In this document: piece after piece, positions 1 to 64,000 of the stretch
Position numbering within the stretch: position 1 is the stretch's first letter
How the letters are laid out: each line of letters starts with the position of its first letter
From: Tuwongella immobilis
GTDB taxonomy: Bacteria > Planctomycetota > Planctomycetia > Gemmatales > Gemmataceae
Assembly: GCF_901538355.1 (NCBI RefSeq)
Contig: NZ_LR593887.1
Coordinates: 1,712,920 to 1,776,919, forward strand
Reading direction: 5' to 3'
Length of the DNA stretch: 64,000 nucleotides
The notes under the pieces: generated by a model
Seen by the model: the letters and a program-made list of their open reading frames with translations, nothing else
Databases searched by the model: none
What the model was told of the DNA's origin: nothing
Position numbers and translations under genes: made by a program

Positions 1-1
1 C

Positions 2-619
2 TACAGTTTCTCGTATGGGTACTATCGCCCGGCTCCATTGCCGTACTATCGTCCGTATTATGGCAATAGCTTCGGATTCGGGGTGCGATTCTACGGTATC
101 AGCGATTGCGTGGAAGCGGAAACTCCCACCCAAACGCTTGGCTATCAGCCGCAAGATGCGCTCGCCTCATCGCAACCGTTGACGCAGCAGCCGCCACTCG
201 CGCAACCACACGCGCAGCCGCAACCGGTTCCGTATCAACCCCTTCCGCCGAGTGTGAGCGAACGCTCGCAAGCTCTGCCGACGCCGCGAACCTTGCCGCC
301 GAGCAACGCGCAAGGTTATCCGTATGATGGTGGTCCGACCAATCCGGTGCCGATGCCCGCGCCAGATGCCCAATCGCCGCAGCCGAATCCGACTCGCTCG
401 CGGCCGATGCCGCAGCCGATCAATCCGGCCGATGGACGACTGGTGTCGCTGACCCCGAATACGGCCAAGCCGAAGCTGCGCTACCCGGCATATGGCGAAT
501 CGATCGCCAAGCCGCAACCCATCGCCCCGGCCCCGCAGACGCTCCCGGCGGTGGACACGCAGCCGAATCGGATGACCGGCGGGTTGCTGAATGTGAGCTA
601 TACACGGCCTGCTCGCTAA
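2..619 (+). CDS. Tyr/Pro-rich hypothetical protein, 5' end missing
   Basis: The frame is open back to the left edge, so the true start lies outside the window and only the C-terminal 205 codons are seen. The visible N-terminal part is rich in Tyr, Gly and Pro (for example YYRPYYGNSFGFG), followed by a long Pro/Gln-rich stretch with little predicted secondary structure. I do not recognise a family. Such Tyr/Gly/Pro-rich proteins in planctomycetes are often exported, but no signal peptide can be judged here. A hairpin with a T-run follows the stop codon. Confidence 0.6.
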   Translation, partial: YSFSYGYYRPAPLPYYRPYYGNSFGFGVRFYGISDCVEAETPTQTLGYQPQDALASSQPLTQQPPLAQPHAQPQPVPYQPLPPSVSERSQALPTPRTLPPSNAQGYPYDGGPTNPVPMPAPDAQSPQPNPTRSRPMPQPINPADGRLVSLTPNTAKPKLRYPAYGESIAKPQPIAPAPQTLPAVDTQPNRMTGGLLNVSYTRPAR

Positions 620-657
620 GCCCTGAATGCAAATGATGTTACGAGCACCGGCGAATG

Positions 658-693
658 ACCGACCTGATTCGGTTGTTCGTCGGTTGCTTTTTT
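658..693 (+). terminator. intrinsic terminator after the Tyr/Pro-rich gene
   Basis: ACCGAC at 658-663 pairs with GTCGGT at 679-684 and is followed within three bases by six T residues (688-693). It lies about 40 nt after the upstream stop codon. The stem is short, so strength is uncertain. I see nothing else in the 298 bases before the kinase gene. Confidence 0.5.
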
Positions 694-917
694 GGATTCA
701 GTCCTGAAATTTCTGGACAGAGCCGCAAATTGTAAAGTAGATTCAATTTGTTCCCGAGCGTCTTCCAATGCCCAACCGTACCCCCCCCTTCTGGTTGCAT
801 TGGAATGATTGGATGGCCCGACTGGGCAGTGCGTGCCCCAGCGTGTTGGAGCCGTCACCCTGGCAATCGCCGAGCCGGATCGAGACTTCCACCGCTTTTT
901 TCGCATCGAGATGATCC

Positions 918-3900
918 ATGAGTTGGTTACGTGAGCCGGATACGGAGCCGATCCTCGGATATCGCCTCATCTCACCCCTGGGAACCGGGGGATTCGGGGA
1001 GGTCTGGAAGTGCATTGCGCCCGGTGGGATCGAAAAGGCAATCAAATTTGTATACGGGAATTTGAATTCGTCGGAAGATGCCGAACGAGCGGATCAAGAA
1101 TATCGGGCACTGAACCGCGTCAAAGAAGTGCGGCACCCGTTTGTGCTGCAAATGGACCGCATCGAGGTGGTGAGCGGCGAACTGCTCATCGTCATGGAGT
1201 TGGCCGATCGATCGCTTCACGATGTCTTGGTCGAACATCAATCGAATCAACAGACGGGCTTGCCGCGTGAATTGCTGCTGCGGTATCTGCATGATGCCGC
1301 CGAGGGGTTGGATTACCTCATCGAAAAGCACAATTTGCAGCACTTGGACGTGAAGCCACGCAACCTGTTCGTGGTGGCGGATCGGGTGAAGGTGGCCGAT
1401 TTCGGGCTGGTGAAGCATATCGAACGGCAGTCATCGGCGGGGCTGATGGGTGGGGTGTCGCCGTTGTATGCAGCCCCGGAAACCTTTGTCTCGAAGGTCT
1501 CTCGCCATTCGGATCAATATAGTTTGGCGATTGTTTATGTGGAACTTCTGAAGGGGGTTCGTCCCTTTTCTGGGAAGAATATTCGTCAGTTGGCGATGCA
1601 GCATATTTCGGCTCCGCCCGATTTATCGATGCTCAACGACGCGGATCAGCAAGTGGTGGCGCGGGCGCTGGCGAAGAATCCCGATGAGCGATTCCCCAGT
1701 TGCCAAGCCTTTATTCGGGCACTCATGGCCGCCACACCCGGTTTTGGCGATCCGGCCCGCGTCTCGAATTGGTCGCTCAGTATTGCCTCGCTGGGTGATT
1801 CGCGGGCCGAATTGTTCGCTCCGCCGGTGCCCGGTTCGGGGTCGCATCGGGCTCCTCGGCGTGCTGCGCTGGAACCGGATGACGATGGGGCCGTGAGTCT
1901 GGAATTGACCACGAATCCGCCTGAAGAAATGGCCAATTGGATGGCCGATTCGCCAGTCAATTGGTCGATGCCGTCGATGTCCACGACCTCGGCATTGTCA
2001 TCGATTGGTGTCTTGCGGCCGACTATTCTGATCGGGTTGGGGAACTTTGGCCGCCGGGCGCTGCTGGAGTTCCGTTGCCGATTGCTGGACCGGGTTGGTG
2101 ATCTGAAGCAGATGCCGATTTTCCGCTTTTTGTATCTGGATTCTGATCCGGAAGCAGGGGTGAAGGCGGCGAATGCGACGCCGGAAATCGCCATGGACGA
2201 AGACCATTTGCTGCACATTCCGTTGCAGCCGGTCAGTAGTTATCGGCGGCGGCATCTGGATCAACTGGTCGAATGGATTCCCGCTCAGAAGCTGTATGCG
2301 ATTCCACGCACGCTGCAACCGCTCGATTCGCGTGCGCTGGGGCGATTGGCGTTTGGCGACCACTATTTGCGAATTGTCAATCGGCTGAAGCGCGAAATTC
2401 AGGTGGCCACGCATCCGGAATCGCTGATGCAATCGCTGAGTCATTCGGGGTTGCCGCTTCGGGATGCCACGCCGCGGGTGCTGATTTTTGCCGATGCGTC
2501 GAGCGGTTCGGGCGGCCCGCTGATGGATTTGGGCTGTGCCGTACGTCGTGTGCTGGATCAACTGGGGCACCCCAAGGGGCGGATCACGCCGTTTGTATTT
2601 TGCGGCGCACCCGAAGATCCCGCGACTCCACCCATGGAGTTGGCGAATGTCTACGCCAGCATTCAGGAATTGCAGCATTTTTCTGATCCATCGGTGCCAT
2701 TTCATGCCCATTACGGGGCCGCAGATGGACCGAAATTCCAGAACGAATCATTTCCGTTTTCGGGCAGTTATTTGATCGCGCTGGAGCATCGGTCGCCGGG
2801 AATGCTCCGCGATGCCATGGCGAGACTTTCGACATATTTGCTGCAAGAATTGACGACGCCGTTGGGCAACGATCTGGAAGTGCAACGGCGGCGGGCGTTG
2901 GAGCAAAATCAGACAATTTTCCGCTGTTTTGGCAGCTTTTCCGTCTGGTTCCCTCGTGGATTGCTACTCCGCGAGGCGGCCCGGCAGGTGGGGGCGGCCA
3001 TGGTCGCCGAGTGGCAGAGCCGCGACATTCTCGCGGTTCGCCCCATGATTTCCGAATATTGCCAACGACTCACCCACGAACCGGCGTTCCAAACCGACGC
3101 CATTCGCTTTCGATTGGTCGCCGAGTTGGCCAACCGAACCGATGGCTCCGCCGAAATGGTCATTCAACGACTCTTGCAGCAACTCGAAGAGCAAGCCGCC
3201 GCTGCGTTGAATGAGAATCCCGGCGAATGGTTGCGGCAAGCGATGGACCGCATCCGTGAGGTGATTGGCCTGCGTCACGGGACCGAGGCCGAGAGCATCT
3301 ACCGCTCGTCGCGCATCGGGCAGATGATCGCCGAAGCCTCGTCGCAAATCGCCCTCGATTGGAATCATCACCTGTTGGAACGGGCGATTGCGTGGATGGA
3401 TCAGCCCGGCCCGCGCTTGGCAATGGCCGAAGAATCGGTGCGGCGGTTGATGGAATTTGCCGATCATCGCGTGGCGGAATTGGCGTGGTTGGCCCAGGAA
3501 CGGTCGATGCGTGCCCAGCAAGCCCGTGCGGAAGTGCAGGCCGCTCTCGACGCCTATCCCAAACAGGCCGGATTCCGCTTGTTCGGGTCGCGTGCCGGGC
3601 GAATTCTCCGCGTATTCCTTGATCAGGTGCGTGAATTTGCCGAGTTGCGCTACCGCGAAGAATTGGAACATGGCATTGTCGATACGTTCCGGCGCTTGCG
3701 GGCGCACCTGGAAGAACGGCTGGGCGATTTGAGCTTCTGCCGACAACGACTGACGCATTTTCAGCAGACGTTGATGGGCAATGCCGCCACGATTCCGCAT
3801 CCGCTCATGAATCCGGATCGAGTCCCGTCGTCGACTCCGTCCATGGCGGTCGATCCGCTGCATGAAGCGTTGCGGGGGTCGGATGCGGTGCGGGTGGTGC

Positions 3901-4508
3901 TTCCACGCGGCGAAGCGGAAGTCCACGAAGCGGCGGCGGCGTTCGTCTCGCGGCTGGGGCCGGATCATTTTTCGCGGCTCGAAGAATTGATTCAGTCGTT
4001 GGTGCTGACTCCGTTGGGCGGATTGTTCCGACTCTGCCAGCAATCGACCGATCTGATGATTCAACTCAGCGCGCCGCTCTTGGATCAGACGGCAGTGTTT
4101 CTGAGCGAATTGTTGCCCGTCACCGATGCCGCCCAGGTGGAATACTCCTCGTCGGTGGCACGAGAAGTCGATTTGCGAGCGGAATTGGCGTCGTATTTCG
4201 AGGCGTCCAGCCCAGCATTTGCAGGCGAGCGTCAGACACAACGGGCCTACTTGGTCGTCCCGGCAAGTCCGGCCGGCGAATGGCTGGGCAAAATCGCGCA
4301 GCAGTCGGCTCCAGAGCTGCGAGTTGTCCCGGCGGTCGCGCATACAACCGACTTAGTCATCTGTCGGGAGAGTGATTTCCTGCGGTTAGCCGACTTGGAG
4401 CCGATTTTGCAGACTTGTCGGCGGGCATATCGGGAATACTCCACGAACCCCGCGCTCTCGCCCCACTCCCGATTTGACATTCTCTCCTGGGCGTCGCTCG
4501 AAGATTAG
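918..4508 (+). CDS. Ser/Thr protein kinase fused to a tubulin-like domain
   Basis: 1196 aa. Residues about 12-270 are a Hanks-type kinase: glycine loop GTGGFGEVW (22-30), ATP lysine in AIK (K43), catalytic loop HLDVKPRN (D144, with Leu where HRD kinases have Arg), DFG at 161-163 and an APE-like YAAPE near 184. From about 367 a second domain begins with a Rossmann-like strand and glycine loop (TILIGLGNFGRRALLEF), followed by an ADASSGSGGP motif at 525-534. This matches the tubulin/FtsZ glycine-rich signature and the family usually called Tubulin_2 ('tubulin-like'). The C-terminal half is mostly alpha-helical. No transmembrane segment is seen, so it is probably cytoplasmic. The following genes encode a PARG-type hydrolase and a Rieske protein on the same strand; 83 bp separate it from the PARG. 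Kinase assignment is firm; the tubulin-like assignment rests on motif and fold pattern. Confidence 0.85.
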   Translation: MSWLREPDTEPILGYRLISPLGTGGFGEVWKCIAPGGIEKAIKFVYGNLNSSEDAERADQEYRALNRVKEVRHPFVLQMDRIEVVSGELLIVMELADRSLHDVLVEHQSNQQTGLPRELLLRYLHDAAEGLDYLIEKHNLQHLDVKPRNLFVVADRVKVADFGLVKHIERQSSAGLMGGVSPLYAAPETFVSKVSRHSDQYSLAIVYVELLKGVRPFSGKNIRQLAMQHISAPPDLSMLNDADQQVVARALAKNPDERFPSCQAFIRALMAATPGFGDPARVSNWSLSIASLGDSRAELFAPPVPGSGSHRAPRRAALEPDDDGAVSLELTTNPPEEMANWMADSPVNWSMPSMSTTSALSSIGVLRPTILIGLGNFGRRALLEFRCRLLDRVGDLKQMPIFRFLYLDSDPEAGVKAANATPEIAMDEDHLLHIPLQPVSSYRRRHLDQLVEWIPAQKLYAIPRTLQPLDSRALGRLAFGDHYLRIVNRLKREIQVATHPESLMQSLSHSGLPLRDATPRVLIFADASSGSGGPLMDLGCAVRRVLDQLGHPKGRITPFVFCGAPEDPATPPMELANVYASIQELQHFSDPSVPFHAHYGAADGPKFQNESFPFSGSYLIALEHRSPGMLRDAMARLSTYLLQELTTPLGNDLEVQRRRALEQNQTIFRCFGSFSVWFPRGLLLREAARQVGAAMVAEWQSRDILAVRPMISEYCQRLTHEPAFQTDAIRFRLVAELANRTDGSAEMVIQRLLQQLEEQAAAALNENPGEWLRQAMDRIREVIGLRHGTEAESIYRSSRIGQMIAEASSQIALDWNHHLLERAIAWMDQPGPRLAMAEESVRRLMEFADHRVAELAWLAQERSMRAQQARAEVQAALDAYPKQAGFRLFGSRAGRILRVFLDQVREFAELRYREELEHGIVDTFRRLRAHLEERLGDLSFCRQRLTHFQQTLMGNAATIPHPLMNPDRVPSSTPSMAVDPLHEALRGSDAVRVVLPRGEAEVHEAAAAFVSRLGPDHFSRLEELIQSLVLTPLGGLFRLCQQSTDLMIQLSAPLLDQTAVFLSELLPVTDAAQVEYSSSVAREVDLRAELASYFEASSPAFAGERQTQRAYLVVPASPAGEWLGKIAQQSAPELRVVPAVAHTTDLVICRESDFLRLADLEPILQTCRRAYREYSTNPALSPHSRFDILSWASLED

Positions 4509-4591
4509 CCAATCCTGCGGGGGCGGCGAACCGATTGGCCTGGAAATCACTCCCTGGAACGGGATGATTTCCGTGTCTTCGAGGAATCCGA

Positions 4592-5410
4592 ATGTCAAAA
4601 CGGGACCGACAGCAACTCGCCGAGCAAACCGTCGCCGTCTTGGAGCAGGGGTGGTATCTCAACGGGTTGGGCGAGCGAATCGACTTGACCGAGACTTTGG
4701 CGGCAGCACGGGACGGAACCGTGGATTATCCATCTGGATCGGCATTGCCACGGCTGCCTTCCGCCGATGCATCCACCCAGTTTGAAGTGACCAATGAATC
4801 GACCCTGCAAGCGTTGATCCGCCTCAATGACGAGGGTGAGACGCGCGTGGGCGTGTTGAATTTCGCCTCGGCAAAAAATCCCGGTGGTGGATTCCTGGGC
4901 GGCGCACAAGCCCAAGAGGAATCACTCGCCCGATCATCGGGGTTGTATCCCTGTTTGTGCCGGTCGGAAATGTACGATTTCCATCGGCAACAACGCGATT
5001 TACGCTATTCCGATTGGGTCGTCTATTCGCCGGATGTCCCGGTGATTCGCGATGATTCGGGGGATTGGCTCCCGCGACCGATTTTGGCGGGGATGCTGAC
5101 TTGCCCGGCGGTCAATGCCGGGGAATATCTGCGGCATCAACCGCGAGCGCAATCGGAAATCGCGGGCATCATGCGGAAACGCTGTCAGCGGGTGTTGCAG
5201 GTCGCGGCCGCTCATCGGCATCAAACGCTCATTCTGGGCGCGTGGGGCTGCGGCGTCTTTCGCAATGATCCGAAAATGATCGCAGAATGCTTCCGGGATG
5301 CACTCATGGGAAGCTGTCACGGGCTGTTCAACCGCGTGGTTTTTGCTATCCTGGATAACAGTTCTGCCCAGTCGAGTCTGGCAGCATTTCACGCGTTATT
5401 TCGGGGGTAA
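4592..5410 (+). CDS. bacterial-type poly(ADP-ribose) glycohydrolase (TIGR02452 family)
   Basis: 272 aa. The N-terminal half carries NPGGGFLGGAQAQEES (about 96-111), the GGG-(X)6-8-QEE signature of PARG catalytic domains, where the second Glu is catalytic. A second macrodomain-like loop GAWGCGVFRNDP lies near 232-243. The family removes ADP-ribose from modified macromolecules in the cytoplasm. GAGGA lies 6 nt before the ATG. The Rieske gene starts 5 bp after its stop, so the two are probably co-transcribed and translationally coupled. The length fits the microbial TIGR02452/DUF2263 group. Confidence 0.85.
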   Translation: MSKRDRQQLAEQTVAVLEQGWYLNGLGERIDLTETLAAARDGTVDYPSGSALPRLPSADASTQFEVTNESTLQALIRLNDEGETRVGVLNFASAKNPGGGFLGGAQAQEESLARSSGLYPCLCRSEMYDFHRQQRDLRYSDWVVYSPDVPVIRDDSGDWLPRPILAGMLTCPAVNAGEYLRHQPRAQSEIAGIMRKRCQRVLQVAAAHRHQTLILGAWGCGVFRNDPKMIAECFRDALMGSCHGLFNRVVFAILDNSSAQSSLAAFHALFRG

Positions 5411-5415
5411 TTCCC

Positions 5416-5724
5416 ATGGCGTACCATCCCGCAGTTCCCCTGGCGGAACTCGCTCCGGGTGTGGGGCGGCTCGTTGAGCTGAACGGCAAGAAGATCGCGT
5501 TGTTTCTGACCGAAGGCCAAGTTTACGCCATTGACGAAATCTGCCCGCATCGCGGGGCACCCATGCACGAAGGCGAATGCGAGGGGCTGTTCGTTACCTG
5601 CCCCTGGCATAACGCGAGCTTTGATTTGCAGACCGGAAAACATCAATGTCCCCCGGCCAAATCCGATCTCGCGGTCTATCCCGTGCGCGTCGTGGGCGAA
5701 ACGGTCGAGATTGACGTGGGTTGA
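5416..5724 (+). CDS. Rieske [2Fe-2S] ferredoxin-like protein
   Basis: 102 aa, a stand-alone Rieske domain. The two ligand motifs are complete: C43-P-H45 in ICPHRGAP and C62-P-W-H65 in VTCPWHNASF. No transmembrane segment or oxygenase domain is present, so this is the soluble NirD/BphF-like ferredoxin type that carries one electron for a partner enzyme. Its ribosome site overlaps the end of the PARG gene (GGGG about 8 nt before ATG). The electron-transfer partner is not evident in the neighbourhood. Confidence 0.88.
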   Translation: MAYHPAVPLAELAPGVGRLVELNGKKIALFLTEGQVYAIDEICPHRGAPMHEGECEGLFVTCPWHNASFDLQTGKHQCPPAKSDLAVYPVRVVGETVEIDVG

Positions 5725-5732
5725 TCCGCGTC

Positions 5733-5764
5733 GCCGAAGCCCAGTCACGATTCTGAGCTTCGGC
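5733..5764. terminator. inverted repeat between convergent genes
   Basis: GCCGAAGC (5733-5740) and GCTTCGGC (5757-5764) form a perfect 8-bp stem with a 16-nt loop, between the stop codons of the Rieske gene and the convergent hypothetical gene. There is no T-run on either side. Confidence 0.5.
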
Positions 5765-5773
5765 AGCGTTGGA

Positions 5774-6331
5774 TTATCGCAATTCTTGGAAGTGCCACAG
5801 CGGGACATGCGGCGGCAGATTCCCACTGTAATAGGCTTCCGGCCCCAGCAATTCCTGCAATCGCTTCAAGGCTTGTCGGCGAACGGTGACGTAGTAGAAT
5901 TCGCACCGAGCATCCCGGACCGAATCCCAAATCTGATACAGTCGATCCGTCTCCCGCATCGCCAATTGCAGCATGGAGCTGCGATCGGTTTCGATAGTCT
6001 GCCGAGAGTCCAAGTGGCGTCGGTAGGCGCGATTGAACGTGAGCAAATCATTGACCGCCGAGCGATCCGGGAACCGATTGGAATCTCCCACCCGCGGGGC
6101 ATCCTTGAGTTCCTGATGGCGACGACGCAACAAATTGAGGTCGTTTTCGTAATCCTCCAGCCGAGCCAGCACATAGCGGGTCTCGCGTTTGTCGAGGATT
6201 TCCCATTCCATGGCCACCTGATGGAGTGCGGCTTGAACCGCAGGCCAACGATTGGCATCAGGGGGCAATTCCGGCGTACCAGGCGGAGCAACCAGCAGAG
6301 CAGTTGCCAGCACGTATTCAAGAGCGGACAT
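5774..6331 (-). CDS. hypothetical protein, possibly exported
   Basis: 185 aa. A strong AAAGGAGG lies 5 nt before the ATG. The N-terminus has a short hydrophobic stretch (YVLATALLVAPP) that could be a weak signal peptide, then a charged, mainly helical protein rich in Arg/Glu/Leu. I do not recognise a family. It is monocistronic and convergent with the Rieske gene. Confidence 0.65.
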   Translation of the reverse strand: MSALEYVLATALLVAPPGTPELPPDANRWPAVQAALHQVAMEWEILDKRETRYVLARLEDYENDLNLLRRRHQELKDAPRVGDSNRFPDRSAVNDLLTFNRAYRRHLDSRQTIETDRSSMLQLAMRETDRLYQIWDSVRDARCEFYYVTVRRQALKRLQELLGPEAYYSGNLPPHVPLWHFQELR

Positions 6332-7034
6332 GCGTGCCTCCTTTCCGCGGTCGGCCAGTCGATGGCGCGAGGTTGGTCGGCTGGGGGCCGCGCAACCGGG
6401 GTCAGGGACAGGTCAAACCTGCGCAGTCTCGTCCCGCGAAGCTGGCCCGACACTGGCGTGCCGACTGAGAGCTTCGGGAAATGAAAATCAGGACGATGAA
6501 ACGAGTGAAAAACGGACAAACCAGAACAATCGGAAATTGAGCCTTCAGCGCATCGAGGTTGTCATCGCCTGAAGCAGGAGGGGCCAGCAGTCGAGTTTGG
6601 GATTGCTCCCGACACTCTTCGGAATCCGGTCACCTTCGCTGGAGGATCGTCAAGATCGGGATCAGCGGTCTTGTGTTTTCCGATATACCCGATTGCATTT
6701 CTCGTGCCAATAGGAGTTGTACACTTGACGATTTTCGGGGGCGGACTCCGAGTGGAACTCCTGATTGGGTCAGCACTTGGATCGGTTCGAATCTCCTTCT
6801 CAGAATTTTCATTCTCGCAAAATTCCGATCGGTGGCTCGCTTGGTGGGGTGGAAAATCCCTAAAATAGATGGAGTCGTTTGGATCAGGCTGCACGCTCAC
6901 TAAGCATTCTTGCCAACGAGTTGAGCAGCGAACCCGCCGAATTGCTTCCACCTATCGGTTCGATGCGGGTTCCGACTGCAGGGATTCTGCAAATTGCTCG
7001 GATTTTGCCTGAGTTGATGCGAGGAAGGATCGAA
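6332..7034. other. 703-bp intergenic region between divergent genes
   Basis: Upstream region of the minus-strand hypothetical gene and the plus-strand WD40 gene. All open frames here are short and mutually overlapping without ribosome sites. A weak inverted repeat (CTTCAG at 6543-6548, CTGAAG at 6569-6574) is present, and the part around 6660-6870 is relatively A+T rich and may hold the WD40 promoter. I see no clear -35/-10 pair and no RNA gene. Confidence 0.4.
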
Positions 7035-7913
7035 ATGCTTGCACTGAATGGACACAGTGGCCCCGTTACCCGGATCGCCTACTTTCCCGAAGGCGATGGA
7101 GTGGTCAGCCTAGCCGATGACGGGACGATCCGGACTTGGGCACCACCCGAGGAAATTCGCACGTTGGGACCATTCCCAAAACGCATGCGGACCTTGATGG
7201 TCACCCCCCAACGCAAACTGATCTATGCCGGAGATGACGGGACGGTCTCCCAAGTCGATCTCGCACCCGCAGATGCCAAACCGATTCGGATTCCCGGCCT
7301 TTTCGCACAAATCACCTCCCTGGTCAATGTCGATCGCCTCGACGCCATAGCCATCGGCATGGGCAAGGTTGGCACCGAACAAGCCGGGGGGATTCAGTTC
7401 TATTGTCCATCTCGACCGCGCGCCCTGCCGCCAATCAGCGAGATGCGCGGCGTCTGGCACATGGCCTACTGTCGGGAACGCAATCTGCTGGTCTGGGCGA
7501 CGGGCAGCCGCGAACTCGCAATCTGGGAATTGAGCCGACCCGATGCCAGACGGGTGCGACTGAATCAAGGGGCGGCAGCGGTGGCAATTTCGCCCGACGG
7601 AACCAGTATCGCTGTCACCGAGGATCGCAATATCCGCATCTTCGATTCGCAGCAACGGTCGGAACGCCTGATTCTCAAAGGACATCAGGCCGCCGTGCGC
7701 TGTGTCGCATTTCATCCCAATGGGCACCTCATCGCCACCGGCAGTTGGGACCAGACCATCCGGTTATGGGATGTTGCGACCGGGGCCGAGCGCTATCAAC
7801 TGAAACTGCCCGTGGGCAAAGTCCATTCCATCTGTTTTGCCCCGGATGGGCTGAGTGCAGCGGTCGGCGGTGGGGATGGACTATTTCTTTGGGATACCGA
7901 TCAATTCGTTTGA
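7035..7913 (+). CDS. WD40 repeat protein
   Basis: 292 aa from the chosen start. The open frame begins earlier (TTG at 6879), but the ATG at 7035 has GAGGAAGG six bases upstream and opens directly on the first WD40 blade, so it is preferred. Blades are visible as LNGHSGPVTRIAYFPEGD...IRTWA, a central variable region, and a clear C-terminal pair (LKGHQAAVRCVAFHPNGH...WDQTIRLWD). Probably a cytoplasmic beta-propeller scaffold; there is no kinase or signal peptide in the same frame. A strong hairpin follows the stop. Confidence 0.82.
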   Translation: MLALNGHSGPVTRIAYFPEGDGVVSLADDGTIRTWAPPEEIRTLGPFPKRMRTLMVTPQRKLIYAGDDGTVSQVDLAPADAKPIRIPGLFAQITSLVNVDRLDAIAIGMGKVGTEQAGGIQFYCPSRPRALPPISEMRGVWHMAYCRERNLLVWATGSRELAIWELSRPDARRVRLNQGAAAVAISPDGTSIAVTEDRNIRIFDSQQRSERLILKGHQAAVRCVAFHPNGHLIATGSWDQTIRLWDVATGAERYQLKLPVGKVHSICFAPDGLSAAVGGGDGLFLWDTDQFV

Positions 7914-7942
7914 TAGAAACGTAATCATGCGCATGTGTGCGA

Positions 7943-7981
7943 GGAAAATCCAACGGCCCGCCACCGCCCACTGGATTTTCC
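7943..7981 (+). terminator. hairpin downstream of the WD40 gene
   Basis: GGAAAATCCA (7943-7952) and TGGATTTTCC (7972-7981) form a perfect 10-bp stem with a 19-nt loop. No T-run follows. It separates the WD40 gene from the next gene on the same strand. Confidence 0.5.
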
Positions 7982-8046
7982 GCCAATGCTATGGTGTAAT
8001 GGCGTGCCCCAGGATGGGGAGACACATTTGCACGGAGGCACCTGGA

Positions 8047-8754
8047 ATGCGCATCCCTCGATGGAATCACTGGTTACGCCGACTCACCACCCAAAATTGG
8101 CTGCGACCATTTCGGCCACATCCCCGCCCAATCGTGCGGGCCGCCTGGAATCATCCCAATCGGGAACTCCCTGAACCATTCGCTCGACTGATTGCGCCCG
8201 GGGACCGTGGTATCTGTCTCGGTGGGTTCGTTGCCGGCTGGCTGCGACCACTCGCGCAACGCGTTGGACCGACCGGGCAAATCATCGCCGTGGAATCCGA
8301 GGCCGATCCCCGCGCCGCCCTGCGGTTGTTGCGATCCCGCTTCGACTTACGGCAACTCGCTGTCGCTCCGTCGATCCCATCCGACGCATCCGCCAATTCA
8401 CGCGAATGGAACTGGCTTCTCATCGGTGCCAGCGCGACAATCCACCGCGATGGCGAGGGGGATGCCATTTCGCAGATCCTCGAATCCGCGACCCGACCCG
8501 CGGTATGGTGGCAACTGCCACTGGGTGAGTCTCGGTTGCAAGATTTTGATTCGGAATGGGTGCAATCGTTTGAGCAACTTGGCTATGCGGTTTACGGATC
8601 GACCCCCAGCGGATTGGTTCCGTGGGGGCCGGGTGTGGTTGCGGACGCCGTTGCACTGCTGACGCTGGCGCATCTCGCCCGACTGCCCAGAGAATCGGTG
8701 CGGTCGTTGCCATTGTTGCCGCAACTCCCGGATTCGCTTCCACGGGCCGCATAA
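8047..8754 (+). CDS. FkbM-like/methyltransferase-like Rossmann protein
   Basis: 235 aa. GGAGG lies 8 nt before the ATG at 8047, so longer in-frame starts are not used. The segment PGDRGICLGGFVAGWLRPLA followed by VGPTGQIIAVESEADP has the order of a SAM-methyltransferase motif I region (glycine loop, then an acidic residue ending strand 2) and resembles the FkbM subgroup. The acidic/aromatic motifs further on are poor, so catalytic activity is doubtful. Target unknown. Confidence 0.55.
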   Translation: MRIPRWNHWLRRLTTQNWLRPFRPHPRPIVRAAWNHPNRELPEPFARLIAPGDRGICLGGFVAGWLRPLAQRVGPTGQIIAVESEADPRAALRLLRSRFDLRQLAVAPSIPSDASANSREWNWLLIGASATIHRDGEGDAISQILESATRPAVWWQLPLGESRLQDFDSEWVQSFEQLGYAVYGSTPSGLVPWGPGVVADAVALLTLAHLARLPRESVRSLPLLPQLPDSLPRAA

Positions 8755-8799
8755 TCATTCCGAATCGTGGAACGAATCGTGCGATTTGCCAACGAATAA

Positions 8800-8837
8800 C
8801 CCCCTCGAATGCTCGCGTTCACGAGTCTTCGAGGGGG
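8800..8837. terminator. inverted repeat between convergent genes
   Basis: CCCCCTCGAA (8800-8809) pairs perfectly with TTCGAGGGGG (8828-8837), an 18-nt loop between them. It sits between the methyltransferase-like gene and the convergent kinase gene and could terminate transcription in both directions. Confidence 0.6.
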
Positions 8838-8867
8838 AAAGCGTTTCGGATTTCGGCAATCGGTGGA

Positions 8868-11492
8868 CTATTCCACGAGCCGCCATTCCTCCAGATTAAC
8901 CGGTTGCGGTGGGGCGGCGTTCGGAACTCCGCCCGGATTCCCCGGTTGATTCGGCTGACCACCCGCCGGAGCCGGTCGCTTGAGATAACGTCGCTTCTCG
9001 ACCAGACCGACCTTCTCGACGAAGATGAAATGATTAATCATCTCACCACCAGGGGCCGGTTCCGTCGTCTTGATCGTGACCGCATTCCGATCCTTATGCT
9101 TAGCAAACGATTCAACCGTGTAGGTTCGGAAGTCACCGGCATCATTCAGAGGATGTTTCCAAGAATCACCTTCTTTGGCACCCAGCTTCAGAACCGGCTC
9201 GTAGGTGGCCTTGACGGCATCACGACCGGCACCGATCTCGATCAGTTCTTCCGATTTCCGGTAGAACATCGGAGTGGGCTTGGAGGCAGGTGGTTCTCGC
9301 AAGGCCCAGATCGGGGTACCACCATTCAGAAGGCTGTTATCCGTCAAAACACCGGATTTGATCCGAGTTCGATCGATCTGGCCTTCTTTTGTGAATTCAA
9401 ATCGATAGCGACCCAAAGTCATTCCGTTGTTTCCGAGGAAGGCGATATCGTAGATCAACGGCTTCTCGACTTTTTCCGGATAGAAAAAGACGGGAGTGAC
9501 TTTGGCGACATCCGGCACCATTGGCATCGGCATTGGCATCGGCATCGGTTCCGGAGGCATCCCCACGTTCATCGGGGGATTCTTCGGATCATTCTTGGGT
9601 TCTGCCTTGGGCTCGGCCTTCGGTTCGACTTTTGGTTCCACCTTCGGCTCAACCTTGGGTTCCACCCGAATCGGTGGATTGTCCGGCGGCTTCGGCTGCG
9701 ATTGTTGCGGTGGTGGCGGTTGTTGCTGCTGCGGCAACGGCGGCGGTGGCAACTGGGCGAACTGAGTCGGGTCCGGCTCCGGTTCGGCACGCATGGCATA
9801 GATCAACACCCCCGCCAGTGCGGTGATGAGTGCCAAGGTGCAAGTCGCCAATGTCGCCATTAGCTCCTGTTGCTTGCGTTTCGCCAGCCGTTCTTCGTTC
9901 GACTGTTTATTTTTCTTCTTCTTTTTGCCGGGGCTATCAATGACCTCGGCTTCGACAACGACTTCGGCAACCACCACTGGTGTCGCTGCCGATTTCGATG
10001 CACCGGAAGCACCTGCGCTCCGTGGGGCGGAACTCCCAGTCGGTTTCGAGGCGGGACGTGTGCTCGAATTGGAGGCCGACGGCTGTTTGCTCCCTGGCGA
10101 TGATTTCGGTGTCGGGGCAGGGGTCTTGGTCTGTTCGTTTTTGATCGACCGCGTTTCGGCAGGCGAACCCGATGACCGAGAGCTTCCCGAGCCGCTCGAA
10201 CTACTCGTTCCCGAACTGCTCGGACTGACCAGCCGAATCGACGACCCGCTCGCGCTCCCCAGATTCATCCGTTCGGTCCGATCATCCGAAGGCGGAATCG
10301 CCGGCTTGCGACGAAGTTCCGACGACGATGCGGACGAAGACGTATCCAACGGCGACGGGAGCGAAATCGCGGCGATGCCCGTTTCGGAAACTGGCGAATC
10401 CAAGTTGATGGGTGCCAATGGTTTCGGCATTTCATCTTCGCTGGGCACATGCACGGACATATTCCGCCATGTCATCAGCGCTTCGGCCACTTCCGCAGGA
10501 GACTGGTAGCGATCTTCGGGCCGCTTGGCGATCATCTTCAGCAGCACGGCTTCCATCTCGGGCGGAATGCCCGCGCGCAGCTCGCTAGGCGGCTTGGGCG
10601 GTCGCATGTGGTGCCAAACGAGCTTTTGGGCAACAGTCCCGTGACCGAATGGCGTTTGCCCGGTAAGCAGGAAGTAGAACGTAATCCCTAGCGAATAGAT
10701 GTCTGCACGAATATCGACGTTGTGGCTATCCACGCCTTGTTCGGGGGCGAGATAATCGGCGGTCCCGAGCACGGCCGAGGAATCGTGCTGCTTCGTCAGT
10801 TCATCCGCATCATCATGGAAGAACAGGGCCAGGCCCAAGTCGAGAATTTTGAGTGTGCCCGAGCGATCGACCAGCAAGTTGGCTGGCTTGATGTCCCGGT
10901 GAACCAGGCCCATTTCGTGGGCGTGTTGCAAGCCTTGGCTGGCTTGGGCGATGTAGTGGGCGGCTCGCGCGGGATCAATCGGCCCGACTCGTTTGACGAG
11001 ATCCTGCAAGCTAATGCCATCGACATATTCGATGACCAGAAAGTGCATGGGGCCGTCCGCATCCACATCGTGAGCGCGAACGATATTCGGATGGTCAAGA
11101 GAGGCACAAGCGCGGGCTTCGCGGTGGAAGCGTTCTAGGGCAGTCGGATTCTTGGCCATGGCCAGCGGGAGGACTTTGATCGCTACCCGTCGGCGCATGA
11201 TTCGGTGTTCGCAGAGATAGACGCTGGCCATCCCCCCCGCACCGAGTCGATCCATGAGTTTGTACTTGCCAGCGATCACGAATCGTCGCGGCTTGTTTTG
11301 CAGAAGGGGTTCTGCCTGGAACCGCGTCATGAGTCCTTGCTGGATCATGAGTTCGGCCAGCGCTTCAGGATCATCCGGCAGGGAATTCTGCGACCGCAAC
11401 CCCTGGAGGTACGCCTCCAAACGTCGCCCGTCCATCACCCCGCATTTGCGGACCATATCCACGAATTCGTCGAGACTACACACCGATGGCAT
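8868..11492 (-). CDS. membrane Ser/Thr protein kinase with proline-rich and C-terminal exported domain
   Basis: 874 aa from ATG 11492; AGGTGG is 8 nt upstream, and a GTG four codons earlier is the alternative. An N-terminal ~65-aa helical segment common before planctomycete kinases is followed by a complete Hanks kinase: RLGAGGMASVY, VAIKVLP, VHRDIKPANLL, LDLGLALF and APEQ. A long Ser/Thr/Pro-rich linker leads to a KKKKNK cluster and one transmembrane helix (LATCTLALITALAGVLIYAM). Outside it come a Pro/Gln tract, tandem (V/A)EPK repeats and an MP repeat, then a ~190-aa beta-rich domain of unknown type that may be a sensor. It is divergent from an FHA-domain gene, a natural phospho-threonine reader. 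Confidence 0.9.
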   Translation of the reverse strand: MPSVCSLDEFVDMVRKCGVMDGRRLEAYLQGLRSQNSLPDDPEALAELMIQQGLMTRFQAEPLLQNKPRRFVIAGKYKLMDRLGAGGMASVYLCEHRIMRRRVAIKVLPLAMAKNPTALERFHREARACASLDHPNIVRAHDVDADGPMHFLVIEYVDGISLQDLVKRVGPIDPARAAHYIAQASQGLQHAHEMGLVHRDIKPANLLVDRSGTLKILDLGLALFFHDDADELTKQHDSSAVLGTADYLAPEQGVDSHNVDIRADIYSLGITFYFLLTGQTPFGHGTVAQKLVWHHMRPPKPPSELRAGIPPEMEAVLLKMIAKRPEDRYQSPAEVAEALMTWRNMSVHVPSEDEMPKPLAPINLDSPVSETGIAAISLPSPLDTSSSASSSELRRKPAIPPSDDRTERMNLGSASGSSIRLVSPSSSGTSSSSGSGSSRSSGSPAETRSIKNEQTKTPAPTPKSSPGSKQPSASNSSTRPASKPTGSSAPRSAGASGASKSAATPVVVAEVVVEAEVIDSPGKKKKKNKQSNEERLAKRKQQELMATLATCTLALITALAGVLIYAMRAEPEPDPTQFAQLPPPPLPQQQQPPPPQQSQPKPPDNPPIRVEPKVEPKVEPKVEPKAEPKAEPKNDPKNPPMNVGMPPEPMPMPMPMPMVPDVAKVTPVFFYPEKVEKPLIYDIAFLGNNGMTLGRYRFEFTKEGQIDRTRIKSGVLTDNSLLNGGTPIWALREPPASKPTPMFYRKSEELIEIGAGRDAVKATYEPVLKLGAKEGDSWKHPLNDAGDFRTYTVESFAKHKDRNAVTIKTTEPAPGGEMINHFIFVEKVGLVEKRRYLKRPAPAGGQPNQPGNPGGVPNAAPPQPVNLEEWRLVE
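9522..9666. repeat. in-frame short tandem repeats in the kinase gene
   Basis: On the minus strand two low-complexity tracts are encoded back to back: about six copies of a 12-nt unit giving (V/A)EPK around 9600-9660, and a hexamer-based Met-Pro repeat around 9522-9548. Both are multiples of three, so copy changes would alter spacer length outside the membrane without shifting the frame. Confidence 0.7.
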
Positions 11493-11931
11493 CCGCCGGC
11501 CCACCTAAAAGAAGTAGTACCCCCACAATGCCCTGATTGATTGGAGAGACAGGCGATTCAGGGGTGCGAGGATCTGTGCGCAGCAAAATTTAGTGCCAGA
11601 ATTCACGATAATCCCGTCCGAAACAGAAGTCAAGCATTCACTTTCCGTCCTTGGGAGTTCTCGCCAGATTTCCTCAAGAAAACTCGGAATCTACTGGCAG
11701 GGGTCAAAATTTATGCTACAACGTGTACAGGTGATTTGTTGTCGATCGCATCTGGAATACCTATCGCCATTCGGCGTTCACACACCGTTTCGATTGTGAG
11801 AGTTCCAGCCGACAACTCCCAACCCGATCCATACCGTGGTGCCCTTCGTGCCCCCTCTCGATGGACCAACCATTCGGATCGATTGGCGACTCGCTGACGG
11901 GATTGATCTGTTTGCTCTCGTGGTGACGCTC
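11493..11931. other. 439-bp divergent intergenic region (kinase/FHA)
   Basis: Shared upstream region of the kinase and FHA genes. The part near 11690-11750 is A+T rich and includes AAAATTTATGCTACAAC, a possible -10 element for the FHA gene, without a convincing -35. No conserved small gene is visible. The in-frame GTG at 11836 would lengthen the FHA protein by 32 residues but has no ribosome site. Confidence 0.4.
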
Positions 11932-12927
11932 ATGATGACCGATACCCCGTTTCCCGATCCGAATCCCAATGATCCGGATCGCTCCAATCCGTCTCCGCCA
12001 CCGCCTCCCACCGGGGCCACACCCGATTCCACCCCTCAGCCCCATCGTGGGTTGCCGGACGAATCGATGTCGCCAACGGTGCGACTACCTGGGGTGCCGA
12101 TGATCGTTTCGGAAGACGCCGACGCTGCCGGAGCGACCAACGCCGCTCCCGAGGCGAATGTGCCGCCGGTCATCCCCGAACCCCCCTTAACCGAACCCAC
12201 CCGCCCACCGTTGATTGCATCATCGACTGGGGATTCGAGTCCGAATCCGCCAAGCCCCGTGCCGCCTGTGCGACACACAGCGATGCACACCGATGCCATG
12301 CAAATGACCGAGCTGCAGCGGTTGCGGCCCCCACGCCCCAATTCGCCACCAAACCCACCCGAGAATCAATCCGCCAACCCGTCCGGCAGCACGACGGCTT
12401 CGACTGAACCGGGCGCGGTTGCCGAAAATCTGAATAGCACACCGAAACGCGGTTCGATGGTCATCTCAACCGCGCAATCGCCCATGAACTACCTCAGTCC
12501 CGCACCCGAAACCGGACCCGGCGTCACTGCCAGTGGATTCGGTGGACCACTCGCGGGCCAATCCTCCGCTCCCCCCACGCCATCGTCCGCGCTCCCGATT
12601 CAGGCACGACCCAAGTTGATGGTGCTGCGTGGCGAGAAGTTAAACGTGCAATATCCCTTGTACGAGGGACCGAATTATCTGGGGCGAACCGATGAGAAAC
12701 CCGTCGATATCGACCTCGAAGACCAAGAGGCTTCGGATCGAATCTGGACCTCACGGCAGCATGCGTGCATCACCTATCAGAATGGTGTGTTGACGATTGA
12801 AGATCTGAATAGTCTCAATGGCACGTTCGTGAATCGAATGCGCGTGCATCCGGGGCAACAGCGGATTCTGCAAGTCAATGATATCATTCAAGTTGGAACC
12901 GTTCAGATGAAAGTCATTCTCGCCTGA
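11932..12927 (+). CDS. FHA-domain protein with long disordered N-terminus
   Basis: 331 aa from the ATG pair at 11932/11935. Residues 1-220 are Pro/Asn/Ser/Thr-rich and probably disordered. The C-terminal ~100 residues form an FHA domain: YLGRTDE (the phosphopeptide-binding Gly-Arg), SRQHACITY (Ser-Arg-x-His) and DLNSLNGTFVN (Asn-Gly-Thr). FHA domains bind phosphothreonine peptides, so the neighbouring divergent Ser/Thr kinase is a plausible partner (inference). No transmembrane segment. A perfect 12-bp inverted repeat follows the gene. Confidence 0.88.
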   Translation: MMTDTPFPDPNPNDPDRSNPSPPPPPTGATPDSTPQPHRGLPDESMSPTVRLPGVPMIVSEDADAAGATNAAPEANVPPVIPEPPLTEPTRPPLIASSTGDSSPNPPSPVPPVRHTAMHTDAMQMTELQRLRPPRPNSPPNPPENQSANPSGSTTASTEPGAVAENLNSTPKRGSMVISTAQSPMNYLSPAPETGPGVTASGFGGPLAGQSSAPPTPSSALPIQARPKLMVLRGEKLNVQYPLYEGPNYLGRTDEKPVDIDLEDQEASDRIWTSRQHACITYQNGVLTIEDLNSLNGTFVNRMRVHPGQQRILQVNDIIQVGTVQMKVILA

Positions 12928-12957
12928 ACCGTGCCAAGTGATCCTTGAAATCCGATT

Positions 12958-12991
12958 CCGATTCCCGGCAGGACCATTCGCCGGGAATCGG
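12958..12991. terminator. inverted repeat between convergent genes
   Basis: CCGATTCCCGGC (12958-12969) and GCCGGGAATCGG (12980-12991) are a perfect 12-bp stem with a 10-nt loop, between the FHA gene and the convergent DUF1501 gene. Confidence 0.65.
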
Positions 12992-13025
12992 GATTCTCAA
13001 TCTGTTGTTCAATGAACGCAAGTCG

Positions 13026-14480
13026 TTACGCCAGAAGCGAATGCACCACTTCGCCATGCACATCGGTCAGTCGGAAGTCGCGGCCCTGGAATCGGTAGGT
13101 CAATTTCGTGTGATCAAGCCCCAATAGGTGCAGGATAGTGGCTTGCAGATCGTGGACATGAACCCGATCCGCGATCGGAGAGAAGCCGAACTCATCCGTT
13201 TGCCCCAACCGGACACCTGGCTTGATCCCGCCGCCGGCCATCCACATGGTGTAGGCATCGATATGATGATTTCGCCCCACGGTATCGCGGATTTCGCCCA
13301 TCGGGGTGCGGCCGAATTCGCCGCCCCAAACCACCAGGGTACTATCCAGTAACCCCGTTCGCTTCAAATCTCGAATCAGAGCGGCGCACGCGCGATCGGT
13401 TTCCAAGCAAACTTTGTCTAACCCGCGGTCGAGATTTTCACCGCCATTTCCGTGATGATCCCAGTCTGTGTGATACAGTTGGACGAATCGGACCCCACGC
13501 TGGACAAGTCGTCGGGCGAGTAGACAATTGTTCGCAAACGAAGCTTTTCCAGGTTCGGCACCGTAATCGTCCAGAATCATTCGCGGCTCTTGCTTCAAAT
13601 CGATGAGATCCGGTGCCGATTTTTGCATTCGGAACGCCATTTCATAGGCGGCAATTCGAGTCTGAATTTCCGCATCTCCCGTTGCCTGAAGACGTTGCGA
13701 ATTCAGGTCGCGGAGCACATCCAGGGTTTGACGTTGTCGGTCGGCCGTCATCCCCGCAGGCGATGACAAATTAATGATCGGATCACCACCCGAACGGAAC
13801 GGCACTCCCTGATACGTCGTGGGCAAAAAGCCGCTGGTCCAATTCTGGAATCCACCCCGCGGGCCACGCGGTCCCGATTGCAGAACCACAAACCCGGGAA
13901 GACTTTGCGACTCGCTGCCGATGCCGTAAGTCACCCAAGACCCCATGCTCGGACGCCCAAATTGGGGCGAACCCGTATTCAAGAATACTTTGGCCGGCCC
14001 GTGATTGAAGACGTTCGTTGCCATGGAATGGACGAACGTGAGATCATCCACAACCTTGGCAGTATGCGGCAGACATTCGGATACCCAGGTGCCCGTTTGG
14101 CCATATTGCGCAAACTTGCGTTTCGTCCCCAGTAACTTCGGTTTTTCCTTGGCGAAGGTATCCATGAAGGCGAAGCGCTTCCCCTTGGTGAACGAATCGG
14201 GAATCGCTTGACCGTGCCACTTTTGCAGTTCGGGTTTCGGGTCGAATAGTTCGAACTGACTGGGGCCACCCGCCATGAACAGAAAAATAACCGATTTCGC
14301 CTTGGCAGGAAAATGACCCGGTTTCGGCGCAACCGGTGATGGCAATGGGGGTTGCGACGGAGCCGCATGCAGCGATTCCTGTTGCAGCAAACTCGCCAAT
14401 GCCATCGTACCCAATCCCAATCCGCATTCGCGGAAGAAATGGCGGCGAACAATGGCGTCGGCAGATTGAAGCGGTTCCAT
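13026..14480 (-). CDS. DUF1501 domain protein (Tat-exported, sulfatase-like fold)
   Basis: 484 aa. The N-terminus RRHFFRECGLGLG is a twin-arginine signal. The body matches DUF1501: FLFMAGGPSQFELFDPKP near the start of the mature part, GRPSMGSWVTYGIGSE, VRFVQLYHTDWDHHG, and the C-terminal HDLQATILHLLGLDH typical of the family, which has an alkaline-phosphatase/sulfatase-like fold. It begins 15 bp after the stop of the PSCyt/PSD1 gene on the same strand. This pair is abundant in planctomycetes and is generally thought to act outside the cytoplasm in catabolism of complex substrates; the actual reaction is unknown. Confidence 0.92.
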   Translation of the reverse strand: MEPLQSADAIVRRHFFRECGLGLGTMALASLLQQESLHAAPSQPPLPSPVAPKPGHFPAKAKSVIFLFMAGGPSQFELFDPKPELQKWHGQAIPDSFTKGKRFAFMDTFAKEKPKLLGTKRKFAQYGQTGTWVSECLPHTAKVVDDLTFVHSMATNVFNHGPAKVFLNTGSPQFGRPSMGSWVTYGIGSESQSLPGFVVLQSGPRGPRGGFQNWTSGFLPTTYQGVPFRSGGDPIINLSSPAGMTADRQRQTLDVLRDLNSQRLQATGDAEIQTRIAAYEMAFRMQKSAPDLIDLKQEPRMILDDYGAEPGKASFANNCLLARRLVQRGVRFVQLYHTDWDHHGNGGENLDRGLDKVCLETDRACAALIRDLKRTGLLDSTLVVWGGEFGRTPMGEIRDTVGRNHHIDAYTMWMAGGGIKPGVRLGQTDEFGFSPIADRVHVHDLQATILHLLGLDHTKLTYRFQGRDFRLTDVHGEVVHSLLA

Positions 14481-14495
14481 GGGTGCCTGCTCCGA

Positions 14496-17060
14496 TTATT
14501 CGCGGGTGATGGTTTCGTCGAGGTTGAGTAGCACACGAGCCACCTGACACCAGGCCGCTCGTTCCGATTCCGGCAATGGCGATTGGATGACCACCGGATT
14601 CCCACCGGCCAACAATGCCGCAACTTCCTGCGGGCGATTCAACAAATCTTGTTTCTGCGCCGACAGAAACCGTTGTAGGGTATCGAGTTCCGATTCAGTC
14701 GGCGTGCGGGCAACACACAAGCGGAACCCCAACACCAGTCGATCGCGGTCGCTTGCTGCTGTGTCGCGCAGAAGACGATTCGCCAGTCCATGGGCAGTTT
14801 CGACGAACGCTTGATCGTTTAAGAGCGTCAGGGCTTGCAGTGGGGTATTCGAGCGGATGCGGCGAGTGCAGGTCGCGCTGGCATCGGGAGCATCGAAGGT
14901 GGTTAACGCCGGATGCGGTGCCGATCGCCAGAAATAGGTATACATCCCCCGGCGGTACCGATCCGGTCCTTGCGATGCTTTCCAGTTTTTGTTGACCTGC
15001 GTAAACCGATACACCCCATCCGGTTGCGGCGGAAACACACTCGGGCCACCCACCTTGGGCGAAAGCAATCCCGACGCTGCCAGGGTGACATCGCGAACGA
15101 TTTCCGCTTCAAGACGATGCCGACTTTGTCGTGCCAGCAACCGATTTCGCGGATCAATCGAGACGAGATCGGTTCGATGGTTGGAGCGTTGGCGATAGGT
15201 CGCACTCGTCACGAGGAGACGATGGAACCGCTTGAGGCTCCAACGCTCCTCGATCAGCGTTTGAGCAAGCCAATCGAGAAGCTCGGGATGCGAAGGCGGA
15301 GTGCCTTGCGTGCCAAAATCGTTCTCCGTCTCGACAATGCCGAGGCCGAACAGATGGCCCCAAATGCGATTCGCTAACACTCGACCTGTCAACGGGTTGC
15401 GTCCATCGACTAACCAGCGAGCCAGTTCCAATCGGGACTGGGTGGGACTGGCAGAAAGTTCGGGAAGCACCGCGGGCGTGCCCGGTTGCACCGCGACACC
15501 CTTGCGGAGAAAATCGCCGCCCAGGTGAATGTAATTCTCGCGTGGAGTTTTCCGTTCTCGAACAATGAGTGTGGTAATTGCCACGGGATCGTTCTGCTTC
15601 AGGCTCGCCAATTCCCGACTCAATTTGATCCGCGTTTTGAGGACGCTGGTTTGAGCAGTGGCACTCAGCGTGTTGCGGCTGCTCAGAATCCCCATGCCTT
15701 GTCGGAATTCATCAATAGAACGGAAGGTATTCTCCAGAAAGGCTTTCTGTTCCTGAGATCGGCCGTTTTCCGCGACTTCGAACACCGCACGCACCGCCGG
15801 ATGGAGTTGCTCGCGGCTGGAATCGGTCTGACTGCGTTCCCATTTTTCGACCAATGCGGGACTCGTTCGATCCAAGGTTTGGAGCTTCGGCAGAATGACT
15901 TTCATCCGAGCGGCAATCTCGCGTTTGCGTTTTTGTTCCGCCGGCGTGAGCAAATCCAGTGTGGGTTCATCGCATTGATTGAAATAGGCGTACAGGCGAT
16001 AGTATTCGCGTTGCGATAATGGGTCGAATTTGTGATCGTGGCATTGGGCGCACCCAACGGTCAAACCCAGCCAGACACTTCCGGTCGTGTTGACGCGGTC
16101 GATGACGGACTCTACGCGGAATTGCTCCGGGTCGATTCCGCCTTCCTGATTGATCTGCGTATTGCGGTGAAAGCCTGTCGCAACCAGTTGCTGCTGAGTG
16201 GGTTGCGGCAATAGATCGCCTGCCAATTGTTCGATGGTGAAGGCATCAAATGGCTTGTCTTGATTGAAGGAATCGATCACCCAATCGCGATATTTCCAAA
16301 TCGAGCGGGGACCGTCAATCGTATAGCCGTGCGAGTCTGCGTAGCGAGCCTGGTCCAACCAGAATCGGGCGAGTCGCTCGCCGTAGTGTGGACTGGCCAA
16401 AAATTGGTCAACCAGTCGTTCATAGGCATCGGGCCGCGAATCTTGTTCGAACGCTTGAATTTCTTCGATCGTGGGGGGCAATCCTCGAAGATCCAACGAA
16501 AGTCGGCGAATGAGTGTGATTCGGTCGGCCTCAGGAGAGGGGGCAATCCCGTTCGCTTCCAATTTCGCTAAGATAAAGGCATCAATGGGGTTGCGCACCC
16601 AATCGAATCGTTTCACCGCTGGCGGTTGTTGCTGTTTCACGGGCTGGAATGCCCAATGGGTCGTTCGCACAGGTGTCTTCGGGGCAACCGATTTGGGCTG
16701 CAGGTTGCCTTTGGCACCGCCATCAATCCAGGTCTGAACCAGCGCGACTTGGTCGGCTGTAAACCGCTCACCTTTCGGGGGCATAATCGCCCGATCTTCT
16801 GCACCTGTCAGGGCTTGGAGCAAGGGCGATTCGGCACTTTTGCCCGCGATCACTGCCGGACCAGAGTTTCCGCCTTCGAGAATGGCCGCCAGTGAATCGA
16901 GTCGCAACCCACCGCGTTGTTGCTCGGGGCCATGGCAATTGACGCAAGATCGATTGAGCAATGGGACAAGATCGCGTTCGAAGTCCGGCGGGGCAGCGGC
17001 GGCCAGCATCGGTACAATCGCCCAGATGCAACCAATTCCAAGCCAGCGGGCAGCGCGCAT
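14496..17060 (-). CDS. PSCyt1-PSCyt2-PSD1 planctomycete cytochrome c protein (DUF1549/DUF1553)
   Basis: 854 aa with an N-terminal signal peptide (WAIVPMLAAAAPP). A haem-binding CVNCH lies at 39-43 in the PSCyt1 domain, followed by GLRLDS and PPKGERFTADQVALVQ typical of that domain. The PSCyt2 part (DUF1549) begins at NPIDAFILAKLEANG and contains a second CAQCH motif (QCHDHKFDPLSQREYY). The PSD1 part (DUF1553) shows ELARWLVDGRNPLTGRVLAN and SNTPLQALTLLND. It is the first gene of a two-gene operon with DUF1501. Probably a periplasmic or surface c-type cytochrome fused to a domain of unknown catalytic role. Confidence 0.93.
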   Translation of the reverse strand: MRAARWLGIGCIWAIVPMLAAAAPPDFERDLVPLLNRSCVNCHGPEQQRGGLRLDSLAAILEGGNSGPAVIAGKSAESPLLQALTGAEDRAIMPPKGERFTADQVALVQTWIDGGAKGNLQPKSVAPKTPVRTTHWAFQPVKQQQPPAVKRFDWVRNPIDAFILAKLEANGIAPSPEADRITLIRRLSLDLRGLPPTIEEIQAFEQDSRPDAYERLVDQFLASPHYGERLARFWLDQARYADSHGYTIDGPRSIWKYRDWVIDSFNQDKPFDAFTIEQLAGDLLPQPTQQQLVATGFHRNTQINQEGGIDPEQFRVESVIDRVNTTGSVWLGLTVGCAQCHDHKFDPLSQREYYRLYAYFNQCDEPTLDLLTPAEQKRKREIAARMKVILPKLQTLDRTSPALVEKWERSQTDSSREQLHPAVRAVFEVAENGRSQEQKAFLENTFRSIDEFRQGMGILSSRNTLSATAQTSVLKTRIKLSRELASLKQNDPVAITTLIVRERKTPRENYIHLGGDFLRKGVAVQPGTPAVLPELSASPTQSRLELARWLVDGRNPLTGRVLANRIWGHLFGLGIVETENDFGTQGTPPSHPELLDWLAQTLIEERWSLKRFHRLLVTSATYRQRSNHRTDLVSIDPRNRLLARQSRHRLEAEIVRDVTLAASGLLSPKVGGPSVFPPQPDGVYRFTQVNKNWKASQGPDRYRRGMYTYFWRSAPHPALTTFDAPDASATCTRRIRSNTPLQALTLLNDQAFVETAHGLANRLLRDTAASDRDRLVLGFRLCVARTPTESELDTLQRFLSAQKQDLLNRPQEVAALLAGGNPVVIQSPLPESERAAWCQVARVLLNLDETITRE

Positions 17061-17290
17061 GGTTGATTCTCAACTATCGGGCAACGGTGGGAGAGTAACT
17101 GATGCCATTCAGCTTATCCGATGGCGAAATGGAACTCCAACATCCGGCCGGATTTTTTTCTCAAGAAACGCGATGGCCACCGAAATCGAATCATTCGCAA
17201 ATTCGAGTATCTGCGAATGGTTCCGCTTCAGTGGCCATGTGGTTCGATGATTGCGAATCACCCGAAATGCTGATTCACCAAGCGTTTCGG

Positions 17291-17908
17291 TTATTTGGTC
17301 ATTGGTCCAGGAATCGCTTTGGGCTGCACCGGAATCACGGGCACGGGCGCGCCGACGGGATTCGGGGCACCATTCGGCAGGGCCGGATTTGCGGGCGGAA
17401 CATTGATTTGCGGCTGTGGAATTCCCGCACCAGGGCGGATGGCTTTCGCACGGAAACTCGATAAATCGTGCCGACGAATGAGCAATCCTTGGCCATTCGG
17501 ATTCGCGCCCAGCGTGTACACCCCGAACTTTCCGGTGGTGACCTCCGCAATATAGAGTGCGGATTGACCGAGCGCGATATTGCCGGTCGTCATCAAGAAA
17601 TGAACCTGGTCGCGTGGCGCAAGTCCAAATTCTGCCATGAGATCCGCTTCGGCCCAGCCGACGACTTTGCCGGTATTTTTGTCGACAATCGAGGCCAGGA
17701 GTTTGGCCGAACGATAATCGAGCATCCAGATGGCATCCATGGGTTCCACCGGGTTGATGGATGCAGCACCAGTTACGAGAACGTAATCCCCGTAGCGGTC
17801 GTTATTTGCGGCAATTAGCTTGGGGGTCGAATACGAGTGCCAGGCGGCCAATCCCAGACCCATGCCCAGCCCGAACACGACGCCCAGCCAGGGACTTAGA
17901 GATTTCAT
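17291..17908 (-). CDS. hypothetical exported or membrane-anchored protein
   Basis: 205 aa from the ATG at 17908, which has GGAGA seven bases upstream. One N-terminal hydrophobic segment (SPWLGVVFGLGMGLGLAAW) is a signal anchor or signal peptide. The middle part is beta-rich (GDYVLVTGAASINP, MDAIWMLDYRSAKLLA, QSALYIAEVTTGKFGVYTLG) and the tail is a Pro/Asn/Val-rich low-complexity stretch. The pattern suggests an exported propeller-like or monitoring protein; no named family is recognised. Confidence 0.7.
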   Translation of the reverse strand: MKSLSPWLGVVFGLGMGLGLAAWHSYSTPKLIAANNDRYGDYVLVTGAASINPVEPMDAIWMLDYRSAKLLASIVDKNTGKVVGWAEADLMAEFGLAPRDQVHFLMTTGNIALGQSALYIAEVTTGKFGVYTLGANPNGQGLLIRRHDLSSFRAKAIRPGAGIPQPQINVPPANPALPNGAPNPVGAPVPVIPVQPKAIPGPMTK

Positions 17909-18021
17909 TGGGTTCTCTCCGTAGCTTGCGACGCCGGCCAATCGAGGGCCGGTCGGAATGCCGCGGACTATAACGATCCAAGCGATTCAAACAAGCCCGA
18001 GTGAGAAACCCCCGAGGTATT

Positions 18022-18906
18022 ATGGATCCGCAGACGCAAGCCTATGTGATTGCAGGAGTTTGGACGTTTGCGGCCCTGACGATGGCCTGGACGTGGATTC
18101 CCGCATTATGTGCGGCGTTGGGGATGACGCGGCATCGACTGATCGCCCCACGCGGGACCACTAGCCCCGAATCGCTCCAACCGAAGCCGAATGATTTGGG
18201 GTATGCCGCGTGGTTCGCTCAATTGCAAGCACTGGATTTTGAACCGATCGGTTCCGGTGAAGTGCGTATCGACTTTTTGGGGCCACGGTGGCAAATTCGT
18301 TCTGGTCTGCGATTCTTCCGACACCGCTCGCAACCCATTCTGGCGATGGTGCAACAGCTGCCTGCGCCATTTTCGGTCTGGCGGGTGGTGCACCTGGCGA
18401 CGGTCTTGGTGGATGGCACGCTGGTGCTTACCGGAAATTCAAACGAGGATCGCTTTCAGGAGAGTGAGTATTTTTGGCATCAAACACTGAAAAGCGAAGA
18501 ACTTACGGAAATCCTCGCTGCCCATGCGACGTTGCTGGGCGAGGCGGCCAACGCCGGGAATAAGGCCGATTCCGATCGATCATTGGAAGCGGTGCTCGTC
18601 GCCATGGATCGTGGATTGACGCCGTTGGTGCAGCGCGCAGCCGCCAAAGCGGGACGAATGCACTTGTTTTTGAATGCGATGGTGCATCTGGCCGTTTCAA
18701 CGCCGATCATCGGCATCTTCTCGGAGAAGCATTGGGGATTGGCGCTTTCCAATGCGGTAATGGCGGTTTTGTTATTGATGAGTGATTGGATGCGCCGGAA
18801 AGCCGCTGCGGCGCAACTGCAAGAGATTGTTCGATTTCGAGAAGCAACCCGCCGAAACGAGCCAAGCGACGGGACACCGATTGAGCGGAACCCCATGACC
18901 GAATGA
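18022..18906 (+). CDS. hypothetical integral membrane protein
   Basis: 294 aa from ATG 18022 (GAGG close upstream; a GTG at 18001 is the alternative). Two hydrophobic regions are visible: an N-terminal one (YVIAGVWTFAALTMAWTWIP) and a C-terminal hairpin (STPIIGIFSEKHW then LSNAVMAVLLLMSDW). Between them is a ~170-aa soluble domain with aromatic residues. Family unknown. It is convergent with the BNR/PDZ gene. Confidence 0.65.
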   Translation: MDPQTQAYVIAGVWTFAALTMAWTWIPALCAALGMTRHRLIAPRGTTSPESLQPKPNDLGYAAWFAQLQALDFEPIGSGEVRIDFLGPRWQIRSGLRFFRHRSQPILAMVQQLPAPFSVWRVVHLATVLVDGTLVLTGNSNEDRFQESEYFWHQTLKSEELTEILAAHATLLGEAANAGNKADSDRSLEAVLVAMDRGLTPLVQRAAAKAGRMHLFLNAMVHLAVSTPIIGIFSEKHWGLALSNAVMAVLLLMSDWMRRKAAAAQLQEIVRFREATRRNEPSDGTPIERNPMTE

Positions 18907-18947
18907 GCCAGGGATTCCGCTTGGTGGAATGAGCTGGACTGCAATGG

Positions 18948-18992
18948 GCGATCCCGAACCAATCGCGGGCGGATGATTGGTTCGGGAATCGC
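18948..18992. terminator. long inverted repeat between convergent genes
   Basis: GCGATCCCGAACCAATC (18948-18964) pairs with GATTGGTTCGGGAATCGC (18975-18992) over 17 bp with one bulged base and a 10-nt loop. It lies between the membrane protein gene and the convergent BNR/PDZ gene. Confidence 0.65.
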
Positions 18993-19011
18993 TGGATGGA
19001 TTGGGCGACGA

Positions 19012-22000
19012 TCAGTGATCGACCGCACCACCGCCGCGTTCTTCTTCCTCTTCTTCGTCGGAATCTTCCATCGCGTCAGCGTTGGAGTCTTGCGAGAGGA
19101 GTTTGAATTCCGGGATCGTCGGATCCGCTTCCAGCACAACGGGTTGCGTTTGCTCCACGCCATCGACGGTGAGCGTCACCCGATAGGTGCCCGCCGCCAA
19201 GGATTGCAGGAAGACACGCCCGCCACGACCTTGCGGTGCTCCAGCCCCGAGCATATCCCAACGGACGATGTGCATGCCGGGCTTCGTCTCGGTCTTGAAC
19301 TCCCGCACTCGTCGTCCGGAAGCATCGACGATCGCCAACGTAACCTTTTCCGCGGGTTGGGTTAACGAATAGGCAAGGATCGTGCCCCGTTCGGGATTCT
19401 GACCTTCAAAGATCCGATTGGATGGCGAGCGGCCCGAACCCTTGATCGCCGGCACACGCCACATGGTGGCCGCCGCCGGAGCATACAGTTTGCTGGCCGC
19501 TTGCAAGTTCGCCGCCTTCATTTGTCGCAGCACGGAAATATCCGCAATCCAGATTCCGCGACCGTGGGTGGCAGCCACAAGTTCTTCCGCACTGGTGGGT
19601 TGCGCAAATTCATGCACCGCCACAGTCGGCAGATTGGTATTGAGCTTCACCCAATTTTCGCCACGATCGATCGAAGCATAGACTGCGAATTCCGTTCCGA
19701 CATAGAGTAAATCGGGGTTGCGAATATCTTCGCGGAGCACACGTGTCGAACCGACGGGCAGCTTGCTATGCAGCGGCTTCCAGGTTGCTCCAAAGTCTTC
19801 TGTAACAAAGAGATACGGCTGATCGTCATTCGATCGGTGGGCATCGAAGGTGACATAGGCGCGACCCGGAGCATACCGCGATGCCTCAATCGTCGCCACC
19901 CAGCGCGGGCCGGGCAGGGGGATCTTCGCGGTCACGTTCGTCCAAGTTTGCCCGTTATCGCGGGTAATCCAGACGAAGCCATCATCGGTACCGGCCCACA
20001 TCACTTCCGAGTTCAGCGGCGATTCGGCCAGCGCCGTCATGCTGCCCCGGTTGGTTCGGGTCAGTTCCGGCGAGATCCGCTTCCAACGATCGCCCCGATT
20101 CGTGCTGCGGAAGACATATTGGGCACCGATCGAAATCACACGTGGATTCGACGGTGAGAGAATGAACGGCGTATTCCAGTTCCATCGGTAGCGGGAGGTG
20201 GCTTCGTTGCCGATGCTGATCGAGGCCGCTTCGCCGGTCTTCAAATTCCGACGTCCGATCCGACCGTTTTGACTTTCGGAATAGACGACATCCGGTTCGA
20301 TGCGATCGACACGACAGACGAAACCGTCGCCGCCACGGATGGTACCCCAATCGGCGTTGGTCGGTCCCATCGCCGAGATGGTCCGCGAGGGGCCACCCCA
20401 GCTACCATTATCCTGCAAACCACCGTAAACCATGTACGGTTTGCGATCATCGACATCGACATGGTAAAACTGGCAGATTGATCCCATGTGCGTGTGATGA
20501 TCCCAGACTTGCCCTTGATCGTAGGTGACATACAAGCCACCGTCCGTGCCAAGCCGCAAATGCTTGGAGTTCTTCGGATCGATCCAGAGGGCGTGGTGGT
20601 CAGCATGGACGCCGGAGTTGCCATAGGCTCGGAAGGTCCGACCACCGTTGGTCGAACGATAGAGATTGACCCCCAGCACATAGATGGTCTGATCGTCGTT
20701 CGGGTCCACTCGCAAGACCGAGAAATACATCGGACGCGGATTCAAACTATTGATGCGAGTCCAGGTGGTCCCACCATCGTCGGAGCGATAGATACCCCCG
20801 GTTTGGAAGGCATCCGCCCCTTGCAGCCGATCCGGGACGTTCTCACGTTGCCCGCTGAGCGTGCTGGCATACGGGCGCGGGATGCGTCCGGCTTGCGTGT
20901 CGGGGGCTTTGGCCAACTTCACGGGGACATCCAGTTTCTTGTCACCGCGTTGGATCTTCAGCTTCACCGTGTCGCCAACACTCTTCTCGAACAGCACGCG
21001 GCTCAATGCTCGCATGTTCGCTGGTGCATCATCGATCATCAGGATCACGTCGTTGATGGCCAGTTTGGCCTGTTGTGCGGGCGAATCGGAAACGATTTCT
21101 TCGATCCGGATGCCATCGGTGACATCTTCGCCGTAGATGCCCAACTGCACGCGATCGCGTGCGGCACCCGCACCTTGACCGCCGCCTTGTCCGCCACGAG
21201 GACCACCCGCAGGCGGAGCCGTTGCCGGAAGCAATTTCACTGGAAGGGTTTGCGACTTTCCGTCACGCAGAATCACCGCCGGAACAACATCACCTTCCTT
21301 GTGTTTGCTGATGATGTCGGCCAACTCGAGATTGCTCATGGTGGGCAATTTGTCGAGGCTCGTGAGAATGTCATCGGCTTTGATCCCAGCCTTGTCCGCC
21401 GGGCCATTGGCCGTGACTTCGACAATCTTGAGACCCTTGTCGTCTTCTTCGGTGCGAACGCCGAGCAGCAGCCGCGATGGGCGTTGAGCGGGGCCGGTGC
21501 CGAATTTTTCGGTGGAGATAATCGCAAACACTTGCTTCGGATTCTTCGGCGAATAGGTCAATCCGATGCGTCCCATATTGACAGTGGGCAGACCCTTGGT
21601 GAGTTTGTTCCAAGTTTTGCCGCCATCCGTCGACTTCCAGATGCCGCTACCAGGACCGTAGGTGATGGCCGGGCCATATTCTTCGATGCCATCCGGAGCC
21701 GGGGGGCCGACGTAGCTATCGAACTCATCCCGCATGTGTTCCCAGGTGGCGGCCAAGATCGTGTTCGGATCTTCGGGATTCATCACCATGTCGATCACGC
21801 CGGTTCGTTCGTTGACGAACAGCGTTTGTTCCCAACTCTTGCCGCCATCGGTGGTTCGGTAGACGCCGCGTTCTTTGTTGAGTCCGTACAATCGTCCGAT
21901 TGATCCGACGAGGACGACATCCGGGTTCTTGGGGTGAATGAGAATCTTTCCGGTTTGGTAGGTTTTCTCCAACCCCATGCGCTGAAAGGACTTCGCGCCA

Positions 22001-22581
22001 TCGGTCGATTTGTAAACGCCGTCGCCATAGCTGACGGAGTTTCGCGGATTCGCTTCGCCGGTCCCGACCCAGACAATGTCGGGATTCGAGGGGGCCACGG
22101 CGACATCGCCGATCGAGACGGTCGATTGTTTGTCAAAATGGAACGAATACGAGGTGCCATTGTTGGTGGTCTTCAGCAGCCCACCCGAGGCACTCGCCAC
22201 GTAATACGTGGAGGGGTTGCTTTCCACGACCGCGAGGGCCGTGATGCGTCCGCTCATGTTCGCCGGGCCGATACTTCGCCACGCCACAGCCGGCGTCCAG
22301 TCGATGGCCACTGGGGGCTTCGCAGGTGCCGATTTTGGGGCGTCTTTTGCCGTATCCTTTGGTGTGGCTTTGGGTTCAGACTTCGGCGACGATTTCTCGC
22401 CAGCGTCGGATTTGGACTTCGATTCCGATTTCGGCTCGTTGGGGGAGCTTTTCGGAGTCGCAGGCGATGGTTTGGTCTTTGGTTGAGCTTTGGGGGAATC
22501 TTGAGCGATAATTCCCGCAGGCAGGGCAATCAACGCCATGAGCAGTAGCGTTGCCCATCGGTATCGAATGGCAGCATTCAC
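19012..22581 (-). CDS. large exported BNR/VPS10-like beta-propeller protein with two PDZ domains
   Basis: 1189 aa if it starts at GTG 22581, which gives a normal signal peptide (RYRWATLLLMALIALPAGIIAQ). The open frame runs much further upstream but then overlaps rpsO on the other strand. After a Lys/Ser/Pro-rich linker come repeated Asp-box motifs of sialidase/sortilin-type propellers: TTDGGKSWEQ, STDGGKTWNK, SDDGGTTWTR, STNGGRTFRA, TRDNGQTWTN. Two PDZ-like domains interrupt the propeller (VTANGPADKAGIKADDIL and IVSDSPAQQAKLAINDVILM). The C-terminus ends in an Ig-like region and a run of Asp/Glu. Probably a large extracytoplasmic binding protein; ligand unknown. Start-site confidence is moderate. 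Confidence 0.82.
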   Translation of the reverse strand: MNAAIRYRWATLLLMALIALPAGIIAQDSPKAQPKTKPSPATPKSSPNEPKSESKSKSDAGEKSSPKSEPKATPKDTAKDAPKSAPAKPPVAIDWTPAVAWRSIGPANMSGRITALAVVESNPSTYYVASASGGLLKTTNNGTSYSFHFDKQSTVSIGDVAVAPSNPDIVWVGTGEANPRNSVSYGDGVYKSTDGAKSFQRMGLEKTYQTGKILIHPKNPDVVLVGSIGRLYGLNKERGVYRTTDGGKSWEQTLFVNERTGVIDMVMNPEDPNTILAATWEHMRDEFDSYVGPPAPDGIEEYGPAITYGPGSGIWKSTDGGKTWNKLTKGLPTVNMGRIGLTYSPKNPKQVFAIISTEKFGTGPAQRPSRLLLGVRTEEDDKGLKIVEVTANGPADKAGIKADDILTSLDKLPTMSNLELADIISKHKEGDVVPAVILRDGKSQTLPVKLLPATAPPAGGPRGGQGGGQGAGAARDRVQLGIYGEDVTDGIRIEEIVSDSPAQQAKLAINDVILMIDDAPANMRALSRVLFEKSVGDTVKLKIQRGDKKLDVPVKLAKAPDTQAGRIPRPYASTLSGQRENVPDRLQGADAFQTGGIYRSDDGGTTWTRINSLNPRPMYFSVLRVDPNDDQTIYVLGVNLYRSTNGGRTFRAYGNSGVHADHHALWIDPKNSKHLRLGTDGGLYVTYDQGQVWDHHTHMGSICQFYHVDVDDRKPYMVYGGLQDNGSWGGPSRTISAMGPTNADWGTIRGGDGFVCRVDRIEPDVVYSESQNGRIGRRNLKTGEAASISIGNEATSRYRWNWNTPFILSPSNPRVISIGAQYVFRSTNRGDRWKRISPELTRTNRGSMTALAESPLNSEVMWAGTDDGFVWITRDNGQTWTNVTAKIPLPGPRWVATIEASRYAPGRAYVTFDAHRSNDDQPYLFVTEDFGATWKPLHSKLPVGSTRVLREDIRNPDLLYVGTEFAVYASIDRGENWVKLNTNLPTVAVHEFAQPTSAEELVAATHGRGIWIADISVLRQMKAANLQAASKLYAPAAATMWRVPAIKGSGRSPSNRIFEGQNPERGTILAYSLTQPAEKVTLAIVDASGRRVREFKTETKPGMHIVRWDMLGAGAPQGRGGRVFLQSLAAGTYRVTLTVDGVEQTQPVVLEADPTIPEFKLLSQDSNADAMEDSDEEEEEERGGGAVDH

Positions 22582-22847
22582 AGAAGTATCTCGTGCTGAA
22601 TCGGTTATGATCAACGAGTCCCGGCATTTCGATGCCACATCCGAGGAGTCGGATGCGAGAGTCGGCACCTGTAAACAGAGCGACTCGCCTCGAGAAAACC
22701 AACCGAAGAAATGGAGAAATTGGATCGAAACGAAGAATGCGCCTTGTCTTCTGGTTGAGGGCTGGTACATTGCGAAAGACGAGAATGGGAAATTATTGTT
22801 GGCAATGGCAGAAATGTGTGACGGTGCGGAGGATGTGAGGAGCGTCG

Positions 22848-23117
22848 ATGGCGATTTCCAGTGACCGAAAAGCGAAGTTGATCGAAGATTATCGGCGGGA
22901 TGAGCAAGATACCGGTTCTCCGGAAGTCCAAATTGCCCTGCTGACCGCTCGGATTCTTGAATTGACCGAGCATATGAAGCAGAACAAAAAGGACCATTCC
23001 AGCCGCCGAGGTCTGTTGCGGATGGTGAACCAGCGAACCTGTTTGCTGGGCTACCTCCGAAACACCGATCGCGCTCGCTATCAAACTCTGATCGAACGCC
23101 TGGGGCTTCGGAAGTGA
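22848..23117 (+). CDS. rpsO: 30S ribosomal protein S15
   Basis: 89 aa, full family length. Diagnostic stretches are [30 protein letters not shown] and [18 protein letters not shown] precedes the ATG. S15 binds 16S rRNA early in small-subunit assembly. pnp follows on the same strand, the conserved bacterial rpsO-pnp order, with a strong hairpin in the 171-bp gap. Confidence 0.98.
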
Positions 23118-23143
23118 TCGACGTTCGGACAGTTTGGGCCATG

Positions 23144-23175
23144 CGGGGACCACACCACTTCTTTCGTGGTCCCCG
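23144..23175 (+). promoter_or_regulatory. hairpin in the rpsO-pnp gap
   Basis: CGGGGACCAC (23144-23153) and GTGGTCCCCG (23166-23175) form a perfect 10-bp G+C-rich stem with a 12-nt loop. There is no T-run. In enterobacteria the equivalent gap holds an rpsO terminator and an RNase III processing site used in PNPase autoregulation; a similar processing or attenuation role is inferred here. Confidence 0.6.
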
Positions 23176-23288
23176 GTTCATTGCTGAGTCGAAAGACCTT
23201 TCCCTCTCCAATCTATCACGGGTCGAAACTCGACCTCCATCCCTCACTCGGGTTGTTGCTCGTTCTGCCGCTCTGAGAGGAACGTCCT

Positions 23289-25523
23289 GTGCCGGTGACT
23301 CGTGTCGAATGTCAGCTCGGTGAGCATACCTTAAGTCTGGAAACCGGCAAGCTCGCCAAGCAAGCGAACGGGGCCGTTTTGGTCCGTTCGGGTGATACCG
23401 TCACCCTCGTGACGGTGGTGCAGGGGGCTGCGGATGCGAATCGTGGGTTCTTCCCCCTGGTTGTGGATTACCGAGAAAAAACCTACGCTGCCGGCAAATT
23501 CCCCGGTGGGTACATCAAGCGGGAAAGCCGCCCCTCGACCAAAGAAATTTTGACGTCCCGATTGATTGACCGCCCCATCCGCCCGCTCTTCCCGCTCAAC
23601 TATTTCAACGAAGTTCAGATTATGGCCAGTGTGCTGGCCGCCGACCGGGATCATGACCCCGACGTTCTGTCGATGATTGGCTCGTCTGCTGCCCTGCATA
23701 TCTCGCCAATTCCGTTCCTGAAACCAACCGGTTCCATTCGCGTTGGCCGTGTCGATGGACAATTCGTCCTCCTGCCGACCGCCGAACAAATGGAACAAAG
23801 CGATCTCGATTTGATCGTTTCCGGCACCCGTGATGCCGTCACGATGATCGAAGGTTTCGCCCGCGAACTGCCCGAAGATGTCATGGCCGATGCGATTGCA
23901 TTCGCTCATGAGAATATCCTCAAGGTGATCGACCTGATTGAGCAATTCCGCGAAGCGGCCGGTCTCCCGGTCAAGGAATTGCCCCCGGCTCCCGAACCGA
24001 ACCCCTTGCTGGCAGAATTGTTAGCGAAATACCGCGACGAATTCAAAGCCCGCAAACTGACCCCCGGCAAACTCGAGCGCGCTGCCAAAATCAGCGAACT
24101 CAAGTCGCAAGTCATGCAAGAATACTTGCCGGCTGGCGCGGAACCGAGGTATCCGGAGTCGGTCGTCAAGCAAGCATTCGAGCAATTCGAAGAGCGAATC
24201 TTCCGAGAAATCGTTCTGTCGGGTGGCCGAATCGATGGCCGTCAGCCCAAGGAAATTCGCCCGATTTCGTGCGAAGTGGGTGTGCTGCCTCGCGTTCACG
24301 GCTCGGCGTTGTTCACCCGTGGTGAAACGCAAGCCCTGGTGATCTCGACACTTGGGACGATTGCCGACGAACAGCGCGTCGAAGGTCTGTTCGAAGAAAT
24401 TAGCAAGAAGTTCATGCTGGACTACAACTTCCCGCCGTTCTCGGTCGGGGAGTGCCGCCCCATTCGTGGCCCCGGTCGCCGCGAAATCGGTCACGGTGCC
24501 CTGGCAGAACGCTCGCTGAACGCCGTCACCCCGGCCCCCAATAAGTTCCCGTATACCATTCGCTTGGTGTCGGAAATTCTGGAATCGAATGGTTCGTCCA
24601 GTATGGCGACGGTCTGCGGCGGAACCCTCGCGTTGATGGACGCTGGGGTGCCGATCAAAGACCCCGTTGCCGGGATTTCGGTCGGGCTGGTGAAGGAAGG
24701 CGAGCAATTCACGCTGCTGACCGACATTCAAGGTGATGAAGACCATTACGGCGATATGGACTTCAAGGTGGCCGGTACCCAACGCGGGATCACCGGCATT
24801 CAGCTCGACCTGAAGATCGACGGGATCAATAATACGATCATTCGTGCGACTTTGGATCAAGCCCGCGAAGCCCGTCGAGAAATTCTGCGAACGATGCTGA
24901 TGTCGCTGCGTCAACCGCGGCAGAATATCAGCGAATTCGCACCGCGACTGCTCCAAGTGAAGATCAATCCGGAAAAGATTGGTTTGCTCATTGGACCGGG
25001 TGGCAAGAATATCAAGGGCATCCAAGAAGCCACTGGTGCCAAGATCGATATCGATGATGACGGCACGGTCTCGATCGCTCACTCGGATGCTGCGGGGGCT
25101 GAAGAAGCCAAGCGCCGCGTGGAAGCGATTACCGAAGAAGTCAAGGTCGGCAAGACATACGAAGGTCGCGTCACGTCCATCAAGGAATTTGGCGCGTTCG
25201 TCGAAATTCTGCCGGGCCGCGATGGGCTGTGCCATATCTCCGAACTCGACGATAAGTTCGTCGGACGAGTGGAAGATATTGTCAAGGTTGGCGATAAGAT
25301 GACCGTGAAGGTCATTGCCATTGACGATCAAGACCGCGTGAAATTGTCGCGCAAGGCGTTGATGAAGGATGCCAACGGCGAATCCGGCAGCAGTGCTCCG
25401 CCTTCGGGTGGTCGGCCGCCGCGTGAAGACCGTGGCGACCGCGGCGATCGTGGCGAACGAAATGATCGCGGGGACCGTGGCGATCGTGGCCGGGATCGTG
25501 GCGATCGTGGCCCCCGTCGTTAA
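23289..25523 (+). CDS. pnp: polyribonucleotide nucleotidyltransferase (PNPase)
   Basis: 744 aa starting at GTG, with GAGAGG 8 nt upstream. Two RNase PH-like halves are visible: the first with KAQANGAVLVRSGDT-type start and FFPLVVDYREKTYAAGKFPG, the second with SGGRIDGRQPKEIRPISCEV, LFTRGETQALV and DMDFKVAGTQRGITGIQLD (catalytic site). They are followed by a KH domain (IGLLIGPGGKNIKGIQ) and an S1 domain (GRVTSIKEFGAFVEILPGRD). The C-terminal ~40 residues are an Arg/Gly/Asp repeat tail (DRGDRG units) likely to bind RNA. It degrades RNA 3' to 5' with phosphate. Confidence 0.97.
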   Translation: MPVTRVECQLGEHTLSLETGKLAKQANGAVLVRSGDTVTLVTVVQGAADANRGFFPLVVDYREKTYAAGKFPGGYIKRESRPSTKEILTSRLIDRPIRPLFPLNYFNEVQIMASVLAADRDHDPDVLSMIGSSAALHISPIPFLKPTGSIRVGRVDGQFVLLPTAEQMEQSDLDLIVSGTRDAVTMIEGFARELPEDVMADAIAFAHENILKVIDLIEQFREAAGLPVKELPPAPEPNPLLAELLAKYRDEFKARKLTPGKLERAAKISELKSQVMQEYLPAGAEPRYPESVVKQAFEQFEERIFREIVLSGGRIDGRQPKEIRPISCEVGVLPRVHGSALFTRGETQALVISTLGTIADEQRVEGLFEEISKKFMLDYNFPPFSVGECRPIRGPGRREIGHGALAERSLNAVTPAPNKFPYTIRLVSEILESNGSSSMATVCGGTLALMDAGVPIKDPVAGISVGLVKEGEQFTLLTDIQGDEDHYGDMDFKVAGTQRGITGIQLDLKIDGINNTIIRATLDQAREARREILRTMLMSLRQPRQNISEFAPRLLQVKINPEKIGLLIGPGGKNIKGIQEATGAKIDIDDDGTVSIAHSDAAGAEEAKRRVEAITEEVKVGKTYEGRVTSIKEFGAFVEILPGRDGLCHISELDDKFVGRVEDIVKVGDKMTVKVIAIDDQDRVKLSRKALMKDANGESGSSAPPSGGRPPREDRGDRGDRGERNDRGDRGDRGRDRGDRGPRR

Positions 25524-25585
25524 GCGGTAGCCGTGAATCGTGTTGTGCGTTGACGGAACTCGTTACTAAATCGTGGTTTCGGATG

Positions 25586-25651
25586 CGGAGAGGCGGGCAG
25601 TCGCTGTGCTGGGGAACCAGGCGGGGCGATGGTTCACCTCTCCGTTTTTTT
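25586..25651 (+). terminator. intrinsic terminator after pnp, just before the histidine kinase
   Basis: CGGAGAGG (25586-25593) pairs with CCTCTCCG (25637-25644), followed directly by seven T residues (25645-25651). The 43-nt loop can fold further. It ends only 19 nt before the start codon of the histidine kinase, so it also lies in that gene's leader. Confidence 0.75.
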
Positions 25652-25670
25652 GTCGTACCAGGATTCGACC

Positions 25671-26456
25671 ATGTACCCTCTCCCCGAAGCCTATACCGAG
25701 TTGGCGGAGTTGGCTGGTGGGTTCATCCACGACCTGAAGAATCACCTCAGCACGCTGGGATTGAATCTCCAGTTGTTGTCTGAGGATTTTGCCGATGCGC
25801 AGAATCAAAAAGAACGGCGCGCCTTGCAGCGTGTGGAACGGCTGCGCAAAGAATGTCAGCGATTGGTCGATCTTTCGAACGATTTTTTGCGATACGCTCG
25901 GATTCAATCTCTGGATGTCGAATCGACATCGATCGCGGATATTCTCGGTGAGATGGTCGATTTCTTCACGCCGACGGCCCGCGAAGCGAATGTCCGGGTG
26001 CAAGCCTATCTGCCGGTGGACCTGCCGCCGGTTCTGTTGGATCGCGAGTTATTCAAACAGGCTGTTTTGAATTTGATGCTCAATGCCGAACAAGCGATGC
26101 CCGACGGTGGCGAGTTGACCTTCCAGGCCCGTCCGGATCGCGGCGGGGTGGCGGTTGACATCATCGATACTGGCACGGGGATTCCGCCGGAGTTGATTCC
26201 GAAAATTTTCCGACCGTTCCACACGACGAAACCAGGTGGCAACGGGTTGGGACTGCCGACCGTGCGCAAGATTATTCGTGCACATGGTGGGACGATCGAA
26301 GTGCAATCGGCGATGAATCACGGCACCAAATTTACCATTTGGCTGCCTGGCGAGATGAGCCTGCCCGCGCCGATCTTCCCGAATGTGCCGATGCCAATCC
26401 CTACCGATGATGACCCCGAGCCGCCAATTTCCAGCGGCCCGGAGCTGATCACCTAA
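25671..26456 (+). CDS. soluble sensor histidine kinase, core only
   Basis: 261 aa from ATG 25671 (AGGA seven bases upstream). The H-box is in GGFIHDLKNHLSTL. The ATPase domain has the N-box (NLMLNAEQAMP), G1 (DTGTGIPPE), F-box (FRPFHTTK) and G2 (NGLGLPTVRKII). There is no transmembrane segment, PAS or GAF domain, and no receiver domain nearby, so it is an orphan NtrB-like kinase. The C-terminal ~40 residues are Pro-rich. Confidence 0.9.
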   Translation: MYPLPEAYTELAELAGGFIHDLKNHLSTLGLNLQLLSEDFADAQNQKERRALQRVERLRKECQRLVDLSNDFLRYARIQSLDVESTSIADILGEMVDFFTPTAREANVRVQAYLPVDLPPVLLDRELFKQAVLNLMLNAEQAMPDGGELTFQARPDRGGVAVDIIDTGTGIPPELIPKIFRPFHTTKPGGNGLGLPTVRKIIRAHGGTIEVQSAMNHGTKFTIWLPGEMSLPAPIFPNVPMPIPTDDDPEPPISSGPELIT

Positions 26457-26479
26457 TTACAGAAGTGGTTAATCCGCAA

Positions 26480-27445
26480 TCACTTGCTGACTTTGCCGGG
26501 GAATCGATGCCCGGCAATCGGCATGGCGATCGAGTAGACCGTTGTGCGTGCCGTCATGATGAGCGTTTTGCCGTCTTTGCCTCCGAATGTTACATTTGCC
26601 GGAATTTCCGGGACGGCGATGATTCCCAGTCGCTTCCCGGTCGGCGCGATGATCTGAATCCCCAAATCGCTGGTGATATACAGGTTGCCTTGTGTATCCA
26701 CAGTCAGACCGTCACCGCCGGAGTTGGTTTTCCCCATCGGTTGTTCGAGTGTGCAAAAGAGCTTGGCGGGTCCGAGTTTGCCCGGCGAAATGACTGGGTA
26801 ACTCATCATCGTCGATTGGCTACTCGGAATCACGTAAAGGGTTTGTTCATCGGGGGATAGGATAATTCCATTGGGATTCTTGAGATCATCGATCAGTCGG
26901 GTGATGGTCCCATTTTCAGCGCGGTAGTAGACGGCGGTTTTGCCTTGCGGCAACGGCTTGGGGCTGCCGTATTCCGGATCGGTGAAGTAAATTCCACCCG
27001 CGCGATCGAGCACCAAATCATTGGGGGCGTTGAGCCGCTGGCCTTGGTACGCATCGGCCAGCACCCGCCGAGATTTTCCATCGCGCGTCAGTGCGACGAG
27101 TGCCCCGTTCATTTCGCAGGCAAACAATTCGTCGCCCGGACCATCCATCAGGCCGTTGGCTTGATTCGATGGTTCTCGGAAGATGGTTTGTTTCCCGGTT
27201 GGATCGATTCGATGAATGCGTTGATTCGGAATATCGGTGAAATAAAGGTTTCCTTGGCGATCGACGGTCGGGCCTTCGGTGAAGCGAAAGCCTTTGGCGA
27301 GCACTTGCACGGGGCCAAGCGGTTTGACGCTGGGGTCGAAGTCGGTGGATTGCCCGGCGATTGGGCCGGTCGCCACGATCGCGAAGGTGAGGGAAACGAC
27401 TGCGAGGGAACAAAATTGCGAAGGCCGCATTCGTGGGGAGAGCAT
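26480..27445 (-). CDS. SMP-30/gluconolactonase-like exported lactonase
   Basis: 321 aa. GGAG lies 9 nt before the ATG. An N-terminal signal (AVVSLTFAIVATGPIAGQS) leads into a six-bladed propeller of the SMP-30/gluconolaconase/LRE family: TEGPTVDRQGNLYFTD, NGLMDGPGDELFACE, LNAPNDLVLDRAGGIYFTDP, NPNGIILSPDEQTLYVI, GGDGLTVDTQGNLYIT. The conserved Glu and Asn/Asp metal ligands are present in these blades. It probably hydrolyses a sugar lactone outside the cytoplasm. Two copies of a 174-nt structured repeat lie directly upstream on the same strand. Confidence 0.88.
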   Translation of the reverse strand: MLSPRMRPSQFCSLAVVSLTFAIVATGPIAGQSTDFDPSVKPLGPVQVLAKGFRFTEGPTVDRQGNLYFTDIPNQRIHRIDPTGKQTIFREPSNQANGLMDGPGDELFACEMNGALVALTRDGKSRRVLADAYQGQRLNAPNDLVLDRAGGIYFTDPEYGSPKPLPQGKTAVYYRAENGTITRLIDDLKNPNGIILSPDEQTLYVIPSSQSTMMSYPVISPGKLGPAKLFCTLEQPMGKTNSGGDGLTVDTQGNLYITSDLGIQIIAPTGKRLGIIAVPEIPANVTFGGKDGKTLIMTARTTVYSIAMPIAGHRFPGKVSK

Positions 27446-27510
27446 CGGTCAAATCTCCGAGAACCGAGGGATTCCAAGGAGATCACGATATGCGATGGTG
27501 GGGTGTTGCG

Positions 27511-27684
27511 AAATGAAAAAAAGTTGAGCCGGCGACAGGAAGAGGACGCTGCCAACCTCTCCAGTCAACCGGCTCAACAGATCCAAGGCATCGCCGATTC
27601 GTCGAACGCTGCCACACATCGACGAACCGTACAGCACTAAGATGCGCACCCCATCCCGAATATTGTCTCGCCCGTGAAAAAAAA
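27511..27684 (-). ncRNA. structured repeat copy A, candidate RNA/leader with intrinsic terminator
   Basis: 174 nt, 172 of them identical to copy B (27839-28012). Read on the minus strand it contains an internal stem (TTCGTCG/CGACGAA) and ends in a 10-bp perfect stem GTTGAGCCGG/CCGGCTCAAC (plus-strand arms 27569-27578 and 27523-27532), with an inner AGAGG/CCTCT stem, followed by seven U. That is an intrinsic-terminator geometry and sets the strand. It ends about 70 nt upstream of the SMP-30 start codon, so it could be a terminating leader of that gene or a free small RNA. No known family recognised. Confidence 0.55.
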
Positions 27685-27838
27685 TTCGAAATGCTGGGCA
27701 GCGGCCGAAACGAGGCCACAACCTCAGCGAATGACGATTCGTGGGGAGACGGTTCGGAATGCGACCAGCCGTGGTTTTGGTTGATGTTCGACGGATCGGA
27801 AGCGGAATGATCGGGAATTGATCGAAATAAGCAGGGGG

Positions 27839-28012
27839 AAATGGAAAAAAGTTGAGCCGGCGACAGGAAGAGGACGCTGCCAACCTCTCCAGTCAACCGG
27901 CTCAACAGATCCAAGGCATCGCCGATTCGTCGAACGCTGCCACACATCGACGAACCGTACAGCACTAAGATGCGCACCCCATCCCGGATATTGTCTCGCC
28001 CGTGAAAAAAAA
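27839..28012 (-). ncRNA. structured repeat copy B, candidate RNA with intrinsic terminator
   Basis: Second copy of the 174-nt element, offset by exactly 328 bp from copy A and separated from it by 154 bp of unrelated sequence. Terminal stem arms lie at 27851-27860 and 27897-27906, followed on the minus strand by six U. Differences from copy A are one base in the A-tract boundary and one internal transition. Both copies are bounded on both sides by A-runs on the plus strand. Similarity stops sharply at these runs. Confidence 0.55.
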
Positions 28013-28187
28013 CGAGAAGAAAAAAAGTTCCCAAAACAATGAGGAATCCGTGAAAAAAACACTTTCTTCGGACGAAATCATCAGGTATGGTTGCAGATGA
28101 TTGGTGTGAAACTCTCCATGTCTTTTTACACATCAATCACAATTTGATCTTTATCTCTTCGTTGAATGATCTGAGACAGGTGTTTTC

Positions 28188-28607
28188 ATGCGCACGATTG
28201 GCTTGTTGGGGGCGTTCGCAGCCATTCTCCTGTTGAGTGGTTGTGGAGACAGTGGTCCGAAACGATATCCAATCAAGGGTACGGTATCCTTTGATGGAAA
28301 ACCGTTGCCGAACGGCACCATTCGCTTTGAACCGGCTGGCAGCGAATCCTTTAGCGCGGAGTCTTCGATCGATGCTGGAAAGTATTCGATTGAGGCAATC
28401 GTCGGATTGGGCGTTGGTTCGTACAAGGTGATGATTTCGTCGGGCGATCCCAAGCAGATGGTCAAGCCAGGCGATGCACCCGGTATGGAAGGCATGCAAC
28501 CCGCGGCGAAGGACATCATCCCCGCCAAGTACAATCTGAAGTCGATGTTGACCGCCGAAGTGAAGGCTTCGGGCGACAACGTGTTCGATTTTACGTTGAC
28601 CAAGTAA
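28188..28607 (+). CDS. small lipoprotein paired with DUF1559
   Basis: 139 aa. Signal peptide with lipobox LLLSGC (Cys at about 19), so it is predicted to be lipid-anchored. The mature part begins with a transthyretin/carboxypeptidase-regulatory-like beta fold: YPIKGTVSFDGKPLPNGTIRF and AGKYSIEAIVGLGVGSYKVMI. This lipoprotein type commonly neighbours DUF1559 genes in planctomycetes. The DUF1559 gene starts 35 bp downstream. A related pair lies at 48.9-50.3 kb in the opposite gene order. Confidence 0.85.
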   Translation: MRTIGLLGAFAAILLLSGCGDSGPKRYPIKGTVSFDGKPLPNGTIRFEPAGSESFSAESSIDAGKYSIEAIVGLGVGSYKVMISSGDPKQMVKPGDAPGMEGMQPAAKDIIPAKYNLKSMLTAEVKASGDNVFDFTLTK

Positions 28608-28642
28608 TTCATTCTCTCATTTCTGGGTCAAGGAGCACGACA

Positions 28643-29521
28643 ATGGCTAATGGAAATCGTCGGTCGGCGTTTACGCTGATCGAATTGCTCGTGGTAATCG
28701 CCATTATTGCGATTTTGATTGGTCTGTTGCTGCCGGCGGTGCAGAAGGTCCGCGAAGCGGCGGCCCGGATGCAGTGCCAAAACAACCTCAAGCAACTCGC
28801 GTTGGGGCAGCACAATTATCATGATGCCAACGGAAAATTCATTCCGGGGCTTGAATCCGGCAATTGCTGCTGGGGCACCTGGATGGTTCCCATTCTGCCG
28901 TACATCGAACAAGAAAACATGTTCCGATTGTATGTGAATTGGAATGGTCGAGGTACCGATGTGCGTTACTCGGGTGCGCCGAACACCACGAACGTGACGA
29001 CGCGCCGCATCAAGACGATGACCTGCCCCAGCGATACGGAAAATGCTCCGTTGGCTGGCATCACGTCGCACAACTACGCGGTGATGGTGGGACCGTCTGC
29101 GGTCTATTCTTCGGCTGGTGATGGGATTTTCGCGTTCACCCGCCAACGCAAGATGACCGACATTACCGATGGAACCTCTAACACGGTGATGATGGCCGAA
29201 GTGCTGCAAGGCCGAAACTCCGATTTGCGCGGGTTCACCTGGTGGGGCGATGCCTCGATGGTGTCGTCGCTGCAAACCCCGAACACCAGCGTCGCCGACC
29301 GAATTTACACCGCTGGCTATTGCAACTCGCAATTGCCGTTGCTGCCGTGTGCGGTCTCGGATTCGTCGAACCCGACCATCTTCTTCTCGCGCAGCCGTCA
29401 CACCGGTGGCGTCAATGCGGCGTTTGCGGATGGCTCGATCCGCTTCGTGTCGCAAAATATCGCCCTGAACAACTGGCGTGCCATGGGCACCAGCTCCGGC
29501 GGCGAAGTCATCACCGAATAA
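28643..29521 (+). CDS. DUF1559 pilin-like protein
   Basis: 292 aa. AAGGAG lies 7 nt before the ATG. The N-terminus is a type IV pilin/pseudopilin signal ([20 protein letters not shown]), followed by the family signature [20 protein letters not shown] and LKQLALGQHNYHDANG. Later come SDGTSNT-like (TDGTSNTVMMAE) and the C-terminal HTGGVNAAFADGSIRFVS motif. Family members are surface or pseudopilus-like proteins of unknown role, highly expanded in planctomycetes. Confidence 0.95.
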   Translation: MANGNRRSAFTLIELLVVIAIIAILIGLLLPAVQKVREAAARMQCQNNLKQLALGQHNYHDANGKFIPGLESGNCCWGTWMVPILPYIEQENMFRLYVNWNGRGTDVRYSGAPNTTNVTTRRIKTMTCPSDTENAPLAGITSHNYAVMVGPSAVYSSAGDGIFAFTRQRKMTDITDGTSNTVMMAEVLQGRNSDLRGFTWWGDASMVSSLQTPNTSVADRIYTAGYCNSQLPLLPCAVSDSSNPTIFFSRSRHTGGVNAAFADGSIRFVSQNIALNNWRAMGTSSGGEVITE

Positions 29522-29558
29522 ACAGATTCGATCGTCGATCGATTCTGGATCAGTCAGG

Positions 29559-29591
29559 CCCGGCGGATTCGCAAGAGTCCGTCGGGTTTTT
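29559..29591 (+). terminator. intrinsic terminator after the DUF1559 gene
   Basis: CCCGGCGGA (29559-29567) pairs with TCCGTCGGG (29578-29586), nine pairs with one G-T, followed by five T residues. It ends the lipoprotein-DUF1559 unit. Confidence 0.75.
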
Positions 29592-29683
29592 CTGTTTCCA
29601 GTCGCTCGATACTTGCATTCGTGAAAATCTTGGCGATCATAGGGCAATCTCAGGCCGTTGACCCATCACAAAGGATGCCACGC

Positions 29684-30583
29684 ATGTCCTCGCTGCATCG
29701 ACGACAATTTCTGCAAACCTCGGCGGCATTGGCTTCGACTGCCCTGTTGGGGCCATCTCCGCTCGCCGTCTCCGCCGCCGATTCCGCCAAACCCGCAGCC
29801 GTGAAATATCGCCTGGGCATGGTGACGTACAACGTCTCGGCGACTTGGGATTTGGATACGGTTCTGCGGGTGGCCAAGTCGGTGGGGCTGGCGGCGGTGG
29901 AATACCGCACCACGCACAAGCACGGCGTTGAGCCGACGCTCAGCAAGGCCCAACGCAAGGAATTGAAGGCGAAATTTGCCGATTCGGGCGTGACCTTCTG
30001 GGGCTGCGGCAGCACCTGCGAATTCCACGCGGTTGATCCGAAGGTGGTCGCGAAAAATATCGAAACTTGCAAGCAATTTGTCGAATTGGTCGCGGATTTG
30101 GGTGGAACCGGGGTGAAGGTGCGGCCCAATGCGTTTCCCAAGGGGGTCTCGATGGACAAGACCCTGGAGCAGATTGGCAAATCGCTGATTCCGTGCGGCC
30201 AAGCGGCAGCGGATGCCGGGGTGGAAATTTGTGTCGAAGTGCACGGCCCAGGCACGTCGTATCCGCCGCATATGAAGACGATTCTAGAAATCGCCAATCA
30301 TCGGGCGGTGGGTATCACTTGGAATTCGAATCCGACCGACTTGATGGACGGCTCGATTGACAAGCCATTCGCCATGCTCAAGCCGTGGCTGAAGTCCTGC
30401 CATATCAACGACTTGGGCAGTAAGTACCCGTATGCGCGGCTGTTCCAATTGCTGGCCGATGCGGGCTATGACCGTTACACGATGATCGAGATTGGCAAGA
30501 CCTATCCGGATGTGGCCGAAGGTGAGGCGTTCTTGAAAGCGTACAAGCAAAAGTGGGAATCGCTGCTGCCCACGGCGTCCTGA
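29684..30583 (+). CDS. Tat-exported sugar phosphate isomerase/epimerase-like TIM barrel
   Basis: 299 aa from the ATG at 29684; AAAGGA lies 9 nt upstream. The N-terminus RRQFLQTSAALASTALLG is a twin-arginine signal. The body is an AP-endonuclease-2/xylose-isomerase-like TIM barrel: LGMVTYNVSATWDLDTVLRV, VGLAAVEYRTTHKHG, GVEICVEVHGPGTSYPP, AVGITWNSNPTDLMDG, LKSCHINDLGSKYPY and YTMIEIGKTYPD, with Glu/His residues placed as metal ligands. Substrate unknown; such exported isomerase-like proteins are common in planctomycetes. Confidence 0.87.
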   Translation: MSSLHRRQFLQTSAALASTALLGPSPLAVSAADSAKPAAVKYRLGMVTYNVSATWDLDTVLRVAKSVGLAAVEYRTTHKHGVEPTLSKAQRKELKAKFADSGVTFWGCGSTCEFHAVDPKVVAKNIETCKQFVELVADLGGTGVKVRPNAFPKGVSMDKTLEQIGKSLIPCGQAAADAGVEICVEVHGPGTSYPPHMKTILEIANHRAVGITWNSNPTDLMDGSIDKPFAMLKPWLKSCHINDLGSKYPYARLFQLLADAGYDRYTMIEIGKTYPDVAEGEAFLKAYKQKWESLLPTAS

Positions 30584-30599
30584 GTCGAACGCGATGCAC

Positions 30600-30640
30600 C
30601 GAATCCTCCGAAGGGGTAGCCGATCCCTGCGGAGGATTCG
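30600..30640. terminator. inverted repeat between convergent genes
   Basis: CGAATCCTCCG (30600-30610) and CGGAGGATTCG (30630-30640) form a perfect 11-bp stem between the isomerase-like and sulfatase genes. Confidence 0.65.
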
Positions 30641-30648
30641 CGGGTGGA

Positions 30649-32373
30649 TTATTTCGTGCCGAAGGCGGGTTGCCAGATCCATGGCAACACTTGGGCGGAT
30701 TTGGCCCAGTTTTCCCACTTGCGGCTCAGTTCTTGGACGCGGCTCGGTTCGCTGGCGGCGAGATTCTTCGATTCGATTCGGTCCTGATCGATTCGGTACA
30801 ACTCCCAGGCGGCACCCGGACCTTTGGCCACCAGTTTCCAGTTGCCGGAACGGATGGCGCGATTGCCTTCATGCTCCCAGAATAAATCCCGGTCGATGGG
30901 GCGATTCGCAAACGCATCGCGCAGACTGACCCCCGCCAGTGGCGTTTTCGCTTGCCCGTTCACCGCATCTGGCACTTTCGCGCTGGCAAGATCGACACAA
31001 GTGGCGGCAATGTCGATCAGATGCACCGGCTGATTGCGAAGCTCCCCCTTGGCGGCAATCCCCTTGGGCCAATGCGCAATCAACGGCGTGCTGATGCCCC
31101 CTTCATGCACCCAATGCTTGTATTCCCGAAACGGCGTGTTCGAGACATTTGCCCAACCCCGGCCATACGCCACATAGGTATCCGGCCCACCGGGCATGAC
31201 CTTCGGCCCCATGCGCACGGGGAAGCCATCGCGGGTCTGATCCGGCACGCTGCCTGCGGTGGCAAAGTCGGTCGCCTTCATCACGGGCAGCGTCGGGGCG
31301 GCGGGACGCAGAATGTTGGGATGCTTCTTGTTCCCCGTGCGGCCCATCGGCTCGGCACAACCGCCGTTGTCTTGCAGGTAGACCACCAGCGTATTCTCGT
31401 ATTGGCTCGTGCGTTTGAGTTCGTCCACGATTCGGCCAATCCCCTGATCCATGCGATCGACCATGGCCGCATACACCTCCATGCAGGCGGCTTCCCATTC
31501 CGGATCGGCGACTTCGGCCCAGTCGGCGGCGGCGGGGGAGAGTCCCTGAGCGGGGTCGATGAGGCCGAGTTTGGCCGCTTTCTCGACGCGGGCTTTGCGA
31601 ATCGCCGCATATCCCGCCGCGTATTTCCCACGATATTTCGCAATATCTTCTGGCAGCGCGTGCATTGGCCAGTGGGCGGCGGTGTAGGCCACGTACATCA
31701 CGAACGGTTGATTGCTGTGCTGCTTCGCATGGTCGGCCACATAGCGCACGGCATGTTCGGAAATCGCATCGGTGTAGTAGTATGTCTTGGGCTGATAATC
31801 CGGGTCGGCATAGGCCGAAATCATCGTATTGTCCCGCACCAGCGAGGAGGGATCGTAGAAACTCCCGGCCCCGTGAATGGTGCCATAGAAGCGATCGAAT
31901 CCCCGTTGCAGCGGCCAGTTGTGTTTGGCAGCATCGGCTTTCGCGTGTTTGGTGACATGCCACTTGCCGACCGCGTAGCTGCGATACCCCGCCGGCTTGA
32001 GGAGTTCCGCCAGTGTGCGACTGGAAGCATTCAGATCCCCTCGATAACCGGGGAATTTCTCGCCTTTATCGTCCATCATGTGGCCGACGCCCGCCTGATG
32101 CGGATACAGTCCGGTGAGCAGACTGGCCCGCGTGGGGCAGCAACGTGCGGTGTTGTAGCATTGGGTGAATCGCAGGCCGTTGTTGGCCAGGGCGTCCAGA
32201 TTCGGCGTGGCAATTTCGCCGCCATAGCAGCCAATGTCGCTAAAGCCCATATCATCCGACAAAATGACCACGATATTCGGTCGCTCGGCGGCGGTGACGG
32301 TGGGCACAAGCACCCCCATCAGCACCAGCCCCAGCCACCATCGATTGGGGAGAGAAGAGCGTCGCATGAGCAT
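30649..32373 (-). CDS. exported sulfatase with formylglycine cysteine
   Basis: 574 aa from ATG 32373 (a second in-frame ATG is two codons later). Signal peptide WWLGLVLMGVLVPTVTAAE. Metal-binding Asp pair in ILSDDMGFSDIGCYGG (D40, D41). Sulfatase signature CCPTRASLLTG (C78-x-P-x-R, Cys78 predicted to be converted to formylglycine), then KWHVTK and a TYLVVYLQDNGG-type strand (NTLVVYLQDNGG) supplying metal ligands. It likely removes sulfate from a polysaccharide or other ester outside the cytoplasm; substrate cannot be told from sequence. No formylglycine-generating enzyme or sulfatase cluster is nearby. Confidence 0.93.
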   Translation of the reverse strand: MLMRRSSLPNRWWLGLVLMGVLVPTVTAAERPNIVVILSDDMGFSDIGCYGGEIATPNLDALANNGLRFTQCYNTARCCPTRASLLTGLYPHQAGVGHMMDDKGEKFPGYRGDLNASSRTLAELLKPAGYRSYAVGKWHVTKHAKADAAKHNWPLQRGFDRFYGTIHGAGSFYDPSSLVRDNTMISAYADPDYQPKTYYYTDAISEHAVRYVADHAKQHSNQPFVMYVAYTAAHWPMHALPEDIAKYRGKYAAGYAAIRKARVEKAAKLGLIDPAQGLSPAAADWAEVADPEWEAACMEVYAAMVDRMDQGIGRIVDELKRTSQYENTLVVYLQDNGGCAEPMGRTGNKKHPNILRPAAPTLPVMKATDFATAGSVPDQTRDGFPVRMGPKVMPGGPDTYVAYGRGWANVSNTPFREYKHWVHEGGISTPLIAHWPKGIAAKGELRNQPVHLIDIAATCVDLASAKVPDAVNGQAKTPLAGVSLRDAFANRPIDRDLFWEHEGNRAIRSGNWKLVAKGPGAAWELYRIDQDRIESKNLAASEPSRVQELSRKWENWAKSAQVLPWIWQPAFGTK

Positions 32374-32557
32374 CTCACGAGTGCGAAGGGAACCCGGCCA
32401 GCGAGCGACACGCGCCCAGTGACCGGCCTGAAACGGCTCACCCGAGGGTATCACGAAGTTCCGCCAAGTCAACGAGCGGCATCGGATTCCGCTTCGCACA
32501 TTCCCAAGTCGCACGCGGATTCGAACCGACTCCAGGCGATTCTGGAGAGCGGGTCGC

Positions 32558-33391
32558 TCAGTGATACAGGAACAACGGCACGGGGGATTCGGCTAGAAGG
32601 GTTTGCGTCACGGAGCCGAGGAAGAATTCGCGGATTACCGATTGACCATACGCACCGCTGACGATCATTTCGGCATTGGTTTGGGCGATGGCGTCGAGTA
32701 GGACCGATGCCGGGGAATCCGACGATTCAATGGCGAGATTCTTGGCGGCGATTCCGTGATGGTTCAGATAATCGATGGCGATTTCGGCACAGCGAATCGC
32801 GGTATCCACATCGCGGTGAATGCTGACAATGTTGATTGATTTTCCGCTCGCAAGTCCCAGTTGAGTAAAGGCTTGCAACGTGCGGGCCGATTGCAGGCTG
32901 CCATCGTAGGCGATCAGAATCGAATCGCCGGAAGCGGGACGTTTCGGCACCACCACCACGGGCCGCGGCATGCTGTGCAGCACTCGGTTGAGCGTCTCGC
33001 AGTTCGATTCCTGGGTGGCGAATCGGAAGTGGGTTTCTTGGCCCAACAGCAGCAAATCGAATCGCTGGGCTTGGCGGAGCAAGACCTGCGGTGGGCTGCC
33101 GCGATCTTCCAGCGGCTTGGAGGCGACGCCCGCCTCGGCACACTTGAGCGAGAAGCTTTCCAGATAGCGTTCCACTTGGCGAACTGCGCGTTCGAGTCGC
33201 ACAGAATCGGCGTGTTCTTTGAATGCCCCCGCGCCGAGCGGAGTTGGTTCGGGACCGAGAATCGTTGGCTCATCAATGATGCCTTGGCCTACCAGTAAGG
33301 CATTGTGGGTTTGCGCCAACTGAATTCCCAACTCGATGGCGCGGGAGCTCCATGCGGTTCCGTCGAGGCCGATGAGAATGCTTTTGAGCAT
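32558..33391 (-). CDS. universal stress protein with two USP domains
   Basis: 277 aa, two tandem UspA folds. The first begins ILIGLDGTAWSSRAIELGIQLA; the second begins DSILIAYDGSLQSARTLQAF and ends with GAYGQSVIREFFLGSVTQTLL, the G-x2-G-x9-G-S ATP-binding loop, only clear in the second domain. GGAGGA precedes the ATG. Cytoplasmic stress or regulatory role; nothing nearby narrows it. Confidence 0.92.
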   Translation of the reverse strand: MLKSILIGLDGTAWSSRAIELGIQLAQTHNALLVGQGIIDEPTILGPEPTPLGAGAFKEHADSVRLERAVRQVERYLESFSLKCAEAGVASKPLEDRGSPPQVLLRQAQRFDLLLLGQETHFRFATQESNCETLNRVLHSMPRPVVVVPKRPASGDSILIAYDGSLQSARTLQAFTQLGLASGKSINIVSIHRDVDTAIRCAEIAIDYLNHHGIAAKNLAIESSDSPASVLLDAIAQTNAEMIVSGAYGQSVIREFFLGSVTQTLLAESPVPLFLYH

Positions 33392-33527
33392 GTGAATTCC
33401 TCCGAAGGTGTGGCGGGGAGGCCCAGCCGTCGTGGGGTGGGTCGCATCGCTGCCCAGATGCTTAGTATGCCCGGTTTGCGCGATGCTGACAACCGGCAGG
33501 GGGGGGGATTCATACCATTCGACCGAC

Positions 33528-34331
33528 TCAATCGCGAACGAGTGTCACCACGATATACCGCCCCCAGTGTCCGCATTTCGGGGCGATTTTCAGCAAGCCG
33601 CGATCGATGCGGTCGAGTCCGCGAGCGATTCCGCCGGGCAATCGCAGGCGTCGCAGCATGCCAAATAGTTGATAACCCTGCACGGAAAGTTTGGGGAAAA
33701 TGGCGCGGAGTTTCGGTAAATCGGCGGGCATGAGCGGTGCCTCATCGGCGGTGCGATGCTTGCCGGGGTAGGGGAGTCGGCGTCGGGCCAATCGCAACAG
33801 CGGATTGCCGCCCCACGGTTCGCAGAAGACGGCGACTCCGCCCGGTTTCAGAATGCGACGCAATTCCGTCGCCGCAACCGAAAGATCCAGATGATGCAGA
33901 ATCGCGCTGCCCCAGATGCCATCCACGCTGGCATCCGCATATGGCAGGCGATGCACATCGGTGGCGGTCCATTCGATTTCCGGCACGCCGTTGGCAATCG
34001 CGCGCTGCTCAGCTTCGCGGATGTACCCAGCGGAGAGGTCGCAGCCCCAGACCCGCGCCCCGGCACGGGCCATCACCACCGCCGCCATGCCGTGCCCACA
34101 GCCGTAATCCAGCAGCGTGCAACGCGTCCGATCGGGAAAATGCCCGAGCAATTGCTGCATCGCGGGGCGAATCCACGGCTCGTGATCGAGATATTCCGCA
34201 TCGGAAAAGGCGAGTCGATGCGGCTCTTTGGCGAACGTCGCAGCACGTTGGGCGGCTTGCTCGTCGTGAAACCGGGCTTCTTCCGCCAGGCGATCGTGGA
34301 GATGTTCCGGTAACGAGGATGATTCGGCCAT
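33528..34331 (-). CDS. class I SAM-dependent methyltransferase
   Basis: 267 aa from ATG 34331 with AAGGA 8 nt upstream. Motif I is TLLDYGCGHGMAAVVMA, the strand-2 acidic residue is in VWGCDLSAGYI, motif II/III is IEWTATDVHRLPYADASVDG with AILHHL, and RRILKPGGVAVFCEPWG is the post-motif strand. This is a Methyltransf_11/UbiE-like fold. The C-terminal ~90 residues are Arg-rich and family-unspecific. Substrate unknown. Confidence 0.9.
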   Translation of the reverse strand: MAESSSLPEHLHDRLAEEARFHDEQAAQRAATFAKEPHRLAFSDAEYLDHEPWIRPAMQQLLGHFPDRTRCTLLDYGCGHGMAAVVMARAGARVWGCDLSAGYIREAEQRAIANGVPEIEWTATDVHRLPYADASVDGIWGSAILHHLDLSVAATELRRILKPGGVAVFCEPWGGNPLLRLARRRLPYPGKHRTADEAPLMPADLPKLRAIFPKLSVQGYQLFGMLRRLRLPGGIARGLDRIDRGLLKIAPKCGHWGRYIVVTLVRD

Positions 34332-34489
34332 GCGATGCGTCCTTGCCTCCAGGATTGGGTGCGGATGTTTTAGCAATTTTCTGGTGAAGATTCCAGCGCG
34401 GGCCGGGGTTCTCTCTTGCGAAATGGCCCCGTGGCCGCACAATAGGGGCAGTCTTGAACCGCTCCGCGAAATCCAGTCGAGGATGATTC

Positions 34490-36148
34490 ATGACCGGGAA
34501 TCTGCCGGCGATCCCAGTTGATCCGTTGGAACCGCCCCTGTCGGGCTGGGCTCGTTTTTGGACTTCCGTTTTTGGGAGCAAAAAACGCACGATTCGGCAG
34601 GAACTGATTTGGTTCTTGGGGGATGATTATCGCAATCTGGAGACGCACGAGAAGAGTTTTCCCGGCTACGATCTCGCCTCGCTGCATCGGGCGATTTCCA
34701 GCATTTCCCAGGAATGTTGCATCGGCTACCGCGAACTGGGTGGCAGCAACGCCACCAATGTCCGCGAATTGTTCGATCTGTTGGAACAGCCCTGGTATCG
34801 CAATGCACTGCCGATGCAGACACCGTTTCAACGGGTGGCGGTGGATGTCGAAGAAGAAATTTCCCTGCCGGTGAATCTTCTGGCGCTGGCGGTGCTGCGC
34901 CCGGAAATTGGTCGCCACCATCGCCGACGCTCCGCCTCGCTGGGGAGCAAACCCGCCACGTTGCTACCGCCCTTGGAGCAACCCGAGCGCGTGCTGGTGA
35001 TGCTGAGTAGCGCGAATCAGAATGGCGATTATTGGGATAACATTGACGGGCGCGGGGCGGCGCCGCAGACGGTGCTGAAGGTGAGCATTGCCTGCAAAAA
35101 TCGAGAAATCGCCAATCGTTTCTTCAACGAAGTCGAGGAACGGCGGCGGCGATTAAGTGTGTATCGTGGCAAGGTCATCGACCCGGTCGTGGGCGGTGGC
35201 AGCATTCATAGCATTGGCTTTCGGCCCATCGAACAAGTCAACGAAGAGGATTTGATTCTGTCGGATGAGGTGAAGCAACTCATTCAAAGCTCGATTCTGC
35301 AGTTTTACCAGCACAGCCACCGCCTCGAATCGCTGGGAATCGAAATGAAGCGCGGGGTGCTGTTCCATAGTCCGCCGGGGACGGGGAAGACCTCGATCAG
35401 CCTGTATCTGGCGGGGCTGCTGCCGAAATTTACGATTTGTTTCGTGAGCGGCGAGCGACTTCTGTATCCGCGAGAAATCTGCCGCATGGCCCGCTATTTG
35501 CAGCCGTCGATGGTGGTTTTCGAGGATATCGACCTTGTCGCCGAAGAACGCAACGCGACCGGGTTGGCCACCGTTCTGGGCGAGCTGATGAATCAGATTG
35601 ATGGCTGCGAAGTCACCGATCAAGTGCTTTTTGTGATGAACACCAATTCGCTGGAGCGATTGGAAAAAGCGGTGCGCAATCGCCCCGGGCGAGTCGATCA
35701 GATCATCGCGATTCCCATCCCTGATGCAGCGACGCGGGAGCGGCTGATTCGCCATTTCGCCCGCACGCTGGAATTGGCTGTCGAGGATATGCCCAAATTG
35801 GTGCGTGCCACCGACGGGGCCACCCCCGCGATGCTCAAAGAAATCGTCAAACGGGCCGCCGTGAATGCCCTGTCGGAATTGGTCGAACGGCAAGCCACCG
35901 AATCGGAGACCGAAATCGGTACATCCGATGATCTAAAATCGGAATCGGAATCGGAATCGGAATCGGAATCGGGCGGCGATCCGGAATTCGGCGGGGAATC
36001 CGAGTCGGGTTCCGGCGAAATGCTGCCGCCGATGCCGCCGTTGCGGTTGACCGATGCGGATCTCTTGCTGGCAACCGAACAAGTGCGCGCGATGCGCGAC
36101 CCGGAACCCTCGCCGGGCCGATTCGGTTTCGGCGACCCGATCCGTTGA
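34490..36148 (+). CDS. AAA ATPase with unknown N-terminal domain and Ser-Glu repeat
   Basis: 552 aa. GAGG lies 7 nt before the ATG. The first ~280 residues are a domain I do not recognise. The AAA module has Walker A SPPGTGKT (294-301), Walker B MVVFEDID (341-348), sensor-1 FVMNTN and NRPGRVD (397-403) as the arginine-finger region, closest in style to Cdc48/Bcs1-type ATPases. A (Ser-Glu) repeat of six hexanucleotide units precedes an acidic Gly/Ser tail. No protease domain. It is followed 93 bp later by a cupin gene on the same strand. Confidence 0.85.
   Translation: MTGNLPAIPVDPLEPPLSGWARFWTSVFGSKKRTIRQELIWFLGDDYRNLETHEKSFPGYDLASLHRAISSISQECCIGYRELGGSNATNVRELFDLLEQPWYRNALPMQTPFQRVAVDVEEEISLPVNLLALAVLRPEIGRHHRRRSASLGSKPATLLPPLEQPERVLVMLSSANQNGDYWDNIDGRGAAPQTVLKVSIACKNREIANRFFNEVEERRRRLSVYRGKVIDPVVGGGSIHSIGFRPIEQVNEEDLILSDEVKQLIQSSILQFYQHSHRLESLGIEMKRGVLFHSPPGTGKTSISLYLAGLLPKFTICFVSGERLLYPREICRMARYLQPSMVVFEDIDLVAEERNATGLATVLGELMNQIDGCEVTDQVLFVMNTNSLERLEKAVRNRPGRVDQIIAIPIPDAATRERLIRHFARTLELAVEDMPKLVRATDGATPAMLKEIVKRAAVNALSELVERQATESETEIGTSDDLKSESESESESESGGDPEFGGESESGSGEMLPPMPPLRLTDADLLLATEQVRAMRDPEPSPGRFGFGDPIR
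35937..35972 (+). repeat. AATCGG hexanucleotide array in the AAA gene
   Basis: Six perfect tandem copies of AATCGG coding for alternating Ser-Glu. The unit length keeps the frame, so slippage would only change the length of an acidic linker C-terminal to the ATPase. Confidence 0.85.
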
Positions 36149-36241
36149 TGGAATCGATTGCGTTCGCTGGTGAAAATGGTCGGGAAATCGTTGGCGGATC
36201 TGCCGAGCGAACCCTCTCCCCAATCCTTTGAAAGGACAGCC

Positions 36242-36643
36242 ATGGCCGGATTGCGATTTGTCACCGAACAGGAAATGCAAGTGGAAACGCTGCCGTGGGG
36301 GCCGCACGATTGGCTTTGCCGCGCGGGGCTGGTCGATGCGGAATTGCTGCAATTGGTGCGCGTGCATATTCCCCCCGGCCAGGGGCATGCGTTCCATCGC
36401 CATCCGCACATGGAAGAAATCATTTACATTTTGGAAGGCACCGCCGAGCAATGGGTGGATCGGGAAAAGAAAATTCTCACCGCCGGGCAGGTGGCGCATA
36501 TTCCGATGGATATGGTGCATGGCACCTACAACGTGGGTGAAACGACACTGTCGCTGCTGGCGATCCTCTCCCCCGCGAAGTTCGATGGGCCGGCGTTGGT
36601 GGATGTCAGCCAAGAAGAACCCTGGAAATCGCTCCGAGGGTGA
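36242..36643 (+). CDS. cupin-domain protein
   Basis: 133 aa from ATG 36242, which has AAAGGA 5 nt upstream. It is a single-domain cupin: motif 1 GQGHAFHRHPHMEEIIYILEG supplies two or three His and one Glu, and motif 2 is GQVAHIPMDMVHG with the last His. The metal-binding set is complete. It may act downstream of, or with, the AAA ATPase, but the small gap is the only support. Substrate unknown. Confidence 0.87.
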   Translation: MAGLRFVTEQEMQVETLPWGPHDWLCRAGLVDAELLQLVRVHIPPGQGHAFHRHPHMEEIIYILEGTAEQWVDREKKILTAGQVAHIPMDMVHGTYNVGETTLSLLAILSPAKFDGPALVDVSQEEPWKSLRG

Positions 36644-36668
36644 TGATTCCGATGGTCGGAAAATGAGG

Positions 36669-36711
36669 CCGCCCGGCCGATCGGGGAAGGATCCCCCAGT
36701 CGGTCGGGCGG
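36669..36711. terminator. G+C-rich inverted repeat between convergent genes
   Basis: CCGCCCGGCCGA (36669-36680) pairs with TCGGTCGGGCGG (36700-36711) with one G-T pair, and an inner GGGG/CCCC extends it. It separates the cupin gene from the convergent EF-hand gene. Confidence 0.6.
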
Positions 36712-36756
36712 GAATCTGCGACGAGAATCAGTTCTCGTCTGCTCGTCGGCGTCGGA

Positions 36757-37170
36757 TTATTCCGAAGGAGGAGCGTCGCCGTCGGCCTTGCCTTTGCCCT
36801 TACCCTTGCCTTCGAACTTGCCCTTGCCGCGGCCACCGAACGACTTGGCCAGTTCTTCCTTGCTCAGGAAGCCGTCTTTGTCGGTGTCCAGGCCCGCGAA
36901 ACGATCGTCAACGCTGCCCTTGGGAGCGGGGAGATCCTTGCCGGTCTTTTCCTTGATGCGGGCGGCGAATTCTTCGGTCCACTTCTTGTATTCGTCCTTG
37001 CTGATCTTGCCGTCCTTGTTGGCGTCGGCGCTGTCGAAGATTCGATCGACCATGCCGGCTCCGCCCTTGCCTTTGCCCTTGCCGGGCTTTTCGTCTTGGG
37101 CAGCGGTCGTGACGGCGCTGCTGGCCAACATCAGAGCAAACAAACCGGCGACGCAGAGGAATCGTGTCAT
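36757..37170 (-). CDS. exported EF-hand protein
   Basis: 137 aa from ATG 37170 (GGAG 8 nt upstream; ATG at 37176 is the alternative). Signal peptide FLCVAGLFALMLASSAVTTA. Two EF-hand loops are complete: DANKDGKISKDE and DTDKDGFLSKEE. Gly/Lys-rich linkers (GKGKGKGG, GKGKGKGKAD) flank them. Planctomycetes encode many small exported EF-hand proteins, presumably Ca2+-binding at the cell surface; partner unknown. Confidence 0.9.
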   Translation of the reverse strand: MTRFLCVAGLFALMLASSAVTTAAQDEKPGKGKGKGGAGMVDRIFDSADANKDGKISKDEYKKWTEEFAARIKEKTGKDLPAPKGSVDDRFAGLDTDKDGFLSKEELAKSFGGRGKGKFEGKGKGKGKADGDAPPSE

Positions 37171-37276
37171 TGTCATCACTCCAGGACTTTCCCATTGGAT
37201 GCGGTTCAATGTCCGCACATCAACAGCAAACCCCGAAGTGATGGCAATGTTTCATGAGAAATAGCTGAGAGTCGAA

Positions 37277-39488
<2,212 letters not shown>

Positions 39489-39541
39489 TTGATTCCCGAT
39501 CGCGGAATGCGAGTTTCGTGATCGGCGATTGGTTTTCCAAC

Positions 39542-39600
39542 AAGGACATCGCCTCCATGGGCGGCCATTTGGCCCGGTCGTGCGGGGGGATGTCCTTTTT
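39542..39600 (+). terminator. hairpin with T-run between gap and pgk
   Basis: AAGGACATC (39542-39550) and GATGTCCTT (39589-39597) form a perfect 9-bp stem followed by T residues; an inner GGCC/GGCC stem lies in the loop. It could lower read-through from gap into pgk or be a processing site. pgk has its own ribosome site (GGAG, 8 nt upstream). Confidence 0.55.
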
Positions 39601-39624
39601 GTCTCTTGATGCGGAGTTCTCCCC

Positions 39625-40824
39625 ATGCCCAAGAAATCGCTTGCGAATCTGACCGACCTGGCTGGCAAGAAGGTCGTGATCCGCGTGGACTTCAACGTCC
39701 CGCAAGATAAAGACGGCACCATCACCAACGATCGCCGCATCCGCGGGGCGCTGCCCACCATTCAATATGTGCTGGAAAAGGGTGGCTCGGCCATTCTCAT
39801 CAGCCACTTGGGCCGACCGACCGGCGATGCCGAAGCGGATAAGCCGTTCCGCATGGACCGTGTCGCCACCCGACTCGGCGAATTGCTCGGCAAGCCCGTC
39901 CAAAAGAGCGACGAAGTCGTTGGACCGATTTCCGCCGAAAAAGTGGCGGCCCTCAAGCCCGGCGAAGTGCTGCTGCTGGAAAATGTCCGCTTCCACCCGG
40001 ACGAGCAAAACAAGAAACACGATGGCACCTTCGCCAAGACGCTCGCCAGCTACGGCGATGTGTATGTCAACGATGCCTTTGGCACCTGCCATCGCAAAGA
40101 CGTGTCGATGCTCGCCCTGCCCGAAGCGATGAAGGGCAAGCCGCGCGTGGTCGGTTTCCTGGTCGCCAAGGAACTTGACATTCTCGCCAACTTGCTCGGC
40201 ACGCCGAAGCGACCCATGGTCGGGCTGCTGGGCGGCGGCAAAGTCTCGGACAAGATCGGCTTCATCAAGGCGATGCTCGCCCGAGTCGATCAAGTGCTCG
40301 TCGGCGGTGCGATGACCTACACCTTCCTGAAGGCCCAAGGCATCGAAATCGGTTCCTCGCGCTGCGAAGCCGATAAACTGGATCTCGCTCGGGAATTGCT
40401 CGAACTGGGCAAGGGCAAGATTGTCCTGCCCGTCGATCACCTGATCGCCGATAAAGTGGCCGCCGATGCCACCACCGAAGTCAGCGATGGCCAAGTCCCC
40501 GCCGGCAAGTTCGGGCTGGACATCGGACCGAAGACGATCCAACTCTACAGCGACATCATCGCCAAAGCCGGTACCGTGGTGTGGAACGGGCCGATGGGTA
40601 AGTTTGAAGATGAGCCGTTCGCCAAGGGAACCAAGTCGATTGGCGAAGCGATGGCCGCCAACCAGAACGCCGTGACGGTGGTGGGTGGCGGGGAAACCGC
40701 CGAAGCCGTCGAACAGTTCGGCCTCGATAGCCAAATGACGCACGTTAGCACGGGCGGCGGCGCATTCTTGGAATACGTCGAAGGCACGCCGTTTGCCGCA
40801 CTCGATCAGATCGACGATCAGTAA
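39625..40824 (+). CDS. pgk: phosphoglycerate kinase
   Basis: 399 aa. VIRVDFNVPQDKDG and RIRGALPTIQYVLEKG (substrate arginines), ILISHLGRPTGDAE, LLLENVRFHPDEQNKK, VNDAFGTCHRKDVSM, and the ATP side GGGKVSDKIG..., VWNGPMGKFED and VGGGETAEAVEQ with the C-terminal THVSTGGGAFLE. Length is normal. It makes ATP from 1,3-bisphosphoglycerate in glycolysis. The stop codon overlaps the convergent ferredoxin gene by 7 bp. Confidence 0.97.
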   Translation: MPKKSLANLTDLAGKKVVIRVDFNVPQDKDGTITNDRRIRGALPTIQYVLEKGGSAILISHLGRPTGDAEADKPFRMDRVATRLGELLGKPVQKSDEVVGPISAEKVAALKPGEVLLLENVRFHPDEQNKKHDGTFAKTLASYGDVYVNDAFGTCHRKDVSMLALPEAMKGKPRVVGFLVAKELDILANLLGTPKRPMVGLLGGGKVSDKIGFIKAMLARVDQVLVGGAMTYTFLKAQGIEIGSSRCEADKLDLARELLELGKGKIVLPVDHLIADKVAADATTEVSDGQVPAGKFGLDIGPKTIQLYSDIIAKAGTVVWNGPMGKFEDEPFAKGTKSIGEAMAANQNAVTVVGGGETAEAVEQFGLDSQMTHVSTGGGAFLEYVEGTPFAALDQIDDQ

Positions 40825-41075
40825 TCGGTAATCGTGGATGAGTCGTTGGAATCCGACTTGGGCAGGGCCATGGCTCCGCCCAAGTCGCCTCCCCATTCTT
40901 GCATTGTAATGGCATCGGTTGGGCAAACCAAAGCACACGCCCCACAGCCGACGCACGCACGCGGTCGAGCCAGCCAGGGCATGCCACCCTTCATCGCCAG
41001 ACAATCCGTGGGACAGATCGGCACACAATCCCCGCAGTCGGTACACCGCGCTTCTCGAAGCATGGGCAATTCCAT
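40818..41075 (-). CDS. 2[4Fe-4S] ferredoxin
   Basis: 85 aa, GGAG 7 nt before the ATG. Two complete cluster motifs: CTDCGDCVPICP and CVGCGACALVCP, one binding each [4Fe-4S] cluster. No signal peptide. A C-terminal ~20-residue tail overlaps the end of pgk on the opposite strand. A soluble electron carrier; partner unknown. Confidence 0.93.
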   Translation of the reverse strand: MELPMLREARCTDCGDCVPICPTDCLAMKGGMPWLARPRACVGCGACALVCPTDAITMQEWGGDLGGAMALPKSDSNDSSTITDY

Positions 41076-41157
41076 CGCAATTCTCCGAGTTGGTGCGGTT
41101 GTTCGACCATGGGCGGATCGCTCGGGACGATGAGACGCCCGAGCGAATGCCCTGCGA

Positions 41158-42906
41158 TCAGCGGCGGAAGGCTTTCCAAGGCCGACTGTTATCCGGCGAT
41201 TTGTACGTCCAGACGGCTTTGCCGTTGCGGTCGATTTCTTGCACTTCCATGGAAATCATCGACGACACGAGCGTGTTGCCATTCGGAAGCCGTTGCACGG
41301 AGTTCGGCGAATTGACGTTTGCTTCCCAGACTTTCTTCCCGGATTCCAGATCGAACTCCGCGACCATATTTTGCAGCGTCAGCAGCACGCGATTATTCGG
41401 TAGCAGTTGGATCGTGGAATAATAGTTGGGGCGACCATCCAGGGAGACACTCTTGGACACTTCCCCGGTCTTGTTCAGCCGTTGCAGTTGGCCGGTATTG
41501 GTGACCACGATGTATTCGCCGTTGCGGGCTTTGGCGGCGGCCACAATATCATGCTGCGGCCGCTGGATGGTGACCAGTTGTTTTTCCCGGTCGCGGTCCA
41601 GTTCGATGATCTGATTGCGAGCGGCGATGAACAGCGTTCCGTTGGGCATCACCTGCAGCGCCACGGGCATGAAGACTTGTTTTTCCCAGAGGATCTTCCC
41701 CTTCAGATCCCGCAGACTGACGAAGTGGCGATTGTGCTCGGCGACGAGGATTCGGTCGCGGCCGACCATTTGCGCAGCGATGGGGAATTTGAGGTCGTCA
41801 ATTCGCCATTTTTCTTTCTTATCCGGGCCAAGTTCGACGATGTGCCCCTGCGAATTATTGGTATCCATCGACAAGATCATCGTCAGACCGAGCATGCCCG
41901 GCTGTTCCTTCAACTTGGCCAGGTTGACGGTCGAGCTGTTGGCCTTCCACCATTCCGCCCAGGCGTCTCGGGCCTTGCGTTTGGAATCTTCCGTGGAATC
42001 GATGCTGACTTTCGGCCCCTTCTCACCGGCCAGTTGCAGCAAAATCTCTTCGATTCGCCAGGTGTGTTCCTGGGGCAACTCGCCGAGCAAATTGATCATC
42101 TGCGGCATGGCGGTTGGTTCTTGAGCGCCGGTGACCAACGCCAGGATGTAGCGGAGCCGAACCACGGGATTCTTTTCTTGATCGGCCCGTTGTTTGAGAT
42201 TCACCAGCTTGGCCGTGACCGGTTGGGTGAGCAGGGCTTCTAAGGCGGCGTGCTGTCGTGCGGGGAGCGGATCGTCGAGCGCGGCCATCAGAACCGGATT
42301 CGGTTGCCCGTCAATCGTCGCCAGCGAGCCGAGCGTGGAGCGGAGATCTTCGGCCAGAAAATCATCGTCGGCATCCGGCAGATATTGCAGCAGCAACGGC
42401 GTGGCATCTCGCGGGGCGATGGCGGCGAAGCGGCGGGCGGCGGCGGCAATCACGCTGCCAGTGGGGATTGGCCCGAGGTTCACCAGAATGCGGGCCGCGC
42501 GACGGTTGATCTCTGGATCCGGCACTGATTCCGCCTGGCGGAGTTGTCCGGCCGTGACGAGGCCAATTTTTTCCAATGCCGCGGCGGCCAATTCCCGCTG
42601 ATCGAACGATTCGTTCCCTAACTGTTGGATCAGCGATTGGATCTTGGCGCGATCGGCGTCGGGGACCATGCGTGCGCGAAAAAATTGCTCGAAGGCTTTT
42701 GGCTCTTCGGCGATTTTGGCTTCTTTGAGCAGGGCACGATCGGATTTCAGTTGCTCGGCAACGGGATCTTCGGACGGGGCAGCGGCGGCGGGGGCCGTTG
42801 GCTGTTGGGCGATCGCAGGCGAGAGGATTGCGAACGGGGACAAGCCCAAGCAGCTCAGCAGCAGGCCAGCGGCCCAACGGGGCGGTTTCCAGCCGGTGTG
42901 ATACAT
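41158..42906 (-). CDS. exported HEAT-repeat and beta-propeller protein
   Basis: 582 aa from ATG 42906 with GGAGG 8 nt upstream. Signal peptide WAAGLLLSCLGLSPFAILSPAIA. The N-terminal third is helical with HEAT-like repeats (for example TPLLLQYLPDADDDFLAEDL). The C-terminal half is a PQQ/BamB-like propeller of ~40-residue blades: NGTLFIAARNQIIELDR, NGEYIVVTNTGQLQRLNKTG, NNRVLLTLQNMVAEFDLESG, NGNTLVSSMISMEVQEIDRNG. The combination is common in planctomycetes; probably a periplasmic scaffold. Function unknown. Confidence 0.85.
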   Translation of the reverse strand: MYHTGWKPPRWAAGLLLSCLGLSPFAILSPAIAQQPTAPAAAAPSEDPVAEQLKSDRALLKEAKIAEEPKAFEQFFRARMVPDADRAKIQSLIQQLGNESFDQRELAAAALEKIGLVTAGQLRQAESVPDPEINRRAARILVNLGPIPTGSVIAAAARRFAAIAPRDATPLLLQYLPDADDDFLAEDLRSTLGSLATIDGQPNPVLMAALDDPLPARQHAALEALLTQPVTAKLVNLKQRADQEKNPVVRLRYILALVTGAQEPTAMPQMINLLGELPQEHTWRIEEILLQLAGEKGPKVSIDSTEDSKRKARDAWAEWWKANSSTVNLAKLKEQPGMLGLTMILSMDTNNSQGHIVELGPDKKEKWRIDDLKFPIAAQMVGRDRILVAEHNRHFVSLRDLKGKILWEKQVFMPVALQVMPNGTLFIAARNQIIELDRDREKQLVTIQRPQHDIVAAAKARNGEYIVVTNTGQLQRLNKTGEVSKSVSLDGRPNYYSTIQLLPNNRVLLTLQNMVAEFDLESGKKVWEANVNSPNSVQRLPNGNTLVSSMISMEVQEIDRNGKAVWTYKSPDNSRPWKAFRR

Positions 42907-43100
42907 CGGAAAATCCTCCACGGCAAAATCGCGTCTTAATTCTACTGTAAGCGAGAGACTCGCCGCGGGCAAGCAAGCTCGGCCAGATCCGAGCTGGACT
43001 TGACGGAATTCTCGTTCTCGGTATTTACCCCCATCCGCACAAGCTCGTGGAACGGTGATCGATGGGAGTTACTCTCGGTCGATCCGGGAAGGGGTGACCC

Positions 43101-46100
43101 GTGGCAGGGCGACGCATGCAAGTCGGTATGAAACTCCTGCTGGGCGTGCTGATGGGGTTGTTGGTCGGGACCGTCAGGGCCGACGAGCCTTATCGGCGGC
43201 CGCAGCAAGGCTCGATCGGCAATTGGCCCATGGTGGTGCAGGCCGATTCGATTGCCAGTTGGACTAGCGGTCCGTGGCGCATCTTGGCGTTGGACGGCAA
43301 CGTCTTCATTGAACAAAATCTGACCCGATTGCATGCGCCGCGAGCGCTGCTTTGGATTGATGCCAAAGCGGCTCAGACGACCAAAGTCACGCGGGCAGTT
43401 TTGGTGGCAGATGGGGGCGTTCGCCTGGAAGATGGTTCGGAACGGCAACAGCCGGAGAAAGCCGTGGTGGAATTGGCCACCCGCGGCGATGTCCGGGTGA
43501 AGTCGAAATCCGGCATCGATTCACGCTCGATGGAACAAACGAATTTCTATCGGCAATCGGTGGGGTATCTTCGCGGGACGCAGCTTCAGCCCACGACCAA
43601 TTCGCCGCAAGAGCCGGGGAAATTGGCACTTCCGGCGGATATTCCCAGCGTGGCGGGTGCAACTGGGCTGGTGACCGCCAACATGGCGACTCCTGCGGTG
43701 ACGGATAAGGTCACGCCGCAGCCGATTCAGCCCGCGTCGCTGTTGCAACCGCTCACACCACAACCACCCAATAGTGCCCCGCCACTGGATCCAGTTCCGG
43801 GTGGGGAAGCGGATCAACCGCCGGTGCCGCCGTTGAATGCGCCGCCGCCTGCGGTTCCGCCACCAGCCGCACAGCCGCCTGCATCGCCGTTTTTGCCCAG
43901 TCCCAATGGGACCATTCCGCCTGTGCCGGGCTCCGGAAGCAATCCAGGGAGCAATCCGGGAGGCACTCCGCCGGGTGGCATGGGGCCGTTCTCCGGGCAG
44001 CCCCCGCGAGTGGGCCCGACGCCGCTACCGGGGTTGGTGCCATCGCCGACGCCGAACCCGCGAGAAGTGCCGCTGTTGCCCGGCGATGCTCCGCCACCGG
44101 CACGCCCCGATCCACGGCAACTGGCCATTCCGTTGCCCAGCGATGCGATTTCGCGCATTCTACAAATCGCCCCGCGATTCGGAGTGCCGTATAACCTGCA
44201 GTACATCACGCTCAGCGACAACCAACAGGCGTTGGTCGTTACCGGCGGGATCATTCTGACTGCGCGATTCCCGAATAACAAAGGGATGATCGACATCGAA
44301 GCCGATCGGCTGGTGGTGTGGACGCGTGGCAACTCGCAGGAATTCTTTGAGGATATGCGGTCTGGTCGCAGTCAGAATAATGATCGCGAAGTGGAATTGT
44401 ACCTGACCGGGAATGTCGAAATTCGCTACGGCGATGGTCCGGATCGGCGAGTGCTGCGCGCCAAGCAAGTGTATTATGATGTGAACAAGAATAAAGCCAT
44501 TGCCGTCGATGGCGATCTGGAAATGTTCGCGCCGCAGGTGCCGTATCCGGCCCATGTGCGGGCCAGCGAAATCTGGCAATTGTCGCCGGAAGAATTCCAG
44601 GTGTATGACGCCGAGTTCTCTTCGTCGCAGTTGCCATCTGATCCCGCATTGACGCTGACGATGGACCGCGCGACGATCCAAGAACGCAAGGCCGAGCGGT
44701 TTTTCCTGGGGCGATTGTTCGCCGAGGATGATTCCGAAGAGACCGAGCGCATCTACACCGGTCGGCACATGTTCACGCGGATGCTGGGGGTACCATTTTT
44801 CTATCTGCCGTATGTGCGTGGAAATGTGGAAGATCCATTGGGGCCGCTGAACAATATCGCGTTCCGACAGGATCAAATCTTTGGCACGCAATTCCTGACC
44901 ACCTGGGATGTGTACCAACTGTTTGGCCTGCGAGCGCCGCAGGGGCACAAATGGAATCTGTACGGGGATTATCTCAGCGAACGCGGACCTGCGATTGGCA
45001 CCGGGTACGACTACAACAGCAATGCGCTGTTTGGCTTCCCGTACACCACCAAAGGCACGATTCGCGGCTATTACCTGTACGATGAAGGGCAGGATCAATT
45101 GGGCGGTGCCCGAAATACCCGGTCGGATGCCCAACCGCCGGACACGCGCCGCGGTCGATTTCTCTGGCGGCATCAGCAAGATTTGCCGTCCGATTTCACC
45201 TACATGGGGCAGTATTCGTATCTGTCGGATAAGAATTTTCTGGAATCGTACAACAAGTTCGAATTCGACACGGGGCCGAATCAAGAGACGTTCGCGTATC
45301 TGAAATGGCAGCCTGGTGTTGTTGCCGGCACGCTGTATGCGAATGCCAATCAGCGCGATTGGGTGAGCGAAACGCAGTGGCTGCCGCAGGTGGAAGCGCA
45401 AGGCATTGGCTTATCATTCTTCGAGCGATTGACCTACAACGTGCGGGGTCAAATCGGGCATGCGGAATCTAAGATTCCCGCACCGGATGAGCCGCTGCCG
45501 CCGCTGGAACCCACCGAAGTGGCGATCAGTAGCACGCGCTTCAATTTGAATCAAGAATTGAGCATGCCGTTCCAAGCCGGGCCGGTGAAGGTGGTCCCGT
45601 ATGGGGTCGTCGATCTGGCCCACTATACCCAGGCATTGGACGGCTCGGATCAGGGGCGATTCTACGGCGGTGGTGGGGTGCGGGCGAGTATGCCGCTGTC
45701 CCGACTGTATAGCGGAATCGAGAGCGAATTGTTCAACGTGCAGGGCATCTATCACAAGATGGAATTGAGCGGGAACTACTTCGCATCATACACCGATGTC
45801 CCGTTCAGCGAACTGCCGCAGTTGGATCGGCTCAATGACGATGCCACGGATCAATCGATTCGCGATATCACGAATCAGCAGCCGTCGCTGTTGCCCGGCG
45901 GGGCAGGGCTTGCGCTCCAGAACGACCCGTGGTTCAACCCGCAAACCTATGCCATTCGTCGGCTGGTGGATTCGCGGGTGGATACGCTGGATAGTCTGCA
46001 GGTGGTGCAAGCCTCGTTACGGCAGCGATTCCAAACCAAACGCGGCTATCCGGGGTTGGAACATACCACCGATTGGATCGTCTTTGATATTTCCAGCTCG

Positions 46101-46577
46101 TTTTTCCCGAATCCCACGGCGGATAACTTTGGCGAAAATGTCGCGTTCTTGGAATATCGCGGCATCTGGAATATCGGCGATCGAACCGGGATTCGCTCCG
46201 AAGGGTGGTTCGATCCGTTCGAGTTCGGCACGCGCTATTGGAATGTCGGGGCGCACTACAACCGGACGGATAACACGTCGTTCTCGCTGACCTATCGGCA
46301 GTTCGACCCGGTCAATAGTAAGGCGGTGACTGCGCTGGCCGAATATTCGTTCAGCCCGAAATATGCGGTTTCGCTGTCGACGACCTATGACTTTGGCATC
46401 GCGTTGAATTTGTCCAACCAGTTAACCTTCACCCGTCGGGGAAGCGATATGCTGGTTCGGGTCGGATTCTCGTATAACGCCATTGTGCAAAATTTCGGGT
46501 TCACCTTTGAAGTGGTGCCGCTGTTGCTGGGGAACTCGGGATTCCTGACCAACGGGCCCGCCACGGTGAGCCGTTAA
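43101..46577 (+). CDS. LptD/OstA-like outer-membrane protein with proline-rich insert
   Basis: 1158 aa from GTG 43101; GGAAGGGG lies 6 nt upstream (ATG 43116 is the alternative). Signal peptide LLLGVLMGLLVGTVRA. An OstA-like beta strand region is split: one part at about 40-150 (RILALDGNVFIEQ, DGGVRLEDG), then a ~150-residue Pro-rich stretch, then a second part at about 350-500 (VVTGGIILTARFPNN, DIEADRLVVWTRG, LTGNVEIRYGDG, VYYDVNKNKAIAVDGDLEM). The C-terminal ~600 residues read as amphipathic strands of a large barrel. LptD inserts LPS in the outer membrane; identity as LptD is plausible but function is inferred. Confidence 0.75.
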   Translation: MAGRRMQVGMKLLLGVLMGLLVGTVRADEPYRRPQQGSIGNWPMVVQADSIASWTSGPWRILALDGNVFIEQNLTRLHAPRALLWIDAKAAQTTKVTRAVLVADGGVRLEDGSERQQPEKAVVELATRGDVRVKSKSGIDSRSMEQTNFYRQSVGYLRGTQLQPTTNSPQEPGKLALPADIPSVAGATGLVTANMATPAVTDKVTPQPIQPASLLQPLTPQPPNSAPPLDPVPGGEADQPPVPPLNAPPPAVPPPAAQPPASPFLPSPNGTIPPVPGSGSNPGSNPGGTPPGGMGPFSGQPPRVGPTPLPGLVPSPTPNPREVPLLPGDAPPPARPDPRQLAIPLPSDAISRILQIAPRFGVPYNLQYITLSDNQQALVVTGGIILTARFPNNKGMIDIEADRLVVWTRGNSQEFFEDMRSGRSQNNDREVELYLTGNVEIRYGDGPDRRVLRAKQVYYDVNKNKAIAVDGDLEMFAPQVPYPAHVRASEIWQLSPEEFQVYDAEFSSSQLPSDPALTLTMDRATIQERKAERFFLGRLFAEDDSEETERIYTGRHMFTRMLGVPFFYLPYVRGNVEDPLGPLNNIAFRQDQIFGTQFLTTWDVYQLFGLRAPQGHKWNLYGDYLSERGPAIGTGYDYNSNALFGFPYTTKGTIRGYYLYDEGQDQLGGARNTRSDAQPPDTRRGRFLWRHQQDLPSDFTYMGQYSYLSDKNFLESYNKFEFDTGPNQETFAYLKWQPGVVAGTLYANANQRDWVSETQWLPQVEAQGIGLSFFERLTYNVRGQIGHAESKIPAPDEPLPPLEPTEVAISSTRFNLNQELSMPFQAGPVKVVPYGVVDLAHYTQALDGSDQGRFYGGGGVRASMPLSRLYSGIESELFNVQGIYHKMELSGNYFASYTDVPFSELPQLDRLNDDATDQSIRDITNQQPSLLPGGAGLALQNDPWFNPQTYAIRRLVDSRVDTLDSLQVVQASLRQRFQTKRGYPGLEHTTDWIVFDISSSFFPNPTADNFGENVAFLEYRGIWNIGDRTGIRSEGWFDPFEFGTRYWNVGAHYNRTDNTSFSLTYRQFDPVNSKAVTALAEYSFSPKYAVSLSTTYDFGIALNLSNQLTFTRRGSDMLVRVGFSYNAIVQNFGFTFEVVPLLLGNSGFLTNGPATVSR

Positions 46578-46628
46578 TCGCTCGGCATGACCGCGAGTGT
46601 CGCCGATATCCGGATCACGGGGGATCGC

Positions 46629-47084
46629 ATGACCGAACAACCGCTACCCCCACCGGATTGGGAACCGCCCCAAGATGACCAGTCGGATGCGATGCCGACA
46701 CCTCGCCGACGTTGTCGCACCTGGCGCGATAAATTCGGCGAGGCATTCCGAGGCGTGAAACTTGGCATTCGCGGGCATTCCAGCTTCTTCGTGCATTTCT
46801 TCGTCGCTGCACTGGTGATCGTCGCGGGGATTGTCTTCGCGTGCGATCGCTGGGAGTGGGGGCTACTCATCGGCTGCATTGGAATGGTGCTGACTGCGGA
46901 ATTGTTCAATAGCTCGCTGGAAACGCTGTTTCACGCACAAGACGACGCCGTGAAAAATCGCGTGCAAGGGGTGTTGGATATCGCGGCGGGGGCGGTGCTG
47001 ATGGCCGCGATGACCAGTAGCGTGATTGGCTTGATCGTCTTTGTGCCCAAAATTCTCGATACGGTGCGGGCGATTCTCGGCTGA
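46629..47084 (+). CDS. dgkA: DgkA-family lipid kinase (diacylglycerol/undecaprenol kinase)
   Basis: 151 aa from ATG 46629, with GGGGGA upstream. After a ~35-residue Arg/Pro-rich cytoplasmic N-terminus come three transmembrane helices: VHFFVAALVIVAGIVFACDR, WGLLIGCIGMVLTAELFNS and DIAAGAVLMAAMTSSVIGLI. The active-site motif AELFNSSLETLFH (Glu and Asn) and KNRVQGVLDIAAGAVL match the DAGK_prokar family. The kinase phosphorylates a lipid alcohol in the inner membrane. It follows the LptD-like gene closely, so it may serve envelope lipid recycling (inference). Confidence 0.88.
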   Translation: MTEQPLPPPDWEPPQDDQSDAMPTPRRRCRTWRDKFGEAFRGVKLGIRGHSSFFVHFFVAALVIVAGIVFACDRWEWGLLIGCIGMVLTAELFNSSLETLFHAQDDAVKNRVQGVLDIAAGAVLMAAMTSSVIGLIVFVPKILDTVRAILG

Positions 47085-47088
47085 TCGT

Positions 47089-47328
47089 TCACGGCGATGC
47101 CTGCCACTGCGATGTCAATTTCACCTGCACACGCGGCGGACCGGGTGGCGGCTTGACGGCGTGCGCGGTCGGCTCCGGGGAATTGGTTGCCACCGGCAAC
47201 GCCGATGGAACCGCAGTCGGCCCGGTTGTCACCAGCGCTGTGGTTTCCGGACGTTGGAAGAACAGCACGGCCGCGCCTAAGACCAGACCCACTCCGAGAA
47301 TCATTCCCAGTTTGGCATCATTTTGCAT
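47089..47328 (-). CDS. small single-pass membrane protein
   Basis: 79 aa from ATG 47328, preceded at 5 nt by AAGGAGT. One transmembrane segment (LGMILGVGLVLGAAVLFFQR) is followed by a Pro/Thr/Ala-rich outer stretch. No family recognised. Convergent with the dgkA-like gene and divergent from the transporter. Confidence 0.65.
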   Translation of the reverse strand: MQNDAKLGMILGVGLVLGAAVLFFQRPETTALVTTGPTAVPSALPVATNSPEPTAHAVKPPPGPPRVQVKLTSQWQASP

Positions 47329-47527
47329 GGGTGACTCCTTGGTGGTTGCGGTTCCCATGGGCAACCATACCCGCGCCAAACGGCGTCGGTCCTCGTTCGT
47401 GAGGATCTTCGGCGATTTTTTCTCGCTCGTGCCTGATTCCGAAGTCACAATGCGTTCCCTTGGTGGCATCGCTAGGAGCCACACAATTGATGGATCTGGG
47501 ATTTCGAGACCAACCGGGGATACGGGA

Positions 47528-48874
47528 ATGCTGGTTGTGACGTTTGGGTTAATCGGCCTGGCGGTGATCGCCATTCTGCGCGGTGTGGATGTTCGCCTCG
47601 CGCTCTTCGCCGCCGCGTTACTCCTGGCCACGATTTTGGGACAACCCCTGCTCGTGGTGCAGAGCTTCCTGTCCACCTTCGCCGATGGTCAATTCGTCGT
47701 CCCCATTTGCACGTCAATGGGCTTTGCCTATGTGCTGAAACTCACCGGGTGCGATCAGCATTTGGTACAGACGCTCCTGCGACCGTTGCGGCACGTGCGA
47801 TTCTTTCTGATCCCCGGAATCCTGCTGGTGGGGTTCATCGTCAATACACCAGTCATCAGCCAAACTAGCACCGCTGTTTGCCTGGGGCCGGTGGTGGTGC
47901 CGTTGATGCGGGCCAATGGCTTCTCCCCACTGACCATCGGTGCCACCTTGCTGCTGGGCACCTCCATCGGCGGCGAGCTGCTCAATCCTGGCGCTCCCGA
48001 GTTGCGCACCGTCAGCGTCGCGGTCGGCATTCCGTCCCGCGAACTGGTGTCGATGATGCTGCCGCTGGTGATTCCGCATCTGCTGATTGCCTTCCCGCTA
48101 TTTTGGTGGATGACCAACCGCGCGGAGCGGAAATTGGGGCTGCTCCCCCGCACTGCGCCAAGCTCAACGGATGGCGTCTCAGCCGAGTTTCGCATCAATC
48201 CCATTCGGGCGATGATTCCATTGGTCCCGTTGGGGTTGCTGTTCATCTCTGGCCCGCCGCTCAATCTGCTCCCCGCTGAGACGCTGGAGTGGATTCGCGC
48301 CCGAATCGTGTCACCCACCGAGTCACCGATGGTGTTCGAGAGTCGGATGATCGGCCTGGCGATGCTCATCGGCACGGTCGCTGCCGCCTTCAGCAATCTC
48401 GCCGTCGCCAAAGATACGATGAAGTCGTTCTTCGAAGGGGCAGGCTACGCATTCACGCATGTGATCTCGCTGATTGTCATCGCCTCGACGCTCGCCAAAG
48501 CGGTTCAGGCCGCCGGAATCGCCGAACAGATGCACCAACTGGTGTTGCAGTTTCCGAATGTGCTGACCCCATTGGCGGCGATGCTGACATTGGCATTTGC
48601 CTGTTTGACCGGATCGGGCATGGCCGCAACTCGCGGACTATACGGATTCTTCGTTGAACCCGCTCAAGCGGTCGGCGTCGATCCCGCCGAGTTGGGCGTG
48701 CTGGTGTCGTTGGCCGCCGCTGCCGGTCGCACCATGTCCCCGGTCGCCGCCGTGACGATCATCTGCGCCACCATGACCGGCACCAACCCCTTCACGCTGA
48801 TGCTCCGCGTCGCGATCCCGCTGCTGGTCAGCTTCACCATCGTCGTCACCCTCCGCATGGCGGGCATGATTTAA
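47528..48874 (+). CDS. DcuC-family C4-dicarboxylate/anion transporter
   Basis: 448 aa from ATG 47528. About 12 transmembrane helices, including VTFGLIGLAVIAILRGVDV, FLIPGILLVGFIVNTPVISQ and MLPLVIPHLLIAFPLFWW. The family features include loops GFIVNTPVISQTSTAVCLGP and LLGTSIGGELLNPGAPELRT, and the later GTNPFTLML. The family exchanges or takes up C4-dicarboxylates across the inner membrane. Substrate not certain from sequence. mdh lies 9 kb away and is not linked. Confidence 0.83.
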   Translation: MLVVTFGLIGLAVIAILRGVDVRLALFAAALLLATILGQPLLVVQSFLSTFADGQFVVPICTSMGFAYVLKLTGCDQHLVQTLLRPLRHVRFFLIPGILLVGFIVNTPVISQTSTAVCLGPVVVPLMRANGFSPLTIGATLLLGTSIGGELLNPGAPELRTVSVAVGIPSRELVSMMLPLVIPHLLIAFPLFWWMTNRAERKLGLLPRTAPSSTDGVSAEFRINPIRAMIPLVPLGLLFISGPPLNLLPAETLEWIRARIVSPTESPMVFESRMIGLAMLIGTVAAAFSNLAVAKDTMKSFFEGAGYAFTHVISLIVIASTLAKAVQAAGIAEQMHQLVLQFPNVLTPLAAMLTLAFACLTGSGMAATRGLYGFFVEPAQAVGVDPAELGVLVSLAAAAGRTMSPVAAVTIICATMTGTNPFTLMLRVAIPLLVSFTIVVTLRMAGMI

Positions 48875-48899
48875 TCCGATGACGCGATTGCAAAAGTGG

Positions 48900-48929
48900 T
48901 CAGCGCTGGCGTGGGGGGGCCAGCGCTGA
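48900..48929. terminator. inverted repeat between convergent genes
   Basis: TCAGCGCTGGC (48900-48910) and GCCAGCGCTGA (48919-48929) form a perfect 11-bp stem with an 8-nt loop, between the transporter gene and the convergent lipoprotein gene. Confidence 0.65.
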
Positions 48930-48937
48930 GGGGGGAG

Positions 48938-49411
48938 TTACTTCAGGTCGACGGTCCAGGTGGTGGCGGGGCCGGTGTGATCGACTGTGAGGCCGGACGT
49001 TTTGGCGTCCGCAAATTGAGCGGGGAGACGCGGGCCGGGTTGTGGGAATTCCTTGGGAGCGGATTCCTTTCGGGCAGCGTCTTTCGATTCGGGCGAGCCG
49101 AGTCCGCCCGCTCGCGGCAGCGATTGCGGCCGTGGTTGCGGTCGTGGCGGCGGCTGTTGCACACAAACCGCCAGTTTGCCCTGCGGAACCTCGTTGATGG
49201 CAAAGCTGCCATCCGGTTCGATGTCGGCCATGTAGGTCAAGTTATCCGGGCCAAAGAACGTCACCGTTCCGTATTGAATGGCCTTTCCCTGATACGTCAG
49301 TTGGCCGGTGATTTTCCCACGGGGCAACGGCTGCTCACAGCCCAAAATGCCGCAAGCCAAGACGAGCAGGGGAAACACCATCAGCAATCGCATTCGCGTT
49401 GGGCGATTCAT
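48938..49411 (-). CDS. small lipoprotein paired with DUF1559 (second module)
   Basis: 157 aa from ATG 49411 (GGGAG upstream). Signal LLMVFPLLVLACGILGC ends in a lipobox-like ILGC. The mature part KITGQLTYQGKAIQYGTVTFFGP and ADIEPDGSFAINEVPQGKLAV is the same transthyretin-like fold as the lipoprotein at 28.2 kb, followed by a Pro/Arg-rich insert. It lies 17 bp downstream of the DUF1559 gene, opposite to the order in the first module. Confidence 0.82.
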   Translation of the reverse strand: MNRPTRMRLLMVFPLLVLACGILGCEQPLPRGKITGQLTYQGKAIQYGTVTFFGPDNLTYMADIEPDGSFAINEVPQGKLAVCVQQPPPRPQPRPQSLPRAGGLGSPESKDAARKESAPKEFPQPGPRLPAQFADAKTSGLTVDHTGPATTWTVDLK

Positions 49412-49428
49412 CAATATCCACTCCCAGA

Positions 49429-50328
49429 TCACCAATCGCTGCCCAAAACTTCACCGCCGTCCGGCGTGCAAGCCGCCCACCAGGTATCGGGATTGACATT
49501 GCTGTTGAGCATGCGAACGCTGCCATCGCCCAGACCGACCAGAATGCCGGCGGAACGCGGGGCGCTGGCCAATCGCGGGTCGCACGTGGCGGCCGCGCCG
49601 CTGGCAACGGGATTGACTTGGAATTTCGAGGCCGGTCCCGTCACTTGATAGCCGAAGATCGGGTTCCATTCCGGCCATGCGGTGCGGCCATACGCCCAAA
49701 TGTTGTAGTACGGGCCACCTGCGGACGCTCCGCTGAACGTCGATCGCTGGCAGACCGCGACCTTCTCGGCGTAGAAAATCGTGTTCGAGGTGCCATCGGA
49801 AATGCCGTTGAGTTTTCGCAGTCGGTTGTTGTTGCTGCGCAGATAGTGACCCAGGCTCACATAGTTGGCGGCATACCCGGTTACACCGTAATTGCCCCAG
49901 CCGCTATCGTTGAACAGACCGTTGGCGGGATTCGATGGATCAGACGGGTTGACGAACGTCTTGACACCGTTGTTGGTGTAAATCGCCCAGAAGATTTTGA
50001 GCTGTTCCGAGCCGTAGGTGTAGGTGCGATCGGCGAGGGCATTCTGTTCGATGTACGGCAGAATGTAGTAGTGGCTGGAGCCAGCCCGTTTCCACCACAG
50101 GGGATTATCGCCGCCGTCCCAATCGACGAACGCGGGGGGCAGGAAATCGTTGGCGTCGTTGTAGCCGTGCGTGGCCAGCGACATTTGTTTCAGATTGTTC
50201 GTGGATTGCATCCGGGCGGCGGCTTCGCGGACTTTTTGCACCGCGGGCAGCAGCAGACCAATCAGGATGGCGATGATGGCGATTACAACCAGCAATTCAA
50301 TGAGAGTAAATGCAGGGCGACGAGTCAT
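49429..50328 (-). CDS. DUF1559 pilin-like protein (second module)
   Basis: 299 aa from ATG 50328 (AGGA 8 nt upstream). N-terminal pilin-like segment [20 protein letters not shown], then [49 protein letters not shown] and the C-terminal [16 protein letters not shown]. It is a paralogue of the DUF1559 at 28.6 kb. The first 40 residues are almost the same as in that protein, the rest diverged. Confidence 0.94.
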
Positions 50329-50773
50329 GTCATCAATCCTAAAAGACGCTCCCCGCAACCGAATGAGGGGAAGCTTGAGGATGATTCTGGCAAGCCGATT
50401 CGTGCAAATCGTGTGTGCTGGATGAAAACAACGCGAAGAATGGGGGGAGAATCGCTTGCAGGTGTATAAATTTGTTGATTTTGTGTCGCCAGTGTACCAA
50501 TCGCGCCAGAACCCCGATTCGCTGGAATCGCTGGAGTCGCGCCAATTGCTACGGCTTACGGAATCGCTACGTTGACGCGCGATTTGAAGAAATCCGAGGG
50601 GTTTGGCTCATGCTCGCGATTGCTGGAAAGTCCTTCTCCACCGTAACATAGGCGTATCTGGAAGGCACCGCATGGCATCAATCATGACTCCCTTTGAGTT
50701 CATTTGGGGAGTTCGTTTGGGGAGTTCACACTGCCCCCATTGCGATTGCCTCCGAATGAAGAGGTTTCTCGTG
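50329..50773. other. 445-bp intergenic region upstream of DUF1559 and the small lipoprotein
   Basis: Divergent upstream region. It includes an A+T-rich piece around 50460-50480 (TATAAATTTGTTGATTTTG) that may be part of a promoter, and a short tandem repeat at 50696-50727. No gene with a ribosome site is seen. Confidence 0.4.
50696..50727. repeat. 13-bp tandem repeat upstream of the Cys-rich lipoprotein
   Basis: GAGTTC is followed by two units of (A/G)TTTGGGGAGTTC, the units differing in one base. It lies about 45 bp before the small lipoprotein start and could be an operator or leader element. Confidence 0.6.
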
Positions 50774-50953
50774 ATGAAAAAGTCCCGTGTTGCGATGATC
50801 CTGACCATGCTCGTGGTGCTTGGTACGTTGGCGGGGTGCGGGCATCGCCGCAACTCGTGTGGCTGCTCGGGTTCCCCCGCCATGCCTCCTGGACCGACCA
50901 CCAGCTTTGCCGCTCCGCCGGCGACGCTCCCCTGTGAAAATTGCGGACAATAA
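50774..50953 (+). CDS. small Cys-rich lipoprotein
   Basis: 59 aa from ATG 50774 with AAGAGG 9 nt upstream (ATG 50756 is an alternative). Signal AMILTMLVVLGTLAGC ends in a lipobox LAGC. The mature ~40 residues hold several further Cys (NSCGCSG, PCENCGQ). Family unknown. A hairpin follows it and a second small lipoprotein lies 400 bp downstream. Confidence 0.6.
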   Translation: MKKSRVAMILTMLVVLGTLAGCGHRRNSCGCSGSPAMPPGPTTSFAAPPATLPCENCGQ

Positions 50954-51348
50954 TCCGCTCGCTCGAATCTCCCTCGTTCCCTCGGGGTGACGGTCGATCA
51001 GGCTCAGGACGGGCCTGATCTTCCACCTTTTCCGCACGGCTTTCCCCACCGCACTTGCAGACCCAACTCCACCGCTTTGCCCAATAGCCATTTCCCCTCG
51101 TTCCATGCGGGAAATTGGTTTCGTATTGTTCCCATCGAGTTGGCAGACCACCGATTCCGCTTCATAGTTGGAGTGTACTTCGATTCCCGAGATTGGGACG
51201 ACGAATCCGGCGTGATCGTCCATGCTTTCGCCGGGTGGAGTCGGTCCGGCGATTCGGGATGTTTCGGAAGGGATACCGACGGTTCCGGGTGGATGCGGCG
51301 AAACCGCCCCCGGCCATACGGATCCGTGAATCTGAGGAGGTCGATGCC
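50954..51348 (+). other. 395-bp gap with a hairpin
   Basis: GATCAGGC (50996-51003) pairs with GCCTGATC (51013-51020), then a pyrimidine-rich stretch, a likely terminator for the small lipoprotein gene. The remaining ~330 bases show only overlapping open frames without ribosome sites. Confidence 0.45.
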
Positions 51349-51774
51349 ATGATGGTTCGACGAATGCTCGTCGTGTCGATGCTCATCGGTGCAACTGCAC
51401 TGCTGACGGGGTGCCATCGCCGTTGCTGCCTGCGACCGTATCGCGTGGCCCCGGTGACGGTTGCGGCTCCGATTGCGGTGGAATCCTACGGATATCCCGC
51501 AGCCGCCGAATGTGCCTGTGATTCGGGCTATTCGGCCTACAAGCCGATGGTCGGCCTGGGAACGCCGATGATGGTCGGTGACGGGATGCCGATGCCCCCT
51601 GGCGGAATGCCCGGATTGGCCCCCGCTCCGATGCAACTGCCGGCGAACGCCGCGCCGGGATCGAGCGGATTACCCGCACCAACGCCGGTGGCACCGCGAC
51701 CGATTCCGGAAGTTCAAGAAGGGCTGGCACCGACCGGCGTCGTTGTTCCGTTGGAATCCAAACTCTTCCGTTGA
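51349..51774 (+). CDS. small lipoprotein with Met/Pro-rich tail
   Basis: 141 aa from ATG 51349, preceded by GAGGAGG at 8 nt. Signal RRMLVVSMLIGATALLTGC ends in a lipobox LTGC, followed by basic/Cys residues (HRRCCLRPY). The rest is low-complexity with Gly/Met/Pro (MPMPPGGMPG) and no recognised domain. It may be a surface-exposed anchored protein. Confidence 0.65.
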   Translation: MMVRRMLVVSMLIGATALLTGCHRRCCLRPYRVAPVTVAAPIAVESYGYPAAAECACDSGYSAYKPMVGLGTPMMVGDGMPMPPGGMPGLAPAPMQLPANAAPGSSGLPAPTPVAPRPIPEVQEGLAPTGVVVPLESKLFR

Positions 51775-51807
51775 TTCCTCGATTTGACCCCGAATTTCGG
51801 GATCATC

Positions 51808-51831
51808 GGCGGAGTCTCGTGAACTCCCGCC
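51808..51831. terminator. imperfect inverted repeat between convergent genes
   Basis: GGCGGAGT (51808-51815) pairs with ACTCCCGCC (51823-51831) with one bulged base, between the lipoprotein gene and tsaB. Confidence 0.45.
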
Positions 51832-51859
51832 ACCGCATTCCGGCCGTCTGAAGGGACGG

Positions 51860-52582
51860 TCATGATGCGGTGGCTGATTTCGTTTGCTGCTTCAATTTCT
51901 CTTCCGCAGAACTACCCCGCAAATACAGCGGTGTCGCTTCCGCAATCGGCGTCAGAATCGCGTGCCGATTGCCATTCGGTCCCGCATGGCGTGCGACGGC
52001 AATCATGCCGAGAATTCCTGGTTGCTGCGCGTCGCTGCCGATTCGTGGAATCGCTGCGGGAATCTTCGCATCGAACGTCCGCACTCCCGGCCCGGAAATG
52101 GGCACATCGGCAGGTAGTTGCACCAACCAGTCGCCGAGTGCGGTGATGCGAAGTTCGTCCACCGCCAGCCATGCGCCGGATTCCGTGCGACAGAATCGCT
52201 GATGATAGACGTGATCCTGTTGGGCATCGGAGATGATTTCGACCGTGGCGACGGATTCCGGCGTCTGAGCGGCGACGGCGGCAAATGTGTCGATCATCAC
52301 CAACGGGCAGCCGGTCGCGTAGGCGAGCGATTGTGCGGAGATCATCCCGACTCGCAGGCCGGTGTAGCTGCCTGGTCCCCGGCTGATGAGCACGCCGCTC
52401 ACTTCGCGCAGGCTGGAATTCACCGATTGCAGCAGCGTCTGGGCGGAGCGGGCCAGGTCGCGGGCATGGCGGCGGGACTCGGCCAGCGATTCCTGATGCA
52501 TCGTCTCGCCGTTGTGGACAATCCCCACCTGAGCACTGCGGCCCGTGGTCTCCAGCACCAACCACCACCCGGCAAGTTCCAT
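51860..52582 (-). CDS. tsaB: tRNA threonylcarbamoyladenosine biosynthesis protein TsaB
   Basis: 240 aa from ATG 52582 (AAAGGA upstream). N-terminal ASKHA strand WWLVLETTGRSAQVGIV, SRRHARDL, then the TsaB-typical RGPGSYTGLRVGMISAQSLAYA. TsaB pairs with TsaD in making t6A37 in ANN-decoding tRNAs; tsaD and tsaC are not in this window. It is divergent from an RNase HI gene with 109 bp between. Confidence 0.92.
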   Translation of the reverse strand: MELAGWWLVLETTGRSAQVGIVHNGETMHQESLAESRRHARDLARSAQTLLQSVNSSLREVSGVLISRGPGSYTGLRVGMISAQSLAYATGCPLVMIDTFAAVAAQTPESVATVEIISDAQQDHVYHQRFCRTESGAWLAVDELRITALGDWLVQLPADVPISGPGVRTFDAKIPAAIPRIGSDAQQPGILGMIAVARHAGPNGNRHAILTPIAEATPLYLRGSSAEEKLKQQTKSATAS

Positions 52583-52691
52583 CACATTTCCTTTCCCTGC
52601 GACAGCCGAGATTGCTCGATCCATCGGCTTATCTTACAATTCCCGAGTTGCCCGGCGAGGGCCGACCGACACACGACCAAGGATCGAAGCG

Positions 52692-53363
52692 ATGGCGAAT
52701 GAAACGGTGACAATCCACATTGATGGCGCATCGCGCGGCAATCCCGGCCCCGCCGCCTATGCCTATGTCATCGCCGCGCCCGGCCAGCCGGTGTACGAAG
52801 CTGGAATCGTGATGCCCAAAACGACCAACAATATCGCCGAATATACGGCATTGGTCGAAGTGTTGGGCAAAGCCGCCGAGTTGGGATTGGATCACCTGCT
52901 GATCCACAGCGATTCCGAATTGATGGTCAAACAGATGGCCGGGGAATATCGCGTCAAGAACGAAGACCTCAAAGAATTGTACGATGAGGCGGTCGATATC
53001 AAGCGGCAATTCTCGGATGTTCGCATTGTCCATGTGCGCCGCGAACAGAATCGCCGGGCGGACGAGTTATGCAATCTCGCACTTGATGGGAAACCGGTTG
53101 CCCCTGGCCCCCGAGTGGAGTCGGCCACGCCTGCCGAGAAACGCTCGAAATCGGCCAGCGCTGGGAGCGCAACCAGTAAATCCGCCACGAAATCCGCAGC
53201 GACCGCAAGCGATGCCGCCGTTCGGGAAGACGCCATTGCCCATCTCGAAGCCGCCGCCAAAGCGTGGGCCCGCGACGGGGTCGCTGCCGTTTCCCCCGAG
53301 ATGATTTGGGATCAACTGTGGGATCTGCTCGTCGAAGCGAAGCTACTGAAGACCAAAAAATGA
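52692..53363 (+). CDS. ribonuclease HI family protein with C-terminal extension
   Basis: 223 aa from ATG 52692 (AAGGA 8 nt upstream). RNase H fold with all four acidic residues: TIHIDGASRGNPGPAAYAY (Asp), NNIAEYTALVEVL (Glu), LLIHSDSELMVKQM (Asp) and NRRADELCNLAL (Asp). The ~85-residue C-terminal tail is Ser/Ala/Lys-rich, then helical, and is not in the minimal enzyme. It cleaves RNA in RNA-DNA hybrids. Confidence 0.92.
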   Translation: MANETVTIHIDGASRGNPGPAAYAYVIAAPGQPVYEAGIVMPKTTNNIAEYTALVEVLGKAAELGLDHLLIHSDSELMVKQMAGEYRVKNEDLKELYDEAVDIKRQFSDVRIVHVRREQNRRADELCNLALDGKPVAPGPRVESATPAEKRSKSASAGSATSKSATKSAATASDAAVREDAIAHLEAAAKAWARDGVAAVSPEMIWDQLWDLLVEAKLLKTKK

Positions 53364-53396
53364 GCGCCGACAGTTCGCAGCAGGTCGGGGCGTGAA

Positions 53397-56300
53397 TCAA
53401 TTGCCGAGAGGTGATTCGCTCGTCGTTTCGCGGAGATCGAACTCGCGGATGGCGGCCCAGACATCGCGATCCATGCGGCGACGCACCCGATATTCGTCCT
53501 CATCCAACCAGCGACGCACCGTGGGACCGAGGTTGAAATCTTCATTCACAATCGACCGCACCACGGTTTCCACAAACATCAGCGTCGGCAGCGTGTAGTG
53601 GGTGTTCGTGGTGCCAATGAGCTGAGTGTTTCGCAAGCGTTGGAACAGATCGTCGAGTCGTCCCAACGCCACGCGGATCGGCGCTTGGCTGAGCGCGGTG
53701 ACGTAATGAATCGCCAGCCACGTTTGGTCCAATCCCTCCAGTGATTGATTCAGCAGCAGTAATTCGCGAGTCAAATCCAACACCTGCATCGCCGCATCGT
53801 CTTGTTTCTGAGCAAACCAGCCGGTGGTCAGCACCAATAATGATCGCAGGGTGATCGGCCAAAGATCACCCGATTGTTGGCGAAGTTGCGGCAACGGTAA
53901 ATTCCGAGTGATCCACGGCTCCAGTGTTTGCATCAACCGTTCGCATTCTGCCAATTGCGCTGTGCGCCGCAGCGAGCGCAGCATCAGCCAGTTCAACGCT
54001 TGGAATTCCTCAGTTTCCAAGTCCCGTCGTGGATACCGGAACAATCGCAGCAGGTGGCGATTGAATTCCGGCAGTCGGCCGGATTGTCCCATGGCGATGG
54101 CTGCGGAAATCGCCCGTTCCAGCAGACGAATTTGCAGCGTCGCCGATCCATCGAGCCGCTCCACGGCGGATTCCACCAGTCGCAGCGCTCGCAGGGCTAA
54201 CCCTTCGGAAATGCGAGGCAGCAATTCCAAGATCGCTTGCAACACTTGCGGCAACACCGCGGCCGATTCCGGGGAGTGGCAGCGATCGAGCAGTTGCGTG
54301 GCGTTGTCTGTCAGCGTTTGCGAATCGAGGGTATCCGGCAGATGCCGCAGTGTGGCGAGCATCGGCGTCGGGTCGGCATAATGCCGGGTCATCGCCGCTC
54401 GATACGCATCGATCCGTTCCACGGGCTCCAGAATCCGCGAATGTTCCCGAAGTTTATCGACTTTGTAGCGTTCCTCATCCGGCAATTCGAGAATGCGATG
54501 CAGCAGATCCATTGGCAGCGGGCCGGAATTGGTTTTCCCTTCTTGCACCTGCTGAATGCGGAAATCAAAGGCAAAATACAGCAGCGAATGCACCCGATCG
54601 TCTTTGTGCAGTAGTTGTCGCGCCTGCTGTCGCAGGGCATTGCAGGCGTTGTGTTCGCCCAATCGGGCCAAGCCCCACGCCAAAATCAGGTCGGTGAAAG
54701 CCCGAGTGGCGTGAAGATCGGGATCGAGTCCGAATCGCTGCAAATGCGATGCGTGGTTCGGCAATTCGGGATTGGCGCCGGTCGCGCGGGGTTGCGAGGT
54801 CTCGTGAATCCAACGGCGAATCGGCTCCCGAATCCGCATCATCCAATCCCGGACATCGGTGTAGCGATCGCTGACCCCCCGCGAGGCGAACCGCAGAAAC
54901 GACGGCACATCCAAATCGAGGCTAAATCCGTGCTTTTTCAGCCGATGCATCAGCCGATCGCGGGTGCGTGCCAGACTCAGCAGATCGCCGCGAGTCAGCC
55001 GCATCATCGCCATCCGCGTCAGCCACACCGCGCGAATCGGCAGCCAATTTTCGTGCTGATCGAGATAGCGCTGAATTGCGGGGAGCAGTTCGCTCAACTC
55101 ATCTGGCTGCGATTCGATCAGCGAAATCCACACCAGATACGCCGCGATACTGCGTGCGCGGGCGGGGTTCGGCACCGCCTCCATCCAAGTGCGAATGGAG
55201 GGCGTTTCGGCAAGATTTCGCCCACGAGTCCGAGCATCGCGTTCGACCACGCCCCGAACCTGCCGCGATTCCGCTTGCAACCAGCCCCATGCCCATAAAT
55301 GCGTCAGTTGCGATTGCTCCCAGAGGGCGTTCAACCAGCAGACGGCGGAATCCCCTGCGAGGTTGCTGCGGCCATACATCGCGGCCAATTCCGGCCAGAA
55401 TTCGAGCATTTTTTGCGGGTCGAACTGTTCCAGCGACTCCAAAAATCGCGTCTCCAGCAATTGACGCCGCGAGGCCAGATCCGACAAGCGATCCGGTTCC
55501 ACGAACGCTTCGACTGACCCGGAATCGGTCTTTTTCCGGCTGACGAATGTGCTGATCGACTCGGTAAGCGTCGGCGGGGGCAATTCGCTTTCCGACTGGC
55601 GGTCGGCGGGTTGATTGGTAGAGCGATCGCCGATCGCAGGGGGCGTCGTTAGTCGGGAGAACATGCGGGCAAAGCGTTCCCAAAATCGCGGCGGTGCGGG
55701 CGGGATTGCCGGCGCGGGCGATTCCGGCAGCGTCACTCGACCCGATTCCGTGGTGACGGCGGTTTGCGGTGCGGTGGCCGGCGACCATCTCGACCGCGTC
55801 GCGGGCTGTTCCACCCGCTGGAAAAATGGCAGATCGTCCAGAAACGCCGTCCCCGATTCCGAGATCGCGTGCGACCGCACCGGTGGCAACGAATATCGAA
55901 CGTGGCTGAGAATCGGTTGGAATGCCTGCGTGGGGATGGATTCGATTCGGAAGCCGCCTTCCGTCGTGGGCATCAGCCAGATTGTCCGTACCTGATCCAC
56001 ACCCAGAAGCGAGCGGATCACGTCGCGTCGCAGAATCGGGGTAAGTCGCATCCCACTGGGAACAAACACGTTGGGGAGTTTCAGCAGGCCGGTGAATCCC
56101 TGACCGGATTCCGGTAGCCACACCAGCGGCTGACGCGGCACGCGCAATCGCAGCAGCAACCGCCACCCGCCATCGGGACGCGCCGACCAGGCGAAATTGA
56201 GCCGCGACAGCGTCCATTCTTCCATCGAATCGGCCATCGCATGCAGATGATGCTGATCCGCACAATCGATGACCCAAAATTCGGGGGAACTCGTGGCTGT

Positions 56301-57008
56301 GGTCGGAATCAATCGCAGCGGGTGCTGCATGCGAAGCGGGGCAGGGTGATCGCGCAGCGGCGGCTTGCGCGCGGGAAGTGGTAGGGGGTCGCTGGTTGCG
56401 GGCAAAAACGGCCCACGCGGAATCGTCCGCCAGCGATCCGACCGTTCCAGCACCAGCACCGCATCATCCGGCGGGGAAAGCTGATTTGCCAGCGGATGCG
56501 CCTGATTCAGCGGCACCCAGACATCGGGCACCTGCTCATGAAAAATGCGCACCGGGGTGAGTCGGTCGTGCAGTCGGCCGAGCAGAAATTCGGGCAATCG
56601 CTCGACCAAAAGCCAGCCCATTTCCGCATCGGGTTCCACCCAGCGAAAGCCGATGCGCTGGGGGGCAAATCGGCGGAGTTGGCCGATGATCTGCGGCATT
56701 TCCGAGATGGGAATTTCCAGCATCAGCGGACGCGGAGTTGGGCCGACATACGGCGTCAACGGAATCAGTTGCTGCCAGCAGGAAATCGGTTGCAGCATTT
56801 CGCTGGCACTGGAGCCAAGCACCCGCACGCCGAATCGCGTGAGCATGGTGACGAGATCCCGCGACAAGGGGACTTCCGGCCGCAGCCAGATTCGCCCCTG
56901 GGCGTCGCGTCCCGCTGATGCCGCGCCGCGCGTGATCGCCAGCGGGACAACCCCCGTGGCGAGTGCCCGACGCAAGGCATCTGGTTCGGGAAAGCACAGC
57001 ACCGGCAT
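53397..57008 (-). CDS. large cassette protein of unknown fold, paralogue of the 1140-aa protein
   Basis: 1203 aa from ATG 57008. I do not recognise a named family. It aligns by eye over most of its length with the 1140-aa product two genes upstream: N-terminal LRRALATGVVP, VWVPLNQAHPLANQL, KLPNVFVPSGMRLTPILRR, a central WPELAA...CWLNALWEQ region, RAVWLTRMAM...DRLMHRL...FLRFA, and a C-terminal RRWLDEDEYRVRRRMDRD. The C-terminal half is helical and may be repeat-like (TPR-type). A Pro-rich linker lies near 460-560. No transmembrane segment or catalytic motif is seen. It is the last gene of the cassette. Confidence 0.8.
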   Translation of the reverse strand: MPVLCFPEPDALRRALATGVVPLAITRGAASAGRDAQGRIWLRPEVPLSRDLVTMLTRFGVRVLGSSASEMLQPISCWQQLIPLTPYVGPTPRPLMLEIPISEMPQIIGQLRRFAPQRIGFRWVEPDAEMGWLLVERLPEFLLGRLHDRLTPVRIFHEQVPDVWVPLNQAHPLANQLSPPDDAVLVLERSDRWRTIPRGPFLPATSDPLPLPARKPPLRDHPAPLRMQHPLRLIPTTATSSPEFWVIDCADQHHLHAMADSMEEWTLSRLNFAWSARPDGGWRLLLRLRVPRQPLVWLPESGQGFTGLLKLPNVFVPSGMRLTPILRRDVIRSLLGVDQVRTIWLMPTTEGGFRIESIPTQAFQPILSHVRYSLPPVRSHAISESGTAFLDDLPFFQRVEQPATRSRWSPATAPQTAVTTESGRVTLPESPAPAIPPAPPRFWERFARMFSRLTTPPAIGDRSTNQPADRQSESELPPPTLTESISTFVSRKKTDSGSVEAFVEPDRLSDLASRRQLLETRFLESLEQFDPQKMLEFWPELAAMYGRSNLAGDSAVCWLNALWEQSQLTHLWAWGWLQAESRQVRGVVERDARTRGRNLAETPSIRTWMEAVPNPARARSIAAYLVWISLIESQPDELSELLPAIQRYLDQHENWLPIRAVWLTRMAMMRLTRGDLLSLARTRDRLMHRLKKHGFSLDLDVPSFLRFASRGVSDRYTDVRDWMMRIREPIRRWIHETSQPRATGANPELPNHASHLQRFGLDPDLHATRAFTDLILAWGLARLGEHNACNALRQQARQLLHKDDRVHSLLYFAFDFRIQQVQEGKTNSGPLPMDLLHRILELPDEERYKVDKLREHSRILEPVERIDAYRAAMTRHYADPTPMLATLRHLPDTLDSQTLTDNATQLLDRCHSPESAAVLPQVLQAILELLPRISEGLALRALRLVESAVERLDGSATLQIRLLERAISAAIAMGQSGRLPEFNRHLLRLFRYPRRDLETEEFQALNWLMLRSLRRTAQLAECERLMQTLEPWITRNLPLPQLRQQSGDLWPITLRSLLVLTTGWFAQKQDDAAMQVLDLTRELLLLNQSLEGLDQTWLAIHYVTALSQAPIRVALGRLDDLFQRLRNTQLIGTTNTHYTLPTLMFVETVVRSIVNEDFNLGPTVRRWLDEDEYRVRRRMDRDVWAAIREFDLRETTSESPLGN

Positions 57009-57070
57009 GGTTACTCGACCCCTGTTGACGCACCTGGCACGCTTCGGCATGCGAGCCAAGCGGGTGCGGG

Positions 57071-57943
57071 TTATGGTCCCCAGGTTTCTCGCACCCATTC
57101 GCGGATTCGTTGGCCGCGACGCTCTTCGACGACGATAGCCCGTTCCAGCAGACGGATTTGATCCGCCATCGCCGACGTGCGCTTCTGCACATCCCGATGC
57201 AGGCGTTCGACATCGCGCTCCGCATCGCTGAGCGCCCGCGATTGGTCTTTCACCCGACGATAGGCCGTGGTCAATTCATCGTCGAGATCGTCCAGACTCC
57301 GCTGCAATTGCGAGAGTTGCTGATGGAATGCCCGCAATTCTTTGCCTTTTTCTTTGAGATATTCCAGATTCGTCTTCTGGGCCGCCTGCCACAATTGCAG
57401 TCGTTCGCGGGCCATCTGCGGCGATTTCAGCAACAGTTCGGGCGTGAGTGCGAGTTTCGCTTCGGTCGATTCCGCAATCACGCCAATGGGCAACGTCACA
57501 ATTGGCTTGAGGCGATCCTCCAACTCGCGCGGTTCGCGGTCGAGTTTGGCATTGCGAAGCGATTGGGCCAGAGATTGGGCCAAGCGTTCGGCACCGGGCA
57601 AATCGCGCCGCCGATCGACGCATTCGATCACCGCTTCTGCCTGTTCGGTCCAGGTCTCCACCTCCCGACGAAACTTGTCGGCCCAGCGGCTGACTTCCCG
57701 GAATTCCGGTTCTTCATCGTCGATGGTGTCGGAAAATTGTTTCGGTTCCAAGGCCGGATAGCGTTCCGTGACTCGTTCGAGCGATTCGCGGAATCGTTCG
57801 AGTCGCTGTTTGGCGGCCTGCAATTCCAATTCGCTGGGTTGGGCGAACGGTTGGGCACGGAGCGCGGCCACCCCGATGCCGCCTGAGCATACCACCGCAG
57901 GCACCAGCAACCCCAACAGGGCCATTCGCCATCCAGACGGCAT
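57071..57943 (-). CDS. membrane-anchored coiled-coil protein of the FtsH-like cassette
   Basis: 290 aa from ATG 57943 (GGAG 8 nt upstream). An N-terminal signal anchor (MALLGLLVPAVVCSGGIGVA) is followed by an almost entirely charged, helical protein with heptad-like patterns, strongest in the C-terminal ~110 residues (LDDLDDELTTAYRRVKDQ, DVERLHRDVQKRTSAMADQ). No domain recognised. Anchored by its N-terminus, the coiled coil would lie outside or along the membrane. It sits between the two large paralogues with gaps of 88 and 62 bp. Confidence 0.75.
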   Translation of the reverse strand: MPSGWRMALLGLLVPAVVCSGGIGVAALRAQPFAQPSELELQAAKQRLERFRESLERVTERYPALEPKQFSDTIDDEEPEFREVSRWADKFRREVETWTEQAEAVIECVDRRRDLPGAERLAQSLAQSLRNAKLDREPRELEDRLKPIVTLPIGVIAESTEAKLALTPELLLKSPQMARERLQLWQAAQKTNLEYLKEKGKELRAFHQQLSQLQRSLDDLDDELTTAYRRVKDQSRALSDAERDVERLHRDVQKRTSAMADQIRLLERAIVVEERRGQRIREWVRETWGP

Positions 57944-58031
57944 GGGCAAAACTCCGTGGGGGCAGAATCGCCCCCGAGAAGAGATCCGACGCGATTGGTG
58001 CCCACGCGCTTCCGGGGCACTCGATTCCGGC

Positions 58032-61000
58032 TTATTCGCTTCCGCTGAGCCGCCGCCGCATGTCGCGGTGGATTCGGCGACGCACCAGAAATTCATCTTC
58101 GTCCAACCAACGGCGAGCATTCGGCCCCTGGGTGAATTCATCGCTGACAATGGAATTCACAACATCTTCGATAATGTTCAAATGCAACCGGGAATAGTAG
58201 GCCGACGTCGTAAAGCTATTCGTCAGCGGTTGCAAACGCTTGAACATTTCTTCGAGTCGGGCCAAGGTCGTCTCGGCGGGCAACCGCGAAAGTGCGGCCA
58301 CATAGGCGCGGGTCAACTGGGTGTAGTGCAATGGCTGCATGCGTGGCTGCGAGACGGCCGGCTCGAACAGCATATGCCGGGCTTCTTCCATCACCGGTTC
58401 CGCCAGTTCGGCGCGACCCGAATCGATCCACCCGGAGCCGAGATACAACAACGTCCGCACCATCTGCCAGGCGTTGGTTGCTTCAGCTTTGATGACTTGA
58501 TCCACGGGCCGATTGTTGAGAATCAGCGTTGAAATCTCGTCGATCATCGCTTGGGCTTGATCGCGCAACCCCAACCGTCGCAGATTCCGCAGACAATCCC
58601 CCGCCACCCGGTTGATCATCTCGGCACGATCCGCGGTCGGACGGCCTTTGAGCATGTGCAGGAAACGGTTGCTCAAATCGCGGACGACATCGCCTCGATC
58701 GTACAACGCCGAGATGGTCATGCCGCGTTCCAGCAGATTGCACTGGCTTTCGATGGCGTTGGTTTCGTTGGGCTGAACGGGGGCGACCAAGGTTTCCGGC
58801 ACAAATTGCAGCAGCGACAGCGCCAACTCTTCGCCGACTCGCGGGACAATCGCCAGCAGTTGCGTGAGCAAGTATCGCCGGGTGCTGATGGGCTGATTCG
58901 GCTTCAGCCCTTCTGCCACCAGTTGCGTAACGCGATGCTTCAGCACTTCCGGCTGGCGAATGTCGGGCAGTTCGTCGAGCATTCGCAACAGCGGATCGGT
59001 GCGGTGGAAGATGCGGCGATACGGGTCGAATTTCTCCGCCGGCTCCAGAATCCGCGACTGTTCCAACAACCGATCAATGGCGTAGCGTGGCACCTTGTCG
59101 ATGCGTTCCAGCAGCGTGAGCAACTCGTTGGGCAGCGGCCCTGTCGCCGGGCGACCCGCGAGTACCTGATCGATGCGATGCCGGAAGGCTTCGGAGAGGA
59201 ACTGATGCACCTCGTCGCGACCACCAGCGGGATGCCGTCGCAGCGCCAGGGCATCACTGGCCCGCGTGAGCAGTTGGCGAGCCAATGTCGTTTCGCCGAC
59301 ACGGGCTTGACCATAGGCGAACATGAGATCAATGTACGAACGATTGGCCTGCATCGTCGGTTCTTCGCCGTTCCAACGCAGCGCCAACGTGTGGAGCGAC
59401 TCCAGTCGATCATGCACCAGCCGCGCTCGGGCACTGTCTCGCAGCCCCGCAAACCGCAGGAAGGTGGGCATGTCCCGTTCTTGATTCAACCCTTCTTCGT
59501 GCAGTCGGGCGATGAGTCGGTCCCGCACTCGGGCGAGGGTGAGTTCGTCTTGATACGACAACGCCATCCAACTGAGCCAGACAGCGCGGACACCCAGTCG
59601 CGTTTCGTTCATCTCCAGATATTGCGTCAATTTCGGCAACCGCTCCCGAATCACCGGGGAATTCGGCTCGGTCGCCATTGCATAGAGAATCTGACCGACG
59701 AATTGACGCAATTCGGACGCCGTGGGCGAACTTCGGGCCAACAGGCGATCGAGTTCCCCGGCAGTGACGGTTCGATGGGCGTGCGGATTTTCGCTCAGCA
59801 GCCAGGCCCACAATTCCTCAGCATCCGGCTGCTTGGATTCCCAGAAACTGTTGACCCAACAGAGCGAGGCATCGGACGGCTCGCGCAATCCGGCGTTGAT
59901 TTTCGCTAACTTTGGCCACAGCGCCAATCGTTCGGGGGCATCCAACGACCCTTCGATGTCGAAGAATTGTTTTTCCAGATCATCCCGTTGCAAGCGCAAT
60001 TCTGATGGCGTTTGTTGGACCATTTCCGCGTTAAATTGCGGATCTTGCCCTGCGGATTTGCGGGATTGTTGCGCGCGCCGGGCGGTAATCGCACCCGCGT
60101 CGGGAATGACTTCGGGGTTGCCTTCGAGTCGGTCCGCGCTATCCGATTTCGACTTGCGACCACTGGGCGGCTTTGGCGAGCCGCTCGATTCTTCGGGGCA
60201 TTGGAACGACTCAAACTCGAACTGCATCGCCTGCATCCAACTGGTGAGTTGCTGGCGCTGATGATCGATGATGTAGTTGATCCACTCTTCCAGCGGGCGG
60301 AACGCCTCATCGGGCAGACTTTCCGGCACAAACACGCCAACTTTGTTGCCTTCGGCTTCCTTTTCGGGGAACAGCCAGACGATGCGGCTGGGGTCTTCGG
60401 CGAGCAGTTGCCGCACCTTCTCCCGGCGGAGCGTCGGCATCAGCCGAGTCCCCACGGGCAGGAACAGATTCGGCAGCTTCCAGAACGGCTTGAATCCCAG
60501 CGCATCGACCAGTGCCAAGGTGGGCGGCGGCAGTTTCGATGGCCGCACGCGCAGGATGATCGTCGGCGATCCAGTGTCGTCATGCGTGACCGCAAAATTC
60601 AGCCGAGCCAGGAGTTTATCCTCGGCGTCGCGCACCAGCGTATCCAGTTGATCGACCGCATTGCGACGAAGAATCCACATCTCGGGAAGATCCGCGGCGT
60701 TCCCGGCAGCCAGGCGCAGCGGCACCTGCATCGGGGATTCCAGCTTGGCCTCTTCCCATTGCACGGTCTCCCCGGCGATGGGGAAATCGACGATTTCGTA
60801 AATGTCGTGGAATGCGGTATTTTCCAGCACCATCCATTCGCGTGGTGCCCGCAGCAACAGCATCTGCCCTTCGGCGGGGCGGAGTTGGTCGGCCAACGGA
60901 TGGTTGAATCCCAGTTCGACCCAGACGCGCGGCGCGCGTTCGATGAAGGCGCGGATCGGCCCGGTGCGTTTGCCGATGCCGCCTTCGGTGGCCCGCAGCA

Positions 61001-61454
61001 GCGAATAATATGGTGGCCCAATCACCCGCAGCAGCACGCGCTCGCCGGCTTGCGGTTGGGCGTCGGTCGGTTGCAGCCAGCGATAGCTTTGACGATCGTT
61101 CCCCAATCGCAGCATTTCGCTGACGAGGCTCGGAAGTTGTTCGGTGGCCGAGACTTCGAACAAGACCGGCGATTGATTGTTCAATTCCGGTGGGTGCGGA
61201 TCGGCGACAACGGGTAACGCCTGAATCCAGCAGGTGACTTCCTGCGTGGGGCCGACGTGGTCTTTCACCGATTGCACGCCAAACTTTTTCAGCGTGGTCG
61301 TGAAATTGCGGGGCGGTGTGACCGAGGGTTCGATGGTCGGAACTCCGGTCTCGGAGAAGCTCACCGTCGCGGCGGCGAGGCTCACCGTCGCGGGAACGAC
61401 GCCGCTGGTCAGGACCAATCGAAACGTATCCAGATCCGGAAACTGAACGATCAT
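58032..61454 (-). CDS. large cassette protein of unknown fold, paralogue of the 1203-aa protein
   Basis: 1140 aa from ATG 61454. The N-terminal ~400 residues are mixed alpha/beta (VWVELGFNHPLADQL, KLPNLFLPVGTRLMPTLRR), then a basic/Ser-rich linker (SGSPKPPSGRKSKSDS), then a long helical half (WPKLAKINAGLREPSD, CWVNSFWES, RAVWLSWMAL, FLRFAGLRDS) ending in RRWLDEDEFLVRRRIHRD. The same motifs occur in the 1203-aa product, so the two arose by duplication. There is no Walker motif, no transmembrane segment and no protease motif. Its place directly after the FtsH-like protease and small protein suggests a scaffold, sensor or substrate-recognition role (inference). Confidence 0.82.
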   Translation of the reverse strand: MIVQFPDLDTFRLVLTSGVVPATVSLAAATVSFSETGVPTIEPSVTPPRNFTTTLKKFGVQSVKDHVGPTQEVTCWIQALPVVADPHPPELNNQSPVLFEVSATEQLPSLVSEMLRLGNDRQSYRWLQPTDAQPQAGERVLLRVIGPPYYSLLRATEGGIGKRTGPIRAFIERAPRVWVELGFNHPLADQLRPAEGQMLLLRAPREWMVLENTAFHDIYEIVDFPIAGETVQWEEAKLESPMQVPLRLAAGNAADLPEMWILRRNAVDQLDTLVRDAEDKLLARLNFAVTHDDTGSPTIILRVRPSKLPPPTLALVDALGFKPFWKLPNLFLPVGTRLMPTLRREKVRQLLAEDPSRIVWLFPEKEAEGNKVGVFVPESLPDEAFRPLEEWINYIIDHQRQQLTSWMQAMQFEFESFQCPEESSGSPKPPSGRKSKSDSADRLEGNPEVIPDAGAITARRAQQSRKSAGQDPQFNAEMVQQTPSELRLQRDDLEKQFFDIEGSLDAPERLALWPKLAKINAGLREPSDASLCWVNSFWESKQPDAEELWAWLLSENPHAHRTVTAGELDRLLARSSPTASELRQFVGQILYAMATEPNSPVIRERLPKLTQYLEMNETRLGVRAVWLSWMALSYQDELTLARVRDRLIARLHEEGLNQERDMPTFLRFAGLRDSARARLVHDRLESLHTLALRWNGEEPTMQANRSYIDLMFAYGQARVGETTLARQLLTRASDALALRRHPAGGRDEVHQFLSEAFRHRIDQVLAGRPATGPLPNELLTLLERIDKVPRYAIDRLLEQSRILEPAEKFDPYRRIFHRTDPLLRMLDELPDIRQPEVLKHRVTQLVAEGLKPNQPISTRRYLLTQLLAIVPRVGEELALSLLQFVPETLVAPVQPNETNAIESQCNLLERGMTISALYDRGDVVRDLSNRFLHMLKGRPTADRAEMINRVAGDCLRNLRRLGLRDQAQAMIDEISTLILNNRPVDQVIKAEATNAWQMVRTLLYLGSGWIDSGRAELAEPVMEEARHMLFEPAVSQPRMQPLHYTQLTRAYVAALSRLPAETTLARLEEMFKRLQPLTNSFTTSAYYSRLHLNIIEDVVNSIVSDEFTQGPNARRWLDEDEFLVRRRIHRDMRRRLSGSE

Positions 61455-61518
61455 GCGAGTCGATCCGTCCTAGGTACGAAATCGCGGGGCATCGGCGACC
61501 ATCCCCGCGGGGCATCCA

Positions 61519-61788
61519 TCAATTGCCTTGATCGGCGGCTCGGCGTTCGCCTTCCGGGCCGCTGCTGGTCGGGCTGGCGGGCTGCTTTTGCGATTGTTCG
61601 CGTTCGACAACCACCTTGCCCACATCGTCCGCATTCAGCACACCTTGTCCAACCAGTTTTTCGACGAGTTGACGGTGCATTTCTTCGTGTTCATGCGGCA
61701 ACGCATCCTCATCCGAACGCAAGCTGATATGAATATCTTGCTTGCCCGTAGTCGGGTCGCGCCGCAGGGATATCGTTAATTCGGCCAT
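61519..61788 (-). CDS. 89-aa acidic protein of the FtsH-like cassette
   Basis: 89 aa from ATG 61788, with AAAGGA 7 nt upstream. An N-terminal beta stretch (AELTISLRRDPTTGKQDIHI) with acidic residues leads to HEHEEMHRQLVEKLVGQG and a disordered Gln/Pro/Ser tail. No family recognised. It lies 44 bp after the protease gene and 64 bp before the 1140-aa gene, so it is probably co-transcribed. Confidence 0.7.
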   Translation of the reverse strand: MAELTISLRRDPTTGKQDIHISLRSDEDALPHEHEEMHRQLVEKLVGQGVLNADDVGKVVVEREQSQKQPASPTSSGPEGERRAADQGN

Positions 61789-61832
61789 GAGCAATTCCTT
61801 TGTGCAGGCAAGGGGTGCGATGGTCGGCCGGG

Positions 61833-64000
61833 TTACGATTTACCCACCGGCTCGACGGCACCCGAAGTCGCGGCATCTGCGGCAACGGAAGCCGGAGCAG
61901 GTTCCGACTTCGAGTCGGCGTCCTTCTTATTGCCCCCGGTCAGTTCGGACAACACCCTGGCATCGATGGTCTTCTTTTCGATCAGCAAATCTCGCAGGGT
62001 TTTCAACAGCGGCAGATTCTCTTTCAGAATCTTCGTGGCTCGCAACCGCTGTTCTTCAATCACTTCGCTCACCGTGCGATCGATGTAGGCCAGCAATTCC
62101 TGCGACAATTCGCGGCGCTCCCCGGTGCGCGGCGAGCGGAATTGTCGCAGACCGAGTGTGCCCCCGCCCATGCCGAAGATTTCGACATACATGTGGGCCA
62201 AATCGGTGGCACGGGCCAAATCGCTGCCCGCCGCCCCGGTGCTGACATCGTCCAACAGCAATGCCTCGGCTTCGCGTCCGGCCAGCAGAACGCATAAGTC
62301 GTCGAGAATTTGATTGCGGGTGAGTCCCAATCGACGCGAACCATCGTCTTTGAATCGCACATACGCCGGTGCCCACGAGGTTTCCGAGCGAATCGTGATG
62401 CGATCGACGGCTGGGTGATTGGGGCAAAACAGCGCACAAACCGCGTGACCGCCTTCGTGAGTGGCCAGCAATTGTTCTTCGCGGGTCGTCAGGTCGAGCT
62501 TTTCCTGATATTCCGAGGTGGCGCGGTCGATGTCGTCCGGCGTGGTCGCATCGGACTTATTTTCGCGCAACCGAATCCGAGCGATCGACCGGCAGAGTGC
62601 CTGCAAGTGGTCGCCGGAATACCGCGTGCCCGCCGCCGCACCTTCAACTTGGCCATCCGTATGCTTGACGGCATAATCCAGGGCCGCTTCCGTCATTTGC
62701 AGCTTCATGCGTTCGTTGTAGATCTGCAAAATCGCCCGGCGATCATCGTCATCCGGGTACGGAATGTGCATATGAAACTCAAAGCGACCGGGCCGCAGCA
62801 ACGCCGGGTCGAGACTTTCGACAAAGTTGGTCGTGCCGACGATGAATACGAGTTCGTCTTTGTGAAAGCCATCCATTTCGGTCAATAATTGGTTGACCAT
62901 GGAATGCTCGACGCCGCTGCCGGTGTACGTCCCGCGTGCGGTGGCGAAGGAATCGATTTCGTCGAAGACGATGATCGACGGTGCCGATTGCCGGGCCTTG
63001 TGGAAGATCTGCCGCAGATTGTCTTCCGATTCGCCGACCCATTTCGACTTCAATTCCGGTCCGCTGACAACGGTGATCGCGGCACCAATCGCGGCGGCCA
63101 TTGCCTTGGCGAAGTAGGTTTTGCCGGTCCCCGGCGGTCCCCAAAAAATCATGCCGCGGGGAATGAGTTCTTCCAGCCGAGCGATTTCTTCCTCGGTAGT
63201 GGCGGTGTCGCGGCGAGCCAGCACGTCGAGGATTTCCTGGCGAAGTTGTTTCTTCACCTTGGTGTAACCGCCGATATCCTTTTCCAGGCTAATATCGGGG
63301 ATTTCGAGCGCCCCGGTGAGGGTGGCTTGTCGCAATTGCTGGTAACTGCGCTTGGGATCGGCGGGGTAGTCCTCGCCTTCCAGCGTGGAGAGCAGCTTGC
63401 GGAGCTTCAGCGCGTTCACGCCCGAGACGTACTTGTACAACGCCCAGGGGTTGAATTGTTTGCCGAACTTGCGACTTTCTCGCCGGGTAATCAGATGCCG
63501 CAATCGATTGCGCGAGATGCCGAGAATCGCCGTGCGATGCGTAAACAGATTCTCAATCACCTTGGGCAACGGGAATGACGGGTCTTTGAACCCCAGCCAG
63601 ACCAATTCGGGATTTTCGTATAGCAGGGGGATGACCTCGCGCGCTTCGGCGGTGAGTCCCCCTTGACTGGTGGTGAGCAGGTCGAGGTGCGGCAACACCA
63701 CGACGCGACGTTCGACGGCACCGCGCACCGCTTCCCGCAGTTGCGAAATCATGGTGCCAATCAATCCGGTGGGCATCATTCCGTTGGGCTGTTCGGTCTC
63801 GCGGGGGCGACCGTCCAGGTAGATGCAGCGGATATTATTTTGACGAAGGCGATCGCGCACATTCAGGAACAAAAACGGTGCGAGATCCTTATCGCATTCG
63901 ATTAAGCAGGGCAGACCGCGTTGCAGTTTGGAGGCGACCTCGGCCAGTTCGCGGCTGTAGGCGGCCTCCACGGCTTGTTCGCGTGTCAGGGCTTCGGGAA
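61833..64000 (-). CDS. soluble FtsH-like AAA-M41 metalloprotease, 5' end cut by the window edge
   Basis: At least 721 codons; the frame is open to the right edge, so the start may lie outside (GTG at 63971 is only a candidate; positions are counted from it). Residues about 20-160 look like a degenerate AAA domain: VVVLPHLDLL in the Walker B place and FTHRTAILGI later, but no Walker A. A complete AAA domain follows: GPPGTGKT (278-285), IIVFDEID (333-340) and the second region of homology with RPGRFEF. The M41 peptidase has HEGGH (505-509) and the third zinc ligand Asp584 in AGSDLARATDLA. No transmembrane helix is visible, unlike normal FtsH. First known gene of the five-gene cassette. Confidence 0.9.
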   Translation of the reverse strand, partial: PEALTREQAVEAAYSRELAEVASKLQRGLPCLIECDKDLAPFLFLNVRDRLRQNNIRCIYLDGRPRETEQPNGMMPTGLIGTMISQLREAVRGAVERRVVVLPHLDLLTTSQGGLTAEAREVIPLLYENPELVWLGFKDPSFPLPKVIENLFTHRTAILGISRNRLRHLITRRESRKFGKQFNPWALYKYVSGVNALKLRKLLSTLEGEDYPADPKRSYQQLRQATLTGALEIPDISLEKDIGGYTKVKKQLRQEILDVLARRDTATTEEEIARLEELIPRGMIFWGPPGTGKTYFAKAMAAAIGAAITVVSGPELKSKWVGESEDNLRQIFHKARQSAPSIIVFDEIDSFATARGTYTGSGVEHSMVNQLLTEMDGFHKDELVFIVGTTNFVESLDPALLRPGRFEFHMHIPYPDDDDRRAILQIYNERMKLQMTEAALDYAVKHTDGQVEGAAAGTRYSGDHLQALCRSIARIRLRENKSDATTPDDIDRATSEYQEKLDLTTREEQLLATHEGGHAVCALFCPNHPAVDRITIRSETSWAPAYVRFKDDGSRRLGLTRNQILDDLCVLLAGREAEALLLDDVSTGAAGSDLARATDLAHMYVEIFGMGGGTLGLRQFRSPRTGERRELSQELLAYIDRTVSEVIEEQRLRATKILKENLPLLKTLRDLLIEKKTIDARVLSELTGGNKKDADSKSEPAPASVAADAATSGAVEPVGKS

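Follow-up and report, generated by a model that had tools for sequence, protein, structure and literature searches.

A kinase–tubulin protein of Tuwongella immobilis with a predicted insert-split tubulin fold and a shortened phosphate loop

What does a protein kinase do when it is joined in one polypeptide to a relative of tubulin, and does the tubulin part of such a protein still handle nucleotide as a tubulin does? The question is raised by a gene at 918..4508 (+) of the window, by which we mean the whole 64,000-nucleotide stretch of the Tuwongella immobilis genome that was analysed; its open reading frame has exactly these ends and encodes 1196 residues. The initial annotation read the gene as a kinase fused to a tubulin/FtsZ-like domain and proposed a profile search to check the second part. 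Pfam recognizes both domains: Pkinase (PF00069) matches residues 15–263 (E 1.2e-32; 113.8 bits, cut-off 31.7) and Tubulin_2 (PF13809) matches residues 370–696 (E 3.1e-23; 83 bits, cut-off 27), the latter at full length, i.e. over profile positions 1–355 of 356. The kinase lies N-terminal to the FtsZ-like domain in a single reading frame, and the second part has a predicted tubulin fold. The fusion is thus upheld, and profile, alignment and predicted structure together show a soluble three-part protein in which a flexible linker connects a non-RD Ser/Thr kinase to a complete tubulin/FtsZ fold that an insert interrupts.

This architecture has been described since 2010, when Makarova and Koonin defined the FtsZl1 family and reported that it includes planctomycete proteins with a kinase at the N-terminus (PMC2875224). 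The planctomycete kinase–FtsZl1 fusion was repeated in 2023 (PMC9871819), and in a 2024 survey the purely cytoplasmic Ser/Thr kinases of planctomycetes had the tubulin-like domain as partner more often than any other (PMC11032199). Additionally, the genome of the window organism (one contig, 6.69 Mb) holds three kinase–tubulin copies, and PF13809 occurs in 33 of the 37 genomes of its family, mostly in 1–4 copies and in frames of ~1200 residues. Calling such fusions unusual, as the initial annotation did, is therefore no longer tenable. What goes beyond the FtsZl1 accounts cited here is the ~400-residue insertion together with the C-terminal domain, the short T4 loop of one paralog class, and the absence of FtsZ together with adjacency to scpA.

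The kinase domain (960..1706, +) carries the glycine loop GTGGFGEV, the VAIK lysine K43, HLD at residues 142–144, DFG and APE. Our alignment and tree took in 51 kinase–tubulin fusions, and across these relatives the VAIK lysine, the HxD aspartate, the catalytic-loop asparagine, DFG and APE are invariant. The replacement of HRD by HLD in the catalytic loop, already remarked on from the single sequence, proves to be family-wide: position 143 is L in 50 of 51 and M in the remaining one (HMD), such that none is an RD kinase. In non-RD kinases, activation-loop phosphorylation is generally dispensable, and the same may hold here. Within classes, kinase identity runs at 65–73% versus 20–49% for other regions. 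A PD-T4-6/MADS defence kinase was rejected as an assignment; the match is limited to residues 15–274, and the NCBIfam MAD6 score of 82.7 bits falls below the cut-off of 460. The linker that follows (residues 264–364; 1707..2009, +) is poorly conserved, with ~20% identity against 65% for the kinase within class C, and across relatives it is composed of ~19% Ser/Thr and ~15% Pro.

Does the remainder of the protein fold as a tubulin? This point had been set beforehand as the one on which the annotation would turn, and an AlphaFold2 model of residues 357–1196, built from 53 aligned sequences, has the tubulin fold (mean pLDDT 90.1, pTM 0.84; the AlphaFold2 models contain neither nucleotide nor partner). 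Among the Foldseek matches shown against the PDB with E < 0.001, all are tubulin, CetZ, TubZ or FtsZ. By VIA-align the best match is CetZ (3zid; Z 26.0, rmsd 3.3 Å, 292 residues), with model residues 10–821 set against CetZ residues 1–344; a model of the class A paralog matches CetZ with Z 27.6 over model residues 11–794 and FtsZ (2r6r) with Z 23.4, residues 12–810 lying against chain residues 8–328. The GTPase-type domain with strands S1–S7, delimited by PF13809, the model and PDB superposition, occupies residues 366–677 (2013..2948, +), with S1–S7 themselves at 369–677, and includes the predicted core helix H7 (627–646). Directly after H7, the model and the by-class alignment place a predicted T7-like segment, LTTPLGNDLEVQR (residues 645–657; 2850..2888, +), which is without NxDxxD; class C members usually have an acidic residue there. 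The NxDxxD motif is catalytic in FtsZ. From residue ~680 to ~1096 (2955..4205, +), DSSP assigns a helical/coiled-coil insertion of ~400 residues; helices of up to 63 residues lie in model residues 443–597 and further helical sequence follows, which gives the coiled coil and the mostly helical C-terminal part known from the family. In other words, the initial annotation was right that a long helical part is present, but that part is inserted into the tubulin fold and does not trail behind it.

Past the insert, the model continues with a strand (1108–1115), a helix (1118–1130), two strands (1134–1139 and 1145–1152) and a helix (1157–1175), an order that matches S8-H10-S9-S10-H11 of the tubulin C-terminal domain; we predict this domain at residues 1108–1175 (4239..4442, +), in agreement with the CetZ superposition and likewise with the class A model. 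As the alignment tool reports first and last aligned residues only, the residue-level mapping of this domain draws on the superposition ranges and on the topology. The 2010 account had found neither T6-H7 nor the C-terminal domain in FtsZl1 (PMC2875224). The models now offer a candidate for each, that for the C-terminal domain lying at the extreme C-terminus past the insert, and the predicted two-domain fold removes one stated ground, a missing C-terminal domain, for doubting that FtsZl1 proteins form filaments in the usual way. In the open-access papers searched we found none in which FtsZl1 was modelled with AlphaFold. The relation to tubulin emerges from the Pfam profile and from the fold; a sequence-only profile search of solved structures did not show it and returned only helical-bundle and apolipoprotein noise. 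From a viral fold library, just a few tubulin-like phage proteins were matched.

Where does this copy stand among the three of its genome? Paralogs A and B usually lie in tandem, and the window gene belongs to a third, dispersed class, C, which forms a 13-row clade with support 100 in the tree of 51 fusions; the nine rows from the organism's own family form a subclade with support 99. A scan of our genome collection added ~50 class C orthologues (tubulin-domain identity mostly 42–56%), labelled nearly all as Gemmataceae, Gemmata, Fimbriiglobus, Limnoglobus, Zavarzinella or planctomycetes without a name. The closest relative in the collection, L053:3-2720, is 56% identical in the tubulin domain. 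Because a related protein is conserved in ~50 other Gemmataceae-type genomes, the window gene is a maintained gene and not a chance one; chance or misassembly of the fusion was likewise rejected, as the architecture repeats in dozens of independent genomes. Median tubulin-domain identity within a class is 49% for C, 36% for A and 41% for B; since class C tubulin domains are the best conserved of the three, the altered loop of this class, to which we turn below, appears to sit in a constrained and remodelled protein, not a decaying one. Outside the organism's class PF13809 is sparse (3 of ~100 genomes sampled from other families), and the kinase fusion was found only within the class (families f1, f2 and f5 checked). 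The complete hits examined from outside the class, which leaves aside L124 because it starts inside the domain, have no kinase motifs in the same frame. Two contigs binned as a Bacteroidales MAG (UW1SPNA076; L108 and L116) carry Gemmataceae-type kinase–tubulin sequence and are most likely mis-binned planctomycete contigs.

Is the nucleotide site of class C that of a working GTPase? In FtsZ and tubulin, the GGGTGSG loop holds the phosphates. The initial annotation had seen SGSGGP in the position of this signature, and the location is right, as residues 529–534 align with T4 of the paralogs, GG[TS]G[SG]GM; the motif is not an equivalent of GGGTGSG, however, but a shortened, eroded T4 loop. Measured as the distance in residues from one fixed anchor to another (P519 and D537 of the window protein), this phosphate loop (SSGSGGP, residues 528–534; 2499..2519, +) is one residue short: the spacing is 18 in every measurable class C sequence of the organism's family (~45 distinct loops) versus 19 in every measurable A/B-type kinase fusion and in the measurable class C sequences of the sister family (L021, L022, L025, L030, L101, L102, L103 and L105). 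The leading GG, too, is gone from the window protein, which reads SSGSG-GP, and from L053, its closest relative, which reads ESGLS-GC. The signature GGGTG(S/T)G is present in paralogs A and B of the same genome and absent from the window protein, which we therefore class as a divergent homologue rather than an FtsZl1 GTPase. In the class A model helix H4 extends from T4 without a gap; in the window model it breaks after residue 176 (177–178). One deletion in the common ancestor of the family's class C sequences would be the simplest reading of the alignment, and class C may have lost GTP hydrolysis or binding. A loop one residue short need not abolish binding, since the T1 loop ILIGLGNFGRR (residues 370–380; 2025..2057, +) retains GxGxxG (GLGNFG) and the T2 aspartates D408 and D410 are kept. 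The idea that GTP state might be coupled to phosphorylation is least likely for the window copy, given the state of its T4 loop.

The genomic setting of A and B adds a further clue, one that bears on the window gene by kinship only. In the same genome the A–B tandem and, behind it, the sole scpA gene of the genome lie at L033:6495-14492 (C1:2762494-2770491); scpA comes directly after B, and its open frame overlaps the end of B. ScpA is the condensin kleisin. Of the 29 family genomes in which both genes occur, coordinate comparison shows 9 (G000, G001, G008, G009, G011, G019, G023, G025 and G032) with scpA directly after a same-strand kinase–tubulin gene. Chance would hardly bring this about time and again, given one scpA and one to four kinase–tubulin genes in a complement of thousands; the adjacency may be a matter of housekeeping gene order only. 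Searches for FtsZ (TIGR00065) and for PF00091 found no match in the window genome, and both were positive in 13 of 14 control genomes. In the open-access papers searched we found none that joins ScpA, planctomycetes, FtsZ-like proteins and kinases. Divergently upstream of A lie genes for a PF04476 protein ((5-formylfuran-3-yl)methyl phosphate synthase-like) and an ASCH-domain protein (L033:5109-6244), an arrangement kept in several genomes, and in three genomes an HSP70-like protein with DUF3731 is encoded near the A/B tandem (L034:15874-18648, L038:17757-20000 and L040:15900-18734), which recalls published tubulin–HSP70 pairings (PMC7159879).

Class C genes keep no such company. Among 47 class C neighbourhoods no broadly conserved neighbour was found, the best being a family of ~698 residues in 9 of 47, and for want of conserved neighbours a physical tie of class C to A/B or ScpA is unsupported by gene context. 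Neighbours of the window gene at 4592-7913 include PARG, Rieske and WD40 proteins, and an operon of FtsZl1 type, with a vWA protein, a GTPase or an OmpA-like protein, was not found there. The gene directly 3' encodes a microbial-type poly(ADP-ribose) glycohydrolase (4592-5410, +), a position that is not kept in relatives. Farther along the window are a second Ser/Thr kinase, proline-rich and of RD type (8868-11504, −), divergent from an FHA-domain protein (11836-12927, +), and two large 'FtsH ternary system domain X7' proteins near each other (53397-57098 and 58032-61454, −); their family, PF20005, is of conflict-system type.

How might such proteins work together? The account we favour, at a confidence that falls somewhat short of even, is that A and B are GTP-binding polymer subunits, that class C is a nucleotide-altered, kinase-bearing partner, and that the polymer serves segregation or division without FtsZ. 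A and B would bind GTP and assemble into polymers by way of their tubulin folds; class C, with its altered nucleotide loop, would probably be a non-hydrolysing partner that binds A/B polymers or their ends via tubulin surfaces and so places its kinase there; and the kinase would act in trans, phosphorylating linkers or other proteins bound to the polymer. That scpA recurs behind A/B suggests that the polymer may help to segregate chromosomes or to divide the cell where FtsZ is absent. Decidedly doubtful is a bolder form of this account, in which Gemmata-type planctomycetes would possess a segregation/division machine made of GTP-binding A and B, co-transcribed with ScpA, and regulated by C as a co-assembling, non-hydrolysing pseudo-tubulin kinase.

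Is a polymer needed at all? Perhaps the tubulin domain, in the window copy and across the family, is a nucleotide-independent scaffold that together with the coiled coil forms a dimerisation platform, with no filament and with the whole protein acting as a cytoplasmic signalling kinase. The non-canonical T7 segment without NxDxxD, the big helical insert within the fold, the altered T4 of class C and a kinase far better conserved (65–73% within classes) than the rest (20–49%) would all suit such a scaffold. We nevertheless consider it rather unlikely, as it is hard to explain without a nucleotide or assembly function why A and B retain a canonical T4 across genera, and the complete two-domain fold in both modelled classes, C and A, presents the same difficulty.

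The opposite proposal, that class C is a normal GTP binder in which the deletion merely re-shapes T4, and that it polymerises like A/B, possibly with other kinetics, strikes us as unlikely. The retained T1 GxGxxG and T2 D-x-D speak for it, as does the glycine-rich GGS[GS]GM loop kept by most class C proteins; yet loop length is fixed at 19 in all measurable A/B-type fusions and in sister-family class C, the leading GG is missing from the window protein (SSGSGGP) and from L053 (ESGLSGC), and the window model has a break in H4. Very improbable, finally, is a part in a conflict or defence system, which would recall GTPase-centred systems (PMC7159879) and the kinase PD-T4-6. PADLOC kinase models do match the kinase part (mad6 3e-42, PD-T4-6 6e-38) and three genomes encode an HSP70-like protein close to the A/B tandem, but the PADLOC matches are confined to the kinase and reflect general kinase similarity, PF13809 is near-universal in the family (33 of 37 genomes), and there are no variable effector-type neighbours, with no vWA, GTPase or MoxR gene seen adjoining. 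The wider interest of these proteins lies in how planctomycetes without FtsZ divide and segregate their chromosomes: the conserved kinase–tubulins supply named genes and residues with which to pursue the matter, two of the set lying beside scpA and one having a consistently remodelled nucleotide loop.

How does the window protein compare with known systems? Alpha/beta-tubulin and BtubA/B, tandem tubulin-fold paralogs whose nucleotide sites perhaps differ in activity, may serve as a working analogy only, for A, B and C are related to them by fold alone and an A/B/C assembly is putative. From CetZ, tubulin and FtsZ in general, the window protein differs in its ~11% identity, its fused kinase, its altered T4, its T7 loop without NxDxxD and the ~400-residue insertion between S7 and S8; it shares with them a complete two-domain tubulin fold in the model, with CetZ the closest. 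The FtsZl1 proteins L125 and L126 of other planctomycetes, which are not fused, also have a Tubulin_2 domain and a long C-terminal region but, unlike the window protein, no kinase motif in the same frame. The published planctomycete kinase–FtsZl1 proteins (PMC2875224, PMC9871819, PMC11032199) have the same order of kinase, FtsZ-like domain, coiled coil and mostly helical C-terminal part. Their loop, GG[TS]G[SG]G, is intact in paralogs A and B of the window genome, whereas the window copy comes from a paralog class in which T4 is one residue short.

Follow-up and report, generated by a model that had tools for sequence, protein, structure and literature searches.

The window, a 64,000-nucleotide stretch of the Tuwongella immobilis genome, carries two near-identical structured elements upstream of a gene for an SMP-30/gluconolactonase-like protein, on the strand of that gene. 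A preliminary description had noted this position, which was confirmed, and had proposed either tandem riboswitch-like leaders of the SMP-30 gene or a multicopy or mobile small RNA. The locus raises the question whether the elements serve the gene that follows them or are genes of their own.

Two copies of one unit in the window

The repeat search in the window located the pair at 27510-27684 and 27838-28012, two units of 175 nt that match at 173 of 175 positions (2 differences) and are separated by 153 nt. The earlier figures of 172 matches in 174 positions and a distance of 154 bp agree with these values within a base. A blastn search of the whole genome (6.69 Mb, one contig), suggested at that stage as a check for further copies, returned only the two known ones and no third copy at E <= 0.001. 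Both stems described before were present in each copy on the minus strand: the internal 8-bp stem TTCGTCGA/TCGACGAA and the 10-bp stem GTTGAGCCGG/CCGGCTCAAC, the latter followed by 6 or 7 T. The minus-strand fold of copy 2 had a free energy of -71.6 kcal/mol (z = -3.64, 0 of 200 shuffles equally stable). Folding energy alone does not pick the strand, because the plus-strand fold reached z = -3.42. The RNA was assigned to the minus strand because of the U-run, the upstream block and the loop conservation as read on this strand. The features of the locus are listed in Table 1.

Table 1 Features of the RNA locus in the window; both RNA copies are among the six training sequences of model R1, whose bit scores for them are given
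Feature	Position	Strand	Evidence
RNA gene copy 1, promoter-like block to terminator	27841..27996	-	Covariance model R1, 131.2 bits
Copy 1 conserved block, ACAATA (27989-27994) to GCGCATC (27969-27975), CAATA-N13-GCGCATC	27969..27994	-	Sequence
Copy 1 hairpin 1, 8-bp stem, loop with UGGCAGCGU	27926..27954	-	Sequence, fold, covariation of helices 1-2
Copy 1 hairpin 2, intrinsic terminator, loop UUGGCAGCGU, with U-run	27845..27906	-	Covariation, fold
RNA gene copy 2	27513..27668	-	Covariance model R1, 132.4 bits
Copy 2 conserved block, ACAATA (27661-27666) to GCGCATC (27641-27647)	27641..27666	-	Sequence
Copy 2 hairpin 1	27598..27626	-	Sequence, folds, covariation
Copy 2 hairpin 2, intrinsic terminator, loop UUGGCAGCGU, with U-run	27516..27578	-	Covariation, folds
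Spacer between the copies	27685..27837	-	Local alignment
SMP-30/gluconolactonase-like gene, neighbour here, outside the conserved unit	26480..27445	-	PF08450, E 2.7e-44; tblastn
Small lipoprotein-like ORF, between RNA and TIM-barrel gene	28188..28607	+	ORF
DUF1559 pseudopilin-like gene, between RNA and TIM-barrel gene	28643..29521	+	ORF, Pfam
Xylose-isomerase-like TIM-barrel gene, TAT-type signal	29621..30583	+	Pfam, tblastn, start regions

Conservation within the Gemmatales

Relatives of the RNA were obtained by comparing the region in blastn with 95 genomes from the family; weak matches recurred on the 3' hairpin. Six such loci were read and had a common layout. A covariance model (R1) of six sequences, the two of T. 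immobilis together with L007, L009, L021 and L022, matched 44 of the 95 family genomes at E <= 1, representing 20 of 39 genera. A second model (R2), made of 30 sequences and confined to the 3' hairpin, matched 47 of 102 genomes of the order at E <= 0.1. With a cut-off of E < 1e-5, 41 of the 102 genomes were accepted, the R2 E-values of training members holding by construction, although these members had first been found by R1 from its six seeds. The 41 genomes hold 42 RNAs, because among them only T. immobilis has two; one copy per genome is usual. At this cut-off the RNA was absent from 61 of the 102 genomes. Excluded were six genomes with E-values between 1e-4 and 0.1 (G008, G062, G071, G087, G089 and G094), of which G008 and G094 were judged false members on reading of the sequence. 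Two of the accepted genomes, G097 and G098, represent a second family of the order. Their RNAs (L092, L093) have an extra stretch in common, CCTTGCAGGGACAATCGGCAGGCGG, between the block and the 3' hairpin.

A class-wide scan of 397 genomes gave 50 genomes with E <= 0.01. Eight of them lay outside the order and were counted as false, because on reading the combination of the loop with the upstream block was missing. The pattern scan of named genomes yielded 115 stretches; among the 80 that were scored, 10 had E < 1e-6, and all 10 came from records named Gemmata, Fimbriiglobus, Gemmatales, Gemmataceae, Planctomycetia or Planctomycetota. Sixteen viral contigs contained the loop pattern, with a top model score of 27.1 bits and no convincing member, and plasmids gave no match.

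Secondary structure and the invariant loop

Covariation in relatives, another check proposed in the preliminary description, was observed. In an alignment of 22 sequences, which leans towards the model because it was fitted to it, 24 of 29 pairs had changed on both sides and 93.9 % of the cells were paired; the covariation score was 0.433 versus 0.208 in shuffles, and none of 500 shuffles reached any of five measures. Sliding the structure along this alignment reduced pairing to 38-55 %. For the 3' hairpin in a plain MAFFT alignment of 30 sequences, the values were 13 of 16 pairs, 96.2 % paired and 0 of 500 shuffles. The secondary structure is strongly supported, and the contrary outcome named beforehand, scattered copies without covariation, did not occur.

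The stem sequence varies freely and the loop of the 3' hairpin, UUGGCAGCG, is near-invariant. Ten columns of the 30-sequence alignment were invariant, one G of the stem and GGCAGCGTC. The loop core GGCAGCG was present in 41 of the 42 3' hairpins, the exception being L099 of genome G046 with AAGCAGCGC. A GGCAG at most 110 nt upstream of the 3' hairpin, which marks hairpin 1 with the same loop core, was found in 26 of 42 RNAs; the loops of hairpin 1 and hairpin 2 share nearly the same ten letters. All 42 accepted RNAs have the 3' hairpin, itself the search model, as intrinsic terminator, followed by a T-run of at least 4 in 34 and without it in 8 RNAs. The linker between the hairpins reads UGUGGGAGCGAC in many Gemmata-like genomes. 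In L055, L057, L059 and L099, hairpin 2 stands alone, directly after the block. In L100 and L101 (genomes G025 and G013) the 5' arm of hairpin 1 is joined to the 3' arm of hairpin 2 in a stem of 8 pairs with an intact loop, a form that appears to have arisen by deletion. Such reduced, single-hairpin forms reveal which part evolution keeps: judged from the sequences, it is the hairpin with its loop.

The upstream block

From 5' to 3', the unit consists of an A-tract, the block, hairpin 1, the linker, hairpin 2 and the U-run. The block, [C/T]AATA-N13-GCGCA[T/C]C, was present with fixed spacing in 36 of 42 RNAs; its start lies 22 to 188 nt upstream of the 3' hairpin. An A-tract precedes it in most RNAs, a T-tract in T. 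immobilis. Six RNAs lacked the block (L058, L062, L095, L096, L098 and L103). In L062, L096, L098 and L103 a regular expression detected a TTG-type -35/-10 pair in its place, which we read as a lineage-specific promoter exchange; L095 looked similar by eye. The tmRNA genes of the same genomes had TATAAT boxes in five of six cases within 80 nt upstream, and the block of the RNA in none. Two readings of the block as a promoter may be considered. If CAATAA acted as -10 element, the A-tract would lie near -35 and GCGCAUC at the 5' end of the RNA; if CAATAA acted as -35 element, GCGCATC would be the -10 element and the RNA would begin at the hairpins. Searches for the block in three genomes gave 11 matches. 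Four were the RNA genes of G000 (two), G012 (one) and G073 (one); the sequence around the remaining 7 looked coding or unrelated.

Gene neighbourhood and the role of the SMP-30 gene

Of 40 relatives, 25 have a homologue of the TIM-barrel gene in divergent orientation to the RNA; the remaining 15 loci include some short contigs. These homologues are 53-63 % identical to the protein of the window over most of its length. In the window the gene has the same direction as in the relatives, but the lipoprotein-like ORF and the DUF1559 gene intervene. The genes downstream of the RNA differ between loci; the RNA is free-standing and not bound to one downstream gene. Among 28 of the 40 relatives examined for it, an ORF convergent to the RNA and ending at most 50 nt from it was observed in 14 loci, a count of mechanically called ORFs, with a possibly wrong frame in at least L039 and L046. 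Pfam was searched with five of the convergent ORFs: two were ECF-type sigma factors, two were SnoaL-like and one had no match. In tblastn searches no SMP-30 gene was found beside the RNA in relatives; the protein of the window matched loci of its own genome only.

The convergent neighbours at L033, L036, L037, L043, L047, L051, L054, L055 and L057 are mutually homologous, and the two of them tested in Pfam were the ECF-type sigma factors, which carry a long extension at the C-terminus. That this sigma factor, the convergent neighbour in several genera, serves the RNA promoter was considered and is not supported: genomes G000, G073, G074 and G036 have the block and no match to the sigma factor at E <= 1e-30, and the family is rich in paralogues.

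The divergent TIM-barrel gene and the convergent downstream ORFs characterize the RNA as a gene of its own, and because of them the SMP-30 gene has to be seen as a chance neighbour in this genome. Cis-acting tandem leaders of SMP-30, either riboswitch or attenuator, are therefore very improbable. The arrangement in the window suits them, with both RNAs on the SMP-30 strand and copy 2 ending about 70 nt before the SMP-30 start codon. However, SMP-30 was found beside the RNA only in T. immobilis, the next ORF runs towards the RNA in half of the examined loci, and neither the window nor 20 related loci had an Rfam match for the RNA. The other early proposal held in part: covariation and conservation in 40 relatives support a small RNA, but this RNA is not mobile, nor does it occur in many copies. 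The closeness and near-identity of the two copies could also suggest an inert or mobile repeat, a reading left with hardly any probability by the lack of a third copy in 6.69 Mb, the adjacency of the two, the usual single copy in relatives, the conserved synteny and the covariation. Improbable, too, is a mere terminator, possibly one that works in both directions between convergent genes, its loop being conserved for a protein, e.g., a termination factor. The 3' hairpin is indeed the universal part, and the hairpin model gives weak antisense matches; but conservation extends to hairpin 1, the linker and the rigid block upstream, and in 14 of 28 loci there is no convergent ORF close by.

Proposed function

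Computation revealed a conserved RNA family with its structure, its terminator, an invariant loop and a rigid block, independent of the downstream gene. It is very probable that the RNA is an independent gene and likely that it regulates in trans; action in trans, like expression, is what we infer from these features. We propose that each copy forms a full transcription unit on the minus strand and encodes a free-standing small RNA. The unit would comprise a promoter-like block, a 5' hairpin that is optional and, at the 3' end, a hairpin that would both end transcription and display the loop UUGGCAGCG. The loop would be the active part and most likely pair with target mRNAs in trans, two hairpins providing two near-identical seeds. 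Pairing via the loop is proposed because nearly every lineage shares the loop and no other strongly invariant unpaired part, and because the stem varies freely and one hairpin suffices. Taken for itself, base-pairing through the loop has about even chances. The reading as a whole, a free-standing small regulatory RNA that acts via its hairpin loop, most likely by base-pairing, and is duplicated only in T. immobilis, is the one towards which we lean slightly.

The exact complement of the loop, ACGCTGCCAA, occurs 44 times in the T. immobilis genome versus 27 times for the reversed control; none of the 30 loci inspected among these 44 had an obvious match at a ribosome binding site. Complementarity of the loop to 16S rRNA was not unusual, with a longest match of 6 and a shuffled mean of 6.1-6.3. 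No conserved complement of the loop was found at the start of the TIM-barrel gene; the perfect complement at this place in L035 was not conserved, and those in L033 and L100 were, by position, the RNA gene itself on the opposite strand.

Almost as well as base-pairing, the data fit a protein-binding decoy or scaffold, in which the loop would be a protein recognition element and the RNA would titrate or carry the protein in the manner of CsrB. The near-invariant loop on a freely varying stem, the same core in both loops of one RNA, the absence of a detected target site and a duplication that would add sites in the window are all consistent with this reading. Still, we regard it as unlikely: multivalence is not required, because several genomes keep a single hairpin (e.g., G045, G048, G036 and G046), the loop has no GGA and hence is no CsrA site by sequence, and no partner protein is known. 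More tentative than base-pairing is a broader proposal, in which the RNA would be a riboregulator throughout the Gemmatales and would have a promoter class to itself (A-tract, [C/T]AATA-N13-GCGCA[T/C]C); its minimal functional form would be a single terminator hairpin with a loop reading one conserved mRNA, tRNA or protein partner.

Relation to known RNAs

At the gathering score, Rfam 15 had no match in the window, and 20 related loci yielded only one tRNA (L053). With lenient settings, Rfam returned four weak matches in the region, each scoring far below the cut-off of its family, and no described riboswitch matched the RNA. The RNA constitutes a new family, of a kind already known, probably the trans-encoded small RNA. 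Trans-encoded small RNAs that end in an intrinsic terminator are an established class in bacteria, and the RNA resembles them as a short intergenic gene with a promoter-like block, a terminator hairpin and a strongly conserved unpaired segment. Unlike in these RNAs, the conserved segment lies in the terminator loop, and no Rfam 15 family applies at the gathering score. The TwoAYGGAY RNA motif carries AYGGAY in the loops of two hairpins. The two hairpins with the same loop motif are a common trait, but the loop here is UUGGCAGCG instead of AYGGAY, and an Rfam match is missing. Sponge RNAs of the CsrB/RsmZ type also repeat one motif in hairpin loops; CsrB titrates CsrA, whose motif is GGA in exposed loops. 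In contrast, the present RNA has only one or two loops, and GGA is absent from the loop UUGGCAGCGU.

Gemmata and its relatives are known for an unusual cell architecture. The RNA is conserved across the order, also in records named Gemmata, and provides an exact loop for mutagenesis and a defined block upstream for mapping; small-RNA regulation in the Gemmatales therefore becomes directly testable. The literature searched, as far as its texts were accessible, contained no report of this RNA or of another small RNA of Gemmata or relatives, and two large surveys of bacterial ncRNAs do not mention planctomycetes in their main text. A candidate structured RNA of Planctomycetes and Proteobacteria, the Rhodopirellula-1 motif, has been described (PMC2864571). 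It was compared by its description, and the window has no Rfam match at the gathering score.

Duplication in T. immobilis

Both copies contain the block, the two hairpins and the terminator, therefore the whole gene was doubled. The duplication would have occurred head to tail and would provide four loops in total. The 12 nt that open both copies, CCGTGAAAAAAA, were found a third time just upstream of copy 1 (28048-28059, minus strand), where the rest of the unit is absent. Within the spacer, positions 27696-27757 are weakly similar to the start of the SMP-30 gene (27391-27448), with an alignment score of 40 and 13 identical nucleotides in a row. None of 1000 mononucleotide shuffles and none of 1923 other stretches of the window reached this score; 18 of 3000 dinucleotide shuffles did. 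The similarity is suggestive only; the stretch is perhaps a decayed remnant of the duplication. If so, the spacer would have decayed and the RNAs would still be 99 % identical, a difference that would speak for gene conversion or selection.

Follow-up and report, generated by a model that had tools for sequence, protein, structure and literature searches.

A probable FtsH ternary system with dispersed MoxR and vWA partners in Tuwongella immobilis

FtsH ternary systems were described from sequence and genome context and labelled conflict systems by Kaur et al. (2020, PMC7159879). In that account, a conflict system is recognised by lateral transfer and by erratic presence between close relatives. 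The simpler subtype has a stand-alone radical-SAM enzyme modifying a peptide effector, or NEFF1, and the complex subtype has a beta-propeller vWA protein, EAD1 domains and a JAB/E1/E2/E3 set; an inactive N-terminal AAA domain was reported for the FtsH proteins (Kaur et al. 2020, PMC7159879). Physical linkage of the component genes is how ternary systems were found, and is not a property of the proteins. In the literature, MoxR-vWA pairs are also known as assembly chaperones. Our literature search returned no experimental study of FtsH ternary systems, and none on their function.

The window, a 64,000-nucleotide stretch of the chromosome of the planctomycete Tuwongella immobilis (Gemmataceae), holds five minus-strand ORFs running from position 53397 to beyond its end at 64000, with spacings of 62, 88, 64 and 44 bp (Table 1). 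The start codon of the last, a 732-residue protease, lies at window coordinate 64031, 31 bp past the end. An earlier note on this DNA had described a five-gene cassette. All five genes and their gaps are real, but the protease is not the first gene: fvmX5, fvmX6, a radical-SAM enzyme and an RNA 3'-phosphate cyclase precede it in the same direction, and an FAD oxidoreductase and an AAA ATPase lie further upstream. The block kept together here is radicalSAM-X6-X5-FtsH-X3a-X7a-(coiled coil)-X7b. Scans for terminators and promoters gave results near chance level.

Table 1. Features of the cassette in window coordinates.
Feature	Position	Strand	Remarks
X7b, fvmX7 paralogue b, tandem second copy	53397..57008	-	1203 aa; PF20005 E 2e-52
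Coiled-coil protein with N-terminal hydrophobic segment, between the X7 copies	57071..57943	-	290 aa
X7a, fvmX7 paralogue a, predicted scaffold	58032..61454	-	1140 aa; PF20005 E 1.5e-97
X7a N-terminal alpha/beta domain, residues 1-410	60225..61454	-	AlphaFold2 model; evolution tracks vWA helical domain
X7a alpha-solenoid, residues 475-1140	58035..60032	-	AlphaFold2 model; terminates in conserved RWLDEDEYLVRRRIHRD-type stretch
X3a, fvmX3-analog	61519..61788	-	89 aa; PF20002 E 2e-32
X3a EHExxH motif, residues 33-38	61675..61692	-	E, H, E, H identical in 62/62 homologues
Soluble FtsH-type AAA-M41 protease	61833..64000 in window	-	AAA E 1.8e-41, M41 E 3.1e-31
Protease Walker A GPPGTGK, residues 298-304	63120..63140	-	invariant, 48 homologues
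Protease M41 zinc site HEGGH, residues 525-529	62445..62459	-	H525, E526, H529 invariant, 48 homologues
Protease D604, candidate third zinc ligand	62220-62222	-	also invariant

The accessory proteins identify the locus. Five accessory X-domain proteins (fvmX7 twice, fvmX3-analog, fvmX5 and fvmX6) match Pfam "FtsH ternary system" domains far above cut-off; of these, fvmX5 and fvmX6 lie beyond the window. The earlier note had likened the N-terminal halves of the two giant proteins to ternary accessory domains, and rightly so: in each giant it is this half that matches PF20005 (fvmX7). The match of the 89-aa protein is to PF20002. It was also right that the giants are paralogous (about 30% identity over the whole length; E 2e-74 C-terminally and 1e-42 N-terminally) and that, among the five, no protein other than the protease shows a recognisable enzyme activity. 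In profile searches the giants matched no housekeeping family. Judged by these domain matches, the cassette is almost certainly that part of an FtsH ternary system which contains the protease, the subtype being the one with helical-N vWA and radical SAM. Given the Pfam matches and the published description (Kaur et al. 2020, PMC7159879), the suggestion that the system is undescribed does not hold. What is new here is the dispersal of its genes with retained co-evolution, the ancient X7 duplication, the often-adjacent RNA 3'-cyclase gene and the invariant EHExxH in X3a.

The closest described relative is subsystem 3 of PMC7159879 (FtsH ternary MoxR-vWA, helical-N vWA plus radical SAM), with which the T. 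immobilis system shares FtsH, a MoxR with a TAKS P-loop, an ivWA protein with a helical N domain, a radical-SAM enzyme, the X3-analog, X5, X6 and X7. It differs in that neither MoxR nor ivWA is linked to the FtsH cassette, two X7 copies stand in tandem with an orphan coiled-coil gene between them, the RNA 3'-phosphate cyclase gene is adjacent, and a variable effector was not seen. With the beta-propeller ternary systems (subsystem 4, PMC7159879) it has in common a MoxR that, in relatives, matches the bpMoxR model PF20030, and a weak match of X7a to bpX2 (E 0.05); however, no beta-propeller was found on the vWA protein and there is an FtsH component. Scans of the cassette proteins showed no beta-propeller vWA, EAD1 or JAB/E1/E2/E3 ubiquitin-like conjugation set.

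The earlier note had proposed looking for MoxR and vWA genes upstream of position 64000. They are absent locally, but each is present as a single copy elsewhere on the chromosome. The MoxR gene lies at genome position 1599168-1600166, about 166 kb from the cassette (E 1.1e-189), and its P-loop, GPPGTAKS, fits GxxxTAKS. The ivWA gene lies at 1555605-1556111, about 210 kb away (PF19997, E 8.5e-45); with the helical N region included in the profile, the match spans 478 aa of the protein, and the ivWA proteins of relatives match both PF19996 and PF19997. In other planctomycetes the full order is radicalSAM-X6-X5-FtsH-X3a-X7-MoxR-ivWA, contiguous and complete in two relatives (L176 and L180) and near-complete in a third (L205), with FtsH, MoxR and vWA physically linked in all three. 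The T. immobilis genome therefore has a dispersed version of the system, and searches that demand neighbouring MoxR, vWA and FtsH genes would miss Gemmataceae genomes of this type. Several neighbours of the dispersed partners were ruled out as components: a PP2C-like gene next to ivWA, which occurs in 1/30 ivWA loci, and likewise the MFS and repeat-protein neighbours of MoxR. In 13/30 loci, ivWA is adjoined by a gene that has no Pfam match.

The fact that MoxR and vWA do not adjoin the cassette might suggest that its five genes belong to some other, undescribed system, unrelated to the ternary systems and merely resembling them. We regard this as refuted and hardly credible: five separate Pfam FtsH-ternary models are matched far above cut-off, relatives carry full operons, and the partner genes show both co-occurrence and co-evolution. 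Gene order is conserved in dozens of planctomycete contigs, which excludes chance. Among genomes with X7, ivWA is present in 37/37 and MoxR in 35/37, against 1/9 of the X7-negative family members tested; the radical-SAM enzyme and X3a also co-occur with X7. Moreover, trees of MoxR, ivWA and X7, which are mostly unlinked, correlate beyond RpoB, with partial rho of 0.93 for ivWA-X7, 0.69 for MoxR-X7 and 0.68 for MoxR-ivWA; a UvrC control gave 0.23-0.27, and 0/2000 permutations reached the observed values. With fast-evolving genomes dropped, the correlations are weaker yet persist (0.81, 0.50 and 0.50, respectively). The X7 N domain correlates more strongly with the vWA helical domain (0.84) than one half of X7 does with the other (0.59). 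Tree co-evolution does not prove contact. That unlinked parts evolve in step argues that they work together in trans, and the linked evolution of the cluster is strong by both measures.

Whether this is a conflict system is a separate matter. Kaur et al. classify such systems in this way (2020, PMC7159879), and an anti-phage or cell-suicide role would have fast-evolving X7 and vWA modules sense infection, upon which MoxR and FtsH would release or degrade a regulator and an effector peptide that the radical-SAM enzyme has modified would then act. In agreement with this, X7 and ivWA diverge at three to four times the rate of RpoB, some family members have lost the system, and the RNA 3'-phosphate cyclase gene is often adjacent to the cassette in relatives' loci. 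In other systems, there are links between RNA repair and conflict. However, lateral transfer and erratic presence were not what we found for X7 in the family. Across 36 family members its presence pattern takes 5 changes, compared with 8.9 in shuffles (minimum 6), so that most of the inheritance in the family is vertical; the system is single copy, and no X7 was found in plasmid or phage collections. Nor did we see an exchangeable effector among the conserved genes, and PADLOC gave only generic AAA and coiled-coil matches and one marginal radical-SAM match. We consider a conflict function unlikely; our confidence in an immune role is lower than in the mechanism proposed below. With a single, mostly vertical and partly dispersed copy in the Gemmataceae, the conflict label can be put to a direct test in an organism that is cultivable.

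The mostly vertical inheritance, the single copy and the lack of plasmid or phage records suit a lineage-specific proteolysis machine, the alternative raised in the earlier note, at least as well. Such a housekeeping machine might serve proteolysis or complex assembly, for example in membrane or cofactor-enzyme maturation, with MoxR and vWA acting by analogy like RavA and ViaA and FtsH clearing misassembled subunits. The RavA-ViaA comparison, made by literature description, extends to the logic of a MoxR AAA+ with a vWA co-chaperone, which here is tied to a protease and to giant proteins with a solenoid. The assembly-chaperone role known for MoxR-vWA pairs, the intact soluble protease, and a GRE-activase-like radical-SAM enzyme suggestive of cofactor or radical chemistry are all consistent with this. 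On the other hand, the system is absent from about 11/37 family members, so it is not essential in the family, and for parts of a housekeeping complex X7 and ivWA change quickly. We rate the housekeeping reading at slightly under even odds.

The best explanation overall, to which we assign a probability of roughly 0.6, is a split FtsH ternary system in which X7 would serve as a scaffold presenting a target or complex, MoxR and vWA would remodel it, and soluble FtsH would degrade it. As a mechanism, which we put forward tentatively, the two X7 proteins would act as alpha-solenoid scaffolds, either recognising a target or holding a complex that is inactive. Docking on X7, most likely with its helical N domain against the N domain of X7, the vWA protein would recruit MoxR, which would remodel the assembly using ATP. 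The released protein would be fed to a soluble FtsH hexamer and degraded, with X5, X6 and X3a as possible adaptors and the radical-SAM enzyme modifying a component of the system. The output would be regulated proteolysis or controlled disassembly.

The X7a AlphaFold2 model (pLDDT 85) has a scaffold-like solenoid. Foldseek with this model gave no match below E 0.001, and VIA-align rows fall mostly on residues 553-1113 with Z of about 12, a range usual for helical repeats, and hardly cover the N domain, for which we claim no new fold. Most second X7 copies fall in one old clade; by this phylogeny the duplication is evidently ancient. The coiled-coil protein between the copies has no homologue in 58 related genomes or in the cassette loci, and is an orphan insert rather than a core part. 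Its weak ZorA and MCE matches look like coiled-coil noise.

The radical-SAM gene carries CxxxCxxC and is NrdG-like; its product is a putative enzyme of the NrdG/PFL-activase type. For X3a, the predicted model is poor (pLDDT 57) and sequence searches found no solved relative. Its C-terminal Gln-Gly was considered as a glycyl-radical or Pup-like tail and rejected: only 36% have QG close to the end, and other components, too, commonly carry Gly close to the C terminus. It is a long shot that EHExxH marks a minimal metal-binding or metalloprotease-like subunit, or a substrate for the glycyl-radical-activase-like radical-SAM enzyme, in a non-immune, vertically inherited, in-trans Gemmataceae proteostasis machine; if true, this would link radical chemistry to proteolysis. 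For mutagenesis, concrete residues are available from the invariant EHExxH motif, from the co-evolution signal between X7 and vWA, and from the protease site, which is intact.

In the protease, Walker A and Walker B are invariant in 48 homologues, and the M41 site is complete in T. immobilis and intact in all homologues. With housekeeping FtsH (TIGR01241) it shares the AAA and M41 domains, GPPGTGK, HEGGH and the third Asp ligand, but it scores 265 bits, below the cut-off of 600, and its N-terminal 240 residues form a different conserved region. These residues lack a P-loop, and the libraries searched gave no match and no solved relative for them. An hhalign comparison with the active AAA domain places the Walker B region in register, at a probability of only 0.7% (E 0.078); statistically, this does not recover the inactive N-terminal AAA domain described for such FtsH proteins. 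Other M41 genes are present in the same genome.

The cassette comprises five minus-strand genes separated by 62, 88, 64 and 44 bp, as the earlier note had described, and the protease ATG lies 31 bp past the end of the window (genome positions 1712920-1776919 of a single contig of 6,690,754 bases). Pfam assigns fvmX7 to both giant proteins (X7b, E = 2e-52; X7a, E = 1.5e-97), fvmX3-analog to the 89-aa protein, X3a (E = 2e-32), and AAA and Peptidase_M41 to the protease (FtsH), which bears out the suspected resemblance to FtsH ternary systems. Upstream of the window, the cassette extends with fvmX5 (5.9e-73), fvmX6 (8.3e-103) and a radical-SAM enzyme, beyond which lie an RNA 3'-terminal phosphate cyclase, then a FAD oxidoreductase and an AAA ATPase. 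Because the Pfam descriptions of the fvmX domains name the FtsH ternary systems described by Kaur et al. 2020 (PMC7159879), the cassette is a known kind of system and not the undescribed one that had been proposed. In that paper function was predicted from context, and literature searches found no later work following it up.

MoxR and vWA are defining parts of ternary systems (Kaur et al. 2020, PMC7159879). The earlier note had proposed looking for both genes upstream of position 64000; neither adjoins the cassette in this genome. In relatives, a MoxR with a GPPGTAKS P-loop comes after X7, followed in some by a divergent vWA protein with a helical N domain (ivWA). T. immobilis carries each gene once: a MoxR of this type (E = 1.1e-189) lies ~166 kb and an ivWA (E = 8.5e-45) ~210 kb from the cassette, both among unrelated, non-conserved neighbors. 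At 13 of 30 ivWA loci (e.g., L093, L095, L104 and L108), a neighboring gene on the opposite strand has no Pfam match.

Dispersed or not, the parts are inherited together. We examined 37 X7-positive genomes (26 in the family Gemmataceae, one in the class and ten in the phylum); ivWA is present in all 37 and MoxR in 35. Within the family, fvmX7 occurs in 26 of 37 members, this genome counted, and it is rare outside. X3a and the cassette-type radical-SAM gene are each found in 24 of the 26 X7-positive members, X3a in 0 of 11 negatives, and MoxR plus ivWA in one of nine X7-negative members tested. That one, G025, also has the radical-SAM gene, with X7 and X3a undetected, reflecting either an assembly gap or partial loss. 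On the RpoB tree, the family presence pattern takes 5 changes, compared with a mean of 8.9 and a minimum of 6 in 300 shuffles.

Correlational evidence for co-evolution came from tree distances in 21 genomes, where the genes are mostly unlinked. Corrected for RpoB, the correlations were 0.93 for ivWA-X7, 0.69 for MoxR-X7 and 0.68 for MoxR-ivWA (UvrC control, 0.23-0.27), and 0.81, 0.50 and 0.50 with the fastest genomes removed. The X7 N domain correlates at 0.84 with the vWA helical domain and at 0.59 with its own C-terminal half. Taking the RpoB rate of divergence as the unit, X7 and ivWA stand at about three to four, FtsH at ~1.5 and MoxR at about one. Our reading of this pattern is that an ATP-driven engine is conserved while its recognition modules change fast and match each other. 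The speed at which X7 and ivWA diverge is consistent with the biological conflict role that Kaur et al. proposed for these systems (PMC7159879). The data do not, however, agree with the criteria given in that paper, namely lateral transfer, patchy occurrence and exchange of effectors, and X7 is absent from the plasmid and phage collections searched; a lineage-specific proteolysis or assembly machine accounts for the data at least as well.

FtsH should be active as both protease and ATPase, since 48 homologues conserve the GPPGTGK and FDEID-type Walker B motifs together with the M41 residues H525, E526, H529 and D604. Its N-terminal 240 residues have no P-loop, and their in-register alignment to the AAA Walker B region lacks statistical support. 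In X3a, whose structure model is poor (pLDDT 57), E-H-E-x-x-H is identical in 62 of 62 homologues, among which no further residue is fully invariant; this suggests a putative metal or catalytic site, with no third ligand assignable. The radical-SAM enzyme, with an invariant CxxxCxxC, is nearest to NrdG and pyruvate-formate-lyase activating enzymes. The AlphaFold2 model of X7a (pLDDT 85) shows an alpha/beta domain connected by a disordered linker to an alpha-solenoid of ~665 residues, with structural matches to generic HEAT-type solenoids. Beyond the established part set, intact motifs, co-inheritance and correlated evolution, we infer that the X7 scaffolds would bind a target or hold a complex, that vWA would dock on X7 and bring MoxR, and that ATP-driven remodelling would pass the target to soluble FtsH; the radical-SAM enzyme may modify a component of the system.

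Second copies of X7 group in what is essentially a single clade, which also takes in some X7 genes that occur singly at other places in related genomes; the duplication is therefore old. No homologue of the coiled-coil gene that separates the two copies turned up among 58 related genomes. A third, lone fvmX7 in this genome has no other cassette gene nearby.

Gene order was compared in 60 named contigs found by X7 profile; homologous contigs belong to Gemmata, Zavarzinella, Limnoglobus and further planctomycetes. Throughout the analysis, genes were called by simple ORF rules, and the relatives include many gapped metagenome bins, some of them doubtfully named. The order radicalSAM-X6-X5-FtsH-X3a-X7-MoxR-ivWA is contiguous in two (L176 and L180), and Gemmata- and Fimbriiglobus-type contigs usually show RNA cyclase-radicalSAM-X6-X5-FtsH-X3a-X7a, often with X7b added. 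In 16 of the ~24 contigs that have the radical-SAM gene, the cyclase (RtcA-type) is the gene immediately upstream of it, an arrangement on which the main text of Kaur et al. 2020 (PMC7159879) is silent; the adjacency may reflect a tie to RNA repair, or merely a common promoter.

Coordinates of cassette-related features (L, locus or contig)
Feature	Position	Strand
X3a EHExxH	window 61675-61692	
MoxR, GPPGTAKS type	genome 1599168-1600166	
ivWA	genome 1555605-1556111	
Third fvmX7	genome 2720616-2721791; L050:9114-12467	
RNA 3'-terminal phosphate cyclase, own genome, upstream of window	L006:4777-5841	-
Cyclase-radical-SAM adjacency, relatives	L152-L156, L159, L161, L163, L164, L167, L183, L184, L188, L193, L195, L203	
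P-loop protein and 69-aa ORF, planctomycete bin	L073:3308-4106	

The fvmX7 cassette genes of L204, titled Bifidobacterium breve and probably a mislabelled bin, and L207 (uncultured proteobacterium) are close kin to each other. In one planctomycete bin, the cassette is interrupted between its FtsH and X3a genes by a 199-aa P-loop protein and a 69-aa ORF; judged by eye, the former looks like a zeta-type toxin.
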